This document shows, one piece after another, positions 1 to 64,000 of a stretch of DNA of 64,000 bases. Position numbers and translations under genes: made by a program. How positions within the stretch are numbered: the first letter of the stretch is position 1; the number at the start of each line of letters is the position of its first letter. Below the pieces are notes generated by a model. That model worked only from the letters and a program-made list of their open reading frames with translations. It made no database searches and was not told where the DNA came from. This DNA comes from Candidatus Manganitrophus morganii (GTDB lineage: Bacteria; Nitrospirota; Nitrospiria; SBBL01; Manganitrophaceae). The stretch covers positions 62,001 to 126,000 of the forward strand of contig JAJHOH010000001.1 in NCBI GenBank assembly GCA_021651055.1, written 5' to 3'.

Positions 1-1477
1 TGCCGCCGATCATCGCAAAGACCATCGTTAAAAGGAGAATGGCCGGACGATTCGGTTTTTCCGGGCGCTCCGGAAGCGCCGGCGGATCGATCAGGGAGAA
101 GCGCTCCGCTTTCCGGTCCGCCTCCAACCCTTCGGCAACCCTCGCCTCCAGAAGTTTCGAGCGGATCTCATGATACTTTTGGACGGAGTTGTCCCGGTCG
201 CGCGTGAGATCAAGATATTGCCCCTCCAACATGGGGGTCTTCTCCAACCGTACGGCGATTTCCGTGACCCGTTGTTTGAGGCTCGCCTGCGTCGACCGCA
301 TCGACTTTAAATCGTTGAGGGTCGAGGCAAGCTGCGCTTGGATCAAAATGTACGCGGGATTCTCCGGCGCGACCTCTACTTTTTTTTCGGGACGGGTCCG
401 GCGGATTTCGTCCTCAAGAGAAGCGACGATTCTCCGGGCGCGGAGGACATCGGGATGTTTCTCCCCAAACCGCTCCGTCAGCGCGGCCAGATTCGTTCGC
501 TCCTCGGTTAATTTTTTAAAGAGAACATCAGCGGCGGAGGACTCCCCCGCTGACTTTTCGAGGGCTTCAATCTCCCGCTTCATCTTGATCATATCGGGAT
601 GGTTTGAAGAGAGGAGTGCGCTGCTGCTCACATACTGCGCCCGAAGGGCTTTGAGCCGCTCTTCCGTATCCAAAATCCGCTCGCCGTCGGCGGAGATCAT
701 CGGCGTGTTCGGTTTGAGGGTCGCAAGTTGACCCTCCAGATAGATCTTTCGATCCTCCAGGCTGCGTATCTCCCGATCGGCATTGAGCAGCTCGCGATCA
801 AATTGGTTTATGAGTTGAATGTTGACTTGGTTCAGCTCCGGGAGGGCTCCGCCCGCTTGATGTTTAAACTCCGCGATCTTTTTTTCGAGTGTTTCGATTC
901 GGCCGGACAAGTTCTCCGCCTCCTTTTGGAGGAAGGCGGTCGTCTCTTGGGCGCTCCGCTCCCGGGTTCGAAGATTTTCGGCAAGAAAGAGGCTCGTCAG
1001 CTCGTTCGCGACCATTTGCGCAAGCGGCGGGGTCTCTCCGTCGTAGGCGAGCGTAAAGGCGATGGTGGCGCGGGTCTGTTGGCCCGTTCTCCGATCGACC
1101 ACATCGGCGCTGATCACCTCGATCCGGACATCATCGGCAAATCGTTTCAGCAATGCCTCTGTGGTTGCTTTTCCGCGAAGCTGCGGATAAAGGCTGTACT
1201 GATCGATCACCTTCAGAAGCGTCGACCGGCTCATGACCTGATGTTTGATCGTCTGGATTCTTTGGTCGGCATAGCTGGTTACGGTCGATCGGACCAGATC
1301 GGTCGGGACCTCTTGTTCTTCAATCAAGATGGTCGCCGTCGAGCGGTAGACCGGGGAGAGTGAATAAGCGATGCTCACTCCGACGATCATGAGCAGAATG
1401 ATCGGGACCAACATCTGCCATCTCCGGCGCCGTACAAAATGGAGATAATCTCTGAGGGTTTTTGTCTTTTGTTCCAT
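1..1477 (-). CDS. GumC/Wzz-type polysaccharide chain-length determinant (partial)
   Basis: Inner-membrane polysaccharide co-polymerase that sets chain length and works with the export channel. The C-terminus runs off the window, leaving about 492 codons. Visible are an N-terminal transmembrane segment after the basic stretch YLHFVRRRRWQ (about residues 20-40), a Wzz domain beginning YRSTATILIEEQ, a long coiled-coil middle (about 170-430) and a proline-rich stretch LIDPPALPERPEKPNRP leading into the second membrane segment. The ATG at 1477 has GGGAG five bases upstream; an in-frame ATG at 1489 lacks a ribosome site. It is the last gene seen of the exopolysaccharide operon, after the barrel and export genes. 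A fused or separate tyrosine kinase may follow outside the window. Confidence 0.88.
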   Translation of the reverse strand, partial: MEQKTKTLRDYLHFVRRRRWQMLVPIILLMIVGVSIAYSLSPVYRSTATILIEEQEVPTDLVRSTVTSYADQRIQTIKHQVMSRSTLLKVIDQYSLYPQLRGKATTEALLKRFADDVRIEVISADVVDRRTGQQTRATIAFTLAYDGETPPLAQMVANELTSLFLAENLRTRERSAQETTAFLQKEAENLSGRIETLEKKIAEFKHQAGGALPELNQVNIQLINQFDRELLNADREIRSLEDRKIYLEGQLATLKPNTPMISADGERILDTEERLKALRAQYVSSSALLSSNHPDMIKMKREIEALEKSAGESSAADVLFKKLTEERTNLAALTERFGEKHPDVLRARRIVASLEDEIRRTRPEKKVEVAPENPAYILIQAQLASTLNDLKSMRSTQASLKQRVTEIAVRLEKTPMLEGQYLDLTRDRDNSVQKYHEIRSKLLEARVAEGLEADRKAERFSLIDPPALPERPEKPNRPAILLLTMVFAMIGG

Positions 1478-1513
1478 GTTCACTCCCATCTGAAAATAAG
1501 ACTTAATTAAAAA

Positions 1514-2749
1514 CTAACGCGATTTCGACCACCCCAACCCACGATAGGTCAGCATCCACGAGATCGAATTGGAATAAATCGGCTCGGAGCCGTCGTCCCG
1601 TTTCAGCCAGGCATATCGGTACCCGATCAACATCGACCACGCCTCTGTCCAATTCCATGTCCATCTCGGCCCGATGTTGTAAGAAGTGCTGTCGGGAGGG
1701 GAAAGTTCGCCGCGAAGCGGTCGGGTCAAATAAAAATTGGCCACCAGCGAGCCGGAAGTGGTCTGTGTCAGCGCTTGTTCGATTGCGCCGGAGAGGCGAT
1801 TCACTTCGATCAAATAGCCTCCCCCGCTTGGATCCACCTGTCGGGTCGCCTCTCCCCGTAAAGAGGTCCGCTCCCATTTTTTCCGAACCGTCCCCCCCGC
1901 CAGCCAACCGAGATCTCTCTCTTTCTGAGTTTCCCCCCCGGTTGAAAACTCGTTAAACAACTCCCGAACTCCGACGGAGAAGGTCCCCTCGAACGTTTCG
2001 GAAAAAGGATGAACCCATGAAAGCTGAAACCCCACATTCTTGGACTGCACCCCCACCGAAGTGGCCCGATAGTTCAAAAGCTCAACGCTCGCCCTGAGTT
2101 GATCTTTCTCCGAAAGGGAATAGATCGTCTGGATCGTTCCCAGAATGACTTCATAATCGAAGAGCCCCCCCTCCCGATCATCGCTGTAGCGGGTCTCGCG
2201 ATATTCAATCTCTCCCATCAGGGTCATCCGTTCCGTCAGCGTGCCGCTCCAGCTTCCGCCGAAGACCCCGACGTTGCGCCGCTGGATCGCCAGAATCACC
2301 CCAGTCTCCAGCAATTCGCTCTTCCAGGCCGCATCCCGGATGCCCTCTCCGAATAATCTCCAAAGATTCCGCTCCGTCCGGTATTCGGAAGAGAGCTTTA
2401 GAAAAGCCTCGTTCATATCGAGCCCCTCCTCCCCCACGTATCGGGAGAGGTTCGCCCAGAAGGTCCCGTCCACACGCCACCGCTCCATCGCGGCACTCAA
2501 CCGAACCGACGGGATAAGATGGCTCCCCCAAACCGTATCATGCGGTTGGGAGGTCATCAGGAGATTATCATTGACCTCCTCTCGGACGCTCACAGACGGA
2601 AGAGCCGTATATTCCATTGCCTCCAATGGGGCTGGTAAAAGGAGCACAACGATCAGCGCCAGGAGCCTGCGGCCGCCGTGTAAAAAGAAATCCGAACTGC
2701 TTTGCGACAAGGGCCGATTACCGTGCCATCGGCGAGGAGCGCGGGTCAC
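1514..2749 (-). CDS. Outer-membrane beta-barrel protein of the exosortase/EPS locus
   Basis: Predicted outer-membrane barrel, probably helping exopolysaccharide cross or attach to the outer membrane. About 411 residues: a signal peptide with hydrophobic core LLALIVVLLLPAPLEA (about 29-45), then alternating amphipathic strands rich in W, Y, R and E, such as WTWNWTEAWSMLIGYRYAW near the end. The GTG start overlaps the stop of the upstream export gene (GTGA), implying translational coupling. Size and position match the barrel family often found beside PEP-CTERM export genes (TIGR03016-like); that match is from memory of gene order and pattern, not a search. The exact substrate is unknown. Confidence 0.7.
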   Translation of the reverse strand: MTRAPRRWHGNRPLSQSSSDFFLHGGRRLLALIVVLLLPAPLEAMEYTALPSVSVREEVNDNLLMTSQPHDTVWGSHLIPSVRLSAAMERWRVDGTFWANLSRYVGEEGLDMNEAFLKLSSEYRTERNLWRLFGEGIRDAAWKSELLETGVILAIQRRNVGVFGGSWSGTLTERMTLMGEIEYRETRYSDDREGGLFDYEVILGTIQTIYSLSEKDQLRASVELLNYRATSVGVQSKNVGFQLSWVHPFSETFEGTFSVGVRELFNEFSTGGETQKERDLGWLAGGTVRKKWERTSLRGEATRQVDPSGGGYLIEVNRLSGAIEQALTQTTSGSLVANFYLTRPLRGELSPPDSTSYNIGPRWTWNWTEAWSMLIGYRYAWLKRDDGSEPIYSNSISWMLTYRGLGWSKSR

Positions 2750-3315
2750 GGCACAATCACCACATCACCCCGTTTCAGGACGATATTTTGCTCCAAATTC
2801 TCCCCTTTCACAACCTCGCCATAACGAAAGATGGCGCTTTTCTGGCCCCCTTTTTCCCGACGGACGAGTCGGATATTATTTTCCGCGGCATAGGGGGTTA
2901 ATCCCCCCGCCAAGCTGAGCGCCTGAAGGATATCGGTCGGACGCCCCACCAGATACTCTCCGGGACGATTCACTTTTCCGAGCACGTAGATTTTGTAGCT
3001 GTTGATCTTCTCAACGGCCACGGAAACGGTCGCGTTCGGCATAAACGGCGCAAGACGCCGGATCAGCTCGTTTTTTATTTCATCTACCGTTCTCTCTTCC
3101 GCTCGAATATCGCCGACCAAAGGGAAAGAGATCATTCCGTCCGGCCGGACCACTACTTGACGGGTCAAGCTTTCGTCTCTCCAGACCGAGATATGGAGCA
3201 CATCCTCCGGCCCGATGAGATATCCCGGACCGGCCACCCCTTCCTGGGCGGAAACGGAGAAAACCCGAAAAAAACCTACAAATATAAGAACCATCCAGAC
3301 CGAATGTTTTTTCAT
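2746..3315 (-). CDS. Wza-like polysaccharide export protein (poly-export + SLBB)
   Basis: Periplasmic/outer-membrane export protein of the Wza/KpsD type. It has 189 residues: signal peptide to about residue 23 (ending VSAQ), a Poly_export domain starting YLIGPEDVLHISVW (about 32-115, with the conserved VRPDGMISFPLVGDI), and an SLBB domain carrying YVLGKVNRPGEYL (about 115-185). This short form lacks the C-terminal membrane helix of E. coli Wza, as is usual in exosortase-associated loci. There is no lipobox cysteine in the signal peptide. It lies two bases after the TPR lipoprotein gene and overlaps the barrel gene by 4 bp, so the three are co-transcribed. Confidence 0.9.
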   Translation of the reverse strand: MKKHSVWMVLIFVGFFRVFSVSAQEGVAGPGYLIGPEDVLHISVWRDESLTRQVVVRPDGMISFPLVGDIRAEERTVDEIKNELIRRLAPFMPNATVSVAVEKINSYKIYVLGKVNRPGEYLVGRPTDILQALSLAGGLTPYAAENNIRLVRREKGGQKSAIFRYGEVVKGENLEQNIVLKRGDVVIVP

Positions 3316-3316
3316 C

Positions 3317-5707
3317 CTACCCCTTCGTTTCTGCCAAGATCGACTTGGCCTCTTCTAAACCGGGAAACGGCTTTCCAGATTGAATCGCTCTGGTCAATGC
3401 CTCTTTCGCCTTCATCGACTCTCCCACCTTATAATAAGCGACCCCGAGATGGTACTGAAAGAGCGGATGATTCGGAGCCCTGTCGACCACTTGCCGCAGC
3501 AAGCGAACCGCTTCTTTCGACTGTCCCGTCTTGGTGTAGACCCATCCGAGGGTATCGAGCAGTTCATTGCTCGAGGCATACTTTTCAAAATCCCGGCTCA
3601 ACGCCAGGGCGCGTTCGAGACTCTTCGGATCCCCTTTGTGATCGGCCAAGAGGATCGCCAGGTTATTGGCCGCCACGACCGATTTCGGTTGATCCTTCAA
3701 AACCGATTCATAAAGTTGAATCGCCCGATCGACTTCTCCGGTCTCATTCAAAATAGAAGCAAGAAGAAGCCGCAGCTCCGTCGATTTCGGATTTGCCTTC
3801 TGTCCGGTCTCTAGAAGTGATATCGCTCCGGGAAGATCCTTCTGAGCGCGCTGAAGACTCGCCCGGTTTAGCCAGGGGGCGACCCAATCGGGCTTGATTC
3901 GGTTGGCGGTCTCGAAAGCCGCTTCCGCTTCTTCGAACCGGCCTTTCGTTAAAAGGACCTCTCCCAGCATTCCATGAGCAAAAGGATGATCCGGTTGCGC
4001 CGCGATCACTTTTTGAAGACGCCGTAACGCCGGATCCCCATTTCCCCGGCTCAATTCGATCCGAACCAAAGCTAAGAGGGGATCGAGTGAATCGGGCCGG
4101 GATGCTGCAGCGCGTTCAAATGCAGCGGTCGCCGGTTCCCAATTCTTCTTCGCCTGGTGAAAATCCCCCTCCGCCATTCCAATGATGAATGAATGGTCCG
4201 TTGCCGCCCGGAGCTTCGTCAAGGTTGATTCGGCCGCACGAAAATCGTGATCGGCCAGCTGAGCGTGCATTAACAGCTGGAGCGACTCCAGATCGTCAGG
4301 CGTTTTCGCGACGATCGATTCCAGCCGTCGGCGTCCCTCCTTACGGCGACCTTCGACCCCATCCAGTTGGGCCAATCTCCGGACAGCGCTGATTTCTTGT
4401 GGATTCAGCAGAACCGCCTTCTCCAAACTCTCGCGCGCCAGTGTCGACTCGCCCTCAAGATAATAAGCCTCCCCCAACAGGGCTTGGATATCCGAGCGCT
4501 GCGGTTGATCCTTGAGAACACTGCGGAATGCCTGCACCGCCTCTTTTTCCTCTTCCTTCGCCAGCGCCATCTTCCCCCGAAGAAGCAGCGCTTCCGAAGA
4601 CCGAGGGTTCTCTTTAAGAACCTCGTTCAGGCGTTTTTCGGCCGCGTCTTTCTTGCCTTCGGCCAAGTCGAGCGTCGCCAACTTTACCTTTGCGTCCAAC
4701 GCCGCGGGGCGGTTTCCCTCTTCATCGACCACCTCCTGATAAATCGTCCGGGCTTTAGACGGCTGTTCCGTTTCTTCGTAAAACCGACCCAGGGCAAAGC
4801 GGATCTTCATCGATCGCGATAAGGCTTTCCTCGCTTCCAGAAACACCTTCTCCCCTTCTTGAAGATTTCGACTGGTCGTGATGAACTCCGCCAAAACCAA
4901 CCGCCGCTCTTCACTCTCCGGGTCGAGTTGAACCGCTTCCCTTAAGTTGGACTCCGCTTTATCCAGATCATTCCGGGAGCGGTAGAACGCCGCCAATCTC
5001 AGCCGATGTTGGAAGACTTTCGGCTCCATCTCGATAATTCGGTGAAGGATCTCCTCCGTCTCTTCCGAACGTCCCAAGCGGACCAGCGTATTTCCAAGAT
5101 TATTCAACAGGACAACGCTTTTCGGATTTTTTTCCACCGCCTGCCGGAAAAGTTTCTCCGCTTCCGCTAAACGATTTCCATCAATATAGAGGGCGGCCAA
5201 AAAGCTGACCGGGTCGGGCTCCCCCGGATATTTACGAACCAACTGTTCCAGCTGCGCCAGCGCCTCGGCTTTTTCTCCTTTTTTGATGCGTACACCGGCC
5301 TGAAGAACCTCCGCCGCAGGGTCTCCGGGATGTTTTGCCAAAATTCTCTCCGCGATCTCCACCACCCGATCGGTCGCTCCCCCTTCCATGTAAAACCGTC
5401 CAAGCTTAACGAGCGCCGCCCGGTGGTCCGGATTCAAATCGACGACCTTCAGGTAATATCGAAACGCATTGAGCCAATTCTTCTCCTTTTCCTCCACCAG
5501 GGCGACCAAATAAGTCGCCTCGGAGTCGTTCGGATCGATCTTCAGGACATTGCGTAAGGCCACCCGCGCCTTCGGCCAATTTTCCTCCTGAATATACTGC
5601 TGCGCCCGCGCTGTATACTTGGCTTTTCTCACCTCGGGTCCGCCGCAGCCGACCAGGACAATCAACAAGGAGAATACCCAAATCCATCTTATTTTATTGC
5701 CCTTCAT
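3317..5707 (-). CDS. prsT: TPR-repeat lipoprotein of the exosortase/EPS system (PrsT-like)
   Basis: Large periplasmic TPR scaffold, 796 residues from the ATG at 5707, which has AGGAGG six bases upstream; an upstream in-frame TTG (5752) is weaker. The signal peptide ends in a lipobox LVGC with C21 as the lipidation site. About twenty tandem 34-residue TPR units follow, with repeated motifs such as A..LLAEAY, NNLAILLA and LDTLGWVYTKTGQ. Length and order match the PEP-CTERM system TPR lipoprotein (TIGR02917, PrsT), thought to aid assembly of the exopolysaccharide export machinery. It sits between the WecA-like gene and the export gene, as in other exosortase loci. Confidence 0.85.
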   Translation of the reverse strand: MKGNKIRWIWVFSLLIVLVGCGGPEVRKAKYTARAQQYIQEENWPKARVALRNVLKIDPNDSEATYLVALVEEKEKNWLNAFRYYLKVVDLNPDHRAALVKLGRFYMEGGATDRVVEIAERILAKHPGDPAAEVLQAGVRIKKGEKAEALAQLEQLVRKYPGEPDPVSFLAALYIDGNRLAEAEKLFRQAVEKNPKSVVLLNNLGNTLVRLGRSEETEEILHRIIEMEPKVFQHRLRLAAFYRSRNDLDKAESNLREAVQLDPESEERRLVLAEFITTSRNLQEGEKVFLEARKALSRSMKIRFALGRFYEETEQPSKARTIYQEVVDEEGNRPAALDAKVKLATLDLAEGKKDAAEKRLNEVLKENPRSSEALLLRGKMALAKEEEKEAVQAFRSVLKDQPQRSDIQALLGEAYYLEGESTLARESLEKAVLLNPQEISAVRRLAQLDGVEGRRKEGRRRLESIVAKTPDDLESLQLLMHAQLADHDFRAAESTLTKLRAATDHSFIIGMAEGDFHQAKKNWEPATAAFERAAASRPDSLDPLLALVRIELSRGNGDPALRRLQKVIAAQPDHPFAHGMLGEVLLTKGRFEEAEAAFETANRIKPDWVAPWLNRASLQRAQKDLPGAISLLETGQKANPKSTELRLLLASILNETGEVDRAIQLYESVLKDQPKSVVAANNLAILLADHKGDPKSLERALALSRDFEKYASSNELLDTLGWVYTKTGQSKEAVRLLRQVVDRAPNHPLFQYHLGVAYYKVGESMKAKEALTRAIQSGKPFPGLEEAKSILAETKG

Positions 5708-5767
5708 GAGTCTCCTCCTGAGACGATCGATCAGGCGCTTTTTTATTTTCAATCTTCAATGGCACGT

Positions 5768-7405
5768 TCAGACCATCCAGGCCCGAACCCCCAGCACCAG
5801 AAGCGCCCAAAGGGCCACCAGACCCCATTGGGTCAGCCGCGCCGAGAGACGGCTTAACAACAGCTCGTAAGCAAAAAATAAAACGATCAATTTCCCCCCC
5901 ATCAAGCCGATCGGAACCTCGCCGATTCGCATTCCGGGAAGCGCCGGCGCCACCAGCGACACAAAAAGAACCAGATAGTCGAGCGGGGTCGTTTGAAACG
6001 GTTTCTCCCGGTTCAGCTGAATACTGACGAAGACCAGCACCGCCGCAAAAACAAAGAAGAGATTTAAAATCGTATGGATCGGCCAATTGCCCGACGGGGG
6101 GGCGCCTTCGCTTAAATAAACGACGAAGGTTCCCCCGACATAAAGCCCCAGCCGAACCAAAAGCGGCGCCGATCGCTGAAAAAACCAAAGTCCCACCAGC
6201 AACAATCCAAAAAGGGCGATCGCCATCAGGCCGAAATCGATCGGCACTTGCCTTGGAATAAAAACGCTGACGATCAAAAAGAGGGAAATACCGATCCCCA
6301 AAAGGTGGGTCGGAAGGTCGTTCAAGGGGCGGCTCTCTTGTTCTTTCAAAATCGGAGCGTCCGCGAACGGCTCCTCCCGATCGATTCGACGAAATTTCAG
6401 CCGACCCCGTCCGGCCAGAACGATCAGGGAGAAAAAAAGGAGGGTCAAAAGGGTCAATGCAATCGCAATCTCCGCCTCCCCGCGCCAGTAGAAAAGAACG
6501 GCCAAGCTGACCATCACCGCCTGAAACCCATAGATTAACGTGACCGCTTCATGGTGAAAAAAACCGATCGTCAATAACTTGTGATGGAGGTGGTTTCGGT
6601 CGGCCGAGAAAAGGGAGCGGCCCTCTACCCGCCGCTGCCCCATCACGCTGATCGTATCGAGAATCGGCAATCCGATAATCATCAGCACCACCAGCGGGCT
6701 ATACCCCCCCCGTCCCGGATCGGTCAGCAGAATCGCCGCCACCCCGACTGAATAACCAAGAAATTGACTCCCTCCGTCCCCCATGAAAATCCGTGCCGGA
6801 TAGGTATTGAACCGCAAAAATCCCAAAATTCCTCCCATCACCGACAAAGAGATCGAAAGGACAAGGGCATCGTCCGACAGAAAGGCGAGATAGGCCATCC
6901 CGCCGAGGCTTAACAGAGAGAGCCCTCCCGCAAGGCCGTCCAATCCATCCGAGAGGTTGATTGCATTTGTAACCCCCACCAAGAGGAGGATCGTCAGCGG
7001 TAAACCGAGCCAAATCGGCAGGATGATCTCTTCTAAAAAGGGGAGGGTGCTCAGACGGATCTCCCCGACCCCAATCACGAATGCCGCCGCGATCAGTTGG
7101 GCCAAAAGCTTGAGCTTAAAATCAAGATTGATCCGGTCATCCATCACACCGAAGAAAATAATGATCGCGGCACCGCCTAAATAAGCAAAGATGATCCGAT
7201 CGACCGGCACCCAAATGAGAATCGACGCCAGGGCGCCTGCTGCAAACGCGATTCCTCCGACTCGGGCGATCGGAGCCGAATGCATCTTCCTTCCTCCCGG
7301 CAGGTCGAGGACATTGAAATAGGCCGCTCCTTTAATTAAAAAAGGGATCAGCCCCATACAAATGACCAACGAGGAAACAAAGACAAAAAAGAGATTAATC
7401 ACCAT
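5768..7405 (-). CDS. WecA/TagO-type undecaprenyl-phosphate sugar-1-phosphate transferase, C-terminally extended
   Basis: Initiates exopolysaccharide synthesis by moving a HexNAc-1-phosphate from UDP-sugar to undecaprenyl phosphate at the inner membrane. Polytopic, 545 residues. MraY/WecA signatures are visible: GGRKMHSAPIARVGG (37-51), the Mg-binding DD at 89-90, NAINLSDGLDGLAGG (147-161), FMGDGGSQFLG (207-217) and the HLHH loop at 272-275. Typical WecA proteins have about 350 residues; here about 190 further residues follow (roughly 355-545) with several extra hydrophobic helices. The extended form may be usual in exosortase loci. Its start overlaps the end of the exosortase gene by 11 bp. 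The sugar cannot be read from sequence, though the UDP-GlcNAc 2-epimerase at 23845 suggests GlcNAc/ManNAc. Confidence 0.9.
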   Translation of the reverse strand: MVINLFFVFVSSLVICMGLIPFLIKGAAYFNVLDLPGGRKMHSAPIARVGGIAFAAGALASILIWVPVDRIIFAYLGGAAIIIFFGVMDDRINLDFKLKLLAQLIAAAFVIGVGEIRLSTLPFLEEIILPIWLGLPLTILLLVGVTNAINLSDGLDGLAGGLSLLSLGGMAYLAFLSDDALVLSISLSVMGGILGFLRFNTYPARIFMGDGGSQFLGYSVGVAAILLTDPGRGGYSPLVVLMIIGLPILDTISVMGQRRVEGRSLFSADRNHLHHKLLTIGFFHHEAVTLIYGFQAVMVSLAVLFYWRGEAEIAIALTLLTLLFFSLIVLAGRGRLKFRRIDREEPFADAPILKEQESRPLNDLPTHLLGIGISLFLIVSVFIPRQVPIDFGLMAIALFGLLLVGLWFFQRSAPLLVRLGLYVGGTFVVYLSEGAPPSGNWPIHTILNLFFVFAAVLVFVSIQLNREKPFQTTPLDYLVLFVSLVAPALPGMRIGEVPIGLMGGKLIVLFFAYELLLSRLSARLTQWGLVALWALLVLGVRAWMV

Positions 7406-9056
7406 TTGCTGTCCGCACGATGGGAGACGGAGAAAAAGCGTCTTCCGGTTGAATGTGATCCGGAATATACCGGCCTAAGTGAGGTCGAACGGTTCTCGCA
7501 AAACCGACCAGACGATCGTCTACGTTTGATTCGCTCTCCCCCGGCGAGATCGCGGCGGTCAGTCGGACCAACGCCCCATCCGTTCGATTCAGGGTCACGG
7601 CATCCCAGAGAAGATAAAACTTGACCAGGTATTCGTTCGTCAAGATTCTCCCCCGCTGTTGAAACCAATAATAGACGAGCTGTTTTTGGTCTCCCTTTTG
7701 GATCAAAACCCGATTCGCCCAGAGCGGCGGGATCGCGGCTCCCTCCCCGTCGATCCGAATCGTCCGAAGCGAGGTGATTTCCCATCCCCCTCCCGGGATG
7801 CAGGTGCGGGGGGAATGGGCCGACTGCCCCTTCTTCTGCGAGCCGTAATAGGCGACGTAGAGATTAATCGGCACCCGCTCCGGCGACTGATAGTCGGCCA
7901 GGAGATAATCATCGAAGCGAAGCGCGTCGCGATAGGCTTCCTCCATCACGAGCGGTTTTCCGCTCCAGGCCGCCACCTGCATCGGGAATTCGGTGAACGA
8001 TTCGCGCGAAGGGACGATTTCCTCACGGGCATTGATCTGCATCGAGACAAAGAGAACCGGAACCAATAAGGCGACCGAGAAGAGATACGTTGACGGCGGC
8101 GGGCGAAGCGCCGTTTGAAGGGAGCCCGTCGCGGAAAGGCGCGACGCCTCGACCGGATCGAGCCCGGTTCCGAACCACTCTCGAAACGCCTTTCGCTTTC
8201 CGGCGCCGATCCGTGCGAGCAACCACATCTCGGCGAAAAGAATCGATAGGCTGCTGACAAAAAGAAGCCAGCCCGAGAAACTGTGAAAAAATCCTTCCGC
8301 CGTCTGCGTTCCGTAAAGGTCGACCAACAGGCCGGTCATTCCGATTCGGAATCCATTCAGGAAAATCGCAATCGGAAAACTGGAAAGAAAGAGGAGCACC
8401 CGCTTCCATAACTTTTCACGGAAAAGGTAAGCGCAGATCAGCGCCAGGGCCGCCAACGGAAAGAGATAACGCAACCCGCTGCACGCCTCCACCACCTGAA
8501 GCTGGATCGGTCCGAGATCGATCACGTTTCCTTCCCGAAAGGCGGTCACCCCGATGACCTGAAGACAGCCGACCCCTAAGGCCGAAGAGACCAATTGAAG
8601 CCACCCTGAAAGACCTTGATAGAGAAAATCGGGAAGCGGGATCATCGCCAAAAGATAAAAGAGGGGAAAGGTGATGATCCGCATCCCCTCCCCTCCGATG
8701 GCGGCGAGGGTGAGGCCGATCAGCACGACCCAAAGGGAGAGGTGAACCACCACGTAAATGGTGGCCAGCTCCCCGATGAAATAGAGCCCCACTCCGATGA
8801 GGAGAACGGGAACCCCCCACCACGACCCTTGAAGCCTTTTTTCCCGGAGACGATGCCGCTGCTGCCAAATCAGATAGAGACTGATCAACGGAACAAAAAA
8901 GCCGTGGCCGTAATTTTCGTCGGCATACCACTTATGGACCATATAGGCGATGCCGTTGCTGTAAATGATTCCGAGCAACAGCGCCGGCAGCGCCGCGCCC
9001 CACCAAAAGAGACGCTGTGATCCCTCCGGATTCCATGGAAGTCGGATCGACTTCAT
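7395..9056 (-). CDS. Exosortase with fused EpsI domain (XrtD/XrtA type)
   Basis: Membrane cysteine transpeptidase-like enzyme that cleaves C-terminal sorting signals from secreted proteins, fused to an EpsI domain. Using the ATG at 9056 (ATGA overlap with the upstream stop; the longer frame to 9152 overlaps that gene heavily) gives 553 residues. About eight membrane helices form residues 15-290. The catalytic Cys lies in VVEACSGLR (about C192), the conserved Arg in NGFRIG (about R237), and a conserved His near 258 in FFHSFSGW. The C-terminal half carries the EpsI motif HSPRTCIPGGGW. Exosortase-EpsI fusions are known for XrtA and for the VPLPA-specific XrtD. The likely substrate in the window is the protein at 25141, whose tail APIPASFLLFGS resembles VPLPA signals, so XrtD is favoured by inference. 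Confidence 0.88.
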   Translation of the reverse strand: MKSIRLPWNPEGSQRLFWWGAALPALLLGIIYSNGIAYMVHKWYADENYGHGFFVPLISLYLIWQQRHRLREKRLQGSWWGVPVLLIGVGLYFIGELATIYVVVHLSLWVVLIGLTLAAIGGEGMRIITFPLFYLLAMIPLPDFLYQGLSGWLQLVSSALGVGCLQVIGVTAFREGNVIDLGPIQLQVVEACSGLRYLFPLAALALICAYLFREKLWKRVLLFLSSFPIAIFLNGFRIGMTGLLVDLYGTQTAEGFFHSFSGWLLFVSSLSILFAEMWLLARIGAGKRKAFREWFGTGLDPVEASRLSATGSLQTALRPPPSTYLFSVALLVPVLFVSMQINAREEIVPSRESFTEFPMQVAAWSGKPLVMEEAYRDALRFDDYLLADYQSPERVPINLYVAYYGSQKKGQSAHSPRTCIPGGGWEITSLRTIRIDGEGAAIPPLWANRVLIQKGDQKQLVYYWFQQRGRILTNEYLVKFYLLWDAVTLNRTDGALVRLTAAISPGESESNVDDRLVGFARTVRPHLGRYIPDHIQPEDAFSPSPIVRTANGD

Positions 9057-9787
9057 CGAACGATCTTCTCCCTCAAGATCAACCAAGCAAATTTCGGCAA
9101 GGCGGTCTGTCGAATCAACCGGCGCGGCTGAGAGGCCAGCCGGTAGAACCACTCCAGATGCATCTTCCTGAACAAGGCGGGCGCCCGTTTGACCCGGCCC
9201 GAAAGAACATCAAACGTTCCGCCGACTCCTTGGCAGACTTTAATGGAAAGTTGCGGAAGGTAGCGCGCCATCCAGAGCTCCTGCTTCGGACTTCCCAGGG
9301 CGACGAAGAGGATTTCCGCCCCGGAGGCATTGATTTGTTGAACCAGTTCCCCCATCTCTTCTTCTTTTAAATAGCCATGCTGCTGTCCGACGATCTGCAG
9401 ACCTGGGTAACGCGTGCGAAGAACTTCTCCCGCCCGTTGGTTGACCTCGGCGCTCCCGCCGAAAAGGAAAATTCGGTACCCCTTCCGGGCCGCCCGCTCA
9501 CAAATCGCCGGCATCAACTCCGAGCCGGGGACCTGACTCATCCGGCCCAATCGAAGAAGACGCGCCGCAAAGACGACGCCGATTCCGTCCGGAATCAGAA
9601 GGCCGGCCCCGCGTAATTGATCCAATAAAAAAGGATCGTTCTGGGCCTTAATCACCTTTTCAGGATTGACCGCGATCACCGCTTCCCCCCGGCTCCCCTC
9701 GATCATCGTTTCCACCCGCGCCACCGCCTGACTCATGTCGACACAGTCGGTCGGAACCCCCAGAATTTCGATCCTTCTCGGTTTCAT
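9053..9787 (-). CDS. WecG/TagA/CpsF-family glycosyltransferase (GT26)
   Basis: Cytoplasmic GT26 enzyme that probably adds the second sugar, typically N-acetyl-D-mannosamine or its uronic acid, to the lipid-linked primer made by the WecA-like protein. 244 residues from the ATG at 9787 (AAAGGAG eight bases upstream, ATGA overlap with the heparinase-like gene). Family motifs: VNPEKVIKAQND (about 40-52), LIPDGIGVV (about 64-72), FLFGG, and the signature VALGSPKQELWM (about 162-173), followed by VGGTFDVLSGRVKRAP. The basic C-terminal tail suggests membrane association, as for TagA. A linked UDP-GlcNAc 2-epimerase (23845) would supply ManNAc donor. Confidence 0.92.
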   Translation of the reverse strand: MKPRRIEILGVPTDCVDMSQAVARVETMIEGSRGEAVIAVNPEKVIKAQNDPFLLDQLRGAGLLIPDGIGVVFAARLLRLGRMSQVPGSELMPAICERAARKGYRIFLFGGSAEVNQRAGEVLRTRYPGLQIVGQQHGYLKEEEMGELVQQINASGAEILFVALGSPKQELWMARYLPQLSIKVCQGVGGTFDVLSGRVKRAPALFRKMHLEWFYRLASQPRRLIRQTALPKFAWLILREKIVR

Positions 9788-11658
9788 GAGATCCACTCCT
9801 TTAACGCTGCCAGGGCTTCTTTCAGGGAGTGGCCGGTCGTGGGGACCGGTCCCAATGCAATACGGGTTAGGAACGAATGCGGGAGGGTCCCCTCGTGCCT
9901 GACGCGGATCGCTGTGATCGGTTCTTTACTGCCGTAGACGGGCGCTCTCCATCCGAGGATCGGATCGGTTTCCCCCCGATGGAGAGAGAGCGCCCCACCC
10001 TCCGCCGAGAGCGAGACGATTTGGGTCGAATCGGAAAGGAGGAAGACATCTCCGGTTCGATTCGGTTCTACACCGAGATGCCAATAAAGATCAAGCGTAT
10101 GTTTTCCCGCGCCGGCAAGAAAATCCCAGATGAGCCAACTCCCCGGCGGTTCAAAAAACACCGCCCGCCAGTGTGTCACCCCGCAGCGCGCGTATCCCGG
10201 ATGCGAAGCCAACAGCCGTATCCCTCCTTCGTCCAACACCTCGCGCTGAACGACCTTGGCATCAAACGGATTGGACCAGATAAAGGGGGCCTCCTGAATG
10301 GCTTGATCTTGCCGATCGACGACGACGGTATTGTGGGCGGCGGTCCCTCGGAAATAGGCCCGCCATTTCAGATCGGCATAGCTGTAGGTCCCCGGATCGA
10401 TCAAGAATTCGTTCTCTCCGATTCGGAGCGTCACCGACAAGGCATCTGCATGACCGTGCCCGCAGAGCGGCGGCATGCCGAGGGAACCATGGTCAAAACG
10501 AAGAACGGCTTGGCCGCTTCGAATCTGAGAATAACCGGCCTCATTAAAAGAGGTCAGCCCTTCCCGAATCCCCTCTTCCGAACCGAAACGGAGGAAGGGT
10601 GAGAGCGCATGACCGTCATCGCTGTCGCCGATCGAGGGAACGCGTCCCTTCGTGTCGGCGGCGGCGCCGAGAAACCGCCGGCCGCGTTGCGTCGCCTCCC
10701 GCAAGGCGGGCGGGATCGGCTGCGCTTGATGGATCAGAAGTGCAACCACCAACTGGTAGAGATCGACCCCAAAACGAAGATAATGAAAGGCCTGCTCCAC
10801 CCCGCCCCCATCCGGAAGAATCTGATGATCGGCCTCTTTCTCCAAAAGGGAGAGACCGAGTCCCCGCCATCGATCCGCCCCTCGCATTTCCGGGAAAAGA
10901 ACGCCGGCATAGATCAGTCCCGCCGCCTCGGACAGGGTATGGTTTCCGACGGAAGAGTGGACCGAAAGCCGCTTCTCGATGAGCGACGCATGTTCCTCGA
11001 TCAACCGAATCAGGGCGAACCAAACCGATTCAGGATCGCGCAATCGGTCGCGAACCAGATCGAGCGCGTGGCAGGCCGCGATGAGGCGAAGGCCGCACTC
11101 CATCGCGGAGATATAATGAATCCCCGTCAAAAACGGATTCGCCTCGATCCAAGAAAGGAATTGCGCTTCAAGAAGGGCGGCCGCCTGCCGGCCGATCTCG
11201 GGAGAAGCCTCTTTCGAAAGAAGTCCTAATCCGACCAACTGCTGGAGCCGGGAAGGCTCCCATGCGATTCGAATATCCCCGTATTGATTTCCGGGCCGGT
11301 ATGAAATCGATCCGAAAAAAAGCCTCGGCCAGATCTTCCCCGTATCGGGGGCCTCATGCCAGACGGCCCCTTCGGGGCGCCACTGCCAGCGCCAGTCTCC
11401 GATCTTGATTTTTCCGGAGAGGAGACGATCGATCTCTTCAGGATCGGTCATTTTGATGGGGAGCGTCGGAAGCTTCGGCGCTGTTCCCCTACAAAATTCG
11501 AAACGGGAAAACTCCCGCTCCGACGAAACGATCCCGCCCCGCCCCATTCGATAACGGGCCGCCATCATCTTCAACGTCCACTGCTCTCCGATCCGATGTG
11601 CGATCTCCGTCGGGCCCATGACGCGAAGCCGTTTTACCATCCACTTGAGATTGGCCAT
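9784..11658 (-). CDS. Heparinase II/III family protein (polysaccharide lyase-like)
   Basis: Predicted polysaccharide lyase or binding protein acting on uronic-acid-containing polymer. 624 residues, no clear signal peptide. An N-terminal (alpha/alpha) toroid part spans about 30-380 (HYISAMECGLRLIAACHAL and HTLSEAAGLIYAG are typical). The C-terminal heparinase II/III beta domain begins near 390 with LCGHGHADALSVTLRIGENEFLIDPG in two parts, and AHNTVVVDRQDQA. The motif HGHADAL with FLIDPGTY is the hallmark of this family. It is a frequent partner of the bi-domain oxidoreductase in EPS clusters, where its target is unproven. It lies five bases after that oxidoreductase gene and overlaps the GT26 gene. 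Confidence 0.9.
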   Translation of the reverse strand: MANLKWMVKRLRVMGPTEIAHRIGEQWTLKMMAARYRMGRGGIVSSEREFSRFEFCRGTAPKLPTLPIKMTDPEEIDRLLSGKIKIGDWRWQWRPEGAVWHEAPDTGKIWPRLFFGSISYRPGNQYGDIRIAWEPSRLQQLVGLGLLSKEASPEIGRQAAALLEAQFLSWIEANPFLTGIHYISAMECGLRLIAACHALDLVRDRLRDPESVWFALIRLIEEHASLIEKRLSVHSSVGNHTLSEAAGLIYAGVLFPEMRGADRWRGLGLSLLEKEADHQILPDGGGVEQAFHYLRFGVDLYQLVVALLIHQAQPIPPALREATQRGRRFLGAAADTKGRVPSIGDSDDGHALSPFLRFGSEEGIREGLTSFNEAGYSQIRSGQAVLRFDHGSLGMPPLCGHGHADALSVTLRIGENEFLIDPGTYSYADLKWRAYFRGTAAHNTVVVDRQDQAIQEAPFIWSNPFDAKVVQREVLDEGGIRLLASHPGYARCGVTHWRAVFFEPPGSWLIWDFLAGAGKHTLDLYWHLGVEPNRTGDVFLLSDSTQIVSLSAEGGALSLHRGETDPILGWRAPVYGSKEPITAIRVRHEGTLPHSFLTRIALGPVPTTGHSLKEALAALKEWIS

Positions 11659-11663
11659 TCCGT

Positions 11664-13817
11664 CTACTCTCCCAACGCGTAAACCGCACCGGTCCGGCCA
11701 CTCTCCACCGCGCGGAGCGTGGCCCTTGTCACGGCCTGGATTTCAGCAAACGACATTGCCGGGGTTCCCCCCTGAATCGCCTCAACAAAGCGCGTCATCT
11801 CCGTCTGGAATCCTTTGTCTTGTTTGCTCGTCTTAAAGCTCTTTCCTTTTCCGCCGGAGAAAGATTCGGTTTTAATAAAATCATTGATGATCACCGCCTT
11901 CCCCTCCCCGAAGGCTTCGAACCGCTCCTTCGCCAAGGCGGTATCGCCGCCGGCCGTGTAGATCACCGTGCCGATGGAGCCGTCGGCGAAAGAAAAGGAG
12001 AGGAGGCTCTGATCCTCCGTGATGCCGGAGGTGTGATGATCGATCCGGCGCGCGTGCACCGACGTCGGAACCGATCCGCAGAGGGCCTGCATGCAATCGA
12101 TGAAGTGACAGGCTTCCCCCAGAATACGTCCGCCCCCGATCTCCGGATCATGCACCCAATGGTCCGGCGGAAGCGCCCCGGCATTCACCCGATAGAGCAT
12201 CACCAGCGGATTTTTTCGATCTTGGAACAGGGCGCGGGCTTGAGCCATGTGGGGAGAGAAACGTCGGTTGAATCCAACCATCAGTTGAATCCCTTCGGTC
12301 GCCTTGGCTTCGTAAACGGCGGTAATTTCCTCCAACTCTTCTTCCGAAAGACAGAGCGGCTTCTCGACAAAGACATGTTTCCCGGCACGAAGCGATTCGA
12401 CCACCATTTGTCCATGGTCGCGATGGCGGGTTCCGATCAAGACGGCATTGATCTCTTCATCCTTCAACACTTCTCGGTAATCGCTCGCGCAATAGACCGC
12501 ACTGCTCTTCTCCGCCAATGCCTTTGCATGGATTCCGCTGGCGGTGCAGATGGCTCTCAAAGAGACTTCCTTGATACCGCTTAATACAGGTAGAAGCCGG
12601 TCTTTGACATGGCTTCCGGCGCCGATAATTCCAAGCTGCACCCGGCCCGATCGGCTCCCCTTGCGGAGGTGCACGACGCGATTCGGTTTCGCCTTCTCTT
12701 GACCCGGATAAGAGAGCATGATCCCCAAGTAAGGGGCGCCCCCTTCCATCATCAACCGATAAGCCTGCTCCGCCTCTTGGATCGGGTACCGATGGGTGAT
12801 CAGCCGCTTCACATCGACCTTCTTCTGCGCGATAAGTGCAAGAAAGGCCTCCATGTTCCGCCCTTCCGTCCATCGGACATAGCCATAAGGATAGTCGTGC
12901 CCTTTCTCCTCATATTCGGGATCATACCGGCCCGGGCCATAGGAGGTGGAGAGCCGCAGCTCCAGCTCTTTCTTGTAATAGGGCTCCCGCGGGATTTCCA
13001 TCCCCACCGCGCCGACCACCACGACCCGTCCCTTCTTTCGCGCAATCTCCCCGGCCATCTCGACCGGGCCGTTTTCCTTCGTGCTCGCCGTGATCAAGAT
13101 GGCGTCCAACCCAGCGCCCTGTGTGAAGCCGGCCGCCGCCTCAATCAACCGGTCGGGGGGCGCTGCGACATCCGCGCCGAGGGCGGTTGCAAGGGCGATT
13201 TTCGCCGGATCAAAATCAGAGGCAAGGACCGCGCAGCCGGCCGCCTTCAGCAGCTGAACGGTCAACTGTCCGAGAAGACCCAGTCCGATGACGGCGACCC
13301 GATCGCCCAGTTGAGGTTCGGCTTGTCTCACCCCCTGCAGGGCGATGGCCCCGAGCGCGACAAAGGCCCCTTCTTCGAAATCGATCCCCTCCGGCATCTT
13401 CACGCAAAGGTTTTTCGGAACGGAGATCATCGCGGCATGCGAGGCATAATTTTGACCGGTGCAGGCGACCCGATCCCCCACCGAAAACCCTTCGACCCGC
13501 TTGCCCACTTCGAGCACGATGCCCGCGGCGCTGTAGCCGAGGGCGGCCGGGGTGTCGAGCCGCTCGAAGACCATTCGCAAGGTATCGACGACCCCTTCTT
13601 TTTGGATCTTATTCAGGACCTTTCGGACCAGATCGGGCCGCTCCATCGCCTTGCCGGCCAAACTTTTCTGCGCCACCTGCACGGTCGAACGTTCCGTCCC
13701 GGCGCTGATTAAAGAAACCTGCGTCGCCACAAGCAATCCGCCCTCCCGCACCGTCGGCGCAGGAACTTCCTCAACCTTCAAAGTGCCGGTCCGATAATTT
13801 TGAATCACCTGTTTCAT
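11664..13817 (-). CDS. Bi-domain oxidoreductase: zinc-type alcohol dehydrogenase + Gfo/Idh/MocA
   Basis: Fusion of two NAD(P)-dependent domains, 717 residues from the ATG at 13817 (GAGGTG upstream). Residues 1-350 are an MDR alcohol dehydrogenase: GYSAAGIVLEVG, GDRVACTGQNYASHA, and the Rossmann motif VAVIGLGLLGQLTVQ. Residues 375-717 are a Gfo/Idh/MocA oxidoreductase: QLGIIGAGSHVKDRLLPVL, HVFVEKPLC with the conserved EKP, GGGRILGEACHFIDCMQAL, and GFNRRFSPH. The combination is a known family of EPS and lipopolysaccharide loci, presumably oxidising a nucleotide-sugar or glycosyl intermediate. The exact substrate is not known. It is placed between GT4 and the heparinase-like gene, a recurring trio. 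Confidence 0.92.
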   Translation of the reverse strand: MKQVIQNYRTGTLKVEEVPAPTVREGGLLVATQVSLISAGTERSTVQVAQKSLAGKAMERPDLVRKVLNKIQKEGVVDTLRMVFERLDTPAALGYSAAGIVLEVGKRVEGFSVGDRVACTGQNYASHAAMISVPKNLCVKMPEGIDFEEGAFVALGAIALQGVRQAEPQLGDRVAVIGLGLLGQLTVQLLKAAGCAVLASDFDPAKIALATALGADVAAPPDRLIEAAAGFTQGAGLDAILITASTKENGPVEMAGEIARKKGRVVVVGAVGMEIPREPYYKKELELRLSTSYGPGRYDPEYEEKGHDYPYGYVRWTEGRNMEAFLALIAQKKVDVKRLITHRYPIQEAEQAYRLMMEGGAPYLGIMLSYPGQEKAKPNRVVHLRKGSRSGRVQLGIIGAGSHVKDRLLPVLSGIKEVSLRAICTASGIHAKALAEKSSAVYCASDYREVLKDEEINAVLIGTRHRDHGQMVVESLRAGKHVFVEKPLCLSEEELEEITAVYEAKATEGIQLMVGFNRRFSPHMAQARALFQDRKNPLVMLYRVNAGALPPDHWVHDPEIGGGRILGEACHFIDCMQALCGSVPTSVHARRIDHHTSGITEDQSLLSFSFADGSIGTVIYTAGGDTALAKERFEAFGEGKAVIINDFIKTESFSGGKGKSFKTSKQDKGFQTEMTRFVEAIQGGTPAMSFAEIQAVTRATLRAVESGRTGAVYALGE

Positions 13818-13848
13818 GCACACCTCGATTACAAATGTGAATACGCCA

Positions 13849-14976
13849 TTAAGTGTTCTCTTTTGCTACTTTTAAAAAAAGCGCGACGATCTTCTCAGCA
13901 TATCGCTCTTCGGTATAGAGGGCTTCATATCGCGCTCGGCTTCGAACTCCCATTCTCTTCAAGCTCTCCGGACTTTCCAACAACAACAAAATTTGCTTGG
14001 CGAGATGCTCCGGATCATTGCATCTCACCTCCAAACCATTCTCTCCCTCAATGACCGTCTCGCGAAGACACCCTCGATCCGTAAAGAGAATCGGCAGGCC
14101 GGCTGCCATTGCCTCAATTACAGCAAGCGGCTGTCCCTCTTGTTGAACTCCGGCAAACACAAATAGGTCCGCCGACCGGAATAATGCCGATTTTGCCTGT
14201 CCCGCGACAGAGCCGGTGAAGAGAACCGCGTCGGCGAAACCCTCTTGGGTGATAAAAGACTGTGCCTGTTCCTTCTCTTGGGGCCGAGACCACTCTCCCG
14301 CGAATACAAACTCGATATCCTGTCTGATTTTCACAAGGATGGCCGCAGCCGCCAGCAATACCAATGTCCCCTTTGCTTGACTTAATGTGCCAAGGTGTAG
14401 AATTCTGTATCGGCGGCGCTTCCCAACGGTCCCGATCGATGCCGCGTCATTGTCGTTCCATCGAATCCCATTCGGAATTACCGAGATTTTCTCGGCAGGA
14501 ACGAGTCCGTCAAAAATGCTTCTAAAAGAGTTCCCCAGAACAATCACATGAGCCACTCCGCTGAAGAGACGTCGAACGTAGAACTTCAACACGCGCCCCC
14601 GAGTTTCGTACCAGGTTCTGAGTCCTCCGCCATGGAGATGAATTACGACCCGACTTCCCACGAGAATAGCCGGCCAGACAAAGAAACTATCCCGAATGAA
14701 CCCGACCGTTTTTTGGGAGATCGGAACATAAACAATCTTGCATCGATCGCGAATGAGGATTTGAATGAAACCAAGCCATTGCTTGATAAATAAGAAGACA
14801 TCATGGAGATCCGGCGCGTTCACATATTCGATGCCACGCCGATCCGCCAGATCCAAATGACGAATTTCAAACGCTTCCTTGACCCTAGAGTCGAGAAGCG
14901 TTTGAATGGCCACTGCAACACCGTGATGAGGGGGAGGCGTTGGACCGATCACCAGGACCAACTCTTTTTTAGCCAT
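13849..14976 (-). CDS. Glycosyltransferase family 4
   Basis: GT-B fold retaining glycosyltransferase that would add a sugar to the growing lipid-linked repeat unit on the cytoplasmic membrane face. 375 residues. N-terminal domain starts LVLVIGPTPPPHHGVAVAIQ with a Gly-rich acceptor loop; VIHLHGGGLR lies near 130. The C-terminal nucleotide-sugar domain has VIPNGI (about 185), ILHLGTLSQAKGT (about 215) and the signature PLAVIEAMAAGLPILFTDRG with E-x7-E spacing (about 290). The start overlaps the preceding GT4 gene by 8 bp. Donor and acceptor cannot be predicted. Confidence 0.9.
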   Translation of the reverse strand: MAKKELVLVIGPTPPPHHGVAVAIQTLLDSRVKEAFEIRHLDLADRRGIEYVNAPDLHDVFLFIKQWLGFIQILIRDRCKIVYVPISQKTVGFIRDSFFVWPAILVGSRVVIHLHGGGLRTWYETRGRVLKFYVRRLFSGVAHVIVLGNSFRSIFDGLVPAEKISVIPNGIRWNDNDAASIGTVGKRRRYRILHLGTLSQAKGTLVLLAAAAILVKIRQDIEFVFAGEWSRPQEKEQAQSFITQEGFADAVLFTGSVAGQAKSALFRSADLFVFAGVQQEGQPLAVIEAMAAGLPILFTDRGCLRETVIEGENGLEVRCNDPEHLAKQILLLLESPESLKRMGVRSRARYEALYTEERYAEKIVALFLKVAKENT

Positions 14977-16165
14977 TTTTCTCTTCTACTCGATTGAGTG
15001 TTCTATCCGAACGTAGATCCATTGCTCCGCTCCTCCCGGAATCGGATACTCTTTCTATAAACCGAATCATTTCCTCTGCAGAGACTTCAATATCAAATTG
15101 TTTAACCCGTTCATAGGCTGTTTTGACCATTACCTTCTTTGCTACAACACTCATCTCCAATGCTTTTAAGATGGCCTCAGCCGATGATTCTATGTCCTTT
15201 GGGTCGAACTTAAATCCCGTGAGGCCCTCCTCAATCAAGTCATGCGTCGCCGCGGCGTGAACGGATGACACGGAGGGAACCCCCGCCGCCATCGCCTCAC
15301 TGAGGACGGCGCCGAAAGAATCGGAGAGGGTGTGAAAAACAAAAAGATCCGCGGCGGCAAAGTACTTACTCAACTCTTCTTTCTGCACATATCCGATAAA
15401 ATGAACGTTCGCCCACCCTTTTTCTTGCACAATCTTTTCATACAAAGGGCGTTCGGGTCCTTCCCCTATAATGAGCAATTCAACGTCGGGTCTCCGCTTC
15501 ACGATCTGTTCATAAATCTTAAAAAGTTCCAAATATCCCTTCCGGCGGATCAGTTGCCCAATCGACAGAAGAATCGGTCCTGAATATTCGCCGCGGAGGC
15601 GCTTACACTCCTCGGATTGCCTAAACGCTTCCGTCTGCCTTTGAAAATAAGAGACTTCAATCGGCATGACTGCGGTCAAGAGACGATCTTCACGCGCCCC
15701 ATAATGGAGAAATGCGTCTCGTGCCACACGCGATGAGGCAATGACGCCGTCCGAATAACGGATCAGGCATTGCCGGATTGCTCTTCGGATGACCGAGGTC
15801 GTTGCGCAATCAGTCATTGTCAACTCTCCCCATCCGATGAATCTCTTCCGGAAGAGACGGCAGTAGATCCATGCTGAAATATTCGCGATCCCAAAACCTC
15901 CACTCACAACGACATCAGGATCCAATTTGCGCAAGGCCTTGATCACACCATAATTGAGATGTACCGAGATTAAGAACCCGGGCGGCCGAATGTGGATCCC
16001 CGGTAAGACCTGCATTTTGAAAGAATGCGGCGCCAACCTCCACCGACGATTCTCCTCATGCCGTGCCATTAACAAAACGGTAAAATCCTTCACGCGGTGC
16101 TGCAAAGCTTCAAAGAGAGGGATACGGTACGGGGTCAGAATATTCGTTAATACCACCAGTTTCAT
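14969..16165 (-). CDS. Glycosyltransferase family 4
   Basis: Second GT-B retaining glycosyltransferase of the operon, 398 residues. N-terminal motif LTNILTPYRIPLFEAL (about 6-21) is typical for this group. The C-terminal domain has ILLSIGQLIRRKGYLELFKIYE (read in parts, about 200-222), LLIIGEGPERPLYE, VHFIGYVQKEELSKYFAAAD and FGAVLSEAMAAGVPSV with the family E-x7-E pair. It is less similar to the neighbouring GT4 than tandem duplication would give, so the two likely make different linkages. It overlaps the next gene by 8 bp. Substrate unknown. Confidence 0.9.
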   Translation of the reverse strand: MKLVVLTNILTPYRIPLFEALQHRVKDFTVLLMARHEENRRWRLAPHSFKMQVLPGIHIRPPGFLISVHLNYGVIKALRKLDPDVVVSGGFGIANISAWIYCRLFRKRFIGWGELTMTDCATTSVIRRAIRQCLIRYSDGVIASSRVARDAFLHYGAREDRLLTAVMPIEVSYFQRQTEAFRQSEECKRLRGEYSGPILLSIGQLIRRKGYLELFKIYEQIVKRRPDVELLIIGEGPERPLYEKIVQEKGWANVHFIGYVQKEELSKYFAAADLFVFHTLSDSFGAVLSEAMAAGVPSVSSVHAAATHDLIEEGLTGFKFDPKDIESSAEAILKALEMSVVAKKVMVKTAYERVKQFDIEVSAEEMIRFIERVSDSGRSGAMDLRSDRTLNRVEEKNG

Positions 16166-16204
16166 CTTTCTCTCATCGCATTGAAAGCACGGTTGACTCG
16201 AACC

Positions 16205-17056
16205 TCAACTCTGCCTTTGTATCCTCATCGCCATTTTTAAGAATCTCCGATAGATCGGAATCATGTCATAGAGCCGGACCCAAAAGGGCAAATTCAGCAG
16301 TCTTCGTGCCCGCACCTTAACGGCTGTAAGCGTGTCCCGGTATTCCTGCGTACTCTTCTTCTTAAAAAAGGAGGTTGGATTCGTATACCATATGACCGTT
16401 CGACCCGGCAGCAAGACGACGCTTCCGAACCGTGCTGCCCGCAGAACGAAATCATAATCGACACACATACTCAACTTCTCGTCATATCGTCCGGCTGATT
16501 CCCAAATCGATTTCGGAAACACCAGCGTGGAGTGAACGAATGGGTTTCCCCGATACAACCTCGATGCGGGAACCCATACCGGTGATGGGTTCTCCACTTC
16601 TCCAGTCGAGAAAACACTCTCTGGAACAGACTGATGAAATTTAGATGTTTTGGCATATGCCGTAGCCACCACCGCCACGTCAGGATGCGCCTTAAAAAAA
16701 GCGACGGCATAACTCAACCGGTGAGGAAGACTTAAATCATCCGCATCATTGATGGCAATATACCTCCCCCTTGCCAAAGAGATCCCCTCATTCAACGCAC
16801 TTGGAAACCCGATCCGGTCGCGGCGAAGGTAACGAAGGCGCGGATCATTGATTTTTCCGCAGATCTGCTCCGTCGCATCGCTGGAGCCATCATCCACTAC
16901 AATCACTTCAAAACTCGGATGATTCTGGGCAAGTGCAGCCGTGAGGGAGGCGGCAATAAAAGAGGCCGCATTATAAGCCGCCATCACGATGGATATCTCC
17001 GGATCGCCCTTCTGAATCGGCCCTGTCATTCGATCTATCATCTCTCGATCTCGCAA
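16205..17056 (-). CDS. Glycosyltransferase family 2
   Basis: Inverting GT-A glycosyltransferase, about 283 residues. Typical N-terminal fold: ISIVMAAYNAASFI (about 22-35), VIVVDDGSSDATEQ (about 52-65), and the metal-binding region ARGRYIAINDADDLSLPHRL containing NDADD in place of DxD. A conserved SMCVDYDFVLRAARFG lies near 205. No C-terminal membrane helices, so it is probably peripheral. The start is uncertain: TTG at 17056 follows GGGGAG by five bases, while ATG at 17041 has only GAGAG. It is co-directional with the flippase gene 43 bp upstream. Confidence 0.88.
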   Translation of the reverse strand: MRDREMIDRMTGPIQKGDPEISIVMAAYNAASFIAASLTAALAQNHPSFEVIVVDDGSSDATEQICGKINDPRLRYLRRDRIGFPSALNEGISLARGRYIAINDADDLSLPHRLSYAVAFFKAHPDVAVVATAYAKTSKFHQSVPESVFSTGEVENPSPVWVPASRLYRGNPFVHSTLVFPKSIWESAGRYDEKLSMCVDYDFVLRAARFGSVVLLPGRTVIWYTNPTSFFKKKSTQEYRDTLTAVKVRARRLLNLPFWVRLYDMIPIYRRFLKMAMRIQRQS

Positions 17057-17099
17057 CCCCTCTCCCCTTGCCTTAAATCAGGATCTTTTGATTTCCCCA

Positions 17100-18467
17100 T
17101 TAATCGGCAATGGAAGGTCTCTGTTTTAACCCATCGACCATCAATTCAGGGTCGTTTTCACGATCGCTTGCGGCGCGCCGCAACATCACCACCGAGAGGG
17201 CAAAAACCAGAAACTCGCCTAAGAACCGGCTCCAGGAAGCGCCGATCAAGCCCCATTCCTTCGTCATGAGATATCCTATCGGTATCAAAAGAAGGAAGGT
17301 CACCGATTTGGTAAAAAAGCCATATTCCGGCTTCCCTAAGGCGACCACGCCAAAACTGTGATATGCCCAAAGCAGCTGGCAGATCATGGCGCCGGATAAA
17401 ATCCAGGCAACGGGTAAAGACGCCGCGTAGGCCTGCTCCTTTCCCGGAACAACCCACGGAATGAGGAAGGGAAGAAAGAACAGAATCACCAACAGAAGCC
17501 CCGCGCCGACAAGGGTTTGTATCCAACTCACCCGCCAGACCTCTCGAACAAAATATGCCGGCGAATTCTTGGCGGCACTTCTTGCAAGTTTTGTCTGCCA
17601 TAAATTGGCGGCCCCAACCAGAAGAACTTGGATCGGCAATATAAATTGACGTCCCAATTCTAATACGGCAACACCCGCCGTGCCGATCAGGCCCAGTGTC
17701 AGGAAGGTGCTCATCTGCGTGTAGGCATACCCAGCCAGATTCGTTCCCAACCCCCATCGGCCGATTTTCCACACTTCGTTCAGACCCGCTATTTCAGACG
17801 GGACTGAGGGACGAAGCCAATATCCCCAGCCGCTCTGGCAAGCCCAAAGAAAATTCACCAAGCCCAACACCAGAAAGATGTTTGCGAGTGTGAAGAATCC
17901 ATATTTCTGTAAGAGAAAAAGGCTACCGATTGTTCCACCAATTGAGACCAATCCTCCGACAAAATCCTGAGAAATCCGTTGATGAATGAAATTGATCCTT
18001 CTTTGCAACTCAACCGCTAAACCACCGAATATAAAAATGACGAATTCGACCGCCGGCCATCCGTTGAGGCGGCCAACAAAGATGGAGATCAAGGCGGATA
18101 TAAAAAAAATGATCTCAAAACTAAAGACAATTGCGGCCAGAAGGGGATCTTTTTGATCATTTACAACCCGCCGACTGCTGATCACAAGCATGGGTGAAAT
18201 TGCCAGCGCGGAAAGGATCATCAGGAAGAAATATCGAGTGGCCACACCCACAGCGAACATCCCGAAATCATGGACCGCAAGAGAGCGAACGAGGTACATT
18301 GTGACCAAAAAGCTTGCCGCTGACCAGAGACCCTGCGCGAGGACCGCAAGCCGCCATTGAAAGCTTCTCCCAATCAGACGATGAAGCCAGTCCTTGGCAA
18401 TGAGATATTTCTGAAGCACCAAATCATCCACCTTTCTTACGACTGGAGAGGAGCAGCCCGCAACCAT
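17100..18467 (-). CDS. Wzx-like oligosaccharide flippase (MATE/MOP superfamily)
   Basis: Integral membrane protein predicted to flip the undecaprenyl-linked repeat unit to the periplasm. Up to 455 residues with about 12-14 hydrophobic helices and the family-typical opening AQGLWSAASFLVTMYLVRSLAVHDFG (in parts), a charged loop SSRRVVNDQKD and C-terminal WSRFLGEFLVFALSVVMLRR. The ATG at 18467 overlaps the upstream gene by 31 bp and has no ribosome site; a GTG at 18419 or TTG at 18422 after AAGGTGG is more likely, giving about 439 residues. Together with the O-antigen-ligase-like gene (19648) and the Wzz-type gene at the window edge it completes a Wzx/Wzy-type assembly set. Confidence 0.88.
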   Translation of the reverse strand: MVAGCSSPVVRKVDDLVLQKYLIAKDWLHRLIGRSFQWRLAVLAQGLWSAASFLVTMYLVRSLAVHDFGMFAVGVATRYFFLMILSALAISPMLVISSRRVVNDQKDPLLAAIVFSFEIIFFISALISIFVGRLNGWPAVEFVIFIFGGLAVELQRRINFIHQRISQDFVGGLVSIGGTIGSLFLLQKYGFFTLANIFLVLGLVNFLWACQSGWGYWLRPSVPSEIAGLNEVWKIGRWGLGTNLAGYAYTQMSTFLTLGLIGTAGVAVLELGRQFILPIQVLLVGAANLWQTKLARSAAKNSPAYFVREVWRVSWIQTLVGAGLLLVILFFLPFLIPWVVPGKEQAYAASLPVAWILSGAMICQLLWAYHSFGVVALGKPEYGFFTKSVTFLLLIPIGYLMTKEWGLIGASWSRFLGEFLVFALSVVMLRRAASDRENDPELMVDGLKQRPSIAD

Positions 18468-19588
18468 CGAGGTTTTGCGGGCGCCTTAAAAACGGTTTTC
18501 TGAAATAGATCGATCTGCTCCTCGCTCAGCATGTTGTAAAGATAGAGTCCGACGCCATTTCCCCGGCTAATCGACCGGGCTTCCGATAAAATTTCGGCGG
18601 CTCTGCGCGCTTCTCTAGGAATGACTTTTTTTCCAGAACCATCTCGGTCGTAATTTCCACATAACATGACCAACGCTTCGGGTCTCTTCATCTTCGATTG
18701 CAAGTTCCGGATTTTTTCAAAGTCCGGGCTGGCCTGGTAATCCATGCTGTAAACGACATCGACCAACCCTTCATCAGCCCATTTCATACTATCCTGCCCT
18801 TGTAATTTTGTGTCCGAGCTCCCTGGAACTGCATCCACACTCATCACGAGATTTTTTCTTGTTTTCCGCGCCCCGACCGAAATACGCGAAATAATATCTC
18901 GAACGGCGGCCTCTTGCCATGCGGCGAGGGCGCTTAGATCGACACCGGGAAGGTTTTTGAGACTCCAATCCTTTACAAGATTTCTCCCGGTGTGTCTCTT
19001 ATAATCTTCGATACAGGAGTTCGTTTTACACATTCCTCCTGAACGAACATAATCAAGATTGATTCCTTGAACGGGATATCTCGTTGCGACTTCGACAATC
19101 AAGGATGAAATGAATTCGCGAAAACGCTCACTATGAATATTAAATGCCTGTCGAGAGGTTCCCTCTTTAAAACGCTGTTCAAAAAATTCGAGTTGCGGTA
19201 AAAAGTCTCTTTGCCGGAGAGAAATCGTGAACCACGGATGAATCTCAATTTCATACTTCTCTGCCAGCTTAATGAGATTCTCCAGCGGATCAAAGCCGGG
19301 AACACGAACTTTGCGGGTATCCCAAGGTGCGAGATCTGATGGCCAGATCGTTCCCCTTCCATGCCAGACACATGGAACGAAAACATTAAACCCTGCTTTC
19401 TTGATCCGGGTTAGCAATTTCTCTGCTGAATCTTTTGTAATCCAAGCGAGTCCTTCATCAAAGATCGCACGACTTTCAAAGAGAGACACACCGCTCGACA
19501 ACGCAAGCCACGGCTTCAAAAGAGAACCCGCGGCAAAGGCGGCCGTCAATTTAATAAATTTCCGACGTGAAAAGGGCCGGCCGGTCAA
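18437..19588 (-). CDS. GHL10-type glycoside hydrolase-like protein, Tat-exported
   Basis: Secreted glycoside-hydrolase-like TIM barrel (family 10-like, GHL10). 383 residues from a TTG at 19588 with GAGGGAG five bases upstream. The N-terminus carries a twin-arginine signal, SRRKFIKLTAAFAAGSLL (about 7-24), so it is likely exported folded. Barrel motifs: AGFNVFVPCVWHGRGT, EIHPWFTI, GINLDYVRSGG, VVYSMDYQ. It is closely related to the C-terminal domain of the protein at 21849, which has AGFNIYVPCVWHGRGT, EVHPWFTV, GLNLDYIRAMG and VIFGMDYR at equivalent places. Hydrolysis of the exopolysaccharide, or remodelling of it, is inferred from location; activity of this family is poorly known. Confidence 0.8.
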   Translation of the reverse strand: MTGRPFSRRKFIKLTAAFAAGSLLKPWLALSSGVSLFESRAIFDEGLAWITKDSAEKLLTRIKKAGFNVFVPCVWHGRGTIWPSDLAPWDTRKVRVPGFDPLENLIKLAEKYEIEIHPWFTISLRQRDFLPQLEFFEQRFKEGTSRQAFNIHSERFREFISSLIVEVATRYPVQGINLDYVRSGGMCKTNSCIEDYKRHTGRNLVKDWSLKNLPGVDLSALAAWQEAAVRDIISRISVGARKTRKNLVMSVDAVPGSSDTKLQGQDSMKWADEGLVDVVYSMDYQASPDFEKIRNLQSKMKRPEALVMLCGNYDRDGSGKKVIPREARRAAEILSEARSISRGNGVGLYLYNMLSEEQIDLFQKTVFKAPAKPRWLRAAPLQS

Positions 19589-19647
19589 TTTAACTCCCTC
19601 TCATCCTCGCGTCTGAAAATCAGATTCATTAGATGAGGTGAACCACG

Positions 19648-20928
19648 CTATATCGTTTTTAGGAGCTCGTATTTCCTTTTCTTAGAAACGGCCTTTGACG
19701 TCTTCGTGTTTTCCGTTTCTGCAGCGAGCGTTTCTTGAGCACTTTCGTGAAACCGGTCCAGACTCAGTACAAAGGTTGCAAGATACCAGTAAAATACCGC
19801 ATGAAAAACGGCCGCGCTCAATATAACGCTCTCCCCAAAATTTGAGATCGTCAAAAAACCGGCGCAATACATTTCCGCTCCATATTTCCTTCCCGTATCA
19901 TATTTGATCAATCGCCATAAGACGGACATCACAATCGAAAGATATAAGCTCGCTCCCAAAAAACCGGAATCTAACAACGCCTGGACATAACCACTATGCA
20001 GCGTAAAGGTTTCGTTGTTTAGCAGCGTTGGGGAATTTGGACGAGGAGACTGAGGAATTTTCCCCTCTTTAAAGGCATCCGAACCGAGTGTAAACCCATA
20101 TCCCAGAAGGGGACGATCCCAAAATTTCTCAAAGGCAAGACCCCATATTACGGTGCGTCCGGACATACGTTCAAGGGAGTCAATCCTAAGAATGCGCGAC
20201 CGCGCTTTTGAAGAGATGTTGATATCCGCCACCGTCGTGACAATAAGGGAAAAAGAGATGATCATGACAGCCGCAAGGCCCCATTCCAATTTACGTCTTA
20301 AATAAAATATTGCGGTGATCAATAAACTTGCCGCTCCAGCAGCCCAGAAAGTCCGAGATCCCGTCAAATAGAGACACGGAAGGGACGAGAGGATTCCCGC
20401 GGCACGCAGCAAAACCTTTCGTTCGCTAAAAATGCACAGTCCTAATAAAAGACCGGAAGTGGCCGCCATTTTAGCAGGTTTGCCGAAGAGTCCCTTGAAC
20501 CGACGGCCTTCTAAAGTTTCCTCATATGCGAAACCAGGCGAATATGCCAATAAAACCAGACTGACAAGACAAACAATGATAAATGCCGTCATCGTTACAT
20601 TCATCACGGTTTCATTTTTGGCCGCATCATTTGGGGATGCCTCCAAGTGAGCGATAAAAAACAACAACACGGCAGCCAACGAAATCACCTGGAAACCGAC
20701 GTAAATGGGTTGACTTGAAAAAGGGATCGTCAACGAAAGAGCAATGAGGTATCCGAAAATTAAAATATATTTTTTGTAGATTTCCAAACGGCTGTGGGTT
20801 AGGAACCAATACGCCCCAACAATCAACGCAAGCCCTTCAGAAAGGCCGCGAAGAACATAGGTGTCTCCGATGGGTGCTGCATCCTTAAGCAGGAGAGCCA
20901 GAATGAGCAGGCCCAGTATATAAGCCAT
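19648..20928 (-). CDS. O-antigen ligase / Wzy-type polymerase family membrane protein
   Basis: Polytopic membrane protein of the O-antigen ligase superfamily (Wzy_C), about 426 residues. It probably polymerises repeat units in the periplasm. About 10-11 helices; the large periplasmic loop carries SGRTVIWGLAFEKFWDRPLLGYGFTLG (in parts, near 255-280) and the conserved His in FTLHSGYVQALLDSGFLG (near 315), which are the family signatures. A charged C-terminal tail ends KKRKYELLKTI. ATG at 20928 is preferred over an in-frame TTG nine bases upstream. It lies between the methyltransferase gene and the Tat GHL10 gene, on the same strand. Confidence 0.85.
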   Translation of the reverse strand: MAYILGLLILALLLKDAAPIGDTYVLRGLSEGLALIVGAYWFLTHSRLEIYKKYILIFGYLIALSLTIPFSSQPIYVGFQVISLAAVLLFFIAHLEASPNDAAKNETVMNVTMTAFIIVCLVSLVLLAYSPGFAYEETLEGRRFKGLFGKPAKMAATSGLLLGLCIFSERKVLLRAAGILSSLPCLYLTGSRTFWAAGAASLLITAIFYLRRKLEWGLAAVMIISFSLIVTTVADINISSKARSRILRIDSLERMSGRTVIWGLAFEKFWDRPLLGYGFTLGSDAFKEGKIPQSPRPNSPTLLNNETFTLHSGYVQALLDSGFLGASLYLSIVMSVLWRLIKYDTGRKYGAEMYCAGFLTISNFGESVILSAAVFHAVFYWYLATFVLSLDRFHESAQETLAAETENTKTSKAVSKKRKYELLKTI

Positions 20929-20982
20929 CCTTTGCAATCTCCAAGTCTGACGCCATATCGTTACACTGAATTCCGGTACTCT

Positions 20983-21816
20983 CTAGCGTTGTTCGACCGG
21001 GTCCGCTTTCTCGGGTTTCTGCAGCACGAAGGCCGCGGCCGTCGGCTTGAGTTTCTGAAATGGATTGACGCAATGATAACGGTCATTCCATGCGAACAGA
21101 CGGGACAATATGTCGTCCGCGTAAACGGCGGCCGCCGAGTTGTATATCGGACCTCGGAATATAAAACGCAGGCGAGAAATGAGCGGAAAAACGCACCTCG
21201 TTTCCTTCACAATGGTAAATCCGGCTGAGCGCACGATCGCGCGGAAAATCGGTAGCGGAAGACCTCGCTCTCGTTTGGTGAGACCCGCCCGTTCTCGTCT
21301 CCAGTCTCCCATTGAAACGATGGGTTCACGAATGAGGGCGATTCCGGACGGTCGCAAACACCGAAAGAGCTCGCGGACCACTGTGCTCACATTGGGAACA
21401 TGGTGTAGACACCCGAAACAGGTGGCCAGATCGAACGACTCATCGCGGAATGGCATAATGCCGCTCGATCGGGGTTTGACATATTCAACGGGCACACCCG
21501 CAATCGCCTTAACAGGGAATGCCTGGGACGGTTCGAGAATCGTAATTTTCTCCACGCGAGAGAGAAGCGGGCGCAATTCCTCACCGGTGGCTCCCCCAAG
21601 GCTTAAAACGGAGGGAAACCGACGAAGCGGCAAGTATCGAAAGCTATGGGCATGGTTCAGGGCATGGGCCCCATAGTAATTTTGGGGCCGGTCCTTCGCG
21701 CCTAGGTTCGCGTAAGCTTCTTCTTCATCCTTAAACCATTGCTCGATTTCTTCAGGGGAGAAATCATCACCGTAGAGTTTTTTCCCTTGTAAATACTCAT
21801 CCAGTGTGTGGTGCAT
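20983..21816 (-). CDS. Class I SAM-dependent methyltransferase
   Basis: Predicted methyltransferase, 277 residues from ATG at 21816 (GGAGG eight bases upstream; the longer frame starts with a TTG). The Rossmann SAM-binding part has VLSLGGATGEELRPLL (motif I), ITILEPSQ (motif II) and FDLATCFGCLHHVPNVSTVVRELFRCLRPSG (in parts), typical of Methyltransf_11. The C-terminal stretch includes a hydrophobic FPLISRLRFIFRGPIYN. Its place in the EPS operon suggests methylation of a sugar or lipid-linked intermediate, but the substrate cannot be told. Confidence 0.85.
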   Translation of the reverse strand: MHHTLDEYLQGKKLYGDDFSPEEIEQWFKDEEEAYANLGAKDRPQNYYGAHALNHAHSFRYLPLRRFPSVLSLGGATGEELRPLLSRVEKITILEPSQAFPVKAIAGVPVEYVKPRSSGIMPFRDESFDLATCFGCLHHVPNVSTVVRELFRCLRPSGIALIREPIVSMGDWRRERAGLTKRERGLPLPIFRAIVRSAGFTIVKETRCVFPLISRLRFIFRGPIYNSAAAVYADDILSRLFAWNDRYHCVNPFQKLKPTAAAFVLQKPEKADPVEQR

Positions 21817-21848
21817 CCTCAATACCTCCAAGCAGAACCGCTCATTAT

Positions 21849-23705
21849 TTAATTCGCCGCTTTCCAGACCGGAAAAGCATTCTCCAAGAAAGGTCCCGTT
21901 CTTAAGGCATTCACTTGTTCATCAGTAAGCTTGCTATAGATGTAGAGCCCCATTCCGGTTCCAGGCCACCTGCGTTGAGCAAACGCCGCATATTTTGCGA
22001 CCAGATCACCTGTCCTCGGAACTGCCTCCGATTGGTCATCCACTTTGTCATAATTACCAAACAACACAATCATCTTTTCCGGTTGCTTTAACGCACTTCG
22101 TACGGCATCCACATTCTCGAAATCAATCCGTTGGCGGTAATCCATACCAAAAATGACGTCAATCCAGCCGTAATTGGCCCACGCCAATTCATCTCTTCCT
22201 TCAAGCGCTCTCAACTCGCCGCCCGGGGCTTTTGGCTGACCATCTATGCTGATAATCAGTTTGGGCTTTAGAATTCTTGCCTGCTTTGAAAGATTTTTGA
22301 CGATATCGGTAACTGCAAGATCCTGCCACTTTTGAAGGCGCCACCTGGCGGATTCATCAACAGAACTCTGAGTTAAATCTTCCAGTAAAGGAAACCCAGT
22401 CACCCGATAATAATTGTTTTGGCAGTCGACGGACGTACAAACACCCATGGCTCGAATATAATCTAAATTCAGGCCATCGATGTCATAACGACGAACCACA
22501 TCGAGGATTAATTCACGGATAAACTTCCGAAACTCAATATTATGAATATCAAAAGCGCCCTCCGGAACACCTTCATCAAAAAACTGAGCGTATTCGGCGC
22601 TCTCTCTTTTTACAACAGTAAACCAAGGGTGCACTTCAATGCCCATACTATGGGCTTTCTGAATCAAGTAGGCCAAAGGATCATATCCGAGCGGTATCAT
22701 TGATGCGACCTTCGGATCCGTCGAGGCAATACGAGACGGATAGTAAGTGCCCCTTCCGTGCCAGACACACGGGACGTAAATATTAAATCCGGCTGCTTTC
22801 ACCCGGGACAAGATCTTATCGGCGGCCTCCTTCGAGAAAGCCCAACTCATAGACTCATCGAAGATGGCCCTATTCTCAATTAGCCGCCCCTGACGATCTC
22901 TTCGCTGTACTAACGGTACGGCGAGCCCCTCATTGAGCCATTCCCACTTCCTGTCGTAAGCCGCCGCCAAATCGTTTTCCTGTGTTTGGTAAAACTGAAA
23001 AACTTCCTGAGAAGAAAAAGGACGATCAAAGATGATCAGACTTCCCAAAAGGGACTCGGCCCCACGCCCTTTTTGGCTGGTCGTCCCTTTATCGGTACCG
23101 AGATAGAGCGGTCCGCCGTTCACATAATCGCCGGAAAAAGTTTTTTGGTTCTCCGCGATCTTCTCGCCGTTGACATAAAGCTTACAATAGCCAGGGTCGC
23201 CACTTTCCCAAACGGCAGTGATCATGACCCATGCTTCTAGATCAAAACCATAGGGGGCAGAACAATGAATGGATTCTTGGTTGCTCAGTATAAAGTAGAG
23301 ACGTTTTGAACCAAGCGGCTCCCACCATCCGTGTGAAACAGCCATATAACTTTTCTGGCTGTCGGCCCATGGAAGGGTCAAAAATGTATGCGATTTTTCA
23401 CTCTCCTGTTCCCAAAGCGGCTTCATCCAAAACGAGAGGGTTCCCGCCTTCGCATTCAATGCTTGGGACGGTCTGATCTCGGCAAACGTTTCTGCGGTCA
23501 ACTGTAAAGATCTTCCCCGTTCCTGGTCTGAAACGATTACCGCGCCATAAAGCTCGACGCTTCCTGATATTGCCTCATAATCCTCATACAGAATGATTCT
23601 CTCTTCGTCGGGGAAAAGTGAAAACGACTCTTCCGGAAAAATTAAAATAAACACGAACATGAAAAAACATACGAAGAACATACAAAAATATTTCGAGCAC
23701 TTCAT
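21849..23705 (-). CDS. Secreted LamG-GHL10 two-domain glycosidase-like protein
   Basis: 618 residues: strong hydrophobic N-terminal signal (FFVCFFMFVFILIF), a concanavalin/LamG-type domain at about 35-240 (TLSFWMKPLW, YLGTDKGTTSQKG, LYVNGEKIAEN) and a GHL10 barrel at about 275-610. The barrel matches the protein at 18437 almost motif for motif (RAIFDE, VPCVWHGRGT, HPWFTV, NLDYIRAMG, FGMDYR). The LamG part suggests polysaccharide binding. A short unresolved 139-bp spacer separates it from the epimerase gene. It could trim, attach or remodel the secreted polymer; no catalytic assignment is safe. Confidence 0.8.
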   Translation of the reverse strand: MKCSKYFCMFFVCFFMFVFILIFPEESFSLFPDEERIILYEDYEAISGSVELYGAVIVSDQERGRSLQLTAETFAEIRPSQALNAKAGTLSFWMKPLWEQESEKSHTFLTLPWADSQKSYMAVSHGWWEPLGSKRLYFILSNQESIHCSAPYGFDLEAWVMITAVWESGDPGYCKLYVNGEKIAENQKTFSGDYVNGGPLYLGTDKGTTSQKGRGAESLLGSLIIFDRPFSSQEVFQFYQTQENDLAAAYDRKWEWLNEGLAVPLVQRRDRQGRLIENRAIFDESMSWAFSKEAADKILSRVKAAGFNIYVPCVWHGRGTYYPSRIASTDPKVASMIPLGYDPLAYLIQKAHSMGIEVHPWFTVVKRESAEYAQFFDEGVPEGAFDIHNIEFRKFIRELILDVVRRYDIDGLNLDYIRAMGVCTSVDCQNNYYRVTGFPLLEDLTQSSVDESARWRLQKWQDLAVTDIVKNLSKQARILKPKLIISIDGQPKAPGGELRALEGRDELAWANYGWIDVIFGMDYRQRIDFENVDAVRSALKQPEKMIVLFGNYDKVDDQSEAVPRTGDLVAKYAAFAQRRWPGTGMGLYIYSKLTDEQVNALRTGPFLENAFPVWKAAN

Positions 23706-23844
23706 CCTGAAAATTCTCCAAGCTAAAAATTCTTTCGTCTCAGCTGATGCGGCCGGAACGAAAGCCTTCCCTCAATATCTTTACATAAGTGATAAACTAA
23801 TCCACGTAAGTGATAAGGCAAGAATCTGCTTCAGCACGATGGTA

Positions 23845-25050
23845 TTACCCAAACGTTTTGTGAGGTTTACCGTTATTCTGCCCCTTTTCAGTCATACGTA
23901 ATCCCACCATTTTCCCTTTTTCAATTTCTGATAAAACCGCAGTAATTCTTTCCGCCGCCCGCCCATCCCACTTCTCCGGGGTTCGGACCGGGTCTCCATT
24001 TTCCTCCATCGCCGATTCGAATCCCATCAGGATCGATTCGCGACGGGTTCCCACCAAGCGGTTGGTCCCCTGGAAAATCGTAATCGGCCGTTCCGTGTTC
24101 TCTCGAAGAGTCAAACAGGGAACACCGAGGATGGTCGCCTCCTCTTGGATTCCGCCGCTGTCTGTCAACATAAGCTTTGCATGGGCATGGAGTTGAAGGA
24201 AGTCAAGATAGCCGAACGGGGGAACCAGCACGATTCGGTCTCCGTCTTTAATAGATGTTCCAACATAGGATTGGAGACCGAAAGACTCGATTTGGGCAGC
24301 GGTGCGAGGGTGACAAGGAAAAATAATCGGAAGAACATCTGAAAGGGTTCTCACAGCCTGAAGGATTTCGTGAAGAGTATCGAAGCAATCGACATTGGAA
24401 GGGCGATGGAGGGTGAGTACGCCATATGGTTTTACTTGCTGCTCCTCTTTCAAACCGAGCGTCTCCAAAACCAGAGACCGGGACGCGCGCTCACGATGCT
24501 TAAGAAGAGTATCGATCATGACATTACCAACAAAAAAAATCTGATGCTCCGGAATGCCTTCCCCCTTGAGATTGGCATTGGCTCCAAGATCGGTTGTAAA
24601 AAGAAGATCGGCGACGGCATCGGTGACCTTGCGGTTGATCTCTTCCGGCATCGTCATGTCACCACTTCGAAGCCCCGCCTCAACATGGGCGATGGGGATG
24701 TTCAATTTCTTTGCAGCAAGAGTGCAAGCCATGGTGGAGTTGATATCTCCTACCACCAGGACCATGTCGGGACGCTCTTCTTGTAAAACCTTCTCAAAAG
24801 CGATCATAATCTTGCCGGTTTGCTCTGCGTGGCTCCCCGACCCGATTTCCAGGTTGAGATCCGGACGAGGAAGTCCAAGATCTTCAAAAAAGGATTGCGA
24901 CATTGCTTGATCGTAATGTTGGCCCGTATGGACTAAAAGTGACTCAAACTTTGGATTAACTTTCTGTTCGTTATGTCGCTCGATCGCTTCTAAGATTGGA
25001 GCAATTTTCATGAAATTCGGTCGGGCACCGACCACATGAATAATCTTCAT
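23845..25050 (-). CDS. wecB: UDP-N-acetylglucosamine 2-epimerase (non-hydrolysing)
   Basis: Cytoplasmic enzyme converting UDP-GlcNAc to UDP-ManNAc. 401 residues with family motifs in order: VVGARPNFMKIAPIL (5-19), LLVHTGQHYDQAMS (38-51), MVLVVGDINSTMACTLAA (about 95-112), IAHVEAGLRSGDMTMPEEINR (in parts, 118-138), FVGNVMIDTL, VLTLHRPSNVD, LLTDSGGIQEEATILGVPCLTLRENTERP (in parts). All catalytic acidic and His residues of the family seem present. AAAAGGAG precedes ATG. No obvious promoter lies in the 90-bp gap upstream, so it may be read through from the VPLPA-type gene. It likely feeds the GT26 enzyme at 9053. Confidence 0.95.
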   Translation of the reverse strand: MKIIHVVGARPNFMKIAPILEAIERHNEQKVNPKFESLLVHTGQHYDQAMSQSFFEDLGLPRPDLNLEIGSGSHAEQTGKIMIAFEKVLQEERPDMVLVVGDINSTMACTLAAKKLNIPIAHVEAGLRSGDMTMPEEINRKVTDAVADLLFTTDLGANANLKGEGIPEHQIFFVGNVMIDTLLKHRERASRSLVLETLGLKEEQQVKPYGVLTLHRPSNVDCFDTLHEILQAVRTLSDVLPIIFPCHPRTAAQIESFGLQSYVGTSIKDGDRIVLVPPFGYLDFLQLHAHAKLMLTDSGGIQEEATILGVPCLTLRENTERPITIFQGTNRLVGTRRESILMGFESAMEENGDPVRTPEKWDGRAAERITAVLSEIEKGKMVGLRMTEKGQNNGKPHKTFG

Positions 25051-25100
25051 GCAGGACTCCTTTTCTTGCCTCTTTGCAACGGGATTGGTAACGCATGGAT

Positions 25101-25133
25101 GCTGAGGGCACCGGTTGGACGGATGCCCTCAGC
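25101..25133 (-). terminator. Stem-loop after the VPLPA-type protein gene
   Basis: Perfect 10-bp inverted repeat, GCTGAGGGCA (25101-25110) with TGCCCTCAGC (25124-25133), 13-nt loop, just past the stop of the secreted protein gene. There is no T-run, so it may be a leaky attenuator or an RNA-stabilising hairpin that leaves lower expression of the downstream EPS operon. Confidence 0.6.
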
Positions 25134-25140
25134 AAGATGA

Positions 25141-25818
25141 TTATGTGAACAAATTCATTCGGGAAATTGCGATCAACCCAATCAAGCTCGAACCAAAGAG
25201 GAGAAAAGAGGCGGGAATTGGAGCCGGGGTCATTCCGCCTGCCCAAACAGACCCGCCCTCCTGCCCAAAGATCCGTGAGGCGAAGACAAAGGTAGGACCT
25301 GTCCCGTCCGACAGAGATGTACCCACAAAGTCAGAGATGGAAAGATCCACTCCGTTGATGGCCAGATCAAAAGACAACGTCTCCCCGCTATCGAGCGAAG
25401 ATCCTCGTCTAAAGTCGAACACGCCATCATAGAACCCTCCTCCGGAAGCCAGAAGGTTCCCTCTTCTTTGATTCTCGTTTCGAGCAAGCCTTGTCCTAAA
25501 TTCGCTTACATTTAAGTCAGCGCCATCTAAGGTGACATTGCTGAACCGTAGATCTCTGGGATCACTCCCGTATGGATCTCCGTTAAAGTTGAAATACAGC
25601 GAGTCGAGATTACCCGAAGAGATATTGGTTACATCGACTCGAACCACATCTCCAACATCGGTCAAGGTGACCACTGCCTGGGGGGCGACATCGGGGATAA
25701 GGATGGGGTTGAAGATTTGATCGAGGGCAAACGTCAATTCAGCTGCAGCTGCAGTTGTAACAGCCGGTCCTACTCCTGTTACCAACAACAGTGCGAAAGA
25801 GATAATCAGCTTTCTCAT
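25141..25818 (-). CDS. Secreted protein with VPLPA/PEP-CTERM-like sorting signal
   Basis: Likely substrate of the exosortase at 7395. 225 residues: signal peptide with AAAA near residue 25, a mainly beta-strand, Asn/Asp-rich body with VVTLTDVGDVVRVDVTNIS (about 48-66), then the tripartite tail: motif APIPAS (about 203-208), hydrophobic helix FLLFGSSLIGLIAI, and the final basic residue R followed by MNLFT. This resembles VPLPA-CTERM signals (VPLPAS-F-LFGSGLLGL-R), with API replacing VPL. Start ATG has AGGAGGG upstream. Function beyond being a surface or EPS-associated protein is unknown. The promoter region carries a CRP-type site. Confidence 0.82.
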   Translation of the reverse strand: MRKLIISFALLLVTGVGPAVTTAAAAELTFALDQIFNPILIPDVAPQAVVTLTDVGDVVRVDVTNISSGNLDSLYFNFNGDPYGSDPRDLRFSNVTLDGADLNVSEFRTRLARNENQRRGNLLASGGGFYDGVFDFRRGSSLDSGETLSFDLAINGVDLSISDFVGTSLSDGTGPTFVFASRIFGQEGGSVWAGGMTPAPIPASFLLFGSSLIGLIAISRMNLFT

Positions 25819-25924
25819 CTTGTATGTCCCTCCTACTTTGAGCCCTACCCGGACAACCTGAATCTTGGAGTAAGGTTGATACGCGATCGACTTACTACCG
25901 TGAAAACACGAGACTATTTTAAAG

Positions 25925-25940
25925 TGTGATGGTAATCACA
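25925..25940. promoter_or_regulatory. CRP/FNR-family consensus site upstream of the VPLPA-type gene
   Basis: TGTGATGGTAATCACA is a perfect TGTGA-N6-TCACA palindrome. It lies about 107 bp upstream of the start codon at 25818. The overlapping 8-bp stem GGTAATCA (25931-25938) / TGATTACC (25949-25956) could also form a hairpin. The match to the E. coli CRP consensus is exact in both half-sites; the regulator is not in the window. Confidence 0.55.
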
Positions 25941-25956
25941 TGTAAGGATGATTACC

Positions 25957-26624
25957 ACATTGGGAGTATTAGCATTTTCTTAATTACGATAGCAACAAAC
26001 ATTTTTAATTTCTTCAGTACGAAATCCATAATTGAACAAATCAAATGGATTTTTATGAGATCCAAAGGGAATTATCGGGAAAGTGGATTCCAATTTCCCA
26101 TCCCTGTCGCCTCTATATCAAAGAAGATCTCACTCTCATCTCTACGACTCTGTTCAAAAAGGTCTCTTGGAAACGATCATTAAGCTTCGTCGCCGAACGA
26201 AATTATCTTCTCTTTCAATAACAGAATGATCAATGAAAAGTTAAAAGGATGTTAACTTTCAGGAGTGGAATCCCTTCTTGTATTCGAAGAAGTCTTAAGC
26301 GATAAGTCCGGACAGGAAAGAAAAGAAATAGAAAAAATATTAAGAATCAGGCGAGAAAAAGGAATAATTCCTCGAGACAATTTTCAAGAAAGAACTTCGT
26401 TAACCACATGGATCACCCTGGCGCGGCATCACCCTCCTGAAAGGGGCCGAAGGAAACATCGACAAAGACGGGCGCCTCGATATCGATGATGAGACCCTCG
26501 CCCGGCTCGATGTTGTCGCCGTTCACTCTCACTTCGCCTGCCGCGGGCGGAGAGGACCCGCCGGGTGATCCGCGCCTCGATCGGAATCGCCTCTCCTCTC
26601 TTGCTGAAGAACTTCACTTGCCGA
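25957..26624. other. AT-richer intergenic region without a clear gene
   Basis: No convincing gene. The part up to about 26260 is AT-rich compared with flanks. GTTAAA (26240-26245) and GTTAAC (26251-26256) form a direct repeat with 11-bp period like the boxes at 36572 and 36989, but no gene follows it. The right part (26413-26613) holds a possible protein remnant described separately. Confidence 0.5.
26413..26550 (-). pseudogene. Possible remnant of a protein-coding gene (unrecognised)
   Basis: A start-less open frame of 66 codons (26416-26613) ends with a protein-like segment, GEVRVNGDNIEPGEGLIIDI followed by EAPVFVDVSFGPFQEG, then a stop. An overlapping frame reads MKFFSKRGEAIPIEARITRR just upstream, so a frameshifted or truncated gene is possible. 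The segment resembles cupin-like beta-strands only loosely. I do not assign a family. Confidence 0.3.
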
Positions 26625-26657
26625 GTGTGGAGAGATCCCGCTGAGACCTCTCCACAC
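26625..26657 (-). terminator. Stem-loop after the di-haem peroxidase gene
   Basis: Perfect 10-bp stem GTGTGGAGAG (26625-26634) / CTCTCCACAC (26648-26657), 13-nt loop, ten bases past the stop of the peroxidase gene. No T-run follows on the minus strand. Same geometry (10-bp stem, 13-nt loop) as the hairpin at 25101. Confidence 0.55.
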
Positions 26658-26666
26658 CGGGCCGTT

Positions 26667-27710
26667 CTACTTTAGAACCGGTTTCGAAGTGGCGGACGCC
26701 GAGGTCGGAAGCACCGGCAGCTTCAAGGCCGCCTCGGGGACGGTTCCCTCCAGGGAGTGGAGGAAGGCGACGATCAGGTCGATCTCTTCCTCCGCCAAAT
26801 TGATCTTCAGCTGAAGCTTTCCCATCGTCCGGACCGCTTCCCGGAGATCCCAGACCGCGCCGTCATGAAAATAAGGGGCGGTGCGGGTGACGTTTCTCCA
26901 GAGAGGAACTTTGAAGATAAAACGGTCGGTCTCCTTCTTCGTCACGTTGAACCTTCCCGGGTCGTCGCTGGTCGCGTAGGGCTCGGCAATCCCGAATTTT
27001 TGGTACTGGCCTCCTCCGGCGCCAACCCCGTTATGGCAGGCGATACACCCCTTCTGGATGACCAGTTGGAGCCCCTTCTTTTCCGCGTCGGTCAGGGCCT
27101 TTGCGTTTCCCTTCAAAAAATCGTCGAAGCGCGAGGGGGTCAAGAGGGTCCGCTCGAAGGCGGCGATCGCCTTGGCGACGTTGTCGTACGTGAGCGGCTC
27201 TTTCTCCCCCGGAAAGGCTTTTTTGAAGAGGGCGACATATTGCGGAATGGAGCGCAGTCGCGCCAGGACCGACGCTTCATCGGGCATCGCCATCTCCACT
27301 GGATTGAGGATCGGCCCTTTCGCTTGATCTTCCAGCGAGGCGGCGCGTCCGTCCCAGAATTGGACGAACTGCACCCCGGCGTTCAGGACCGTCGGGGAGT
27401 TTCTTCCCCCCAGCTTGCCCATGTGTCCGGGAGAGGTGGGGAGATTATCGACTCCGCCGGTGATCAGGTTATGGCAGCTGTTGCAGCTGATCGCGCCGCT
27501 CTTCGAGAGGCGCGGCTCGAAAAAAAGCATCTGCCCCAGAAGCACCTTCTCGGGGGTGGTCGGGTTATTCTCCGGCGCCGAGAGTTTCTCCGGAAGCGGC
27601 TTGAAGAAATTGCCGGCCTGCCGGATCAGGTCGGCCTCCTGTCCAAAGGCCGAAGTGGCGATCAGAAAAATCAAAACCCAGACCGAGCTAAACTGAATGA
27701 ATCGTCTCAT
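26667..27710 (-). CDS. Di-haem cytochrome c peroxidase (CcpA/MauG family)
   Basis: Periplasmic enzyme reducing H2O2 with electrons from cytochromes. 347 residues, signal peptide to about residue 23 (ATSAFGQ). Two haem c sites: CNSCH (near 75-79) in the N-terminal domain and CIACH (near 222-226) in the C-terminal domain. Family motifs include LLGQMLFFEPRLSKSGAISC, GGRNSPTVLNAGV, FFWDGR-like FWDGRAASLEDQAKGPI and FKVPLWRNVTRTAPYFHDG with Met/His ligands nearby. AAAGGAG precedes the ATG. A LuxR-type regulator gene lies 34 bp upstream on the same strand. It could also serve as a MauG-like oxidase, but length and motifs favour peroxidase. Confidence 0.93.
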   Translation of the reverse strand: MRRFIQFSSVWVLIFLIATSAFGQEADLIRQAGNFFKPLPEKLSAPENNPTTPEKVLLGQMLFFEPRLSKSGAISCNSCHNLITGGVDNLPTSPGHMGKLGGRNSPTVLNAGVQFVQFWDGRAASLEDQAKGPILNPVEMAMPDEASVLARLRSIPQYVALFKKAFPGEKEPLTYDNVAKAIAAFERTLLTPSRFDDFLKGNAKALTDAEKKGLQLVIQKGCIACHNGVGAGGGQYQKFGIAEPYATSDDPGRFNVTKKETDRFIFKVPLWRNVTRTAPYFHDGAVWDLREAVRTMGKLQLKINLAEEEIDLIVAFLHSLEGTVPEAALKLPVLPTSASATSKPVLK

Positions 27711-27744
27711 CTTGATTCTCCTTTTTTGGTTTCAAGATACACCT

Positions 27745-28206
27745 TTATTTGTTCTCAATCGGAACAAAGCCCTTTTCGAGCGCGTAGCGGATCATCTGAA
27801 CGGTGTTTCGAAGAGCGAGCTTGTTCATGATGTTGACCCGATGGTTCTCCACCGTCTTGACCGCCACCCCGAGTTGCTTGGAGATTTCTCTGTTCTTATA
27901 ACCTTGCGCCACCAATTTTAGGACGTCGATCTCCCGCTTTGTGAGCTCACGACGATAGACGGCTGCAGAGATGATTTTATGATGTATGCTTTCTTGATCC
28001 TTCAAGACCGCCCTCTCCTTTTCCCCACCCCTTCCCGAAAGGAAGGTTGGATGACCCGCGAGTGGATCATCCGATTGATTATCATTTTGAAATGATTCAA
28101 TCGAAGAGACAATCCCCCGAAGGGGGTGTTTATCTATGTTGATGCCGCGATGTCGCGTTGAAGCCACCCCTTTCGAGGGGTTGTCTTTCCCATGTGATTG
28201 CTTCAA
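27745..28206 (-). CDS. LuxR-type HTH regulator lacking a receiver domain
   Basis: 153 residues. Only the C-terminal DNA-binding domain is recognisable: ELTKREIDVLKLVAQGYKNREISKQLGVAVKTVENHRVNIMNKL in pieces (about 86-130), a classic NarL/FixJ-type HTH with the KTVENHR recognition helix. The first 80 residues are polar and low in structure, with no D-D-K receiver. The best start is unclear: TTG at 28206 has no good ribosome site. It may be a truncated response regulator or an orphan regulator of the downstream peroxidase gene, 34 bp away. Confidence 0.8.
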   Translation of the reverse strand: MKQSHGKDNPSKGVASTRHRGINIDKHPLRGIVSSIESFQNDNQSDDPLAGHPTFLSGRGGEKERAVLKDQESIHHKIISAAVYRRELTKREIDVLKLVAQGYKNREISKQLGVAVKTVENHRVNIMNKLALRNTVQMIRYALEKGFVPIENK

Positions 28207-28243
28207 GATGAATGAGGGTTCCTATGGAGAGGGAAGACGATCG

Positions 28244-28327
28244 ATGAAAATAAAAGATTGCATGACGCACGATCATGAACGGGATGCGGCGTTGGAACAA
28301 ATGAAACAACTATCGACGAAACGGTGA
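28244..28327 (+). pseudogene. 27-residue stub resembling the start of a CBS protein
   Basis: Short frame MKIKDCMTHDHERDAALEQM... with GGAGAGGG upstream. The opening MKIKDCMT is how many two-CBS proteins begin (MKVKDIMT). It stops after 27 codons, just before the intact CBS gene at 28358. A leader peptide or a small real protein is also possible. Confidence 0.35.
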
Positions 28328-28357
28328 TCCCCGTTCGCCCAGAGACGAGGAGGAGAT

Positions 28358-28783
28358 ATGAAACCGTATGAAATTCCAACGATGAACGATCGGATGACCC
28401 TCAAACCGATCTCGATCGGACCGGAAGAGCCGACGATCAAAGCGCTTGGTTTGATGTTGGACCACGAAATCCGGCATCTCCCCGTCGTAGAGGGGGACCG
28501 ATTGGTCGGAATGATTTCGGATCGCGACATTCGGCAGAACTGGAAAATCACCGGAGGAGAGATGAAGGAATTCGGCGATGTCGATCAACAGATCGTCTCC
28601 GATCTGATGTCCCGTCATCCGATTTCCGTCAGGGAAGAAACCTCGATCCACGACGCCATTAAGCGGATGGTTGAACATAAGATCGGGGCGCTTCCGGTCG
28701 TTGATATCGACAACAAGCTGGTCGGGATCTTCACGGAGATCGATGCCCTCCAATATTGTCTCGCTCTGATCGAGCGATATTAG
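28358..28783 (+). CDS. Two-CBS-domain protein
   Basis: 141 residues consisting of a CBS pair (Bateman module). First CBS about 12-75: MTLKPISIGPEEPTIKAL, RHLPVVEGDRLVGMISDRDI. Second CBS about 82-138: DLMSRHPISVREETSIHDAI, KIGALPVVDIDNKLVGIFTEID. Such stand-alone modules bind adenosyl ligands and often regulate partner enzymes. AGGAGGAG precedes the ATG. Another CBS protein is at 36013. No partner can be named. Confidence 0.88.
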   Translation: MKPYEIPTMNDRMTLKPISIGPEEPTIKALGLMLDHEIRHLPVVEGDRLVGMISDRDIRQNWKITGGEMKEFGDVDQQIVSDLMSRHPISVREETSIHDAIKRMVEHKIGALPVVDIDNKLVGIFTEIDALQYCLALIERY

Positions 28784-29108
28784 CGTCTCGGCGTAAAACA
28801 AAGCGCGACGACTCATGAGAAGCCTCCTTTCCTGTCTTAAACACGCACGCGCGTCGCATGGTTCGCTTCGCTCACGATGTGAGCAGAAGCGCTTCGCGCT
28901 TGATGGATATCGGCACATTCCCCGCCCCCTTGGGCGAGGGTTAGACGCGCGAATGTGCAGATTGTCATGGGCGAAGCCACCGCTCACATCGTTCGCAAAG
29001 AGAACCATACAAATAGATTTTTCTCCTTCCGGGTCGAAGATGCCCCGCTGCTTGCGGCGGGGAGCTTCAATTTCCGGCGGCGGACCAATCCCATCATCAT
29101 GGAGCAGG
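28784..29108 (+). repeat. Intergenic region with nested inverted repeats
   Basis: No gene seen. CGATGTGAGC (28875-28884) pairs with GCTCACATCG (28982-28991), and inside it GCACATTC (28913-28920) pairs with GAATGTGC (28951-28958), giving a possible 117-bp branched structure. The left arm is also part of a small hairpin, GCTCACGATGTGAGC. It resembles REP-type hairpin DNA. It precedes the hydrogenase stub. Confidence 0.45.
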
Positions 29109-29231
29109 ATGGAAACATCGGAACCGATCCCAAACCGAAAAGAAATTCTCGAAGCCGGCCACCTTCAACGCTGTTTTGATTCGCTGAAGCAATCGGGATA
29201 CCAGCTCGTCGGTCCGACCCTTGGGGACTAA
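29109..29231 (+). pseudogene. 5' stub of a hydrogenase beta-subunit-like 4Fe-4S protein gene
   Basis: Forty codons starting METSEPIPNRKEILEAGHL and continuing QRCFDSLKQSGYQLVGPTL, then GD and a stop. The phrase L..F..L...GY.LVGPT matches how the iron-sulfur beta subunit of group 3 (sulfhydrogenase-type) NiFe hydrogenases starts, where RDGAIVYD normally follows. Normal length is about 340 residues. The frame breaks right at the GGGGACAGATTTATTTT repeat. GGAGCAGG is the ribosome site. The hypE tail at 30561 on the same strand supports loss of an operon between them. Family match is from memory. Confidence 0.55.
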
Positions 29232-29303
29232 AGAAAGGGGACAGATTTATTTTACATCGATTTATTTTACACCGCTGAAACATCATCGGAATGCCTCAGC
29301 GGT
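29232..29303 (+). repeat. GGGGACAG-type repeat with tandem GATTTATTTTACA
   Basis: GATTTATTTTACA occurs twice with 15-bp period (29244-29256, 29259-29271), following GGGGACA. CCGCTGA (29272-29278) pairs with TCAGCGG (29296-29302). GGGGACAGATTTATTTT-type stretches are common next to REP-associated tyrosine transposase (RAYT) genes in many bacteria. No transposase is here. Confidence 0.5.
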
Positions 29304-29476
29304 TTGATTCTCCAAGGACTGAAGAAGCCGAATGAGTGCCCCGCCTTCGGCGGCCGCTGCACCCCGGAGCACCCGCTCGGCGCGACAATGGTTTCGTCCG
29401 AAGGAGCGTGCGCGGCGTATTATCGATACAGGGCATAAAGATTATTTTCATCACAGGTGGAAATCGGCGTAGCGAG

Positions 29477-29497
29477 AAACGGGAATCGCCCGTTTTT
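29477..29497 (+). terminator. Rho-independent-like terminator
   Basis: AAACGGG (29477-29483), loop AATCG, CCCGTTT (29489-29495), followed by TT. No intact gene lies just upstream; it may have ended a lost gene. The remaining spacer to 29768 holds only a weak 8-bp repeat (29562-29569 with 29586-29593) and the promoter below. Confidence 0.45.
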
Positions 29498-29631
29498 AAG
29501 AACGGTTTCATATTGTTTTTCAAAATATCGTCAGGGATAGGAAGCATTGATATCAGCCTAGATGACTAACATCCAAAATCGCGTATTAGTCATTTTAAAG
29601 GGATAATGAAATCCGACAGAGACTTCATTTC

Positions 29632-29660
29632 TTGACCGATTATGAGCATTTTGCTATTGT
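29632..29660 (+). promoter_or_regulatory. Candidate sigma-70 promoter for the SnoaL-like gene
   Basis: TTGACC (29632-29637), 17-bp spacer, TATTGT (29655-29660), about 110 bp before the ATG at 29769. The -35 matches 5 of 6 and the -10 matches 4 of 6 consensus bases. Confidence 0.4.
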
Positions 29661-29768
29661 CTGGTAGTATAACTGTCTAATAACTGGTTAGCCGGACATC
29701 CGGACAGAGTCGGAAGCAACGACACGCTGAGCCAACAAGGAGCGACGACAACCAACGCAGGAGCCACC

Positions 29769-30179
29769 ATGAGCAAGCAGTTCACGAAGTACGAACAAAC
29801 GTGGATCGACGGCCTGAACCGAGGCGATGTGTCGGTTGCCGATAATGTCTTCGCACCACATTGCGTCATTCACATGGCCGGGAGTCCGGCGCCGAATCTC
29901 TCCTTGAGTGATTTCAAACAAATGGTTGCTGGCCTTCTTGCGGCGTTTCCGGACATTCGGTTGACGATCGAGGATCAGGTCATTATCGCCGACAAGGTCG
30001 CCACGCGCTGGAAAGCCGAGGGTACCCATACCGGACCCCTCGGCGACACCAAGCCGACGGGGCGGCGCATCCAGATCGAAGGATTGATCCTCGACCACGT
30101 CTCAGGGGATCGCGTGATCGAGCGCTGGGAGCAGTGGGATCAAGCTGGCATGCTACAGCAACTTGGTCTGCTCGGATGA
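29769..30179 (+). CDS. SnoaL-like ester cyclase family protein (NTF2 fold)
   Basis: 136 residues of the SnoaL/NTF2-like fold: YEQTWIDGLNRGDVSVADNVFAPHCVIH (in parts), LSDFKQMVAGLLAAFPDIRLTIEDQV, then alternating strands with VATRWKAEGTHTGPLGDTKPTGRRI and a C-terminal WEQWDQAGMLQQLG. This is the usual pattern of the ester cyclase group. Conserved His and Asp in the pocket (H at 34, D near the end) are plausible but activity is unknown. GGAGCC precedes the ATG. An attC-like site follows the stop by 42 bp, so it may be an integron-type cassette gene. It sits between hydrogenase remnants, so it is a later arrival. Confidence 0.85.
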   Translation: MSKQFTKYEQTWIDGLNRGDVSVADNVFAPHCVIHMAGSPAPNLSLSDFKQMVAGLLAAFPDIRLTIEDQVIIADKVATRWKAEGTHTGPLGDTKPTGRRIQIEGLILDHVSGDRVIERWEQWDQAGMLQQLGLLG

Positions 30180-30220
30180 GCGACGGACGAATGCCAGGCC
30201 AAATAGGAATCGGCAGGGCC

Positions 30221-30292
30221 GGATAACACCGCGATGGGGCCGTCGGCGCAGTCGGCCAAGTGATCGCTGCGGCTCATCGCGAGACGTTAGGC
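30221..30292 (+). other. attC-like recombination site
   Basis: GGATAAC (30221-30227) and CGCGATG (30230-30236) are mirrored by CATCGCG (30275-30281) and GTTAGGC (30286-30292). The last matches the attC core GTTRRRY exactly; the first is an imperfect partner (GCCTAAC would be exact). The centre GGCCG...CGGCC adds a stem. Size 72 nt and position just after a small gene agree with an integron cassette. No integrase gene is in the window. Confidence 0.42.
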
Positions 30293-30457
30293 ATTCACAA
30301 GGAAACAGCACAATCAGCTGGCTTTCATCGCTTTTCGGAGGCAAAGAACAATCGAAGGATGGTGGGTCATCCGCCTTTACGATACGGCAAGAAAAGTCTG
30401 TGCCGGTTGACGCCGCATTCCGAGCGTGGACATCGGGAGATCTCGAAAGAGTTCAAC

Positions 30458-30559
30458 GGGGGTCAAGTCTGCCCTTGGCTCAATATCAGGCAGGCGTCAA
30501 AGCCCGATATGTTGTCGGTTTATAGTTTGTAACTTGAGTCAAGAGCAGACTTGACCCCC
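30458..30559. repeat. 102-bp MITE/REPIN-like element with 26-bp terminal inverted repeats
   Basis: Left arm 30458-30483 begins GGGGGTCAAGTCTGC; right arm 30534-30559 ends GCAGACTTGACCCCC. The arms match at 24 of 26 positions. The inner 50 bp has no coding sense. The right end touches the truncated hypE at 30560. Elements with GGGGTCAAGTC ends are non-autonomous relatives of RAYT/REP families in my knowledge; no transposase is seen. Confidence 0.7.
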
Positions 30560-30560
30560 C

Positions 30561-30836
30561 GATAAGACCCCCGAAGAGGCGGTCCGGGGGGCGTGTGAAA
30601 TATTGGGCCTCGATCCGCTCTATGTCGCGAATGAAGGAAGGTTCGTCGCCTTTGTCGCCCCGCGCGATGCCGAGCGCGCATTATCGATTCTGCGCGCCGA
30701 TCCTTTGGGAATCGATGCCTCCCTCATCGGCCGCGTCACCGAGCATGCCGGCCACGCCGTCGTCATGAAAAGCACGATTGGGACCGACCGAAGGGTAGAC
30801 ATGTTGGCCGGCAATCAACTCCCACGCATCTGCTGA
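30561..30836 (+). pseudogene. hypE: 3' fragment of hypE (hydrogenase maturation)
   Basis: The last 91 codons of a HypE-like protein: PEEAVRGACEILGLDPLYVA, NEGRFVAFVAPRDAERALSI and the diagnostic C-terminus QLPRIC. HypE makes the thiocarbamate from its C-terminal Cys for the CN ligands of NiFe hydrogenases; the tail ending in P-R-I-C is essential. Full HypE has about 335-350 residues, so the N-terminal three quarters are missing. The frame runs into a TGA at 30552 within the MITE arm, so the element marks the breakpoint. No other hyp gene is in the window. Confidence 0.8.
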
Positions 30837-30855
30837 CGAATAGGACCGCTCTCGT

Positions 30856-31374
30856 CTACGCCTTCCAACTCATCTGGATCAACCTCGGGTCCTGCCCATA
30901 GTGGAGATCGAGCTCCCCGTGATAGGCATGCCAGAGCGCCTCGCCGATCCGACGTGGAAGATGGGTGTCGGTCGTCGTCACGGTCACCCCTTGTTCCTCT
31001 TCGTCAATCGAGATGATTCGGCAAAGAGGATGTTCCCGCTTCGCTTCGGCTTCCTTATGGCGGACCAGGTTTAATATTTCTTCTTTGTGAGCCTTGAAAA
31101 ACGGTCCGCTCAGATGAATGATCCCGGCGGGATAACGATCCCGGATCCGATGGCAGGCGGGGCAGCTCTCTTCATTAGCACCGGCGGGACGCAGCCCCCA
31201 GCTCCACCGGCCCCTGCGGAAGATCGCCCCGCACTCGGGACACACCGTCGGCGACGCCGGTTTGCCGCGTGCCTTGTAAGTATCGTGCAAATATTCTTTC
31301 TGCAGCCCAAGCCAGTGGGTAATCCGCTCTCCGCCCGGCCTTCGAATTCCGCTCCCTCTTGTTTTTGTCGTCAT
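30856..31374 (-). CDS. BCAM0308-family protein (zinc-ribbon, NMD3-like)
   Basis: 172 residues. A zinc-binding segment C-P-E-C (44-47 region, TVCPECGAIFRRGRW) and C-P-A-C (ESCPACHRIRDRYPAGII) followed by an alpha/beta part with HLSGPFFKAHKEEILNLVRHKE and a C-terminal TDTHLPRRIGEALWHAYHGELDLHYGQD (in parts). This architecture is the BCAM0308 group, often found beside universal stress and hydrogenase or nitrate-reduction genes; function is not established. ATG overlaps the stop of a 40-codon frame upstream (ATGA). It converges on the hypE remnant, 19 bp away. Confidence 0.75.
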   Translation of the reverse strand: MTTKTRGSGIRRPGGERITHWLGLQKEYLHDTYKARGKPASPTVCPECGAIFRRGRWSWGLRPAGANEESCPACHRIRDRYPAGIIHLSGPFFKAHKEEILNLVRHKEAEAKREHPLCRIISIDEEEQGVTVTTTDTHLPRRIGEALWHAYHGELDLHYGQDPRLIQMSWKA

Positions 31375-31493
31375 GGCAACACCTCGCTCATCGATATCGT
31401 CTTCTCCGATTCGGATCTGCCTTGCCGGAGAAGGTCGATTACCTCTTCATCAGTGACCTGAGAAAACTCCTGAAAGAAAATCTCCCACCGCAT
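31371..31493 (-). CDS. Small coupled ORF upstream of the BCAM0308-type gene
   Basis: 40 codons, MRWEIFFQEFSQVTDEEVID and LLRQGRSESEKTISMSEVLP, ending in ATGA with the next start. The C-terminal phrase GRSESEKTISMSEVL looks like the tail of small antitoxin-type or regulatory proteins, but no toxin is nearby. No good ribosome site before its ATG; the frame is open a few codons further up. It may be a small protein or translational leader. Confidence 0.35.
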   Translation of the reverse strand: MRWEIFFQEFSQVTDEEVIDLLRQGRSESEKTISMSEVLP

Positions 31494-31540
31494 GCCGACA
31501 ATTTCTAAAATACATCATCGTTTCTTCTCTTCAGGAGTTT

Positions 31541-32071
31541 TTATATGCTTACCACGGTGCTCGCCTGAGGTCCCTTCTCTCCTTCCTCCTCGGCAAAGCG
31601 GACCTCCGATCCGATCGTCAGCTGCTTGAAGCCGCCGTTTAATACGCTATTTCGGTGAAAGTAGATCTCCCGGCCATCCGGCGTTTCCAGAAAGCCGTAC
31701 CCTTCTTCGTGAAAAAGCTGAACGACCCGACCATGGGGAGGGGTTTCATGTCTCTTCACCTCCCCTCTCTGCCGGTGGGCGAAATCCTCCAATCGCCGCC
31801 GCGCGGCATCGAAAGCATCCCGAATCGCTACAGAGAGATCCTCATTGGACTCACGCTTGATGACCAATTCCGCGTCGGGAACGGTGATGTTGATCCGCAC
31901 ATCATAGAGCAACCCTTTATTCTGATGACGATGAGGGGTGTCAACAATCACATGGCACCGGATGATCCGATCATAACCTTTATCAAGCAAGGCAGCCTTC
32001 TTGCGAATATCCTCTTTGGCTGCTTCCGAAAGACCGACGTTCCGGACCGTCATTTTTAACGGAAGCTGCAT
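31541..32071 (-). CDS. HPF/RaiA-like domain fused to a cold-shock domain
   Basis: 176 residues. N-terminal part (1-110) is a ribosome hibernation (S30AE/HPF) domain: MTVRNVGLSEAAKEDIRKKA, CHVIVDTPHRHQNKGLLYDV, SVAIRDAFDAARRRLEDFAH. C-terminal part (about 112-176) is a cold-shock domain with GRVVQLFHEEGYGFLETPDG carrying RNP1 (GYGFL), then IYFHRNSV (RNP2-like). It would bind the ribosome and single-stranded RNA. A close paralogue without the cold-shock part is at 48711. AAAGGAGG precedes the ATG. Confidence 0.9.
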   Translation of the reverse strand: MQLPLKMTVRNVGLSEAAKEDIRKKAALLDKGYDRIIRCHVIVDTPHRHQNKGLLYDVRINITVPDAELVIKRESNEDLSVAIRDAFDAARRRLEDFAHRQRGEVKRHETPPHGRVVQLFHEEGYGFLETPDGREIYFHRNSVLNGGFKQLTIGSEVRFAEEEGEKGPQASTVVSI

Positions 32072-32083
32072 CTTCCCCTCCTT

Positions 32084-32623
32084 TCAGAACAATAGGTGAA
32101 TCGCCGACCCGAAGAGATCCCGTTCTTTTTCGGAAGGGTCATGGCCGATAATCCGCCACTCTCCCTCTTCGAACGCCAGATGATGGATCGCTTCGAACCA
32201 GGTATCGATTTGGACCGCCTCCGAACGGGCTCCCCCTTTGAAGACCGAGACACCGAACAGCGACCCGGTGCAGGTCACTTTCGCCGTCTTTCCGTTCGGG
32301 TCTACGACGATCCGAGAAAAGAGATGACGGGAAGAGAGCCGATCATATCGGTTGAAGATATCCTGCCAGATTCGAGAGGTCTCCTCTTTTCGGAGACCCC
32401 GATTGAGGTAGCCGTTGGAATAGACCGACATAATCACGGAAAGATTCTTCGCTTGCAGTGCCTCCTCCGCCTGATCGAAGGTATCCAGGATGGCATTCAT
32501 GTCGTCCTGATCGGCCCGCACCTCCCCCTTCTTGGAAATCTCGACCAATGCCGAAGCCGACCCCGCGATGAGAAAAATAAGGATCAAACCCATGCCGATC
32601 CATCGATTATTGCGCCTTGTCAT
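32084..32623 (-). CDS. Secreted SnoaL/NTF2-like protein
   Basis: 179 residues from ATG at 32623 (GGAGG eight bases upstream). Signal peptide with WIGMGLILIFLIAGSASA (about 9-26). The body looks like a SnoaL/DUF4440-type fold: DMNAILDTFDQAEEALQAKNLSVIMSVYS, a conserved W in SRIWQDIFNRYDRL and beta strands ending FEEGEWRIIGHDPSEK. It is probably a periplasmic binding-type domain; function not known. It lies 12 bp before the HPF-cold-shock gene on the same strand. Confidence 0.7.
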   Translation of the reverse strand: MTRRNNRWIGMGLILIFLIAGSASALVEISKKGEVRADQDDMNAILDTFDQAEEALQAKNLSVIMSVYSNGYLNRGLRKEETSRIWQDIFNRYDRLSSRHLFSRIVVDPNGKTAKVTCTGSLFGVSVFKGGARSEAVQIDTWFEAIHHLAFEEGEWRIIGHDPSEKERDLFGSAIHLLF

Positions 32624-32730
32624 CACGGCTCCCTCCTTGGTTTAAAACTGTATCCTTGTCTCTATCTTGCAGAGATCCCTTCCTCATCTCAATCCCTCGA
32701 ACGTGGTGTTTTGATGATCAGTTCGGCCTT

Positions 32731-33342
32731 TTATCTCAGGGTTGAAAGAAAGCGTGAGAGCGCTTTGATCTCTTCAGGGCTTAGGGCAAAAACCGACTCA
32801 TTCATTCCGGCAGCAGACCGCTCTCCTGCCCGATAGGCCAACAGCGTCTTTTCAAGATAAACCGCTTGCTGACCGGCCAGGCGAGGAATCCCGTCACGAC
32901 CTTCGGCGCGATCGCCATGACACTCCCGGCATTTTTTGTAAAAGGGCTCCCCTTTCTCCCGCTTTTTAAAAATAAGCTGCTTCTCGCCGGCCATCGGAAT
33001 CTGTTTCTCATAGTAAGTCGCCATATACGCGATGTCTCCGTCGGCCATCTCCGCGATGATTCCTTCCATCGCCGCATGCCTACGGCGCTTATCCCGCAAG
33101 GCCTGAAGCTGCCCGATCAGATAGGAGCGGTCTTGACCCGCCAAACTGGGAACCACCGGATTGGTGCTGATCCCCTTCGATCCATGGCAGCTGGCGCAAA
33201 CCCCCGTATAGTCTCGGCCGGTGATCGGGTCGCGCTCCTGGGGGAGCGCCTCCGACAATACAAAAACGGCAAAGAGCGCCCCGGCCGCCATCGCCAGCCG
33301 GCGTTTCGAAAATTTCAGGATGAAACGATCGCTTTTTTCCAT
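32731..33342 (-). CDS. Periplasmic di-haem cytochrome c (c4-like)
   Basis: 203 residues. N-terminal signal/anchor RRLAMAAGALFAVFVLSEALP (about 14-34). Two haem c motifs: CASCHG (about 50-55) and CRECHG (about 138-143), each with a downstream Met in PSLAGQDRSYLIGQL and IPRLAGQQAVYLEKTL regions. Two similar halves are typical of cytochrome c4, an electron carrier to terminal oxidases. A Met-rich ERSAAGMNESVFALSPEEI precedes the end. ATG at 33342 chosen over TTG at 33345; no strong ribosome site. Confidence 0.88.
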   Translation of the reverse strand: MEKSDRFILKFSKRRLAMAAGALFAVFVLSEALPQERDPITGRDYTGVCASCHGSKGISTNPVVPSLAGQDRSYLIGQLQALRDKRRRHAAMEGIIAEMADGDIAYMATYYEKQIPMAGEKQLIFKKREKGEPFYKKCRECHGDRAEGRDGIPRLAGQQAVYLEKTLLAYRAGERSAAGMNESVFALSPEEIKALSRFLSTLR

Positions 33343-33374
33343 CAAGACAACCCATTGCTTTCGCAGGGTCCCAT

Positions 33375-33887
33375 TTACGACTTCGTTACGGTTTTTCGTT
33401 TCGGGACGGCCGTCTTTCGTTTGGAGCCCGCCGACCGGAAGTGAACGGTCAGGACGGGGCAGGGCGAAAGACGGACCACCTTTTCCGCGACGCTTCCGGT
33501 AAAGAGATGATCGATTCCGGTGCGGCCGTGGGTTCCCATCACGATCAGGTCGGCCTCTTCACGTTCAGCCAGTCTGATGATCTCCCGAGAAGCGATCCCG
33601 GTGCTCAGATGTGTTTCCACCGAAAGCTTTTCTCTGAGAGGTCGCTTCGACAGCTCATCGAGCAGCGACCGGGCTTCAGGAATCAGGCGCTCCTCATAAT
33701 TGATGAAAGCGATCGCATTCACCGCTGTATACGGGAACGGCTCGATCACATGGGCCAAAATAAGTTCCGCGTTAAGCGGCTTGGCCAGGGCCATTGCATA
33801 ATCAAGCGCATCGGATGAGCACTCGGAGAAATCGGTCGGGACCAAAATCCGGGAGACGTCGTTCTTCCCTCTTTTGTTTTGCTTCAT
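33375..33887 (-). CDS. Universal stress protein (UspA family)
   Basis: 170 residues from ATG at 33887 (AGGAG upstream); the open frame extends further but without protein-like content. UspA fold: RILVPTDFSECSSDALDYAMALA (in parts, about 12-34), ELILAHVIEPFPY, and the ATP-binding signature LIVMGTHGRTGIDHLFTGSVAEKVV (G-2x-G-9x-G-S), followed by CPVLTVHF. A lysine-rich tail KRKTAVPKRKTVTKS is unusual. Likely a stress-adapting ATP-binding protein. Confidence 0.92.
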   Translation of the reverse strand: MKQNKRGKNDVSRILVPTDFSECSSDALDYAMALAKPLNAELILAHVIEPFPYTAVNAIAFINYEERLIPEARSLLDELSKRPLREKLSVETHLSTGIASREIIRLAEREEADLIVMGTHGRTGIDHLFTGSVAEKVVRLSPCPVLTVHFRSAGSKRKTAVPKRKTVTKS

Positions 33888-33909
33888 TTTCTTTTCTCCT
33901 GTGAGACGA

Positions 33910-34473
33910 TCAAACCGCAAGCCGCTCGATCGGAACCGCCGCGAAAATTCCAACCTTCGGCTTGACCGATTCCTCGAAATCCCGGTAGAAGATTTCGACG
34001 GCGTCATGGCGCGTCCCGACCGCAAAAACAAAAAGGGGATCGAGCCGCATCGAGACGTCGACATAGACGGGAATCCCGTACAAATTGCCGAAGGGAGGCA
34101 TCGCCCCGACCTCGCAGTCCGGGAAGAGGGCTTTTAACTCCCCTTCGGCGGCCAGCCGCAGATGATTTACCTTCAGCAAACGCGCCAAACGTTGAAGATT
34201 GATCTGCAGATGCGAAGGCAATACCACCATCGCGTAACGCCCCTTGGCGCGGACAATGACCACTTTCGCCACCCGTTTTCCGGAAACATGGAGCGACTCG
34301 GCCAGTTCCGAAGCGCTCGATGCTTCCGGATGTTTCAGAATTAGGTATGGGATTTCGTTCTCGCGTAAGAACGCCTCAACGCGTACCATCACGGCGGGGT
34401 ATTTTCCCTTCTCGAATAGATTAAAAAACCACTTTTTTAACCCGGTCCATTTTGTGTTCGGAGTCAGCTTCAT
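33910..34473 (-). CDS. YbaK/EbsC-type aminoacyl-tRNA deacylase-like protein
   Basis: 187 residues from ATG at 34473 (AAGGAGG five bases upstream). After an N-terminal basic stretch, about 30-185 is a YbaK/ProX domain: IPYLILKHPEASSASELAES, KVVIVRAKGRYAMVVLPSHL, conserved CEVGAMPPFGNLYGIPVYVD and VFAVGTRHDAVEIFYRDF. The K and GxxPPFG features mark the trans-editing deacylases that hydrolyse mischarged tRNA. Nearby stress genes (universal stress protein, HPF) are consistent with a general stress block. Specificity unknown. Confidence 0.88.
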   Translation of the reverse strand: MKLTPNTKWTGLKKWFFNLFEKGKYPAVMVRVEAFLRENEIPYLILKHPEASSASELAESLHVSGKRVAKVVIVRAKGRYAMVVLPSHLQINLQRLARLLKVNHLRLAAEGELKALFPDCEVGAMPPFGNLYGIPVYVDVSMRLDPLFVFAVGTRHDAVEIFYRDFEESVKPKVGIFAAVPIERLAV

Positions 34474-34804
34474 ATGATCCTCCTTGGATAATGCCACCTC
34501 CCTAAAGGTGGACAGGAACACCCTTTTCCTCTTAAGCCGTCTTGCTGGCGGTCTTGGCGATGATGAAATACCATAGTGAGAAGGTCTGCTGTTTGCTTTC
34601 CATCGACATCGGCTGCCTTTTCTCGACGTTGAGATGATCGGAATTTCTGTCTCATTCTCACGCAGAACCCGAGAAAGGAGCAACCCCCCAAAGGGGGTAT
34701 TGTGATCTTCCATCCAAATCATCAATATGAGGATGTAGATCATCCCGCTCTATCGGTCTTGATGACGTACACACTGAGAGGTGACCTTACGGGAGGGTGA
34801 ATCC
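34474..34804. other. Divergent intergenic region
   Basis: No gene is supported. The YbaK frame continues open for 90 codons upstream on the minus strand, but with no ribosome site or domain-like sequence. It probably holds promoters for 33910 (minus) and the Lon stub (plus); no clear -35/-10 pair was picked. Confidence 0.4.
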
Positions 34805-34936
34805 ATGGCTGATCATCGCTGGAAGGTGGCGGAGAAAGAGCCCACGCATCGTTTTGACCCTCTGCAAATTCCTTTCGAAACCACGGAGGAGCTTCCTCCC
34901 GAGGAAACCATTATCGGACAGCCCTTTGCGCATTGA
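34805..34936 (+). pseudogene. N-terminal stub of a Lon-like AAA protease gene
   Basis: 43 codons: MADHRWKVAEKEPTHRFDPL then QIPFETTEELPPEETIIGQP, then FAH and stop. The series F-D-P-x-x-x-P-F-E-T-T-x-E-L-P-P-x-E-x-I-I-G-Q is the start of archaeal/bacterial Lon-like (LonC-type) AAA proteins, where ERA..A..FG normally follows. Full proteins have about 750-800 residues. GGGAGGG precedes the ATG. The frame then ends directly before the Rieske gene, so the rest was deleted. Confidence 0.5.
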
Positions 34937-34948
34937 AAAGGAGACAAC

Positions 34949-35266
34949 ATGATCGAATATCAACCAATCGGGAAAACCGCCGATCTCCCGGAGGGGAAGG
35001 GAAAGGAGGTGAAGGTCGGACACCGACAGATCCTCCTGATGAATATCGACGGGCTCTTCTACGCCCTCGATCGCTTCTGCGCCCACCGCGCCGCCCCGCT
35101 GGTGCAGGGGGAGGTGGTCGACGGGAAATTACTCTGTCCCTGGCATGGGAATACGTTGGACGTCGCCACCGGGAGCTGCCTCGCCAATCCGGAAGACAAG
35201 GTGCGGACCTACCCGGTTGAAGTGCGGGGAGAAGAAATTTGGGTCGGAATGGAGCATGAGCCATGA
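34949..35266 (+). CDS. Rieske [2Fe-2S] ferredoxin-like protein
   Basis: 105 residues, soluble. Rieske cluster motifs CAHRAAPL (about 48-55) and CPWHGNTLD (about 69-77), i.e. C-x-H with C-x2-H, and the usual C-terminal strand VRTYPVEVRGEEIWVGM. Probably an electron-transfer protein to an oxygenase, nitrite or sulfur-related enzyme. AAAGGAGA precedes the ATG. Its stop overlaps the start of the next frame (ATGA). Confidence 0.9.
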   Translation: MIEYQPIGKTADLPEGKGKEVKVGHRQILLMNIDGLFYALDRFCAHRAAPLVQGEVVDGKLLCPWHGNTLDVATGSCLANPEDKVRTYPVEVRGEEIWVGMEHEP

Positions 35267-35526
35267 GGAGATCCACGCGGAATATCCTTTCTCAAATGAA
35301 GGGACTCTTCTGGAAGATTGTCATCAAGACCCGCTGGCGTCTCCCTCGGGGGCGCAGAGAAAGGGATGTCATTGGAGGGAGGATACCCGATTTTACCCTG
35401 CGCGATTTCTCCGGCCGGCCGTTCATCCTCTCTAGGGAGAGCTCCAATCCCGATCGATTCGAGTCTTTTCGGAAAGAGATAAACTTTTCCTTTAACTTTC
35501 TATCCGCTCCACCACGCTTAAGATAA
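35263..35526 (+). pseudogene. Truncated redoxin-like gene, coupled to the Rieske gene
   Basis: 87 codons that overlap the Rieske stop by ATGA. Residues 36-60 read GGRIPDFTLRDFSGRPFILS, the usual opening of AhpC/TSA or redoxin domains (xxPDFxLxDxxGxxxxLS). The catalytic Cys region that should follow is missing; the frame ends in a short Phe-rich tail NFSFNFLSAPPRLR. It may be a broken peroxiredoxin. Alternatively a small real protein of unknown role. Confidence 0.45.
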
Positions 35527-35616
35527 ATGCGTTTCTTGACAGCTTCCGTTGTTCTGGTAATCTTAAGTCTGCTTTTACCCTAGAAAATCCGATAGAAACC
35601 TTCTTAGGCGGTGCAG

Positions 35617-35868
35617 ATGAAGAGGCTTCCAGTCACAACGGCGATTATTTTGAAAAAGGTCGGCATTCCGCGTCACAAGCTCTATTATCTAGAAAAAATG
35701 GGTTATGTCACTCCCCGAATGAAACCGATCGGCAACGTAGAACTGCGGCTCTTTACTCAGGAGGATCTCGAGAAAATTACGCTCCTTTGGAAGTATCTTA
35801 AGGAAGGTTTTAATCACGAGCTCGCCTATGAGAAGACGATGAAGGATCTCGGACGCGGCAAGCGCTGA
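35617..35868 (+). CDS. MerR-like HTH regulator (short)
   Basis: 83 residues from ATG at 35617 (an in-frame GTG lies 6 bp upstream). Winged-helix of MerR type: VTTAIILKKVGIPRHKLYYLEKMGYVTPRMKPIGNVELRLFTQEDLEKI in pieces, followed by helix LLWKYLKEGFNHELAYEKTMKDL. No effector-binding domain, like HspR/SoxR-type short regulators. Followed by a strong terminator. Targets unknown. Confidence 0.82.
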   Translation: MKRLPVTTAIILKKVGIPRHKLYYLEKMGYVTPRMKPIGNVELRLFTQEDLEKITLLWKYLKEGFNHELAYEKTMKDLGRGKR

Positions 35869-35902
35869 AGATGACGAAGGACGGAACCGATGTTTTTCCG
35901 AA

Positions 35903-35926
35903 GGGCTGTTTAGGACAGCCCTTTTA
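35903..35926 (+). terminator. Rho-independent terminator after the MerR-like gene
   Basis: GGGCTGT (35903-35909), loop TTAGG, ACAGCCC (35915-35921), then TTTTATATTTT. Classic intrinsic terminator. Confidence 0.85.
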
Positions 35927-36012
35927 TATTTTAAAAGCGGGTTTTTCGAAGGTCGGAGGAATTTTTCAATAAAGCTGCAAGGAACACCGGTGGTACGATA
36001 AATGGAATGCCG

Positions 36013-36396
36013 TCACGGATAGATCGACTCCATGAAGCTGCGGGCGGAAACGATGCCGCAGGGCGCTCCCCCCCGCGTGACCACAAGGTGGCGGATCTGA
36101 TTCTCCCCCATCAATTTGTACGCCTGCTCCAGCATCTCCTTTTCGTCGATCGTGATCGGGGGATAGCTCATGATCGTTTCGAGTTTGACCCCTTTCGGAT
36201 CGATCCCTTGCCCGAGGACCTTTCGTACCAGATCGCTTTCCGTGACGATCCCCATGACCTCTCCATCACGAGAGACCAGGACGGAGCCGATCCCGTGCTC
36301 CGTCATCACTTCTGCGGCCCGCAGGGCCGATTCCGTCTGATCGAGGGTGAGGAGCTTCTCGCACATGACCCTTTTGATGGGCACTCTCGGAATCAT
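36013..36396 (-). CDS. Two-CBS-domain protein
   Basis: 127 residues from ATG at 36396 (GGAGAAG upstream; the longer frame is a basic Arg-rich spurious tail). Two CBS motifs: KRVMCEKLLTLDQTESALRAA with GIGSVLVSRDGEVMGIVTESDLV, then TIMSYPPITIDEKEMLEQAYKLM with IRHLVVTRGGAPCGIVSARSF. An adenosyl-ligand sensor. It is similar in type to 28358 but on the opposite strand. The 250-bp region upstream carries the box at 36572. Confidence 0.88.
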   Translation of the reverse strand: MIPRVPIKRVMCEKLLTLDQTESALRAAEVMTEHGIGSVLVSRDGEVMGIVTESDLVRKVLGQGIDPKGVKLETIMSYPPITIDEKEMLEQAYKLMGENQIRHLVVTRGGAPCGIVSARSFMESIYP

Positions 36397-36571
36397 TTTT
36401 CTTCTCCGTTTTAAGTTGCGGCGCTTCCGCCTAAGCTCCAACCATTCCGATATTTCGATATAGTATACCAGGCCGCCGCTTTTTCAGGCCGAGGGGATTC
36501 GGCGGATGAATCCTTCATTAAAGCGCCCGGAACCATTCTTGATCCAGGCCCTGATCTATCCGACGGTGGAA

Positions 36572-36588
36572 TTAACACCCTTTTAACA
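36572..36588 (+). promoter_or_regulatory. Pho-box-like direct repeat TTAACA-N5-TTAACA
   Basis: TTAACACCCTTTTAACA: two exact TTAACA hexamers with 11-bp period, about 107 bp before the Cys-rich gene at 36695. Direct repeats with 11-bp period are how OmpR/PhoB-type winged-helix regulators bind; TTAACA with a five-base spacer equals the Bacillus PhoP box. Two such regulators are encoded at 40287 and 41457. Confidence 0.5.
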
Positions 36589-36694
36589 GAAACATAACTC
36601 ATCATAAACAAGCGGAGGGTAGGATGTGATTCAGCTATACAGCGATGATCGATCCACAAAGCGGAGAGGAAGATCAAAACAAAGGAGAATGACG

Positions 36695-36910
36695 ATGCAT
36701 TGTCCTTATCTCGGAAAAGCTGAAAGCACGGAAGGGGAAGCGGAGTGCCGCGCGCGGGAATGGATCTTCGAGCCGAGCTCTCTCGAACTGGACCAGTATT
36801 GTACGACCCGCTTGCATCGTTGGTGTCCCCTCTATCGCGCGTTGATGTCGACGCCGACCGTTTACCGATCGGGAAAGATGCGCCGCGAGCCGCAAAAAGC
36901 TGTCGGCTAA
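36695..36910 (+). CDS. Small Cys-rich protein (CPYL..YC..WCPLY)
   Basis: 71 residues from the second ATG (AAAGGAG seven bases upstream; the first ATG at 36689 is too close). Cysteines at MHCPYLGKAE, AECRARE, QYCTTRLHR and WCPLYRAL give a C..C..C..C pattern typical of small metal-binding or redox proteins of unknown function. Preceded by the Pho-box-like repeat. No named family recognised. Confidence 0.55.
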   Translation: MHCPYLGKAESTEGEAECRAREWIFEPSSLELDQYCTTRLHRWCPLYRALMSTPTVYRSGKMRREPQKAVG

Positions 36911-36988
36911 AACAAGTAGAGACGAACCCCTCCGCCTTATGGGAGAACGAACCCGTCTTTCTCTCTCGCTCCTCCGGCCCCGTCACAT

Positions 36989-37005
36989 TTAACAACCCGT
37001 TAACA
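36989..37005 (+). promoter_or_regulatory. Pho-box-like direct repeat TTAACA-N5-TTAACA
   Basis: TTAACAACCCGTTAACA: again two exact TTAACA hexamers at 11-bp period, about 96 bp before the zinc-ribbon gene at 37101. Same spacing as the box at 36572. Confidence 0.5.
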
Positions 37006-37100
37006 TCTCTTTGATCGCGAAGAAATATCCTTCCTTTATGATGAAAGAAGATGAAAAAAAACGGCGCTCCGACAAAGAATTAAAAATAAGGATGGGATGA

Positions 37101-37295
37101 ATGCCTTGCAGACGTTGTAGCGGGATGATGATAAAAGATCGAGCCCTGGATGAGATCGGACGCGCGGAACATTTTATCTGGCGCTGTATCCTCTGCGGCG
37201 ACATCATCGATCCGATTATCCTGATCAATCGCGCGAACTTTTCTCCGTCCAAGAAAAAATCGTACGTCCGTCGCACGATTCTCTGGTCTGTATAA
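37101..37295 (+). CDS. Small zinc-ribbon protein
   Basis: 64 residues: MPCRRCSGMMIKDRALDEIG with CRRC and, 24 residues on, WRCILCGDIIDP with CILC, i.e. two C-x2-C knuckles. A single zinc ribbon with a hydrophobic and basic tail. Weak GGATGGG upstream. Function unknown. It is preceded by a Pho-box-like repeat, as is its small Cys neighbour at 36695. Confidence 0.6.
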   Translation: MPCRRCSGMMIKDRALDEIGRAEHFIWRCILCGDIIDPIILINRANFSPSKKKSYVRRTILWSV

Positions 37296-37337
37296 ACACT
37301 CGCCCGATCCGCAGATTTTCGGCGTTCATCCTGATAA

Positions 37338-38597
37338 ATGGGTACGATGACTGTATTAGCGCTCCCCGACTCGCCCCATCAAGAACTTCTTCCCGCGCCG
37401 ACCTCGGCTCCGAGGCGTCGTGTCGATGCAATTGATGTTGCTCGCGGCCTGCTGATGTGTGTGATCACCGTCGGTCACGGTCTCATTCTCTTGAACGACT
37501 CGGAATCGAATAAATGGTTGGGCCTTCTGATCACGAAAGTCACCAACCTCGGAACCCCCGGCTTCACAATGATCAGCGGCATGTTGCTCGGTTATTTCGA
37601 GTCGACTTATTCACACTTTCAACGCATTCGATGGAAATACTTCATCCGGGGCATCCAGCTTCTGACCCTTGCCCATCTGCTCATTTCCTTGGCGACCTAT
37701 CCGCTCCGTCAGGAAACCTCATTGATCGAGGTCTACCTCCGCTACTGGTACATCACCGATGCGCTGGCGGTCCTTTTCATGCTTCTCCCAACCTTGGTTC
37801 CACGGTTGGACCGACCCGCTCGGATTGTCATCGGGATAACCTGTCTCCTTTCATGGAAGCTCTTCTCGTTCTTCCCCTCGATCACTTCGCCGATCTTGCT
37901 CGTTATCAAAGAGTTCACTTTCGGGGTCTCTCTTCGCGACAACCCTCTTCTGGGAGATACCTACCCGATCGTTCCTCTGGCCGGCCTCTTTATGATCGGA
38001 ACGGTCCTCGGAAACAGCTTCGCCCGGTCGATTGTCAGTGAAACACTCGGTCAATTCGTCAGAACACTCCGAAGAAGCATCGTCCCGTTGATTCTTTTAT
38101 CCGGATTCCTGGTTGGACTCTGGGCGGCGGGAAAATTCTTCTCGGAGGGCCTCTTCGGAAACACGCTGAAAACGCTCTTCTACCCTGAAAAACTCTCCTC
38201 TCTGCTTCCGTTTTACATCGGCGTTCTCTTTCTGATTCTGGCTTATTTTGTTCGGAAGATCGAAATGGAAAAGAACTTCGGGCGGTTCGAAAAGGCGCTC
38301 GCCCTCTTCGGTAAAACATCGTTATTCACTTATGTCGTCCAATATTTTCTCGTACAGACCATTCCCGCTCTCATCGGATGGCGCAATCAGTTAAACATCG
38401 CCGAGTGGACCCTCTATTTAGGAGGTACCTTCATGATTCTCTTTTACCTGGCTCGCATCTACAACGATTCCTTTCTAAAAGGATGGAACCGGTCGGGCAA
38501 AGCAAAACGGAGGCCGAGTGAAATGAAAAGAAAGAAAGCGCTCACCTCGCCCGACATCTCCCCGGAGCTCCTTAACCTGAAAAAAGACCTCTGGTGA
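37338..38597 (+). CDS. Acyltransferase-like membrane protein (DUF1624/YeiB/OpgC type)
   Basis: 419 residues, about 9-10 transmembrane helices. N-terminal signature RRRVDAIDVARGLLMCVITVGHGLILL (in parts, about 26-52) with the R-x-D-x-x-R-G and conserved His typical of heparan-alpha-glucosaminide N-acetyltransferase-like (DUF1624) and OpgC acyltransferases. It could acetylate or succinylate a surface sugar. A basic C-terminal tail SGKAKRRPSEMKRKKAL is cytoplasmic. Followed by a flippase gene 57 bp downstream. Start ATG at 37338 lacks a strong ribosome site. Confidence 0.72.
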   Translation: MGTMTVLALPDSPHQELLPAPTSAPRRRVDAIDVARGLLMCVITVGHGLILLNDSESNKWLGLLITKVTNLGTPGFTMISGMLLGYFESTYSHFQRIRWKYFIRGIQLLTLAHLLISLATYPLRQETSLIEVYLRYWYITDALAVLFMLLPTLVPRLDRPARIVIGITCLLSWKLFSFFPSITSPILLVIKEFTFGVSLRDNPLLGDTYPIVPLAGLFMIGTVLGNSFARSIVSETLGQFVRTLRRSIVPLILLSGFLVGLWAAGKFFSEGLFGNTLKTLFYPEKLSSLLPFYIGVLFLILAYFVRKIEMEKNFGRFEKALALFGKTSLFTYVVQYFLVQTIPALIGWRNQLNIAEWTLYLGGTFMILFYLARIYNDSFLKGWNRSGKAKRRPSEMKRKKALTSPDISPELLNLKKDLW

Positions 38598-38654
38598 AGT
38601 GACAATAAAATCGGGTTTCCCTTCACTTTCTGAATTGGCAGGAGAAACGGCTCA

Positions 38655-40193
38655 ATGGAGATCGCATCCGAAGTCAAACCCAAGTCGGTTCACTCGCAGG
38701 CGCTCACTCTGATCATCGGACGGATCGCTTCCTTTACCCTCACCTTTTTTATCCCGATCTTTTTGGCGCGCGGGTTGGACCCGGCCGAATATGGAACTTT
38801 CAAGCAGATCTTTTTAATCTTTACAACCCTCTATCTGATCTTACAGGGAGGGATGATTCAGAGCCTTTATTACTTTATTCCCCACGATCCAAACCGCAGA
38901 ACGTCCTGGATCTTTCAGGCGATTTTTTTTGTGACCGCCGCAGGCGTACTTGCCGGCGTCGGCCTTCTCTTGGGGGGAGAAACGCTCGCCGCCTGGTTTT
39001 CCAACCCCTCCCTTGTTCCCTATCTTCCCAAGTTGGCCTTCTTTCTTGTCTTGATGCTCGCCTCATGCCATCTGGAGACGATGCTGATTGCTCAGGAGCG
39101 GATCGCAGCCGGATCAACGGTCCTTTTTCTATCGGAAATGATCCGCGCCCTCTTTATTATTCTCCCTCTTCTGATCGGCCGCTCCCTCTCAGCTGTCATC
39201 ATCGGATTGCTTTCTTTTGCGGCGTTGCGGCTGGCGATCACGGCGGCCTATACGGTCCGAATCCTCCTTCGTGGTAAAAATCGAATATCGTTGATCCGGA
39301 TGGAGGGTCTTAAAACACAGCTCGCCTATGCCCTCCCGTTCGGCGCCGCCGTGGTAGTCGATGTCCTTCAACAAAATCTTCACCAGTATGCCGTCGCTTC
39401 CCTCTTCGATGTCGCGACCTTTGCCGTCTACTCAGTCGGCATCATGCAGATTCCGATCATCGATTTCATCTACACGCCGACCACCCAGGTTCTGATGGTC
39501 CGGATGTCGTCGCTTCTGAAGAACGGCTCGAATCAAGAACGGCTCGCCCTGTGGCATGATGTCACCGCCCGCCTCGCCCTTTTTTTCTTCCCGGTCGGGA
39601 TTTTCTTCGTCTTGATCGCCCCCGACATGATCGCGTTTCTCTTCACGGACACCTATCGGGAAAGTATCCCTCTTTTTCAGATTTCCGCCCTGGGAATTCT
39701 GCCGGCGGTCTTTCTAACCGACGGGATGCTCCGATGTTACGCCCGAATCCCATTTATTCTTTTAACGACCTCCGCAAAAATCGTTCTGACCCTCCTCCTG
39801 ATCATCCCCCTCATCCACATCGCCGGCCTCACCGGGGCGGTCCTCACCACCGTTTTGGTGATGTATCTCGGAAAAGGGATGATGCTCTGGAAGATACGAA
39901 AAATGATGGAGACCTCCTGGGGAGAATTCCTCCCCTGGGGGAAACTCGCCGGAACGCTTTTCCTGGCCGTTTCCGTTTTCCTCCCCGCCGTATTCCTCCG
40001 TCAAACACTTTCGATCGCCCCCTTCACGGCTTTAATCTTTGACACCCTCTTTTACTGGACCGCCTATGGGGCGCTTCTTCTCTGGACACCGCTGCTTCCC
40101 CTTTCCGTTCGAGAACAGATTTTCGCCGCCGCAGGCCGGCTTCATCAAGTCCTCAGAGGAACGAAAACCGGGGTCAAGAGAGAAGCCTGGTGA
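38655..40193 (+). CDS. Second Wzx-like oligosaccharide flippase
   Basis: 512 residues, polytopic, MOP/Polysacc_synt family: opening LTLIIGRIASFTLTFFIPIFLARGLDPAEYGTFKQIFLI (in parts, about 18-57), 12-14 helices, and a helix-9 region FFPVGIFFVLIAPDMIAFLFTDTYRESIP. Likely exports a lipid-linked glycan different from that of the 1-25 kb locus, perhaps the one modified by the acyltransferase-like protein upstream. AGGAGAAACGGCTCA precedes the ATG. No glycosyltransferases are nearby here. Confidence 0.85.
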   Translation: MEIASEVKPKSVHSQALTLIIGRIASFTLTFFIPIFLARGLDPAEYGTFKQIFLIFTTLYLILQGGMIQSLYYFIPHDPNRRTSWIFQAIFFVTAAGVLAGVGLLLGGETLAAWFSNPSLVPYLPKLAFFLVLMLASCHLETMLIAQERIAAGSTVLFLSEMIRALFIILPLLIGRSLSAVIIGLLSFAALRLAITAAYTVRILLRGKNRISLIRMEGLKTQLAYALPFGAAVVVDVLQQNLHQYAVASLFDVATFAVYSVGIMQIPIIDFIYTPTTQVLMVRMSSLLKNGSNQERLALWHDVTARLALFFFPVGIFFVLIAPDMIAFLFTDTYRESIPLFQISALGILPAVFLTDGMLRCYARIPFILLTTSAKIVLTLLLIIPLIHIAGLTGAVLTTVLVMYLGKGMMLWKIRKMMETSWGEFLPWGKLAGTLFLAVSVFLPAVFLRQTLSIAPFTALIFDTLFYWTAYGALLLWTPLLPLSVREQIFAAAGRLHQVLRGTKTGVKREAW

Positions 40194-40236
40194 TCCCGGA
40201 CCCGATGCTTTCGATGCCCGGTTAAGAAACAGAAAT

Positions 40237-40253
40237 TTAACATCGGCGTAATC
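40237..40253 (+). promoter_or_regulatory. Weak box resembling the TTAACA repeats, upstream of the regulator gene
   Basis: TTAACA (40237-40242), then GTAATC at 40248 with the same 11-bp period but only 3 of 6 matches. Close by, GTAAC-ATCG-GTTAC (40273-40286) is an inverted repeat just before the ATG of the response regulator at 40287. Autoregulation is possible. Confidence 0.25.
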
Positions 40254-40286
40254 TTCATAAAACACCGCTCGGGTAACATCGGTTAC

Positions 40287-41033
40287 ATGGTGCAAAGTCA
40301 TCTTCGCGTCACTTCTCCAAAGCCTGAAGAGATCCTCATTATCGAGGATCATCCGGACATGATCGATATCCTCAAAAAAGAGCTGACCCGGCATCATTAC
40401 CACGTCCGGGTCGCCGCCGAAGGCGAAACGGGGCTCTCCGAAGCGCAGCGCCGGCCGCCTGATCTGATTATCCTCGATTTGATGCTCCCCGGCTTAAGCG
40501 GCTGGGAGGTCTGCCGGTTGCTTAGAAAAAACTTAAAAACCCAGGCGATTCCCCTTCTTATTCTTACTGCGCTGGGAGAAGAAGCCAACCGGATTCTGGG
40601 TCTGGAGTCGGGCGCGGACGATTACCTCCCCAAACCGGTGAGTCTTCGGGAGCTGATCGCCCGGATCAAGGCGCTCCTCCGTCGCAAGCGGATGGCCGCC
40701 GAGCAAAAACCGGGCGGCGCGTACCGCGCCGGCGCGCTTGTGATCGACACCGAGCGTCATGAAATTAGGATGGCCGGGCGATTGATTCGGCTGACCCGCA
40801 CCGAATTCGGACTTTTAAAATTCCTGGCGCAGAACCCCGGAAAGGTGTTCAAGCGGGATGAATTGATCACGACCTTGTGGGGAGAAAACCAGTTCGTCGA
40901 AGAGCATAACCTCGACGTTCATATTCACTCCATCCGGCAACATCTGGAGCCCGATCCCTCCCGTCCCCAATTCATTTTGACGGTCCGCGGCGTCGGTTAT
41001 AAATTCCGTCCGCCGGAGGAGACCGGCGGATGA
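40287..41033 (+). CDS. OmpR/PhoB-family response regulator
   Basis: 248 residues. Receiver about 16-130: ILIIEDHPDM, phospho-acceptor Asp in LIILDLMLPGLSGWEV (D near 65), TAL switch and KPVSLREL Lys. Winged-helix DNA-binding about 145-245: RLIRLTRTEFGLLKFLAQNP, GEVFKRDELITTLWG-like, VRGVGYKFRPP. ATGA overlap with the phosphatase gene. The cognate kinase is not adjacent. Possible regulator of the 11-bp repeat boxes. Confidence 0.92.
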   Translation: MVQSHLRVTSPKPEEILIIEDHPDMIDILKKELTRHHYHVRVAAEGETGLSEAQRRPPDLIILDLMLPGLSGWEVCRLLRKNLKTQAIPLLILTALGEEANRILGLESGADDYLPKPVSLRELIARIKALLRRKRMAAEQKPGGAYRAGALVIDTERHEIRMAGRLIRLTRTEFGLLKFLAQNPGKVFKRDELITTLWGENQFVEEHNLDVHIHSIRQHLEPDPSRPQFILTVRGVGYKFRPPEETGG

Positions 41034-41434
41034 TGAAACGGATTCTCTTTGTCTGCATCGAAAACGCATGCCGCAGCCAAATGGCCGAAGCATTCGCGCA
41101 ACGTTATGGAAGAGAAGCGATCGAGGTTTATAGCGCCGGATCGCGCCCGTCGAGAAAGATCGATCCGAAAACGGTTGAAGCGATGTGGGAAGTCGGTTAC
41201 GACCTGACGAAGCATACCTCCAAATCGCTCCGTGAGATCCCGGCTATAGAATACGACGCGGTTGTCACGATGGGCTGCGGAGACGCGTGCCCGATGGTGA
41301 AGGCAAAACACCGCGAGGATTGGGCGATCCCCGATCCGAAATATTGGCCCATCGATCAGTTCCGAGAGGTACGAAACAGGATCGAACAGAAAGTTCAAGG
41401 CTTACTTGAAAGTTTAAAAATCATTTCACCGTAA
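41030..41434 (+). CDS. ArsC-type low-molecular-weight phosphatase / arsenate reductase
   Basis: 134 residues of the LMW-PTP fold. P-loop near the N-terminus: FVCIENACRSQMAEAF, with C-(IENAC)-R (C10, R16). The second motif VTMGCGDACPM supplies Cys for the thioredoxin-type relay of ArsC (pI258 type), and DWAIPDPKYWP holds the catalytic Asp. These features favour arsenate reductase over protein tyrosine phosphatase. It is embedded between two OmpR-type regulator genes, overlapping the first by ATGA. No arsenic efflux gene is close, so a signalling role is possible. Confidence 0.87.
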   Translation: MMKRILFVCIENACRSQMAEAFAQRYGREAIEVYSAGSRPSRKIDPKTVEAMWEVGYDLTKHTSKSLREIPAIEYDAVVTMGCGDACPMVKAKHREDWAIPDPKYWPIDQFREVRNRIEQKVQGLLESLKIISP

Positions 41435-41456
41435 TGGCCGTAATGAAGGAGAACCG

Positions 41457-42140
41457 ATGTCGCAGAAAATATTGATGGTGGATGATGAGGCCGATTTAAG
41501 CAAGCTGGTCGCGCATCATTTGCGGAAAGAAGGGTTCGAGCCGCTTTGTGTCTCCAACGGCTCGGACGCGCTTAAGGCACTGGCCAAACAGCCTTTCTCC
41601 TTGGTGATCCTGGATATCATGATGCCGGGGGAAGACGGCCTGCAAGTCTGCAGAAAGCTGCGGGCCCAGGAGGAGACCGCCGCCCTTCCGATTCTCTTTC
41701 TCACCGCCAAGGATGAGGAGAGTGATAAGGTGGTCGGGCTGGAGCTCGGGGCCGACGATTATGTCACCAAGCCCTTCTCCCCCAAAGAGCTCATGGCGCG
41801 GGTCAAAGCGCTGCTCCGGCGATCGGATCGAAAAGAGAGTGCGGCCGGTTATGCCTATCGCGATCTGGTGATGGATGTCCCCCGCCATGAGGTGAGAGCC
41901 TCGGAGAAGCGGGTAACCCTCACGGCCAAGGAATTTGCCCTGCTTGAACATCTGCTGAAAAATAAGGGGAAGGTCCTGACGCGTGACCATCTGTTGAACA
42001 CCGTCTGGGGGTACGACTACTTCGGGACGACCCGCACGGTCGATGTGCATATCCGAAGGCTGCGAGAGAAGATCCCGATGCTGACGGATGCCATCGAGAC
42101 GGTTCCGTCTTTAGGGTATAAGCTCGTGGATGAAGAATGA
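41457..42140 (+). CDS. OmpR/PhoB-family response regulator
   Basis: 227 residues. Receiver 1-120: ILMVDDEADLSKLV (D9/D10), LVILDIMMPGEDGL (Asp near 53), LTAKDEESDKVVGLELGADDYVTKPF. Winged helix 130-225: RVTLTAKEFALLEHLLKNKGKVLTRDHLLNTVWGYDYFGTTRTVDVHIRRLREK in parts, with the RTVDVHI recognition helix, closely like PhoB/WalR. AAGGAGAACCG precedes ATG. It may be a Pho-type regulator; no histidine kinase in the immediate neighbourhood. Confidence 0.93.
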   Translation: MSQKILMVDDEADLSKLVAHHLRKEGFEPLCVSNGSDALKALAKQPFSLVILDIMMPGEDGLQVCRKLRAQEETAALPILFLTAKDEESDKVVGLELGADDYVTKPFSPKELMARVKALLRRSDRKESAAGYAYRDLVMDVPRHEVRASEKRVTLTAKEFALLEHLLKNKGKVLTRDHLLNTVWGYDYFGTTRTVDVHIRRLREKIPMLTDAIETVPSLGYKLVDEE

Positions 42141-42188
42141 AGTAAAATTCACGCAAGAAAACGACCTCTTTTCTGTTCTCCGATCGGT

Positions 42189-42692
42189 TCACTCACCGGA
42201 AGATCGAGGCGGTGCCGGATTTTTCCGCTCCACCGCCTCGAGGATGTCATTCCTTAACCGATCAAGTTCTTCTTTAACCAAATCCTCGGTTAAAATCCTC
42301 GTTGGGACCGCATCGAATCGGGTGATGATCGTTTCGCGCAGCGACTGCGTCGCCGGAGCGTCTTGCAGATCAAACGATTTCCGAAGATCGATCAACGCTT
42401 GCGTGTTCTCGGAAAGCTTGTTGTTGATGGAATTCAGAAGCAGACGGATCTGCTCCAGCCGGTCGGCCGATTTCGCGGCCGAAATCGCGGCCAAAGCGCC
42501 GGAACTTACGGCAGACCCTTCGCATCGCTCCAACTCCGCATTCCAATTTCCCAAACAGATGAGATCTTCAAAGGTGCTCGGGAGAATGATGTTTCCGTCG
42601 TACTGTTGAATTGGGTTGCTCTGAGCGTGCATTGAGGGCGGATGAAGATTTAAGAGCATGAAAGCCGATACCACTGAAAATAAAAACTTCAT
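42189..42692 (-). CDS. Secreted hypothetical protein with coiled-coil C-terminus
   Basis: 167 residues. Signal peptide MKFLFSVVSAFMLLNLHPPS, then two cysteines near 47 and 58 (DLICLGNWNAELERCEGSA), an Ala/Ser-rich helix and a long charged helix LRETIITRFDAVPTRILTED. No family recognised. It lies tail to tail with the response regulator at 41457. The gap between their stops is about 48 bp. GGAG-type signal precedes the ATG. Confidence 0.55.
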   Translation of the reverse strand: MKFLFSVVSAFMLLNLHPPSMHAQSNPIQQYDGNIILPSTFEDLICLGNWNAELERCEGSAVSSGALAAISAAKSADRLEQIRLLLNSINNKLSENTQALIDLRKSFDLQDAPATQSLRETIITRFDAVPTRILTEDLVKEELDRLRNDILEAVERKNPAPPRSSGE

Positions 42693-42791
42693 TTCATTCT
42701 CCTTTCCGTATCGCGTCCGTATCGCGGCGCTGCATTCACCTCACTTAACATAACAGAACCTTTTTGGAACTCTCAATCCTTATAAAAGTGA

Positions 42792-42977
42792 GGTAGTGAC
42801 TCGTTTTGAAATTCCAAAGTCGTCATGCCCGCGGAAGCGGGCATCCAGAGGTTTTAAATCACTGGATTGCTGTCGCGAAGCGATCGGAGGCGCTGTGCGC
42901 ATCAAGTCGGTTCCAGGCGCTTTCCCGCCTGCGCGGGAATGACAATCCAGAAATTGATTCCAGACTCAGTCACTACC
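42792..42977. repeat. 186-bp MITE/REPIN-like element
   Basis: Ends GGTAGTGACT (42792-42801) and AGTCACTACC (42968-42977) are inverted copies. Inside are two hairpins: ATGCCCGC-GGAA-GCGGGCAT (42825-42844) and TTCCCGC-CTGC-GCGGGAA (42922-42939), themselves in opposite orientation (GTCATGCCCGC versus GCGGGAATGAC). GTCATKCCCGC hairpins are a wide REP family in bacteria. No coding sequence; the rest of the 500-bp gap to 43200 is free of genes. Confidence 0.7.
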
Positions 42978-43199
42978 AAAGGTGACGGATGGATCACATC
43001 GATTTGACCCTATACCGAGTATTCTTTATTGACGAATGATGAATCTCTGATACCCTTCCACCTAGGGATAACACGAACGACATAACAGCGCGGCCCTGCT
43101 GCACCCTGAGACTTCTTATCTTATTAGTATCTCCTTCCTTCTGGTAGGGAACGATGCAACAACAAACCTCGAAGTAGTGACTAAAAAAGGAGAACAGCG

Positions 43200-43973
43200 A
43201 TGAATTCCAAGAGTACTGTTTTAATTGTCGATGATGAAACCGGCCCGCGTGAGTCGCTGAAGTTGCTTCTCAAAGCGCACTACAGAGTGGAGGAAGCAGA
43301 CGGCGGCCTTCGGGCGATGCAAATTATTCGAAAGCGGAAGGTCGATCTGGTCACCCTGGACCTGAGGATGCCGGGGATGGACGGGGTCGCCGTATTGAAG
43401 TCGATCAAAGAATATAACCCTCATATCGAGGTCATGATTATCACGGGGTATGGCGCTGGAATTCACGGGAGCGCCGCAGACATGGTCCGACTCGGCGCCA
43501 GAAGTTATTACACCAAACCGTTCAATGTTCCACAATTGATGGTCGAAATCGCTCAAGCCATCGACAGCAAGAAAAAGCTCGATCGCTCCAGAATCCCATC
43601 GATCGAAAGCGCTTTGTACAATCGAAAGAGCCGCTTCCGAATCCCAATGATTTCAATTTCGAGCCTCACCCGGCTCGGGATACATCCGACGAGCGACATT
43701 TTGGTCCAGGACCTCTGCTCCCACGGGATCGGAATCCTTTGTCCGGAAAAATTCCAAAAAGGGGAATTCGTTCGTGTCGAGGTCATTTTTGGAACCGATC
43801 AAGGAAAGACAACAACCGAATCAATCGTGGGAGAGGTGGCTTGGACAAATCCTTTACAGAATGGAACCACCTATGCGATCCACATCCGCTTTGATCGGAT
43901 CGGGAGGGAAAATCCGAGACTGCTTGAGTACATCAAGCATCATGAAGAGATGAACGTACCCCCCCTTTCTTAG
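43200..43973 (+). CDS. Response regulator with PilZ domain (REC-PilZ)
   Basis: 257 residues. Receiver 1-125: VLIVDDETGPRESLKLLLKA, LVTLDLRMPGMDGV (Asp near 56), MIITGYGAG and YTKPF Lys. After a linker, a PilZ domain: RKSRFRIPM (R-x-x-x-R type) and DLCSHGIGIL matching D/N-x-S-x-x-G, then IVGEVAWTNPLQNGTTYAIHIRF. It may combine phosphorylation with c-di-GMP binding to control motility or EPS. AAAGGAG precedes the ATG. A degraded diguanylate cyclase fragment lies at 49306. Confidence 0.85.
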   Translation: MNSKSTVLIVDDETGPRESLKLLLKAHYRVEEADGGLRAMQIIRKRKVDLVTLDLRMPGMDGVAVLKSIKEYNPHIEVMIITGYGAGIHGSAADMVRLGARSYYTKPFNVPQLMVEIAQAIDSKKKLDRSRIPSIESALYNRKSRFRIPMISISSLTRLGIHPTSDILVQDLCSHGIGILCPEKFQKGEFVRVEVIFGTDQGKTTTESIVGEVAWTNPLQNGTTYAIHIRFDRIGRENPRLLEYIKHHEEMNVPPLS

Positions 43974-43986
43974 AACCGGGCGACCG

Positions 43987-44787
43987 TTACTCTCCTTTCG
44001 AAGAACCCAAAAGCCGTTCGGCGGCGGTGAGCGCCACTCGGATGACATTCTCCTCGCCCGCCCGCAGCCGCTCCGGCGTGATCTTTTCTTCTTTCTTTCT
44101 TCTTCGATTGACCACGCCGGTGATCACCCCACCCTTCAGCCCGAGCGCGGCGCACATCGTCAGCAGCGTCGCCGACTCCATTTCGAAGTTGAGAACGTGC
44201 AGCCGCTTCATCTCCTCGGTCAACCCCCGAAGCCGCCGCAGCAGGTAACGGGAAAAACCGTCGGTCCGCTCCTCCCCGGCATAAAAGGTATCTGAAGAGG
44301 CGGTGATCCCGACATGGGCGCGAAACCCTTCCCGCTCATGATGCCGCGCCGCATCGATCAGGGCGATGAGAACCTCCGGGTGAGAGACCGCCGGATACTC
44401 GATCGGGGCATAATGGGTGGAGGCGCCGTCGAGACGGACCGACGCGGTGGTGATGACGAGATCGCCGATGTTCATGCCGGGCTGGATCGCGCCGGCGGTC
44501 CCGACGCGGAGAAAAATTCGAACGCCGAGCTTGGCCAGCTCTTCGACGGCGATAGAGGTCGACGGCCCGCCGATCCCGGTGGAGGTGACCAGAACCTTCT
44601 CCCCGGCCAGCGTTCCCAAGAAGCTTCGATACTCCCGCTTCCAGGCCAGCTCCACCGCTTTCTCCCCGCTCCGTTCTTCAATCTGGGCGGCGATTTTGGG
44701 GACGCGAAACGGATCTCCCGGAAGGAGGGCCAGCGTTGCCCCCTTCAACATGCTCCGGGAAAGATCGAGGTGATAGACGTTGGCCAT
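43987..44787 (-). CDS. Uridine/purine nucleoside phosphorylase family protein
   Basis: 266 residues of the PNP_UDP_1 family: LALLPGDPFRVPKIA (about 19-33, the phosphate-binding GDPxR), VTSTGIGGPSTSIAVEELA, RVGTAGAIQPGMNIGDLVI, and FEMESATLLTMCAALG with the nucleoside-binding E-M-E. All match Udp-type uridine phosphorylases. It cleaves nucleosides with phosphate in salvage. Adjacent to the SDR gene (abutting stop/start), forming a pair. Confidence 0.92.
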   Translation of the reverse strand: MANVYHLDLSRSMLKGATLALLPGDPFRVPKIAAQIEERSGEKAVELAWKREYRSFLGTLAGEKVLVTSTGIGGPSTSIAVEELAKLGVRIFLRVGTAGAIQPGMNIGDLVITTASVRLDGASTHYAPIEYPAVSHPEVLIALIDAARHHEREGFRAHVGITASSDTFYAGEERTDGFSRYLLRRLRGLTEEMKRLHVLNFEMESATLLTMCAALGLKGGVITGVVNRRRKKEEKITPERLRAGEENVIRVALTAAERLLGSSKGE

Positions 44788-45519
44788 TTAATCGATTGCG
44801 CCGCGGCGTCGGACGACGATCTCTTTGATGACGGTGACCGGCGCGAGATGGAGGAGATCAATGATGATTTTTCCGATGTCGGCCGGCGGGATCATCTCTT
44901 CCGGCGGCACCGAGGCGCCGGCCACCATCGGCGTCGCCACGAAACCGGGGCAGATCGCCGTCGCCCGGATTTGATGCGCGACCCCCTCTTCCAAGAGGCT
45001 CTCAGTAAATCCGATCACGCCGAATTTGGACGCGGAGTAGGCGGATGCCCCTCCCATCCCCTGCTTCCCGGCCAATGAGGAGATATTGACGATATAACCG
45101 GAGCGTTGCCGCTTCATCACCGGCAGGACCGCCTTCGTGCAGAGGAAGGTCCCCTTCAGATTGATCGCCTGGATCCGATCCCAATCTTCTTCACTGATCT
45201 CTTCGATGGCGCCCCATTGGCCGACGCCGGCGTTGTTCACCAGGAGATCGACCCGGCCCCATTTATTCATCGTCTCCCTGACCATCTCATCGACCTGAGC
45301 CGCCACCGAGACGTCGGCCGGGACGGCGATCAGACGGTCTTCCCCTTTCACTTCTTTCCTTAACTCCGTCAGGGCGCGGGAAAGTTTGTTTTTGTTCCGG
45401 GCGGAAATCGTCACCCGCATTCCTTCGGACAATGCCGCTTGGGCGACGGCGTAACCGATTCCGCTGCTTCCCCCGGTAATGATGGCGACTTGATCCTGTA
45501 GATGCGACATGGTCCCCAT
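44788..45519 (-). CDS. Short-chain dehydrogenase/reductase
   Basis: 243 residues, classical SDR: cofactor motif TGGSSGIGYAVAQ (T-G-x3-G-x-G), NNAGVGQWG, catalytic triad S in IVNISSLAGK, Y-x3-K in YSASKFG, and the CPGFVATPMVA exit loop. NAD(P)-dependent oxidoreductase with unknown substrate. An in-frame ATG at 45510 is as good as the one at 45519. It precedes the phosphorylase gene and may be co-transcribed. Confidence 0.9.
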   Translation of the reverse strand: MGTMSHLQDQVAIITGGSSGIGYAVAQAALSEGMRVTISARNKNKLSRALTELRKEVKGEDRLIAVPADVSVAAQVDEMVRETMNKWGRVDLLVNNAGVGQWGAIEEISEEDWDRIQAINLKGTFLCTKAVLPVMKRQRSGYIVNISSLAGKQGMGGASAYSASKFGVIGFTESLLEEGVAHQIRATAICPGFVATPMVAGASVPPEEMIPPADIGKIIIDLLHLAPVTVIKEIVVRRRGAID

Positions 45520-45792
45520 TCTGCCATTGAACCGGTCTCCGAGTCAAATTAATCTCCGGTTCGACCCCTCTCTGGAATGAAACGACGAGATGATTTAAAC
45601 ACATTCTGCAGGAAAGTATCCGTCTCCTTCATCGGGTTCACAGCGATACGCCGCAGGCCGCATCGATCCTGCTTGTTTCGCGGGAGGTTGGAAAAAGAAG
45701 GAATCGGCGTGAAACCGCTCTCTTGACCGTACTCCCTTCGAGGTATTGTCCTTTTTTTAGAATTATCTCATGATAGGAGCGATCTTTCCTTA

Positions 45793-45806
45793 TTCCTTAT
45801 AAGGAA
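45793..45806. promoter_or_regulatory. Perfect 14-bp palindrome upstream of the ACP-ligase-PlsC gene
   Basis: TTCCTTATAAGGAA, 60 bp before the ATG at 45867, in an AT-rich promoter-like stretch. Could be an operator. The rest of the 350-bp gap between the SDR and this gene shows nothing else. Confidence 0.35.
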
Positions 45807-45866
45807 GCCCTATATAGCTTTAGTTTATCCGACCATTGAAGCTTGTTCCGCAATGGAGTTATTCAC

Positions 45867-48695
45867 ATGGCCACTGAGCGCCTTCCCGATCCGAGTGAGA
45901 CCGTCAGACAAAAAGTCCTTTCAATCCTCCGCGAGTTTGTCGCCGAGCTTGGGATGGAACACACCGCTCACGCTGTTTCTTTAGACGCCTCCCTCGATCG
46001 GGATCTCGGTCTGGGAAGCTTGGAGCGGGTCGAGCTCATTCTTCGGATCGAAAAAGCGTTCTCGGTCCGAATTCCGGAGCATCTGGTTGCGGATGCGAGA
46101 AGCCCGCGCGATCTGGCCGGCGCCGTTCTCCGTTCCGAGGCCCCCGGCCGCCCCCTCTCCTTGGAAAGAATCCAAACGATCGGCGCCGCCACGCCCCCCC
46201 CCGCCTCCGCCTCCTCGCTTCCGGAAGTCCTTCTGAGCCGGGCGGAGAGAGAGGCCGATCGCCCCCATATCTACCTTCCGCAGGAAGACGGGACCGAGCA
46301 GAAGATCACCTACGGCCAGCTCGTCGACGCCGCCGGCGCCGTGGCGCAGGGACTTTTGGAGCAAGGGCTCCGCCGCCATGAGACGGTGGCGCTGATGCTC
46401 CCGACCGGCTCCGACTTCTTCTTCACCTTCTTCGGCGTCCTCTTCGCCGGAGGGATCCCCGTTCCGCTTTATCCTCCCGTTCGGATGGATCAGATCGAGG
46501 AGTATGCCCGCCGCCAGATCGCCATCCTGCAGAAAGCCGATGCCCGATTCCTGATCGCCTCCGGCCGGGTGGAGGGATTGGGGCGTCTTCTCCAGCCGAT
46601 GGTTCCGGATTTAACCAATGTGACGACGTTTGAAGCGTTGCGCCGCGCCTCTTCGGAGCGGCCGAAAGTCGATCTCCGGGCGGAAGATCCGGCGTTGATT
46701 CAATTCACCTCCGGAAGCACGGGCCTTCCCAAAGGGGTGCTGCTCGCCCATGAGAATGTCCTCGCCAACATCCGCGCCATCGGGCAGGCCGCCCAGATCG
46801 GACCGGGCGATGTCGGGGTCAGCTGGCTTCCGCTCTATCACGACATGGGTCTGATCGGCTCCTGGCTCGGCGCCCTCTACTTCGGCATCCCGATCACGAT
46901 CCTCTCGCCGCTGACCTTTCTGACCCGCCCGGAGCGATGGCTCTGGGCGATCCACTATCATCGGGGGACCCACTCCGCCGCGCCGAACTTTGCCTATGAA
47001 CTTTGCGTCCGCAAGATCGACGAGCGCGCGATCGAAGGACTCGATCTGAGCTCCTGGCGGGTCGCCTTCAACGGGGCCGAGCCGGTCAGCCCCGAGACAC
47101 TCGAGCGATTTACGAAGCGGTTTGCTCCGTACGGCTTTCGGAAGGAAACTTTTTTTCCGGTTTACGGGCTGGCCGAGTCGTCGGTCGCGCTGACCTTCCC
47201 CCCCGTCGGCCGGCCGCCGCGGATCGATCTGATCACCCGCGAAACCTTCGAGCGAGAACGAAAAGCGGTAGCGGCCCCGCCCACCGAGCCGTCTCCGCTT
47301 CGATTCGTCTCCTGCGGCGCTCCCCTTCCGGGCCATGCGGTTCGCATTGTCGATGCGTCGGGTCATGAGGTGGGAGAACGGACCGAAGGGGCGCTGCAAT
47401 TTCGCGGACCGTCGACAATGAGAGAATATTATCGTGATCCGGAAGCGACCGAGAAAACCTTCCAAGACGGCTGGTGCGACTCGGGTGATTTCGCCTATCT
47501 TGCGGAGGGAGAGCTCTTCGTGACCGGCCGCCGCAAAGACATGATCATCAAGGCGGGCCGCAATCTTTACCCCCAAGAGGTGGAAGAAACGGTCGGAGAG
47601 ATTCCCGGAATCCGCCGCGGACGGGTGGCCGCCTTCGGCATCACCGATCCGGAAATCGGAACGGAAAAGCTGGTCGTCGTTGCGGAGACAAGGGTGGAGA
47701 AAGAAGAAGCGCGGCGCCGGTTGATCGGCGAGGTCATGGAGAAGGTGGCCGCCGTCACCGATATCCGTCCCGATATTGTCTCGCTGGTTCCCCCGGACAC
47801 GATCCCGAAGACCTCCAGCGGCAAACTCCGCCGCGCCGCATTGCGGAGCGCCTACCTGAAAGGAGAGATGGGTCCGCCGCGCCGTCCCCCCGCGTTTCAG
47901 ATCGCCCGGATATGGTTCTCCGGTCTCGGCGCGCGTTTGAAGCAGACGTTCTCCTCGTTCGGCCGTCTGGTCTATACCGTTTATGTCGGATTAATCGCGC
48001 TTCTGACCATTCCCCCAGTCTGGGCGGCGATGCTCCTTCTCCCGGAGGGGAAGATGCCGGCGCGGCTTTCTCATGCCTGGGCGCGCCGATTCTTCTCCTG
48101 GATCGGTTGTCCCGTGACGGTAGAGGGAAGCGCGGATCTCTCGCAGGCCGGCCCGTCCGTTCTGGTCGCCAATCACTCGGGCTACCTCGATGCGGTCGTC
48201 TTGATGGCGGCGCTTCCCCCCGGTTTTCGCTTTGTCGCCAAGCGGGAATTGATGCAGGCGCCGGTGATCCGGACCTTTATTAAAAAGGCGGACCATTTGA
48301 CGGTCGATCGGCTCGACTTTACCGAAAGCGTCACGACCACCCGCCGAATCGAGGAGGCGCTCCGGCAGGACCACTCCGTTTTGATCTTTCCGGAAGGGAC
48401 CTTCTCGCGATTCCGGGGGATCCGTCCGTTCCGATTGGGGGCGTTCAAAGTCGCCGCGGAAACCGGACGGCCGATCTGCCCCGTCGCCATCCGGGGCGCC
48501 CGCGAAGTTCTTTGGCCCGGCCGTTGGATCCCCCGCCGCGGACCGATCCAGGTGACCATCGGCAAGCCGATCCACCCCGAGGGAAAGGACTGGCGGCAGA
48601 TCGTCCGACTGAGGGATCTTGCCAAGGCCGAGATCGTCCGCCACGCCGGGGAACCGTCGATCGACTTGGTCGCCGCAGGGATCGCTAAAGAGTAA
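45867..48695 (+). CDS. ACP - acyl-AMP ligase - PlsC acyltransferase fusion protein
   Basis: 942 residues in three modules. (1) Acyl carrier protein about 10-85, phosphopantetheine Ser in DLGLGSLERVEL. (2) Adenylate-forming fatty acyl-AMP ligase about 105-675: FTSGSTGLPKGVLLAHENV, YGLAESS, DSGDFAYL, GRRKDMIIKAGRNLYPQEVE and the lysine loop KTSSGKL. (3) Membrane segment (about 690-725) and 1-acyl-glycerol-phosphate acyltransferase 740-930 with NHSGYLD (H-x4-D) and FPEGTFS. It would activate a fatty acid, load it on its own ACP and pass it to a glycerophosphate-type acceptor. Start ATG at 45867 with GGAG; a TTG at 45843 is less likely. Similar to Aas-like multienzymes but with an ACP added. Confidence 0.92.
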   Translation: MATERLPDPSETVRQKVLSILREFVAELGMEHTAHAVSLDASLDRDLGLGSLERVELILRIEKAFSVRIPEHLVADARSPRDLAGAVLRSEAPGRPLSLERIQTIGAATPPPASASSLPEVLLSRAEREADRPHIYLPQEDGTEQKITYGQLVDAAGAVAQGLLEQGLRRHETVALMLPTGSDFFFTFFGVLFAGGIPVPLYPPVRMDQIEEYARRQIAILQKADARFLIASGRVEGLGRLLQPMVPDLTNVTTFEALRRASSERPKVDLRAEDPALIQFTSGSTGLPKGVLLAHENVLANIRAIGQAAQIGPGDVGVSWLPLYHDMGLIGSWLGALYFGIPITILSPLTFLTRPERWLWAIHYHRGTHSAAPNFAYELCVRKIDERAIEGLDLSSWRVAFNGAEPVSPETLERFTKRFAPYGFRKETFFPVYGLAESSVALTFPPVGRPPRIDLITRETFERERKAVAAPPTEPSPLRFVSCGAPLPGHAVRIVDASGHEVGERTEGALQFRGPSTMREYYRDPEATEKTFQDGWCDSGDFAYLAEGELFVTGRRKDMIIKAGRNLYPQEVEETVGEIPGIRRGRVAAFGITDPEIGTEKLVVVAETRVEKEEARRRLIGEVMEKVAAVTDIRPDIVSLVPPDTIPKTSSGKLRRAALRSAYLKGEMGPPRRPPAFQIARIWFSGLGARLKQTFSSFGRLVYTVYVGLIALLTIPPVWAAMLLLPEGKMPARLSHAWARRFFSWIGCPVTVEGSADLSQAGPSVLVANHSGYLDAVVLMAALPPGFRFVAKRELMQAPVIRTFIKKADHLTVDRLDFTESVTTTRRIEEALRQDHSVLIFPEGTFSRFRGIRPFRLGAFKVAAETGRPICPVAIRGAREVLWPGRWIPRRGPIQVTIGKPIHPEGKDWRQIVRLRDLAKAEIVRHAGEPSIDLVAAGIAKE

Positions 48696-48710
48696 TCGGT
48701 AAAATGATTT

Positions 48711-49052
48711 CTAAAGCGAGGCCGGCGCGTGTCTCTTGATCTCCCCCCTCCGGCAACGGGCAAATTCTTCCAACCGGCGGCGGACCGCGTCAAAGGCCTC
48801 TCGGACCGCCGCGTTGAGATCCTCAGACGACCGATGCACAACCAACTCCGCGCCGGGCGCGGTGAGGTCGATCCGAACATCATACGATTGCCCCTTCCGC
48901 TGATGCCGGTGCGGGGCATTTACAATAACGCGACATCTCACGATTGGATCATAATATCGACTGAGCTTAGAAGCTTTTTCTCGAATATCCTCCTTGGCTG
49001 CTTCTGAAAGTGAGAGATTCCGTACGACCATTTGCAGCGGAAGCATCATCAT
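48711..49052 (-). CDS. HPF/RaiA-like ribosome-associated protein
   Basis: 113 residues from ATG at 49052 (GAGGAGG five bases upstream). S30AE-type fold: MVVRNLSLSEAAKEDIREKA, CRVIVNAPHRHQRKGQSYDV, LNAAVREAFDAVRRRLEEFA. Highly like the N-terminal domain of the protein at 31541 but without a cold-shock domain; ends KRHAPASL. Probably binds the small ribosomal subunit under stress. Converges on the PlsC fusion gene. Confidence 0.88.
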   Translation of the reverse strand: MMMLPLQMVVRNLSLSEAAKEDIREKASKLSRYYDPIVRCRVIVNAPHRHQRKGQSYDVRIDLTAPGAELVVHRSSEDLNAAVREAFDAVRRRLEEFARCRRGEIKRHAPASL

Positions 49053-49305
49053 TATTCCCTCCTCAAGTAGCAATGCGCCCGGTATTGATCCGTGGACCCT
49101 TTCATCATCGTTGACCTTTTTATTTCATGTTGATTGAATCGGCGCCGGAGGGCAATCCCTCAAAATGGGTGTTGGTTGATGGGGATGGGTCCTGACGGAG
49201 GAGGAAAACCACGTTTAAATCCCGACCTCAGGTTTTACTTGAACTTTTCAGGAATGAGATGACCATTCGTCCGGAAGGCTTACATCGGCTATATTTCTTC
49301 AGCGG

Positions 49306-49413
49306 TTAATAAATTTGATAACCGCTCCGGGCCTGTTTTGTCCGATACATCGCCCGGTCGGCGCAGCGCATCAGGTCCCCCGCCTCCTGACCAAGTTCCG
49401 GGAAAAGCGCCAT
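49306..49413 (-). pseudogene. C-terminal fragment of a GGDEF (diguanylate cyclase) gene
   Basis: Frame ending at 49306 reads MALFPELGQEAGDLMRCADR then AMYRTKQARSGYQIY, matching the last 40 residues of GGDEF domains (ALYP..G.....LL..AD.AMY.AK..GRN.Y..Y). The catalytic GGDEF part is missing; the frame upstream has a stop at 49453. About 600 bp here (49074-49681) has no intact gene. Confidence 0.6.
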
Positions 49414-49681
49414 CCGACGCTGGCCCGAGAACGGAGAGGGAATGTTGCTCCATCACAGAAGAAGCGTTCGGGCCGCCGGCATTATCAGAACATTGTTTCA
49501 TGACTTTCTTTGCTTACGATACACTCTGATACTTTTTTTGACGAATCGTTATCATCGATCTCGAAGGCTCACGACGTTATTATTCGTGCCCTTAATAATT
49601 TCCAATAACTTACGATTGGCATTCGATTTGCGTTACGGCATCAACATACTTACTCGTTCGCGTCAACTCATCGTAAGGGGG

Positions 49682-49927
49682 ATGATTATGGCCGCAGTAT
49701 CGTTCGCGCCGACCCGGCGCCGTTCTCTTACCGCCGCAGCAGCCGCAAGTCCCTTTAGCCTGCTCCTGCTCTTCCTCATCGTGCTCATCGCAGCAATGGT
49801 GTCTCTGGCAACTCCCGCCCCCGCGCTCGCGCAGCAAACCGGCCGGTTCGGACTTCGAGCTTCTCAAGGTCATCGGCTTGCTCACGATCCGCCCGCTACA
49901 GTGGACGCGAGGAAGAACAGGAGGTGA
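49682..49927 (+). CDS. Hypothetical secreted small protein (doubtful C-terminus)
   Basis: 81 residues: MIMAAVSFAPTRRRSLTAAA, an RRxS-type basic region, hydrophobic LLLLFLIVLIAAMVSL (about 26-45) and an export-like APALAQQ cleavage site. The remaining 30 residues are low-quality; in the next frame the DNA reads AGSDFELLKVIGLLTI and leads into the sulfite-oxidase gene. A frameshifted remnant of a secreted protein is possible. AAGGGGG precedes the ATG. Confidence 0.35.
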   Translation: MIMAAVSFAPTRRRSLTAAAAASPFSLLLLFLIVLIAAMVSLATPAPALAQQTGRFGLRASQGHRLAHDPPATVDARKNRR

Positions 49928-49931
49928 AGAG

Positions 49932-50540
49932 ATGAGTGAAAATTTCTTCTCACGCGGTTTTCGCGGTCGCCGGAAGAGTGAGCTCAGCGAAAGACTCCCG
50001 CCGGGACAATATCTTGAGCGTGACTTTCCCGTCCTTTCGGCAGGGCCGACCCCGCAGACGCCTCTCGCGAACTGGGATTTCTCCATTGTCGGGGAGGTCG
50101 ATCAACCAAAACGCTGGACCTGGGATGAATTTCATACGCTCCCACGCGAGACGATCACCCTGGACATTCACTGTGTGACCAAGTGGTCGAAGCTCGACAC
50201 GCGCTGGGAAGGGGTCTCCCTGGAGACCCTGCTCGCGCAGGTCGCCACGGCGGCCAATTACGTGATCGCCTTCTGTGATGGGGGCTATACCACCAATCTG
50301 CCGCTGGAAGAAGTGACGGAAGGGAAGGCTTGGGTCGTCGATACCTATGAAGGCGAACCCCTCGCGCCTGAACACGGCGGCCCGGCCCGTTTGCTGGTTC
50401 CCCATCTCTACTTTTGGAAGAGCGCCAAGTGGGTGCGCGGCTTGCGTCTGATCGACGAAGATGAGCCCGGTTTCTGGGAGTCGCTCGGCTACAACAATCA
50501 CGGTGATCCATGGAAAGAAGAACGCTACTGGGGCGACTGA
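49932..50540 (+). CDS. Sulfite-oxidase-like molybdopterin protein (SUOX/YuiH-type)
   Basis: 202 residues, oxidoreductase molybdopterin-binding domain. Opening FFSRGFRGRRKSELSERLPPGQY, then WDFSIVGEVDQPKRWTWDEFHTLP, LDIHCVTKWSKLDTRWEGVSL with the molybdenum-ligand Cys (C79 region), and the PARLLVPHLYFWKSAKWVRGLRL loop. Lacks signal peptide and dimerisation domain, so a cytoplasmic short form, known in cluster with the ferredoxin reductase and DUF6510 genes. GAGGTGAAGAG precedes ATG. Its 3' end overlaps the next gene by 31 bp. Confidence 0.9.
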   Translation: MSENFFSRGFRGRRKSELSERLPPGQYLERDFPVLSAGPTPQTPLANWDFSIVGEVDQPKRWTWDEFHTLPRETITLDIHCVTKWSKLDTRWEGVSLETLLAQVATAANYVIAFCDGGYTTNLPLEEVTEGKAWVVDTYEGEPLAPEHGGPARLLVPHLYFWKSAKWVRGLRLIDEDEPGFWESLGYNNHGDPWKEERYWGD

Positions 50541-51280
50541 TCTGGCAACTCGGCGAGGTGGTCGCCACACAGCCGGAAACCGCCCGGACGAAGAGCATTA
50601 CATTGAATCTCCCCGGCTGGAGCGGGCATCGGGCCGGGCAGCACGTCGACGTGCGGCTCACGGCGGAAGACGGCTACCAGGCCCAGCGCAGCTATTCCAT
50701 CGCCTCTTCACCCGAGGAGGCGCCACGGGTGACGCTCACCGTCGAACGGCTCGATGACGGCGAGGTGTCCCCCTACCTCACCGAGGAACTGCGCGTCGGC
50801 GACAAACTGGAGCTGCGCGGCCCGATCGGGGGCTACTTCGTCTGGGAGGCAGAGATGGGCGGCCCTCTCCTGCTGGTGGCAGGAGGGTCGGGCATCGTCC
50901 CCCTGATGGCAATGTTGCGCCACCGGTCCGCTGCGGAGAGCACGGTTGCGACCCGGTTACTCTACTCGTCGCGCTCTCTTGAGGACGTGATCTACCGGGA
51001 CGAACTCGACCGGTTAATGAAGCGCAGCACGATGCTGGAGGTGGCGCAGACGCTGACGCGCGCGCACCCGCCCGGCTGGACCGGCTATTCCCGCCGGATC
51101 GATCTCCAGATGCTGCGTGAGGTGGCCTGGCCGGTGGCGCAGCGTCCGCTGACGTTTATCTGCGGCCCGACCCCCTTCGTCGAAACGGCCGCGGCCATTC
51201 TCGTGGAGCTTGGACATGAACCGGCCCGCATCAAGACGGAACGATTTGGACCGACAGGAGAAAAACATGATGGAGAATAA
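50510..51280 (+). CDS. FAD/NAD(P)-binding ferredoxin reductase-like protein
   Basis: 256 residues of the ferredoxin reductase fold. FAD domain with QRSYSIASSPEEAPRVTL (RxYS) near 65, GDKLELRGPIGGYFVW; NAD(P) domain with LLLVAGGSGIVPLMAMLRH (about 120-138), LLYSSRSLEDVIYRDEL and ICGPTPFVETAAAIL. No iron-sulfur domain. It likely transfers electrons with the sulfite-oxidase-like partner upstream (genes overlap by 31 bp). The start of the next gene overlaps by 14 bp. Confidence 0.9.
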   Translation: MERRTLLGRLIWQLGEVVATQPETARTKSITLNLPGWSGHRAGQHVDVRLTAEDGYQAQRSYSIASSPEEAPRVTLTVERLDDGEVSPYLTEELRVGDKLELRGPIGGYFVWEAEMGGPLLLVAGGSGIVPLMAMLRHRSAAESTVATRLLYSSRSLEDVIYRDELDRLMKRSTMLEVAQTLTRAHPPGWTGYSRRIDLQMLREVAWPVAQRPLTFICGPTPFVETAAAILVELGHEPARIKTERFGPTGEKHDGE

Positions 51281-51530
51281 GCTAGACGGCAACGCCGCCG
51301 CGGGCAACTTGGAAGAGATCTTCCCCTTTGAAATGACCCTCGCCCAGGCCACCTGCGCGGGCTGTGGCGCCAACGATGTGATCGGTGCGGCCGCCTCCTA
51401 CATGCACGGGATGGGGACGATCATCCGCTGTAACAGATGTGACGCGGCGCTCATCCGCGTCGCGCATATCAGGGGTCGCTACTTGCTCGATATGCGAGGC
51501 GTATGTGTCCTTCAAATAAAAGAAGGGTAA
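51267..51530 (+). CDS. DUF6510-like small zinc-ribbon protein
   Basis: 87 residues from ATG at 51267 (AGGAG upstream). Zinc-ribbon type cysteines CAGCG (about 30-34) and CNRCD (about 54-58) in TLAQATCAGCGANDVIGAAA and GTIIRCNRCDAALIRVA. It is the constant third member of the sulfite-oxidase-like/ferredoxin-reductase cluster. Function unknown. Confidence 0.8.
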   Translation: MMENKLDGNAAAGNLEEIFPFEMTLAQATCAGCGANDVIGAAASYMHGMGTIIRCNRCDAALIRVAHIRGRYLLDMRGVCVLQIKEG

Positions 51531-51617
51531 GGCCGAACCTTTTGCGCAATGCGCTACCGACTCAAAGTCTGGGCACGCACACACTAAAAATCCAAACCGA
51601 CTCAAAAGGAGGAGACC

Positions 51618-52841
51618 ATGGCCCAAACCAATCCGAGACGACAGAGCAGCGAGCGAGCCGCTGAAAAGGATGCGATTCGCCCGTTTCGTGTGAATTTTCC
51701 GGATACGGAGCTTGCCGAATTGCGCAAGCGCATCAACGCGACAAAGTGGCCTGAGCGGGAAACGGTCGCCGATGCCTCGCAAGGGGTACAGCTCGCGACG
51801 ATGCGCAAGCTCGCGAACTATTGGGCGACCGAATACGATTGGCGCAAGTGCGAGGCGAAGCTGAATGCCCTGCCGCAATTCATCACCGAGATCGATGGGC
51901 TGGAGATTCATTTCATCCACGTTCGTTCGAAGCATCAAAATGCCTTGCCGCTCATCGTCACGCACGGATGGCCCGGCTCGGTCATCGAGCAGCTGAAGAT
52001 CATCGATCCGCTGACGAATCCCACGGCCCATAGCGGGAGTGAATCGGACGCTTTTGACATCGTGATTCCGTCACTGCCGGGTTACGGATTTTCAGGAAAG
52101 CCGACGACTCCAGGTTGGGATCCCATCCGGATCGCACGCGCCTGGATCGTGCTGATGAAACGCCTCGGACACACGCGATTTGTGGCCCAGGGCGGCGATT
52201 GGGGGGATCCCGTATCGGAGCAGATGGCGGTGCAGGCCCCCCCGGAATTGATCGGCATTCATTCCAACATGCCCGCCGCCATACCCGCCGACGTTGCGAG
52301 GGCACTCCAATTCGGCGACCCGCCGCCGTCCGGTCTCTCCGCCGAGGAAAGACACGCGTACGACCAGCTGGACTTTTTTTATAAGAACGGCCTCGGTTAT
52401 GCCATCGAGATGAAGAACCGCCCACAGACGCTGTACGGGATTGCGGATTCGCCGGTCGGTCTCGCCGCCTGGATACTCGACCACGACGCACGTAGTTACG
52501 CGCTCATCGCACGCGTTTTTGACGGTCAGCCTGAAGGCCTTACGCGAGACGATGTCCTCGACAACATCACGCTCTATTGGCTGACGAACACGGCGATCTC
52601 TTCGGCGCGTCTGTACTGGGAAAACAAGTTGGTTTTTTTTGCGCCGATGGGAGTTGCAATTCCGGTGGCCGTGAGCGCCTTTCCAGACGAGCTCTATCAA
52701 GTCCCGCGGAGTTGGGCAGCGCGCGTGTTTCCCAACCTCATCCATTACAACAAGCTCGACAAAGGCGGGCACTTTGCGGCGTGGGAACAGCCGCAGCTCT
52801 TTTCAGAAGAGGTGCGCGCGGGCTTCAGACCATTGCGCTAA
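51618..52841 (+). CDS. Epoxide hydrolase (alpha/beta hydrolase, EHN N-terminal domain)
   Basis: 407 residues. N-terminal EHN domain (about 20-125): [40 protein letters not shown]. Alpha/beta hydrolase core: [12 protein letters not shown] (oxyanion HGWP), [16 protein letters not shown] with nucleophile D near 194 (GGDWG), Tyr in the lid, and the final H in [12 protein letters not shown] near 378. Likely opens epoxides to diols, in detoxification or degradation. GGAGGAG precedes the ATG. The next small frame at 52931 is a deleted relative. Confidence 0.93.
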
Positions 52842-52930
52842 TTGGAACAAGGGGGATGGTGCGCAGTTCGTGGCCGTCTTTCCCACATCACACACGGCAA
52901 CATCGGTTGAATCAACAGGAGAACACTGCC

Positions 52931-53014
52931 ATGACGAACGCGCACATCATCAACGTTCCGGAAGAGGCACTCGTCGACCGCGCACTCGCCATTCACTTCA
53001 CACACGTCCGATGA
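52931..53014 (+). pseudogene. Internally deleted epoxide hydrolase fragment
   Basis: 27 codons, MTNAHIINVPEEALVDRALA then IHFTHVR and stop. INVPEEALVD fits the EHN start of the epoxide hydrolase family, and IHFTHVR fits the later [10 protein letters not shown] of the intact gene at 51618. The about 80 residues between are missing. So it is a remnant with a deletion and a premature end. CAGGAGA ribosome site retained. Confidence 0.5.
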
Positions 53015-53021
53015 GCATGCC

Positions 53022-53786
53022 ATGTCCGAAGGGAGCATGGGAGGAGTGTGGGCCTTCTTCTGGGGGTTGGCTGCGGCGTCCGGCGTCCTTGGAGGGGCAG
53101 TACTGGGGCTGATAACGCGCCTTCCGCACCGGGCCATCGCCGCCGTCATGTCGCTTGGCGCGGGTGTGCTGCTTTCAGTCGCCTCGATCGAGATCGCGTC
53201 CGAGGCGCTCAGGCTGGCCGGCGCAGCATCCACGGTAGGCGGAATAATTGCCGGTGCCGCTACGTTCAGCATCGCGAACGCAGCACTCTCAACCGCCAAG
53301 GACCGCAAGCGCTGCGGAGAATGCAAGCCGCAGCCCTCGGAAGCCGAAGCGCCGGGCAGCGGCACCTCGATTGCGCTCGGCACCGCGCTGGATGCGGTGC
53401 CGGAGGCGCTGGTCCTTGGCATCACCCTACGGACCCATGGACCCGATCTGGCACTGGTCATGGCGCTCGTGCTCTCGAACTTGCCGGAGGCGCTTTCCGG
53501 GACGGCCGGGATGCGCCTCGCGTTGCGCTCATCTACTTATGTGCTGAGCCTATGGAGCGGTATTGCGCTCGGTACTGCGGCGACAACGACACTTGCCTTC
53601 TACCTCCTGAGTGATCTTGGCCCTGACGTGACGGCAATCCTCAAGGCATCCGGAGCCGGGGCGCTCATTGCGATGGCGGCGGAAACGATGATCCCGGAGG
53701 CCTTCCACAATGGACCCCGCTATTCCGGCGTTCTCGCCGCTTCGGGCTTCTCAGCCCTCATCCTTCTCGGCGAACTTGCCAGGTGA
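53022..53786 (+). CDS. ZIP-family metal transporter
   Basis: 254 residues, eight transmembrane helices. ZIP signatures: SVASIEIASEAL near 55, GTALDAVPEALVLGI (helix 4, H/D-x-x-P-E), SNLPEALSG (helix 5) and AAETMIPEAFH. The Cys/Glu loop RKRCGECKPQPSEAEAP lies between helices 3 and 4. Probably moves Zn or Fe. The usual His in helix 4 is replaced by Asp in LDAVPEA. Unusually placed after the epoxide hydrolase genes. Confidence 0.85.
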   Translation: MSEGSMGGVWAFFWGLAAASGVLGGAVLGLITRLPHRAIAAVMSLGAGVLLSVASIEIASEALRLAGAASTVGGIIAGAATFSIANAALSTAKDRKRCGECKPQPSEAEAPGSGTSIALGTALDAVPEALVLGITLRTHGPDLALVMALVLSNLPEALSGTAGMRLALRSSTYVLSLWSGIALGTAATTTLAFYLLSDLGPDVTAILKASGAGALIAMAAETMIPEAFHNGPRYSGVLAASGFSALILLGELAR

Positions 53787-54093
53787 GCCGAGTGTGACAG
53801 GACATGCGCCGCGTCAGATCCTATCTCCATTATGAAATCGGCGTCGCCCGTCGCGGTTGGATCGAGCGCTCCGATATTCTCAATACCCTCGGACCAATGA
53901 ATTCCTCGAATCGCTGAAAGACGGACGAAGAAATCATCGGCGCGTCGCATGAGCCAGCCCTTTTTTAAGCTCCCCCTTTGTTGACTATCACACCAATTAT
54001 CCGAATCGACATCATCTTCTCAGCGGATTGTTTCCATTCCTCACTACTTCTTAGAATAGAAGAAATCGCTTTGACAATTTAGAGAGGTCAACC
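53787..54093. other. Intergenic region without a supported gene
   Basis: A 37-codon frame (53804-53917) reads MRRVRSYLHYEIGVARRGWI and could be a small protein or remnant, but has no ribosome site or relatives I recognise. AT-rich sequence before 54094 likely holds the dehydrogenase promoter. Confidence 0.4.
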
Positions 54094-55491
54094 ATGGCCA
54101 TCGCAACCATCAATCCGGCAACAGGAAAAATCATCAAAACCTTTGCCCCGCTGACCGATCCACAGATCGATGAAAAGATCGGAAAGGCCGAAGAGACCTT
54201 CCGATCCTATCGCTGGAGTTCCTTCGCCGACCGGGGAAAATGGATGCTTCAGGCCGCCCGAATCCTCGAAGAGGAACAAGATCGGTTCGGGCGGCTGATG
54301 ACCCTCGAGATGGGAAAACCGATCAACGCCGCCAAAACCGAAGCGCTCAAGTGCGCCTGGGCCTGCCGTTATTATGCCGAAAATGGAGAGCGATTTTTAT
54401 CCGACATCGAGATCAAGACCGATGCGACCCGAAGCAGTGTTCACTTCCAACCGCTCGGCCCGATTCTCGCCGTCATGCCGTGGAACTTTCCCTTTTGGCA
54501 GGTCTTCCGATTTGCCGTCCCCGCCCTGATGGCGGGGAACGTTGCCCTCCTCAAACATGCCTCCAACGTGCCGCAATGCGCTCTCGCGATTGAAGAAATC
54601 TTTACGCGCGCCGGATTTCCGGCGGAGGTCTTTCAAACTCTTTTGATCGGATCCGAAGAGGTGGAACATGTGATCGATGATCCGAGGGTCCGCGCCGCGA
54701 CATTGACAGGGAGCATCGGCGCGGGAAAGGCGATCGGAGGAGAAGCCGGAAGGCGGATTAAGAAAACGGTCCTCGAATTGGGCGGAAGCGATCCCTTCAT
54801 CGTCATGCCGAGCGCCGACCTTAATGTAGCGGTCAAGACGGCCGTCCAGGCCAGGACGATCAACAACGGCCAATCGTGCATCGCCGCAAAGCGATTCATC
54901 GTGGCGGAGTCGATCGCGGAACCATTTGAGCGGCGATTTGTTGAGGCGATGAAAAATCTAAAGATCGGCGATCCGATGGATGAGCAGACCGACATCGGTC
55001 CGCTCGCCACGGCCGATCAGGTAAAGATATTGGATGAACAGGTACGAAGAAGCGTGTCCGGAGGCGCCCGGCTTCTGACTGGAGGAAAACCGGTCGGTCG
55101 CCCCGGATTTTATTATCCGCCGACGGTTCTCACCGACATTCCGAAAGAAACACCGGCTTATCGCGAAGAAATGTTCGGTCCGGTCGCTTCGCTCTTCCGT
55201 GTCGCAAATATCGATGAAGCGATTGATCTCGCAAACGATACCATCTTCGGCCTCGGCAGCAGCGTCTGGACGAACGATCGCGCGGAACGGGCCCGCTTCA
55301 TCGAAGAGATGGAGGCGGGAATGGTCTTTGTCAATGCAATGGTCGCCTCCGACCCCCGTCTTCCCTTCGGCGGGGTGAAGCAGTCCGGTTATGGAAGAGA
55401 ACTGAGCGACTTCGGAATCCGGGAATTCGTCAACATCAAAACGGTCTGGATCAAAGAGGGAGAAGAAGGACGGAGAAGTGAGATCGAGTAG
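54094..55491 (+). CDS. NAD(P)-dependent succinate-semialdehyde dehydrogenase-like
   Basis: 465 residues of the ALDH family. Motifs: PWNFPFWQVFRFAVPALMAGN (in parts), TLTGSIGAGKAIGGEAG, catalytic Glu in VLELGGSDPFIV (about E227), catalytic Cys in NNGQSCIAAKRF (about C261), and EMFGPVASLF near 360. Short N-terminal IATINPATGKIIKTF is typical of GabD-type enzymes. Oxidises succinate semialdehyde or related aldehydes. GAGAGGTC precedes the ATG. Monocistronic in appearance. Confidence 0.9.
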   Translation: MAIATINPATGKIIKTFAPLTDPQIDEKIGKAEETFRSYRWSSFADRGKWMLQAARILEEEQDRFGRLMTLEMGKPINAAKTEALKCAWACRYYAENGERFLSDIEIKTDATRSSVHFQPLGPILAVMPWNFPFWQVFRFAVPALMAGNVALLKHASNVPQCALAIEEIFTRAGFPAEVFQTLLIGSEEVEHVIDDPRVRAATLTGSIGAGKAIGGEAGRRIKKTVLELGGSDPFIVMPSADLNVAVKTAVQARTINNGQSCIAAKRFIVAESIAEPFERRFVEAMKNLKIGDPMDEQTDIGPLATADQVKILDEQVRRSVSGGARLLTGGKPVGRPGFYYPPTVLTDIPKETPAYREEMFGPVASLFRVANIDEAIDLANDTIFGLGSSVWTNDRAERARFIEEMEAGMVFVNAMVASDPRLPFGGVKQSGYGRELSDFGIREFVNIKTVWIKEGEEGRRSEIE

Positions 55492-55536
55492 CCGTTTTAT
55501 TTTCTCGTCGAATTGAACAGATCGCCGAGAGACCGA

Positions 55537-55986
55537 TTATTTCTCCAGCTTCTCCGCAATCACCTTGTCTACCGACCACTTTCCCCCGCCGCAGAGGACC
55601 AACGCGGCACAGATGGTAATGACGAGGAGATGGAACTCATATCCCTCCCCCGATTGCTTCCCGAACCAATTCATGAAGAAGCCGGTCGGCAAATGAACCA
55701 ACCAAATCGCGCCGACCATGATCACCGCGAGGCTCGCCGCCACAAACCGGGTCAGGACGCCGCCGATCAACATCAGGGCGCCGATCGATTCTCCCATGAT
55801 GATGAGAAAAGCGATGATCCACGGAAGCCCCATCTTCTCCGTAAAGAAACCCATCGTTCCGGAAAACCCGAATCCGCCGTACCATCCCAACAACTTTTGA
55901 GCCCCGTGCGGAAACATGATCAGACCCATCATGACCCGCAAGATGAAGTTCGACCAAGAATCATCGGTTTGAAAGAGTCCTTTCAT
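55537..55986 (-). CDS. DoxX-family membrane protein
   Basis: 149 residues, four helices: [55 protein letters not shown] and [17 protein letters not shown]. The MFPHGxQKLxGWYGG signature is DoxX. Often linked to thiosulfate or redox stress. ATGA overlap with the MarR gene; AAAGGAGG upstream. Likely regulated by the MarR protein. Confidence 0.9.
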
Positions 55987-56468
55987 TTTTTTCCTCCTTT
56001 GATGATGTTTCCCTCATCCCGCTCGAAACTTTCCTTCAGACGAAGCAGAAGCCCCCGCAGCGTCTTCATTTCGGCGGGAGAGAGGGCCCGTTCGAAGAAC
56101 GGTTTGATGTAATAAATATGGGCCGGGAAGACCTCTTTGAATTTCTTTTCCCCTTGTCGGGTCAGGCGGATCATCGTCACGCGGCGGTCTTCTTCAGAAA
56201 AAACCCGCTCGATCAGGCCTTTCTCTTCTAGCCGGTCCAAGACCCCGGTCAACGTCCCCTTGGTGACCAGCGTCTCCTCCGACAGCTGTTTGCAGGTCAT
56301 GCCTTGGGTGTCCCCTAAAGTGGCGATCACGTCGAACTGGGAAAGGGTGAGTCCCAGGGAGCGGATATGGCGATCATCCTTCGAGAGAAAGGCGTAAAAC
56401 GCCTCGACCAGCGGCCGCAGCACTTTCAGGTAAGGCTCATCTCCGGGATCTTTCGGCGCAGGGCTCAT
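55983..56468 (-). CDS. MarR-family transcriptional regulator
   Basis: 161 residues. Winged helix: [40 protein letters not shown] with recognition helix, [24 protein letters not shown] with the wing. Amphipathic helices at both ends dimerise. It is first in a two-gene operon with DoxX. A perfect palindrome lies 37 bp upstream of the start, so autorepression is likely. GGAG before ATG. Confidence 0.92.
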
Positions 56469-56504
56469 GTTCGGCTCCTTCGATGAATAACTGTCCTAAT
56501 CAGT

Positions 56505-56524
56505 ATAGTTCTAATTAGAACTAT
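56505..56524. promoter_or_regulatory. MarR operator: perfect 20-bp palindrome
   Basis: ATAGTTCTAATTAGAACTAT, exactly symmetric, located 36-56 bp upstream of the MarR start, in a promoter-like AT-rich stretch. MarR/HosA regulators bind such inverted repeats; no second copy was seen. Confidence 0.65.
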
Positions 56525-56759
56525 GTCAATCACCAATTTTCCGTACTGATAAGAATCTGTTTTGATCGTTCCCGTGTTCCGTCCGGTTAAAAGCGACCCC
56601 TTAAACATTCCCCCTTTGAACCGACCGCCCGAACTATAGTACGATAAGAGTGTCCTCCAAAGAGGTGACCGAACTCTGGGAGACGAGACGATTGCAGCCT
56701 ACCGGCTTCACCCATGATCGCCTTTTTCCTTTAACCTTCTCTCTCGGACGGATCATTCG

Positions 56760-58541
56760 TTGAACCCTATACTCCCCCGCCCGGCGCGGGTCGAGACCGA
56801 ACGGCACCTTCGCCTCGCCGTCATCCTCCTCATTTCTTTCTTCTGGCTTCCCTTGGCTGCATGGGGTGAAGAGAAGATCACGGTCGAGATCGAAGGGGTT
56901 GAAGGGGTGCTACTTGAGAATGTTCAAGCCTATTTGAGCCTTGAAGAACCTCCTTCCCCCCTCACCGAATCGACCCTCCGGCGCTTCTACCGCCAGGCGC
57001 CGGAGGAGATCCATCAGGCCCTTCAGGCGCTCGGCTACTATCAACCCCGGATCGACTCCGAGCTGACCCGCGCCGAAGAGCGCTGGGTCGCCCGGTTCAA
57101 GATCGATCCCGGCCCGCCGGTCCGTGTCGCTCGAATCGATCTCACCGTCACCGGCGAGGGGAAAGGCGATCCCGCCTTCGACGAGCTTCTGGCTGAGATT
57201 CCGCTCCGGGAAGGAGAACCGTTTCACCACGGAGAATACGAACGGACAAAAGAGATGCTTCAAAATCTCGCGGCGGAGCGGGGCTACTTCGATGCGCGCT
57301 TCATTACCCACCGGGCGGCCGTCGATCTCGTGAAAAACGAGGCCGCCGTGGAGATCGATTTCGACACGGGATCGCGCTACCGCCTCGGAGAGGTCCGTTT
57401 TAAACAAGAGGAGCCGGCATTCGATCCCCGCTTCCTCGCCCGTTTCGTCCCTTTCGAGCCGGGAGAACCCTACCATGCCGATCAGATCCTCGCCCTCAAC
57501 GGCCTTCTGGTCAACAGCGCCTATTTTTCCCGGGTCGATCTGCGGCCGCTTCGAGAAGAAGCGGCCGATCACACGGTGCCGATTGAAGTGACCGCGATCG
57601 CGCGGAAACAATATGCGCTCTCGATCGGGCTCGGCTACGGCACCGACACGGGACCCCGCGCGATCCTGGGTTGGGGTAACCACCGGGTCAACGAATGGGG
57701 CCACCGCTTCAACTCGGAGTTGGAGCTCTCCGTTCTCCGACAAAGCCTGACCGCCGATTATCAAATTCCGCTCCGGCGGCCGGCGACCGACAAGGTCGAT
57801 CTACAGGCCGGCATCCAACGGGAGGAGACCGAGACAGCCGAGTCCCGTCTCGGAAAAATCGGGGTGAGCCACAGCGTTCTGCGGGGAAGACGCTGGATCG
57901 AGACCCGCTTCATCAATTATCAAACGGAAACATTCGAAGTCGGCGGGGAGGTGGGACACTCCCGGCTCATTTTGCCAGGGGTCACCTGGACCCGCACCCT
58001 CGCCGACGGCAGCCTGAATCCCCGCCGCGGGAGTCGCGTCTCCGTCACCGTCCGGGGGACCGACGAGGTCCTCTTTTCCGACATCCGCCTGCTTCAATCG
58101 GAAGTGCGCGCGAAGATCATCCGGCCCGTCCGATCGTCGGGCCGAATCCTCCTTCGCGGAGAGCTCGGATGGACCTCCGTTTCCAACTTCGACGATCTTC
58201 CCGTCTCCCTCCGTTTCTTCGCGGGAGGAGATCGGAGCATCCGCGGCTATGGCTACAACACCCTGGGACCCGAAAACGAATCGGGCGAGGTGATCGGAGG
58301 ACGTTACCTCGCGACCGGAAGCGTGGAGTATGACTATCGAATCGCGGAGCAGTGGGGGGTCGCTCTTTTTTACGATATCGGCAACGCCGCGAACGATTGG
58401 GATCTCAATCCTCAAGACAGCGTCGGCATCGGGGGCCGGTGGTATTCGCCCGTCGGACCGATTCGGGTCGATCTCGCCTATGCCCTTGATCGGCCGGGCT
58501 TCGCCTTGCGGGTCCACATCAACATGGGGCCCGATCTATGA
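56760..58541 (+). CDS. tamA: TamA, outer-membrane BamA-family assembly protein
   Basis: 593 residues: signal peptide LAVILLISFFWLPLAAWG (about 19-36), three POTRA domains (about 38-275) with GYYQPRID, PVRVARIDL, RGYFDARF, then a 16-stranded barrel. Barrel signatures: SLNPRRGSRV, and RFFAGGDRSIRGYGYNTLGP (family RGF-like motif), ending DLAYALDRPGFALRVHINMG. Acts with TamB in outer-membrane assembly. TTG start is the only option; no clear ribosome site. The stop overlaps TamB by ATGA. Confidence 0.92.
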   Translation: MNPILPRPARVETERHLRLAVILLISFFWLPLAAWGEEKITVEIEGVEGVLLENVQAYLSLEEPPSPLTESTLRRFYRQAPEEIHQALQALGYYQPRIDSELTRAEERWVARFKIDPGPPVRVARIDLTVTGEGKGDPAFDELLAEIPLREGEPFHHGEYERTKEMLQNLAAERGYFDARFITHRAAVDLVKNEAAVEIDFDTGSRYRLGEVRFKQEEPAFDPRFLARFVPFEPGEPYHADQILALNGLLVNSAYFSRVDLRPLREEAADHTVPIEVTAIARKQYALSIGLGYGTDTGPRAILGWGNHRVNEWGHRFNSELELSVLRQSLTADYQIPLRRPATDKVDLQAGIQREETETAESRLGKIGVSHSVLRGRRWIETRFINYQTETFEVGGEVGHSRLILPGVTWTRTLADGSLNPRRGSRVSVTVRGTDEVLFSDIRLLQSEVRAKIIRPVRSSGRILLRGELGWTSVSNFDDLPVSLRFFAGGDRSIRGYGYNTLGPENESGEVIGGRYLATGSVEYDYRIAEQWGVALFYDIGNAANDWDLNPQDSVGIGGRWYSPVGPIRVDLAYALDRPGFALRVHINMGPDL

Positions 58542-61500
58542 GGTACCGATGGCTCTGGTTCATCCCGCTACTCCTGATTCTCTTTCTCGGACTCGGAGCC
58601 GTGCTCCTCGTCGCCACTGAGCCGGGCGCCCGGTGGCTCCTTGCCCAGGCCGGCCGATTTGTCCCGGGAGAGCTTGAGATCGAGCAGGTCGATGGAACGC
58701 TTCTCGGCCCCCTTACTTTAAAAGGGGTCGCGTATGTAGATGAGACCCGCCGGCTCTCGATCGGAGCAGCCCGGCTCGCCTGGCGTCCGGCGCACCTGCT
58801 CAGCGGGGAGCTTTCGATCGAACTCCTGTCGATCGAGTGGGTCGATTATGAACAGGACGCCGAGGAAACCCCTCCCCCTGAAACGGGCGAGAGCGCTCTC
58901 CCGTCGATCGACCTTCCGATCCGGATCGTCGTCTCGAAGGCGACCCTGGACGACATCACCTTCACCTCGGACGATCAGACCGTCACGATCGACCATCTCG
59001 CGCTCGCCGGACGGATGGATGAACAGGGTCTTCGGATCGAATCGCTCCGAGTCGAAGCGCCTCAATTCGCCGTCTCGCTCTCCGGAAAGGTCGATCCGCG
59101 CGGAGCTTATCCCTTCGACCTCTCGGCCGACTGGTCCGCCGATCTCCTTCCGGACGCTTCGCTTCAAGGAAAGGGCGAGGCGAAGGGGACATTGGAAAAA
59201 TTTGACCTTCGCCACCAACTGACCGCGCCTTTCTCTATCGACACACAAGGGACGGTCCGGCTGGAAGAGGGAACACCGGTGGTCGACCTAACCGGCTCCT
59301 GGAGCGACGTGCAGTGGCCTCTTACGGAAGAGGCAATGGTCGAAAGCAATCAGGGAACCTATCAGTTCAGCGGGCCGATGGACGATTATCGTTTCCGCCT
59401 TCAGGCCGACCTGCGCGGTCCGCAATTTCCCGAGACCCTCTTGGAAATCGAAGGGACCGGATCTGAAAAAATGGCGAACGTCCGTGAAGTGGCGGTCCGG
59501 ACGCTCGATGGAAAGATCAACGGCAAAGGAGAAATCGCGTGGGCGCCGGAGGTCCGTTGGGCGCTCGCCCTCGATGGGTCAACCCTCAATCCGGGAGCGC
59601 GCTGGCCCGAATGGAACGGACGGATCACCTTCCATCTCAACACCGAAGGGAAATTGACCGACGCCGGTCCGGTTGGAACGTTTCAACTCGACGCGCTTCA
59701 GGGAGAACTTCGCGGCTACCCGGTCCGCGCGCAGGCCGATCTAAAGGTCGATGGGGAAACCTACGAAATTGAAGCGCTCGAACTTCACTCCGGATCGGCC
59801 CGTCTGACGGCCGCCGGGGAAATGTCCGGTCACTGGGACCTTCGCTGGAAAATTCAGGCCCCCGATCTCGCCGCCCTTCTCCCCGACGCCGGCGGAAGGC
59901 TCGCCGGCAGCGGACGGATTCGCGGCCCGCGATCCCTTCCGGCCATTTCGGCCGAGGTCCGCGGAGAAAGATTGCGATGGGCGGAGACGAAGATAAAGCA
60001 GCTGCGGCTGAAAGGATCGGTCGATCTTCAAGATGAAATGCCCTCTTCTATCGACATCGACGTTGAAGGGGTCGAAGCGGCCGGGGAGACGATCACCCGG
60101 ATCGAGGTGGAAGGAAAGGGCCTCCTTTCGAGCCATGCCCTCCAGGCCGATGCCCGCACCCGCGATCAACGGGTCTTCCTTCGGATGGAGGGAGGCGTTG
60201 AGGGGAAACAATGGAAAGGGGCATTGAGACGATCGGCCTTGCAGGACAAAGCCTTCGGCAACTGGATTCTCGACGAACCGGTTCAGATGATCCTTTCGGC
60301 CGACGCGGCTGATGTCGAAACGGGATGCTGGCATCAGGAGGCGGCCCGATTCTGCATCGCCGGAGCGTGGCAGCAAGAGCAGGGGTGGCGGACGGAGGGG
60401 CGCGCGGAGCAGATCCCGCTCGATCTTATCAAACCGTGGCTTCCCCCCGAGACAACCCTCTCCAGCGCGCTCGATGGGGAGTGGCGCGCGAGCCAACGGG
60501 ACGGCCGGCTTCAGTTCAAAACCAAATGGATTCCGCAACCGGGGACGTTGGTTTACAACGTGACCGAAGAGGAAACGCTCCGCTTCCCCTATCAGGACGG
60601 ACTTTTTCAAGCGGAGCTGAACGAAAAGCGCCTTCTCGCCGAGGCCCGGCTGACCCTGACGGGACACGGCGGCCTTCAAGGCGTCGTCACCCTCTCCCCG
60701 TTCGATCTCGATGCCGATTGGCGGGAGGGCCGCCTTGACGGAACCGTGAAAGCGAACCTCGACCGGCTGGAGCCGATCACGGCACTCATCCCGAACGTGA
60801 CACAATCCGGAGGGAAACTGCGGATCAATTTCGCTCTGGGAGGGAGCCCAACCGATCCTCAAGTTACCGGTGAAGCGACCCTGCAGGGAGGGACGGTTCG
60901 GATTGCGGCGCTCGGGATCACGCTCGATCCCCTCCGCCTGGAGATTCGAAGCCGGGACCCGGGAACGCTTCTCATCGATGCGGAAGCCGGATCGGGTCCC
61001 GGCCGGATCAACGTGAATGGAACAATCGCGATCGATCCCGACCGAGGCTGGCCGGCGCGACTTTCGATCCACGGCGAGCGGTTTGAAGCGGTCGATCTGC
61101 CGGAGGTGCATCTTCTCGCCTCCCCCGATCTCACCCTGCAGGTGCTGGGACGGCGGATCGAACTGGCCGGCGAAGTTTTTATTCCGGAAGCCGAGATCAC
61201 CCCGCGCGAGCTTCCCGAGGGGGCGGTCCAGGTCTCGGAGGATGTCGTCATCGTTCGCGCTCCCTCTGGAGAGGAATCCGAGGCGGATTCCGCGCAGGGA
61301 TGGGAGATCCATACCCGCGTGAGGATTCGTATGGGAGAAGAGGTCTCCTTCAACGGGTTCGGTCTGACCGGAAAGATCACCGGTGAACTGCTGGCGACCG
61401 ACGCCCCCAATCGGCCGACCCTCGCGGAAGGAACGTTGCGAATCGTGGAAGGAAAATATCAGGCCTACGGCCAGAAGTTGGAAATCACCGAGGGACGGAT

Positions 61501-62008
61501 TATATTTGCCGGCCCAACCGACAACCCCGGGCTCGACATCCGGGCGGTCCGAAAAGTGGAAGAGATCACCGCCGGCATTCATGTCAGCGGCACGCTGAAG
61601 CGCCCGCAGAGCACCCTCTTCTCCGACCCGCCGATGGACGAAGCGAATACCCTCTCCTATCTCCTCCTGGGACGCCCCCTCAACCAAGCTTCCGGGGAGG
61701 AAGGGGATCTGATGACAAAGGCGATCGCGGCCCTCGGCGTAAAGGGGGGAAACCTCCTCGCCAAGCGGATCGGCCGGACCCTCGGACTCGACGAGGTCCG
61801 TCTGGAGGGAGGAGAGACGATCGAGGAGACGACGCTGGTGATCGGGAGATATCTGTCGCCCCGGTTTTATGTCAGTTACGGAATCGGTCTCTTTGAAGCG
61901 GCCAATACCCTCTCTCTCCGTTACACGATCAACCGGAAGCTGACCCTTCGCGCCGAGAGCGGCGAAGAGAGCAGCCTCGACCTTCTCTATACGCGGGAGT
62001 ACGAGTGA
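58538..62008 (+). CDS. tamB: TamB, translocation and assembly module protein
   Basis: 1156 residues: N-terminal membrane anchor RWLWFIPLLLILFLGLGAVL (about 4-23), a long beta-taco (AsmA-like) mainly of short alternating strands, and the conserved C-terminal DUF490 (about 980-1150) with GNLLAKRIGRTLGLDEVRLE, ATLVIGRYLSPRFYVSYG-like TLVIGRYLSPRFYVSYGIGL and LRAESGEESSLDLLYTREYE. Spans the periplasm and, with TamA, moves barrel proteins and lipids. Length is about 100 residues below E. coli TamB (1259). Confidence 0.93.
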   Translation: MRYRWLWFIPLLLILFLGLGAVLLVATEPGARWLLAQAGRFVPGELEIEQVDGTLLGPLTLKGVAYVDETRRLSIGAARLAWRPAHLLSGELSIELLSIEWVDYEQDAEETPPPETGESALPSIDLPIRIVVSKATLDDITFTSDDQTVTIDHLALAGRMDEQGLRIESLRVEAPQFAVSLSGKVDPRGAYPFDLSADWSADLLPDASLQGKGEAKGTLEKFDLRHQLTAPFSIDTQGTVRLEEGTPVVDLTGSWSDVQWPLTEEAMVESNQGTYQFSGPMDDYRFRLQADLRGPQFPETLLEIEGTGSEKMANVREVAVRTLDGKINGKGEIAWAPEVRWALALDGSTLNPGARWPEWNGRITFHLNTEGKLTDAGPVGTFQLDALQGELRGYPVRAQADLKVDGETYEIEALELHSGSARLTAAGEMSGHWDLRWKIQAPDLAALLPDAGGRLAGSGRIRGPRSLPAISAEVRGERLRWAETKIKQLRLKGSVDLQDEMPSSIDIDVEGVEAAGETITRIEVEGKGLLSSHALQADARTRDQRVFLRMEGGVEGKQWKGALRRSALQDKAFGNWILDEPVQMILSADAADVETGCWHQEAARFCIAGAWQQEQGWRTEGRAEQIPLDLIKPWLPPETTLSSALDGEWRASQRDGRLQFKTKWIPQPGTLVYNVTEEETLRFPYQDGLFQAELNEKRLLAEARLTLTGHGGLQGVVTLSPFDLDADWREGRLDGTVKANLDRLEPITALIPNVTQSGGKLRINFALGGSPTDPQVTGEATLQGGTVRIAALGITLDPLRLEIRSRDPGTLLIDAEAGSGPGRINVNGTIAIDPDRGWPARLSIHGERFEAVDLPEVHLLASPDLTLQVLGRRIELAGEVFIPEAEITPRELPEGAVQVSEDVVIVRAPSGEESEADSAQGWEIHTRVRIRMGEEVSFNGFGLTGKITGELLATDAPNRPTLAEGTLRIVEGKYQAYGQKLEITEGRIIFAGPTDNPGLDIRAVRKVEEITAGIHVSGTLKRPQSTLFSDPPMDEANTLSYLLLGRPLNQASGEEGDLMTKAIAALGVKGGNLLAKRIGRTLGLDEVRLEGGETIEETTLVIGRYLSPRFYVSYGIGLFEAANTLSLRYTINRKLTLRAESGEESSLDLLYTREYE

Positions 62009-62196
62009 CCCTCTGAAGCTCCCCGTCTTTAAACGTAAAACACCTTTCTTTAATCCGCTCCCGGCGCACTGTGATTCAAGTTACAGACGGGGAAAAACCA
62101 AACCGATTATTCTCATCCTCAACACCAGGGACCGATCGCTCTTTTTCTCGAGTGCTCGGCTCCTCTCTTCACACCCTTAAAGAAAGGAGAACCCCG

Positions 62197-63339
62197 ATGA
62201 TGAAACGCGCCTGTTCGTACGGAATGGTGATGCTGATGACGATCCTCCTCTTCTTCGGACAAAACGCCGAAGCAAAAAAGGTTCCCGGAGGCTTTCAAAA
62301 AGGGAAACCGGTCAAAGACAAAACCGCAACCGATCTCGACTGCAATGCCTGCGTCTCCGAGGACGAACTTGATTTCGACCTTACGAAAAAACCGGCCCAC
62401 GTCGTGATCGTGGCAAAAAAAGGGGGAGACTACACCAGCGTGAGCGAGGCGCTGGCCGACATCGATCCTTCTGCCGACTATCCCTACTTGATTAAGGTGA
62501 TGCCGGGAACCTACATCGACAATATTATGATGAAGAGCCACGTCCACCTGAAAGGGGCGGGCCGGGAGGTGACGACGATCCAATCGGCCGCTCCGGACCA
62601 GAGCGTGATCGTCCTGAATACCCTGACCAATGTGGCGATCTCCGGCCTGACGGTCACCGACGGTTTTTTCGGAATCTCCATTCTTGCCTCCTCGCCGACG
62701 ATCTTGCACAATGCGATGACCGGAAATCAATTCGGCATGACCAGCCAAAACAACGCGTCGCCCATCATCGCCGGAAACATTATTGCGGACAATACGAACG
62801 AAGGAATCGACAATTTCAACAACGCCTCCCCGATGATTCAGGGAAATATCATCACCGGCAACGGCCGCGGGATTCTCAACTCCGTCGATACCGCCCCGAC
62901 GATCGTCGGCAACATCATTCGCAACAATAACGGCGCCGGCGTTCGAAATGTTTCCTCCTCTCCCAACTTGAACGGCAACCTGATCACCGGGAACACCACC
63001 GAAGGGATCTCCAGCCAGGGAGGGTCCCCCACGATCATCGGCAACACCGTCTCGGGAAACGGCGGAAAAGGGATTACCAATGAAATCGGGGCGTCGGTGA
63101 ATATCATCGGAAACACCGTCACCGACAATGGGGAGGAGGGGGTTTTCAACCTCTCGTCGTCGCCGATCATGATCACGCACAATCGGATCACCGGAAACGG
63201 CGCGGCCGAAGCGGACATCTTCGTTCATCCGATCAGCACACCGAACATCAGCTTCAATATTTACGACGACATCGACGGGAATACCGGCGTCGGGTCATTC
63301 AACGTCCAATCGGACGGGACGCCGGCGCCTGCGCCGTAG
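62197..63339 (+). CDS. Secreted right-handed beta-helix (NosD/pectinesterase-like) protein
   Basis: 380 residues from ATG at 62197 (AAGGAGA upstream). Signal peptide ACSYGMVMLMTILLFFGQNAEA. A linker with CNAC (about 48-51). Then a pectin-esterase-like start (GGDYTSVSEALADIDPSADY), and about 10 coils of a parallel beta-helix with repeated (S)P-x-I-x-G-N-x-I-x-x-N: NASPIIAGNIIADNTNEG, SPTIIGNTVSGNGGKG. Probably surface or periplasmic carbohydrate or metal binding. The preceding 190 bp are intergenic. Confidence 0.75.
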   Translation: MMKRACSYGMVMLMTILLFFGQNAEAKKVPGGFQKGKPVKDKTATDLDCNACVSEDELDFDLTKKPAHVVIVAKKGGDYTSVSEALADIDPSADYPYLIKVMPGTYIDNIMMKSHVHLKGAGREVTTIQSAAPDQSVIVLNTLTNVAISGLTVTDGFFGISILASSPTILHNAMTGNQFGMTSQNNASPIIAGNIIADNTNEGIDNFNNASPMIQGNIITGNGRGILNSVDTAPTIVGNIIRNNNGAGVRNVSSSPNLNGNLITGNTTEGISSQGGSPTIIGNTVSGNGGKGITNEIGASVNIIGNTVTDNGEEGVFNLSSSPIMITHNRITGNGAAEADIFVHPISTPNISFNIYDDIDGNTGVGSFNVQSDGTPAPAP

Positions 63340-63350
63340 GAAGGATGATT

Positions 63351-63378
63351 GCCGGGGCGTATTGCAATACGCCCCGGC
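63351..63378. terminator. Perfect 28-bp palindrome, bidirectional terminator-like
   Basis: GCCGGGGCGTATTG with its exact mirror CAATACGCCCCGGC between the convergent beta-helix and histidine kinase genes. A-tract follows on the plus strand (T-tract precedes it on minus), so it ends the minus-strand gene poorly and may act as a structural barrier for both. Confidence 0.7.
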
Positions 63379-63407
63379 AAAAAACAACACGAATTTCTTG
63401 GACCTGT

Positions 63408-64000
63408 TCAACGCCCCCTCGGAATGACCCGTTTGAGAACCTTCCCCAGATTTTCAAGCTTGAACGGCTTGGCGATAAATTCGCTGAATCCGTATTTCAT
63501 GAAAACGGCCGCCATCGGATCATTCGAATAGCCGCTGGAAACGATCGCCCTGACTTTCGGATCGATCTCGCGCAATGCAAGAATCGCCTCTTTTCCGCCC
63601 ATCCCTCCCGGCACCGTCAAATCCATGATGACGGCATCGATCGGCGTCTCCGATTCGATCGCTTGCCGATAAAGCCGAATCGCTTCCGCTCCATCCTCGG
63701 CAAGGAGCGCCTCATAGCCGAGCCGGCGCAACATTTTGCCGAGAACGTCGCGGATGTTCTCCTCATCATCCATCACCAAAATCCTTCCCCGGCCGGTCAA
63801 GGATTCGACTTCAGCCGTCTCTTTTCCCTTTGGAAGAGCGGCCTTCGGGAATGCGGGGAGGTAGAGGGAGAAGGTGGCCCCTTTTCCCGGTTCGGAGTCG
63901 ACGGTCATGTAGCCGTCATGTTTTTTGACAATCGAATAAGAGATCGACAACCCCAAGCCGCTTCCCTTCTGTTTGGTCGTAAAGTACGGATCGAATATCT
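63408..64000 (-). CDS. Hybrid sensor histidine kinase, C-terminal part (partial)
   Basis: The start lies outside the window. Visible: the end of a HATPase domain ([21 protein letters not shown]2 box GxGLGL, then [19 protein letters not shown]), a short linker and a receiver domain ([35 protein letters not shown] with phospho-acceptor [13 protein letters not shown]). Hybrid kinase of a two-component or phosphorelay system. Converges with the beta-helix gene. Confidence 0.92.

Follow-up and report, generated by a model that had tools for sequence, protein, structure and literature searches.

Two related GHL10 proteins, encoded on either side of a Wzy-type polymerase gene in Candidatus Manganitrophus, are best read as periplasmic glycanases that process the polymer of their own gene cluster, trimming its chains and controlling their length, with clean-up as a side effect; we give this reading a probability of roughly 0.55. 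Pure clean-up ranks second and peptidoglycan remodelling third. Both proteins belong to a defined subfamily of predicted, polymerase-linked glycosidases for which candidate catalytic residues can be named. The window, as we call the whole stretch of DNA analysed, is 64,000 nucleotides long.

Every gene from about position 1514 to 25818 of the window lies on the minus strand. In the direction of transcription, the cluster begins with a VPLPA protein as candidate exosortase substrate (25141–25818), followed by the UDP-GlcNAc 2-epimerase WecB (23845–25050; TIGR00236, 328.3 bits, cut-off 210.15), a LamG-GHL10 protein with a hydrophobic N-terminal leader (21849–23705), a SAM-dependent methyltransferase (20983–21831; PF08241, 54.1 bits, cut-off 21.2), a Wzy_C polymerase/ligase-like membrane protein (19648–20937; PF04932, 71.3 bits, cut-off 31.7) and a bare GHL10 barrel with a putative twin-arginine (Tat) signal (18437–19588). 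Downstream are a membrane protein at the flippase (Wzx) position (17100–18467), a GT2 glycosyltransferase (16205–17056; PF00535, 109.8 bits), two GT4 glycosyltransferases (13849–14976 and 14969–16165; PF00534, 107.5 and 111.5 bits), a fused alcohol dehydrogenase-Gfo/Idh oxidoreductase (11664–13823; PF01408, 76.0 bits; PF00107, 56.8 bits) and a heparinase II/III-like protein (9784–11658; PF07940, 150.5 bits). The cluster ends with the VPLPA-CTERM exosortase XrtD carrying an EpsI domain (7395–9152; TIGR04152, 562.2 bits, cut-off 400), a WecA-like priming transferase (5768–7405; PF00953, 135.8 bits), the TPR protein PrsT (3317–5752; TIGR02917, 356.4 bits, cut-off 312.2) and a Poly_export/SLBB export protein (2746–3315; PF02563, 79.4 bits). 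The intergenic gaps from WecB to the flippase position, taken from the coordinates, are 139, 17, 45, 59 and −31 bases, and judged from these gaps the genes look like one transcript. The putative flippase was assigned from its position and hydrophobic sequence, a Pfam search having returned no family over cut-off for it. The Wzy_C protein showed seven hydrophobic segments in a simple hydropathy scan and scored 34.5 bits against TIGR03097, far under the cut-off of 188.1. XrtD and PrsT, both features of the VPLPA-CTERM/XrtD system, scored over their cut-offs, and the best explanation of the locus is a cluster of this type that makes a Wzy-dependent exopolysaccharide. The pairing of a heparinase II/III-like gene with the fused alcohol dehydrogenase-Gfo/Idh gene recurs in many GHL10 loci (L042, L047, L064, L067, L069 and L070) and forms a second conserved module of GHL10-bearing clusters.

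The sequence-only reading had described two GHL10 paralogues flanking the polymerase and the methyltransferase, one a bare barrel with the Tat signal SRRKFIKL, the other with a Sec-type signal and an N-terminal LamG domain, and near-identical in their core motifs; Pfam scores, coordinates and the structural model bear this description out. Tat-GHL10 has 383 residues from a TTG start and scored 71.2 bits against PF02638 (cut-off 27.9). LamG-GHL10 has 618 residues and scored 71.0 bits against the same profile and 47.3 bits against Laminin_G_3 (PF13385, cut-off 27.6). BLASTP aligned the two with 149 of 396 positions identical (38%, E 1e-89); VPCVWHGRGT is the same in both, NLDYVR in one copy corresponds to NLDYIR in the other, and MDY occurs in both. 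Across the whole genome these are the only two GHL10 genes over cut-off; elsewhere there is one weak match.

Against the Tat signal profile PF10518 (cut-off 22.7), Tat-GHL10 scored only 16.2 bits; the Tat call is therefore drawn from the motif and its conservation across the clade. Supporting the call, an N-terminal RR motif of the SRR/TRR-x-F kind is present in all seven rows of the Tat clade (window, L006, L020, L036, L037, L038 and L040; the motifs of the window and L006 were assigned by reading), and a TatC gene was found in the genome. The pattern [STN]RRx[FIL] occurred within the first 60 residues of 8 of the 54 ORFs examined and was lacking in the other 46. The eight are L020, L036, L037, L038 and L040, together with L042, which the tree does not include, L061, which it places elsewhere, and L045, whose motif may simply be a basic Sec n-region. 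For LamG-GHL10, helix 4–22 of the model coincides with a hydrophobic leader. We infer that the bare copy uses the Tat route and the LamG copy a Sec-type route. C187 and C192 vary together: of the 53 aligned subfamily rows, 45 have Cys at both positions and 8 have Ser/Ala, never a mixture, as a periplasmic disulphide would lead one to expect. Tat substrates travel folded, a point that bears on when the putative disulphide would form in the Tat copy.

To place the pair in context, the best 80 of 481 GHL10 loci were kept from a scan; by score, 49 of them (L036–L084) belong to the same subfamily as the window proteins and 31 are distant GHL10 loci. Forty-seven genomes were counted, L037 and L063 being left out as they come from the same genomes as L036 and L045. 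A Wzy_C gene lay within 3 kb of a subfamily GHL10 gene in at least 20 of the 47 genomes (0.32 expected), and an exosortase gene within 35 kb in 20 of the 47 (1.43 expected). The expectations spread the matches evenly over each genome, and distances were taken on one contig, where contig breaks can only lower the observed counts. An exosortase was present in 39 of 47 genomes versus 1 of 14 control genomes and, among the matches listed, Wzy_C in 46 of 47 versus 9 of 14. Across phyla the constant element is one GHL10 gene adjoining a Wzy-type polymerase gene near an exosortase gene, usually one per cluster. Among the matches listed, members from Planctomycetota, Armatimonadota, Lentisphaerota and similar groups had neither Wzy_C nor exosortase neighbours, indicating further uses for the LamG type; the many LamG members without a polymerase nearby in Planctomycetota and Armatimonadota count against polymer processing. 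In the literature searched on exosortase clusters, we found no polymerase-linked GHL10 subfamily with GH156-like features, nor in the literature searched a two-lineage GHL10 pair with different export routes; a term search of Haft 2006 (PMC1569441) returned no 'DUF187', 'PF02638' or 'hydrolase'. A literature search for Manganitrophus polymers, whose results another term dominated, returned nothing. The individual parts are of known kinds.

The pair itself is a narrower feature than the linkage. Two GHL10 genes inside one cluster were found in the window, in the congeneric genome G183 (L017/L018), in Candidatus Manganitrophus sp. GAC4 (L039), to which the window GHL10 barrel is 67% identical, and in a gammaproteobacterial MAG (L078/G238). 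Counted by genome, a pair on one contig and in one neighbourhood occurred in 2 of the 47 genomes reached via loci (G200 and G238), plus the window genome and G183; seven more (G198, G205, G206, G207, G217, G223 and G235) carry a second copy of at least 200 bits on another contig. The neighbourhood search proposed by the sequence-only reading recovered the pair in all three Manganitrophus genomes seen, and rarely beyond them. General pairing across phyla was rejected, the subfamily being present in 9 of 198 genomes of the phylum and in two copies in 2 of those 9. In all four pair clusters a polymerase or polymerase-like protein is flanked, and the other content varies. In G183, the GHL10 genes enclose a flippase, a GT4 and a 448-residue polytopic protein with 11 hydrophobic segments and no Pfam match; in GAC4, frameshifts break several cluster genes; in L078, Wzy_C and a flippase lie between, and next comes a pectate-lyase-like protein whose leader bears an RR motif (L078:11228-12394). 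The latter cluster brings three exported depolymerase-like genes together. Recent tandem duplication was rejected as the origin of the window pair, as the copies fall in separate clades with support of 100/100 (Tat, 7 rows) and 100/97 (LamG, 4 rows). The L078 copies sit elsewhere on the tree with long branches, which makes an independent origin of that pair probable. In each of two Nitrospira MAGs (L036 with L037, and L045 with L063), two separate contigs bear a GHL10 gene in the midst of glycosyltransferase genes, possibly reflecting two polysaccharide clusters per genome.

AlphaFold2 models of the Tat and LamG proteins reached mean pLDDT values of 91.9 and 91.4. The best solved matches of the Tat-GHL10 model were Cwp19 (5oq2; Z 30.2, rmsd 2.9 over 305 residues of a (beta/alpha)8 barrel), the PgaB C-terminal domain (Z 26.5) and GH156 (Z 22.0). 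Foldseek ranked Cwp19 first for both copies, with GH156 and PgaB also among the best matches of the LamG copy. Kinship of the LamG domain to clostridial neurotoxin binding domains, which appeared in the structure search, was rejected and read as a common jelly-roll fold only.

The match to Cwp19 bears on peptidoglycan remodelling, in which the GHL10 proteins would instead breach the wall to let the export machinery through. DigH belongs to GHL10. It is described as cutting denuded glycans (PMC12288456), and Cwp19, the closest solved relative, as a lytic transglycosylase that cuts peptidoglycan (PMC6016235). Both count for peptidoglycan remodelling, and the activity of Cwp19 counts against polymer processing. 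Cwp19 of Clostridioides difficile has the PF02638 family and barrel in common with the window proteins, and the passages cited place its gene in a surface-polysaccharide locus and propose Asp196, the second Asp of a beta4 DD pair, as catalytic (PMC5765458). However, it is only 17–20% identical to the window barrels and carries cell-wall-binding repeats in place of a LamG domain or Tat leader. The window proteins also differ in an acidic D44-E45 at the beta1 end, and on beta4 they have D179-Y180 for D195-D196. Asp196 (Cwp19 chain numbering inferred) aligns with Tyr180, which is kept in 52 of 53 subfamily rows and is Phe in one, and this element of a Cwp19-type active site is absent. This substitution counts against peptidoglycan remodelling and also against polymer processing. 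The subfamily is linked to surface-polysaccharide polymerases and, to our knowledge, LamG is not a usual wall-binding module; we regard wall remodelling as improbable.

We collected GH156 relatives, confirmed their alignment to the crystal chain and ran a profile-profile comparison (hhalign), which related the subfamily to GH156 with a probability of 97.1% (E 7.1e-11). In the GH156 enzyme EnvSia156, Asp14 acts as base and His134 as acid, and Arg129, Arg202 and Asn346 bind the carboxylate; the authors of that work saw no active-centre residues conserved between GH156 and Cwp19 (PMC6811678, in the passages cited). In the profile alignment, R182 fell on the carboxylate-binding Arg202 and P118-W119 on Pro124-Trp125, giving the subfamily and EnvSia156 a PW motif and an LD[WY].R motif in common. 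R182 is thus a site residue that links the subfamily to GH156 and that Cwp19 is not reported to have. The hhalign alignment stopped short of beta1, and the end points of the structural match suggest that E45 or D44 corresponds to Asp14. For His134, after beta3, the window loop differs in length and no clear residue aligned. Membership of GH156 was rejected: Asn346 has no conserved counterpart (Asn352 in some rows, and Ser, Gly, Lys, Thr or others elsewhere), and the C-terminal beta-sandwich is absent from the Tat copy, whose model stops after the barrel. Tentatively, and with low confidence, the subfamily might represent a glycosidase family, intermediate between GHL10 and GH156 and so far unrecognised, in which R182 and R125 would recognise an acidic sugar and a carboxylate on beta1 (E45 or D44) would serve as base. 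Manganitrophus would then have brought two old lineages together in its cluster, with the LamG enzyme holding the chain, the Tat enzyme free, and each cutting at its own stage while the polymer is made and exported. A search near WecB for a sugar-dehydrogenase gene, a pointer to an acidic sugar, gave matches over cut-off only far outside the cluster.

W75, D100, N177, D179, G264, W270, M282, Y284, Y349 and Q358 are among the positions invariant in the 53 aligned rows; D44 is kept in 51, E45 in 50, H117 in 51 and R182 in 52. The two window copies match at each of the 24 positions of active-site type that were checked; structure prediction and the comparison of acidic residues, both suggested beforehand, place candidate catalytic residues in each. 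In the Tat copy of G183 (L006), the changes Y180F, R182T and D252N argue against a uniform role and against polymer processing; in this one of three Manganitrophus genomes, the activity of that copy may have been lost or changed. Lacking R182 and D252, it also gives some ground for supposing that one GHL10 copy has no catalytic role and serves in binding or as a scaffold, but for the window, where both copies keep all the checked positions, we consider this quite improbable.

Polymer processing, our preferred reading, draws on the polymerase and exosortase linkage, the fold match to PgaB, the agreement at 24 of 24 positions and the presence of TatC. Once exported, both proteins would work in the periplasm as glycosidases of the cluster's exopolysaccharide. 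The lectin-like domain of LamG-GHL10 would hold the chain while the barrel cuts it, and the bare Tat-exported copy, close to the polymerase, would attack chains that are free or still emerging. The result would be shorter chains (length control) and the removal of polymer stalled in the periplasm. Alginate lyase has been proposed to clear mislocalised polymer from the periplasm. If the barrels served such quality control only, leaving exported length unaffected, the anatomy would be the same, and the cluster also encodes a heparinase II/III-like protein; we nevertheless find this unlikely, the retention of two lineages together in three Manganitrophus genomes weakly suggesting more than one task.

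Precedents for polymer processing exist in other systems. According to the passages cited, PgaB cuts the polymer of its own operon, and PslG and PelA are periplasmic hydrolases of theirs (PMC10485009); Pantoea stewartii WceF is a Tat-exported glycanase of a Wzy-dependent cluster whose mutant makes longer stewartan (PMC7949094); and PrmQ, an exported GH16 protein, is predicted to cut promonan (PMC11340318). Both window proteins show two features of such hydrolases, a position in a synthesis operon and a predicted export signal. The PgaB C-terminal domain (GH153) resembles them in predicted fold and periplasmic location and in its place in the operon of its own polymer, but belongs to a PNAG system and is joined to a deacetylase domain, and among the aligned rows PgaB gave no match at the sequence level. 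WceF resembles the window Tat copy in the Tat route, predicted for the latter, and in its Wzy-dependent exopolysaccharide cluster, but has a tailspike-like fold and belongs to an unrelated protein family. PslG (GH39), PelA and PrmQ are exported hydrolases of their own polysaccharide operons, as proposed here, but come from other hydrolase families, and none is described in the cited passages as a pair of related barrels.

The sequence-only reading had suggested trimming or transfer to a carrier, not simple degradation. Its polymer-handling part agrees with the polymerase and exosortase linkage and with these analogues, but transfer found no support, and simple clearance of stray polymer would also fit. 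Neither of the two outcomes that it had named as refuting it was obtained, the pair being conserved in the three Manganitrophus genomes seen and candidate catalytic residues being present in both copies. XrtD and a candidate substrate inside the cluster would suit a transglycosidase reading, in which the completed polymer is handed over by one barrel, or by both, to a carrier, either a lipid or a protein such as a VPLPA-CTERM protein. No feature here separates transfer from hydrolysis, however, and the sorting tail of the candidate is degenerate in this genome, making this reading very improbable. The window protein ends in PIPAS...ISRMNLFT (TIGR03370, 10.8 bits, cut-off 25.35), whereas its G183 orthologue has an intact VPLPAS...ARRK tail (30.1 bits). 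The GAC4 orthologue has a degenerate tail in common with the window protein, and the substrate may no longer be sorted in that sublineage.

Many environmental bacteria carry exosortase-linked exopolysaccharide clusters, whose polymer-shaping enzymes are mostly unnamed; the subfamily offers candidate enzymes for dispersing such matrices. In this manganese oxidiser, with its GHL10 pair on different predicted export routes, the polymer may, speculatively, hold or template mineral. Apart from the main cluster, the plus strand at 37338–40193 carries a gene for an HGSNAT_cat-type acyltransferase and, after it, a second flippase-like gene (Polysacc_synt_3).

Follow-up and report, generated by a model that had tools for sequence, protein, structure and literature searches.

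Putative PhoB-type operator boxes upstream of two small cysteine protein genes in Candidatus Manganitrophus morganii

Introduction

The Pho box of the Bacillus subtilis regulator PhoP consists of direct repeats of TT(A/T/C)ACA with a spacer of 5±2 bp (PMC3036859). The cyanobacterial SphR Pho box is composed of CTTAACCT repeats, with at least three 8-bp repeats (PMC1906773). A further box of similar appearance is that of WalR/YycF (PMC5405149).

Here, we analysed a 64-kb stretch of DNA (the window; genome positions 62001–126000) of Candidatus Manganitrophus morganii. The genome consists of one contig of 4.287 Mb, to which pattern searches and region-wise searches were applied.

The boxes found in this genome have the same hexamer, the same spacer and the same 11-bp period as the B. 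subtilis PhoP box, and they too lie before pst and phosphatase genes. Unlike in B. subtilis, the host is a member of the Nitrospirota and the regulator is PhoB-like. Moreover, the boxes also precede the genes of two small cysteine proteins (P0001 and P0002), which are not named as Pho genes in PMC3036859, PMC1906773 or PMC5405149. The TTAAC core and the tandem direct repeats are shared with the SphR box, but TTAA is followed by CC in the SphR box and by CA in the boxes described here. The reverse complement of the boxes fits the WalR/YycF box, whereas the orientation towards the gene, the targets and the type of kinase favour PhoB.

The operator type is of an already known kind, and the P0001 family is the new part. 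Targeted literature searches found no Nitrospirota Pho regulon and no description of the P0001 family.

Results

Two boxes in the window

The sequence-only reading of the window had reported two exact TTAACA-N5-TTAACA boxes with the same 11-bp period, located about 100 bp upstream of two small genes. It had also placed OmpR/PhoB-type regulators nearby, one of them beside an ArsC-like protein. All of these observations were confirmed (Table 1). Both boxes are exact and lie on the + strand, and the distance from the end of the box to the ATG is 106 bp for the gene at 36695 (box 1) and 95 bp for the gene at 37101 (box 2). The regulator genes start at 40287 and 41457, and the LMWP/ArsC-like gene starts at 41030. 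In addition, box 1 continues into a third, degenerate repeat (TTAACA-N5-ATAACT, 36583–36599).

Table 1. Features of the locus (positions in the window)
Feature	Position	Strand	Remark
Putative Pho box 1	36572–36588	+	exact TTAACA-N5-TTAACA, TTAACACCCTTTTAACA
P0001, 71 aa, four cysteines (C3, C18, C36, C44)	36695–36910	+	family without curated model, pst-linked in Nitrospirota
Putative Pho box 2	36989–37005	+	exact TTAACA-N5-TTAACA, TTAACAACCCGTTAACA
P0002, 64 aa, two CxxC motifs, zinc-ribbon-like	37101–37295	+	one of 9 paralogues in the genome
Membrane acyltransferase-like protein (HGSNAT_cat)	37338–38597	+	43-bp gap after P0002; same order in G183
Polysaccharide flippase-like protein	38655–40193	+	same order in G183
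OmpR/PhoB-family response regulator	40287–41033	+	70% identical to the syntenic G183 copy
LMWP/ArsC-like phosphatase	41030–41434	+	57% identity to the neighbour of PhoB in G119
Orphan PhoB paralogue	41457–42140	+	85% identity to the PhoR-associated PhoB, genome position 1678953

The hexamer TTAACA occurred 12 times in the 64-kb window, and box 1 and box 2 were the only same-strand pairs with a distance of ≤60 bp. Both pairs have the 11-bp period (P ~6e-7). With up to one mismatch, three boxes were found in the window versus a mean of 0.04 in dinucleotide shuffles of the window. A simple scan for sigma-70 promoters identified no promoter and no clear −10 element at either box, and an Rfam search of 36000–38000 identified no RNA element.

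Two weaker boxes of the window are listed for completeness. A one-mismatch box on the − strand (26239–26255) lies ~420 bp before a secreted-protein-like gene (25141–25818), which had no Pfam match. A gene resembling it in G183 has an exact box ~300 bp upstream, in the opposite orientation. A box with two mismatches (GAAACAGAAATTTAACA, 40226–40242) was located 44 bp before the regulator gene at 40287.

Boxes in the whole genome

The whole genome contained five exact boxes, while ~0.2 were expected from a reversed control pattern (P ~2e-6). When one mismatch was allowed, the number rose to 18 boxes versus seven for the reversed pattern. Besides P0001 and P0002, the genes behind the exact boxes were a Porin_5 gene followed by the gene of a PstS protein, the pstS-pstC-pstA genes and the gene of a PhoX alkaline phosphatase. 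All five boxes read TTAACA towards the gene. Hence, direct repeats with an 11-bp period that fit the known Pho consensus are found before core phosphate genes of this genome as well as at the two small genes.

At the pstS-pstCA locus, the exact box is lengthened to three repeats by GTAACA, and the pst genes are followed by a phoU-like gene (named by similarity to the PhoU of G119). A further one-mismatch box precedes a nucleotidyltransferase-uppP-like pair. Another triple 11-bp repeat (TTTACA/TTAACA/TTTACA; genome positions 2266433–2266460, L126:8434–8461) lies before the gene of a 134-aa membrane protein without a Pfam match, which is a candidate for a further Pho target.

Regulators

At genome position 1678953, a response regulator gene is followed by a kinase gene, 18 kb before pstS. 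The kinase passed the curated cut-offs of PhoR (339 versus 334 bits) and PnpS (441 versus 400 bits). The regulator remained below the cut-off of the PhoB model TIGR02154 (243.9 versus 296.2 bits), yet PhoB was its best-scoring family, and a PhoR-PhoB pair is present in the genome.

The 41457 protein did not reach the TIGR02154 cut-off either (242.4 versus 296.2 bits), and PhoB was the best of 106 families. As this cut-off was exceeded in only two of 14 control genomes, the protein was filed as PhoB-like. Its identity of 85% to the PhoB paired with PhoR means that the label 'PhoB-type' was right. The C-terminal recognition region (residues 176–207) is identical in the two proteins, and the 41457 regulator is an orphan PhoB duplicate that would presumably recognise the same box. 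Against the PhoB model, the 40287 protein scored lower than the 41457 protein (215.7 versus 242.4 bits).

The 41030 protein has a clear LMWPc domain, and its scores were below the curated cut-offs for arsenate reductases (100.5 versus 157.6 bits; the remaining scores were lower). The sequence-only reading had suggested a phosphate- or oxyanion-linked regulon. The phosphate part, as a PhoB-type regulon, is supported by the genome scan, the presence of PhoB and PhoR and the genus-wide conservation of the boxes. Taken separately, the oxyanion (arsenate) link is unsupported, with the ArsC-like protein under the cut-offs named above.

Conservation within the genus

The genus set comprised six genomes (this genome, G254, G251, G253, G252 and G183), and P0001 was present in all of them. 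The box upstream of P0001 was exact in four genomes (this genome, G254, G251 and G253) and had two mismatches in G252 and G183. Upstream of P0002, the box was exact in three of the six genomes and had one mismatch in G252, G253 and G183. Boxes are kept before both genes in all six genomes, exact or with one to two mismatches. In G183, the box before P0002 stands out against diverged flanks. In G252, the P0001 gene immediately follows pstS, and pstS has a triple box of its own.

Almost every comparison gave a dN/dS ratio far below 1 for P0001 and P0002 (0.20/1.25 and 0.21/1.04 in the comparison with G252); the P0002 pair with G254 had too few changes to be judged. The presence of orthologues throughout the genus and the low dN/dS suggest that the two small ORFs are genuine genes.

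The P0001 family

The members of the P0001 family follow the pattern C-P-x-L ... C ... P-S ... Y-C ... C-P (C..C..PS..C..C). The residues C3, C18, P27, S28, C36 and C44 were invariant in 39 aligned members, an invariance that is somewhat built in because the members were gathered partly by a motif with these residues. A profile-free homologue search and a separate alignment (A1) gave the same six invariant residues. P0001 had no family match in Pfam, NCBIfam, PHROGs or PDB, and none of the libraries searched describes its family. Two structure predictions for P0001 relatives were both of low confidence. Conserved cysteine ligands of the kind found in metal- or Fe-S-binding proteins were present in both P0001 and P0002.

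The search covered 246 Nitrospirota genomes, 43 of which encoded a homologue of P0001. Genes for pst/phoU were located within 1.5 kb at 14 of 29 P0001 loci (counted by eye, using gene assignments) versus none of 29 loci of the P0002 family, which served as a control (P 8e-6). With wider flanks, 22 of 43 P0001 loci were linked to pst, a count that leaves out a weak ABC-permease match in G183 and enters one duplicated locus once. Others were found beside phoA, ppx or a porin, and about half of the loci were not near pst. A search of the genome contigs with a narrow alignment yielded 24 P0001-type loci, all of them in Nitrospirota as far as this narrow peptide pattern reaches.

In G119, a distant relative from another family of the class, the gene order is P0002-like, P0001-like, Porin_5, pstS, pstC, pstA, pstB, phoU. 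About 6 kb beyond phoU, there is a box, and the pair of PhoB and ArsC-like genes recurs.

An upstream box score of ≥10/12 was reached by 12 of 19 pstS genes, eight of 44 members of the P0001 family and one of 121 other genes. The reversed pattern reached this score in two of the 44 upstream regions of the P0001 family. No strong box was found upstream of 36 of the 44 P0001 homologues. Outside Nitrospiria, the box is usually located before pstS and not directly before the P0001 homologue.

Many P0001 members outside pst loci adjoin histidine kinases and response regulators. In one case (L153:6001–6549), a P0001-like four-cysteine domain and a receiver domain (PF00072, E 1e-24) share one 183-aa frame.

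Several other small proteins were seen at these loci. A recurrent small module in L152, L153 and L154 (~5700–6870) follows the genes of a large kinase and of a regulator and comprises a cysteine protein, a P0001-type protein and, last, a small CAEMAGM-motif protein. Apparent P0001 relatives, namely additional small proteins with four cysteines and the ending YxxCxxF/Y, are encoded at pst loci of other Nitrospirota (L142:811–3370, L062:737–1310 and L141:5607–5816). HMA_2 (heavy-metal-associated) proteins were often found beside Pho-linked cysteine genes (L063, L064, L066, L070, L136, L141 and L115:3418–3846). In L136 and L141, HMA_2 is accompanied by a large HMA-like protein, which may be a P-type ATPase.

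P0002 and the genes behind box 2

The CxxC...CxxC arrangement is kept in the relatives of P0002. The two CxxC motifs resemble zinc ribbons and rubredoxin-like knuckles, and weak matches below the threshold were obtained for Zn_ribbon_SprT, desulfoferrodoxin FeS4 and rubredoxin 2. Unlike zinc ribbons and rubredoxins, P0002 does not reach any curated family and forms part of a separate multi-copy family in Nitrospirota. In the control set, P0002 loci had a porin match or a box only where a P0001 homologue adjoins.

From 37101 to 42140, all genes are on the + strand with gaps of ≤94 bp. P0002, the acyltransferase, the flippase, the 40287 regulator, the ArsC-like protein and the orphan PhoB may form one six-gene operon under box 2. 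The number of terminator-like matches was near the shuffled background (11 versus 7.4).

Discussion

The two boxes are very probably operator sites of the PhoB family, with the sequence type of B. subtilis PhoP. This assignment was made by sequence and is based on the identity of the boxes, the genome-wide gene set, the conservation, the presence of PhoB and PhoR and the linkage of P0001 to pst. We favour PhoB because there are five exact boxes in 4.29 Mb, of which three precede pstS-pstCA, porin-pstS and phoX, and because all five are oriented towards the gene.

Other explanations of the boxes were weighed. They could be sites of an envelope regulator of the WalR/YycF type. The other strand reads TGTTAA-N5-TGTTAA and fits the WalR consensus TGT(A/T)A(A/T/C)-N5-TGT(A/T)A(A/T/C), and the pstS and phn promoters are among the predicted YycF sites (PMC5405149). 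The neighbouring acyltransferase and flippase are related to the envelope, and high scores against YycF were obtained for the PhoB copies as well. We nevertheless regard WalR-type sites as highly unlikely, since each of the exact sites reads TTAACA, and not TGTWAH, towards its gene, and three of them precede pst/phoX genes. Moreover, a WalK-type partner was not found: the kinase next to PhoB failed the WalK cut-off (373 versus 725 bits) and passed those of PhoR and PnpS, and the two regulators both scored best against PhoB.

The boxes might also be read by the 40287 regulator as part of a local envelope or oxyanion regulon separate from phosphate. Its gene, which encodes an OmpR-family protein, lies on the same strand at a distance of 3.3 kb, and the orthologue in G183 is syntenic. 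However, identical boxes are present at the pst and phoX loci, where there is no 40287 gene, and the protein is less PhoB-like than its neighbour at 41457, so that we see a very remote chance for this explanation. Chance matches in AT-rich intergenic DNA are hardly credible. Some one-mismatch sites are found inside genes or before dnaA, and these are probably due to chance. The exact boxes, however, exceed the expectation in the window and in the whole genome by the margins given above, and the two boxes of the window are conserved in six genomes and distinct from the diverged flanks in G183. A CtrA-like site (TTAA-N7-TTAA) was also considered and dropped because of the pst/phoX targets.

For a PhoB-type regulon, we infer regulator binding, induction, co-transcription and protein roles as follows. 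Under phosphate scarcity, PhoR would phosphorylate PhoB (the adjacent copy and/or the 41457 orphan), and phosphorylated PhoB would bind the 11-bp repeats head-to-tail. Binding at box 1 would switch on P0001. Binding at box 2 would switch on P0002 and perhaps the downstream acyltransferase, flippase, response regulator, ArsC-like protein and orphan PhoB. The pst-phoU genes, porin-pstS2 and phoX would be induced together with P0001 and P0002. The presence of the orphan PhoB under box 2 would result in a positive feedback loop.

The role of P0001 can only be proposed tentatively. The likeliest possibility is that this small protein binds a metal or an Fe-S cluster and assists phosphate uptake or two-component signalling. 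A more specific and rather doubtful proposal is that P0001 defines a novel family of signalling modules with four cysteines, which would couple the metal or redox state to phosphate starvation and other two-component control in Nitrospirota. It is suggested by the linkage of about half of the loci to pst, the many loci beside kinases and regulators and the single receiver fusion.

The boxes and their genes would provide a Pho regulon, together with its operator motif, in a lineage in which the cultured members probably live as manganese-oxidising chemolithoautotrophs. The P0001 family may serve as an entry point to the role of small cysteine proteins in phosphate starvation.
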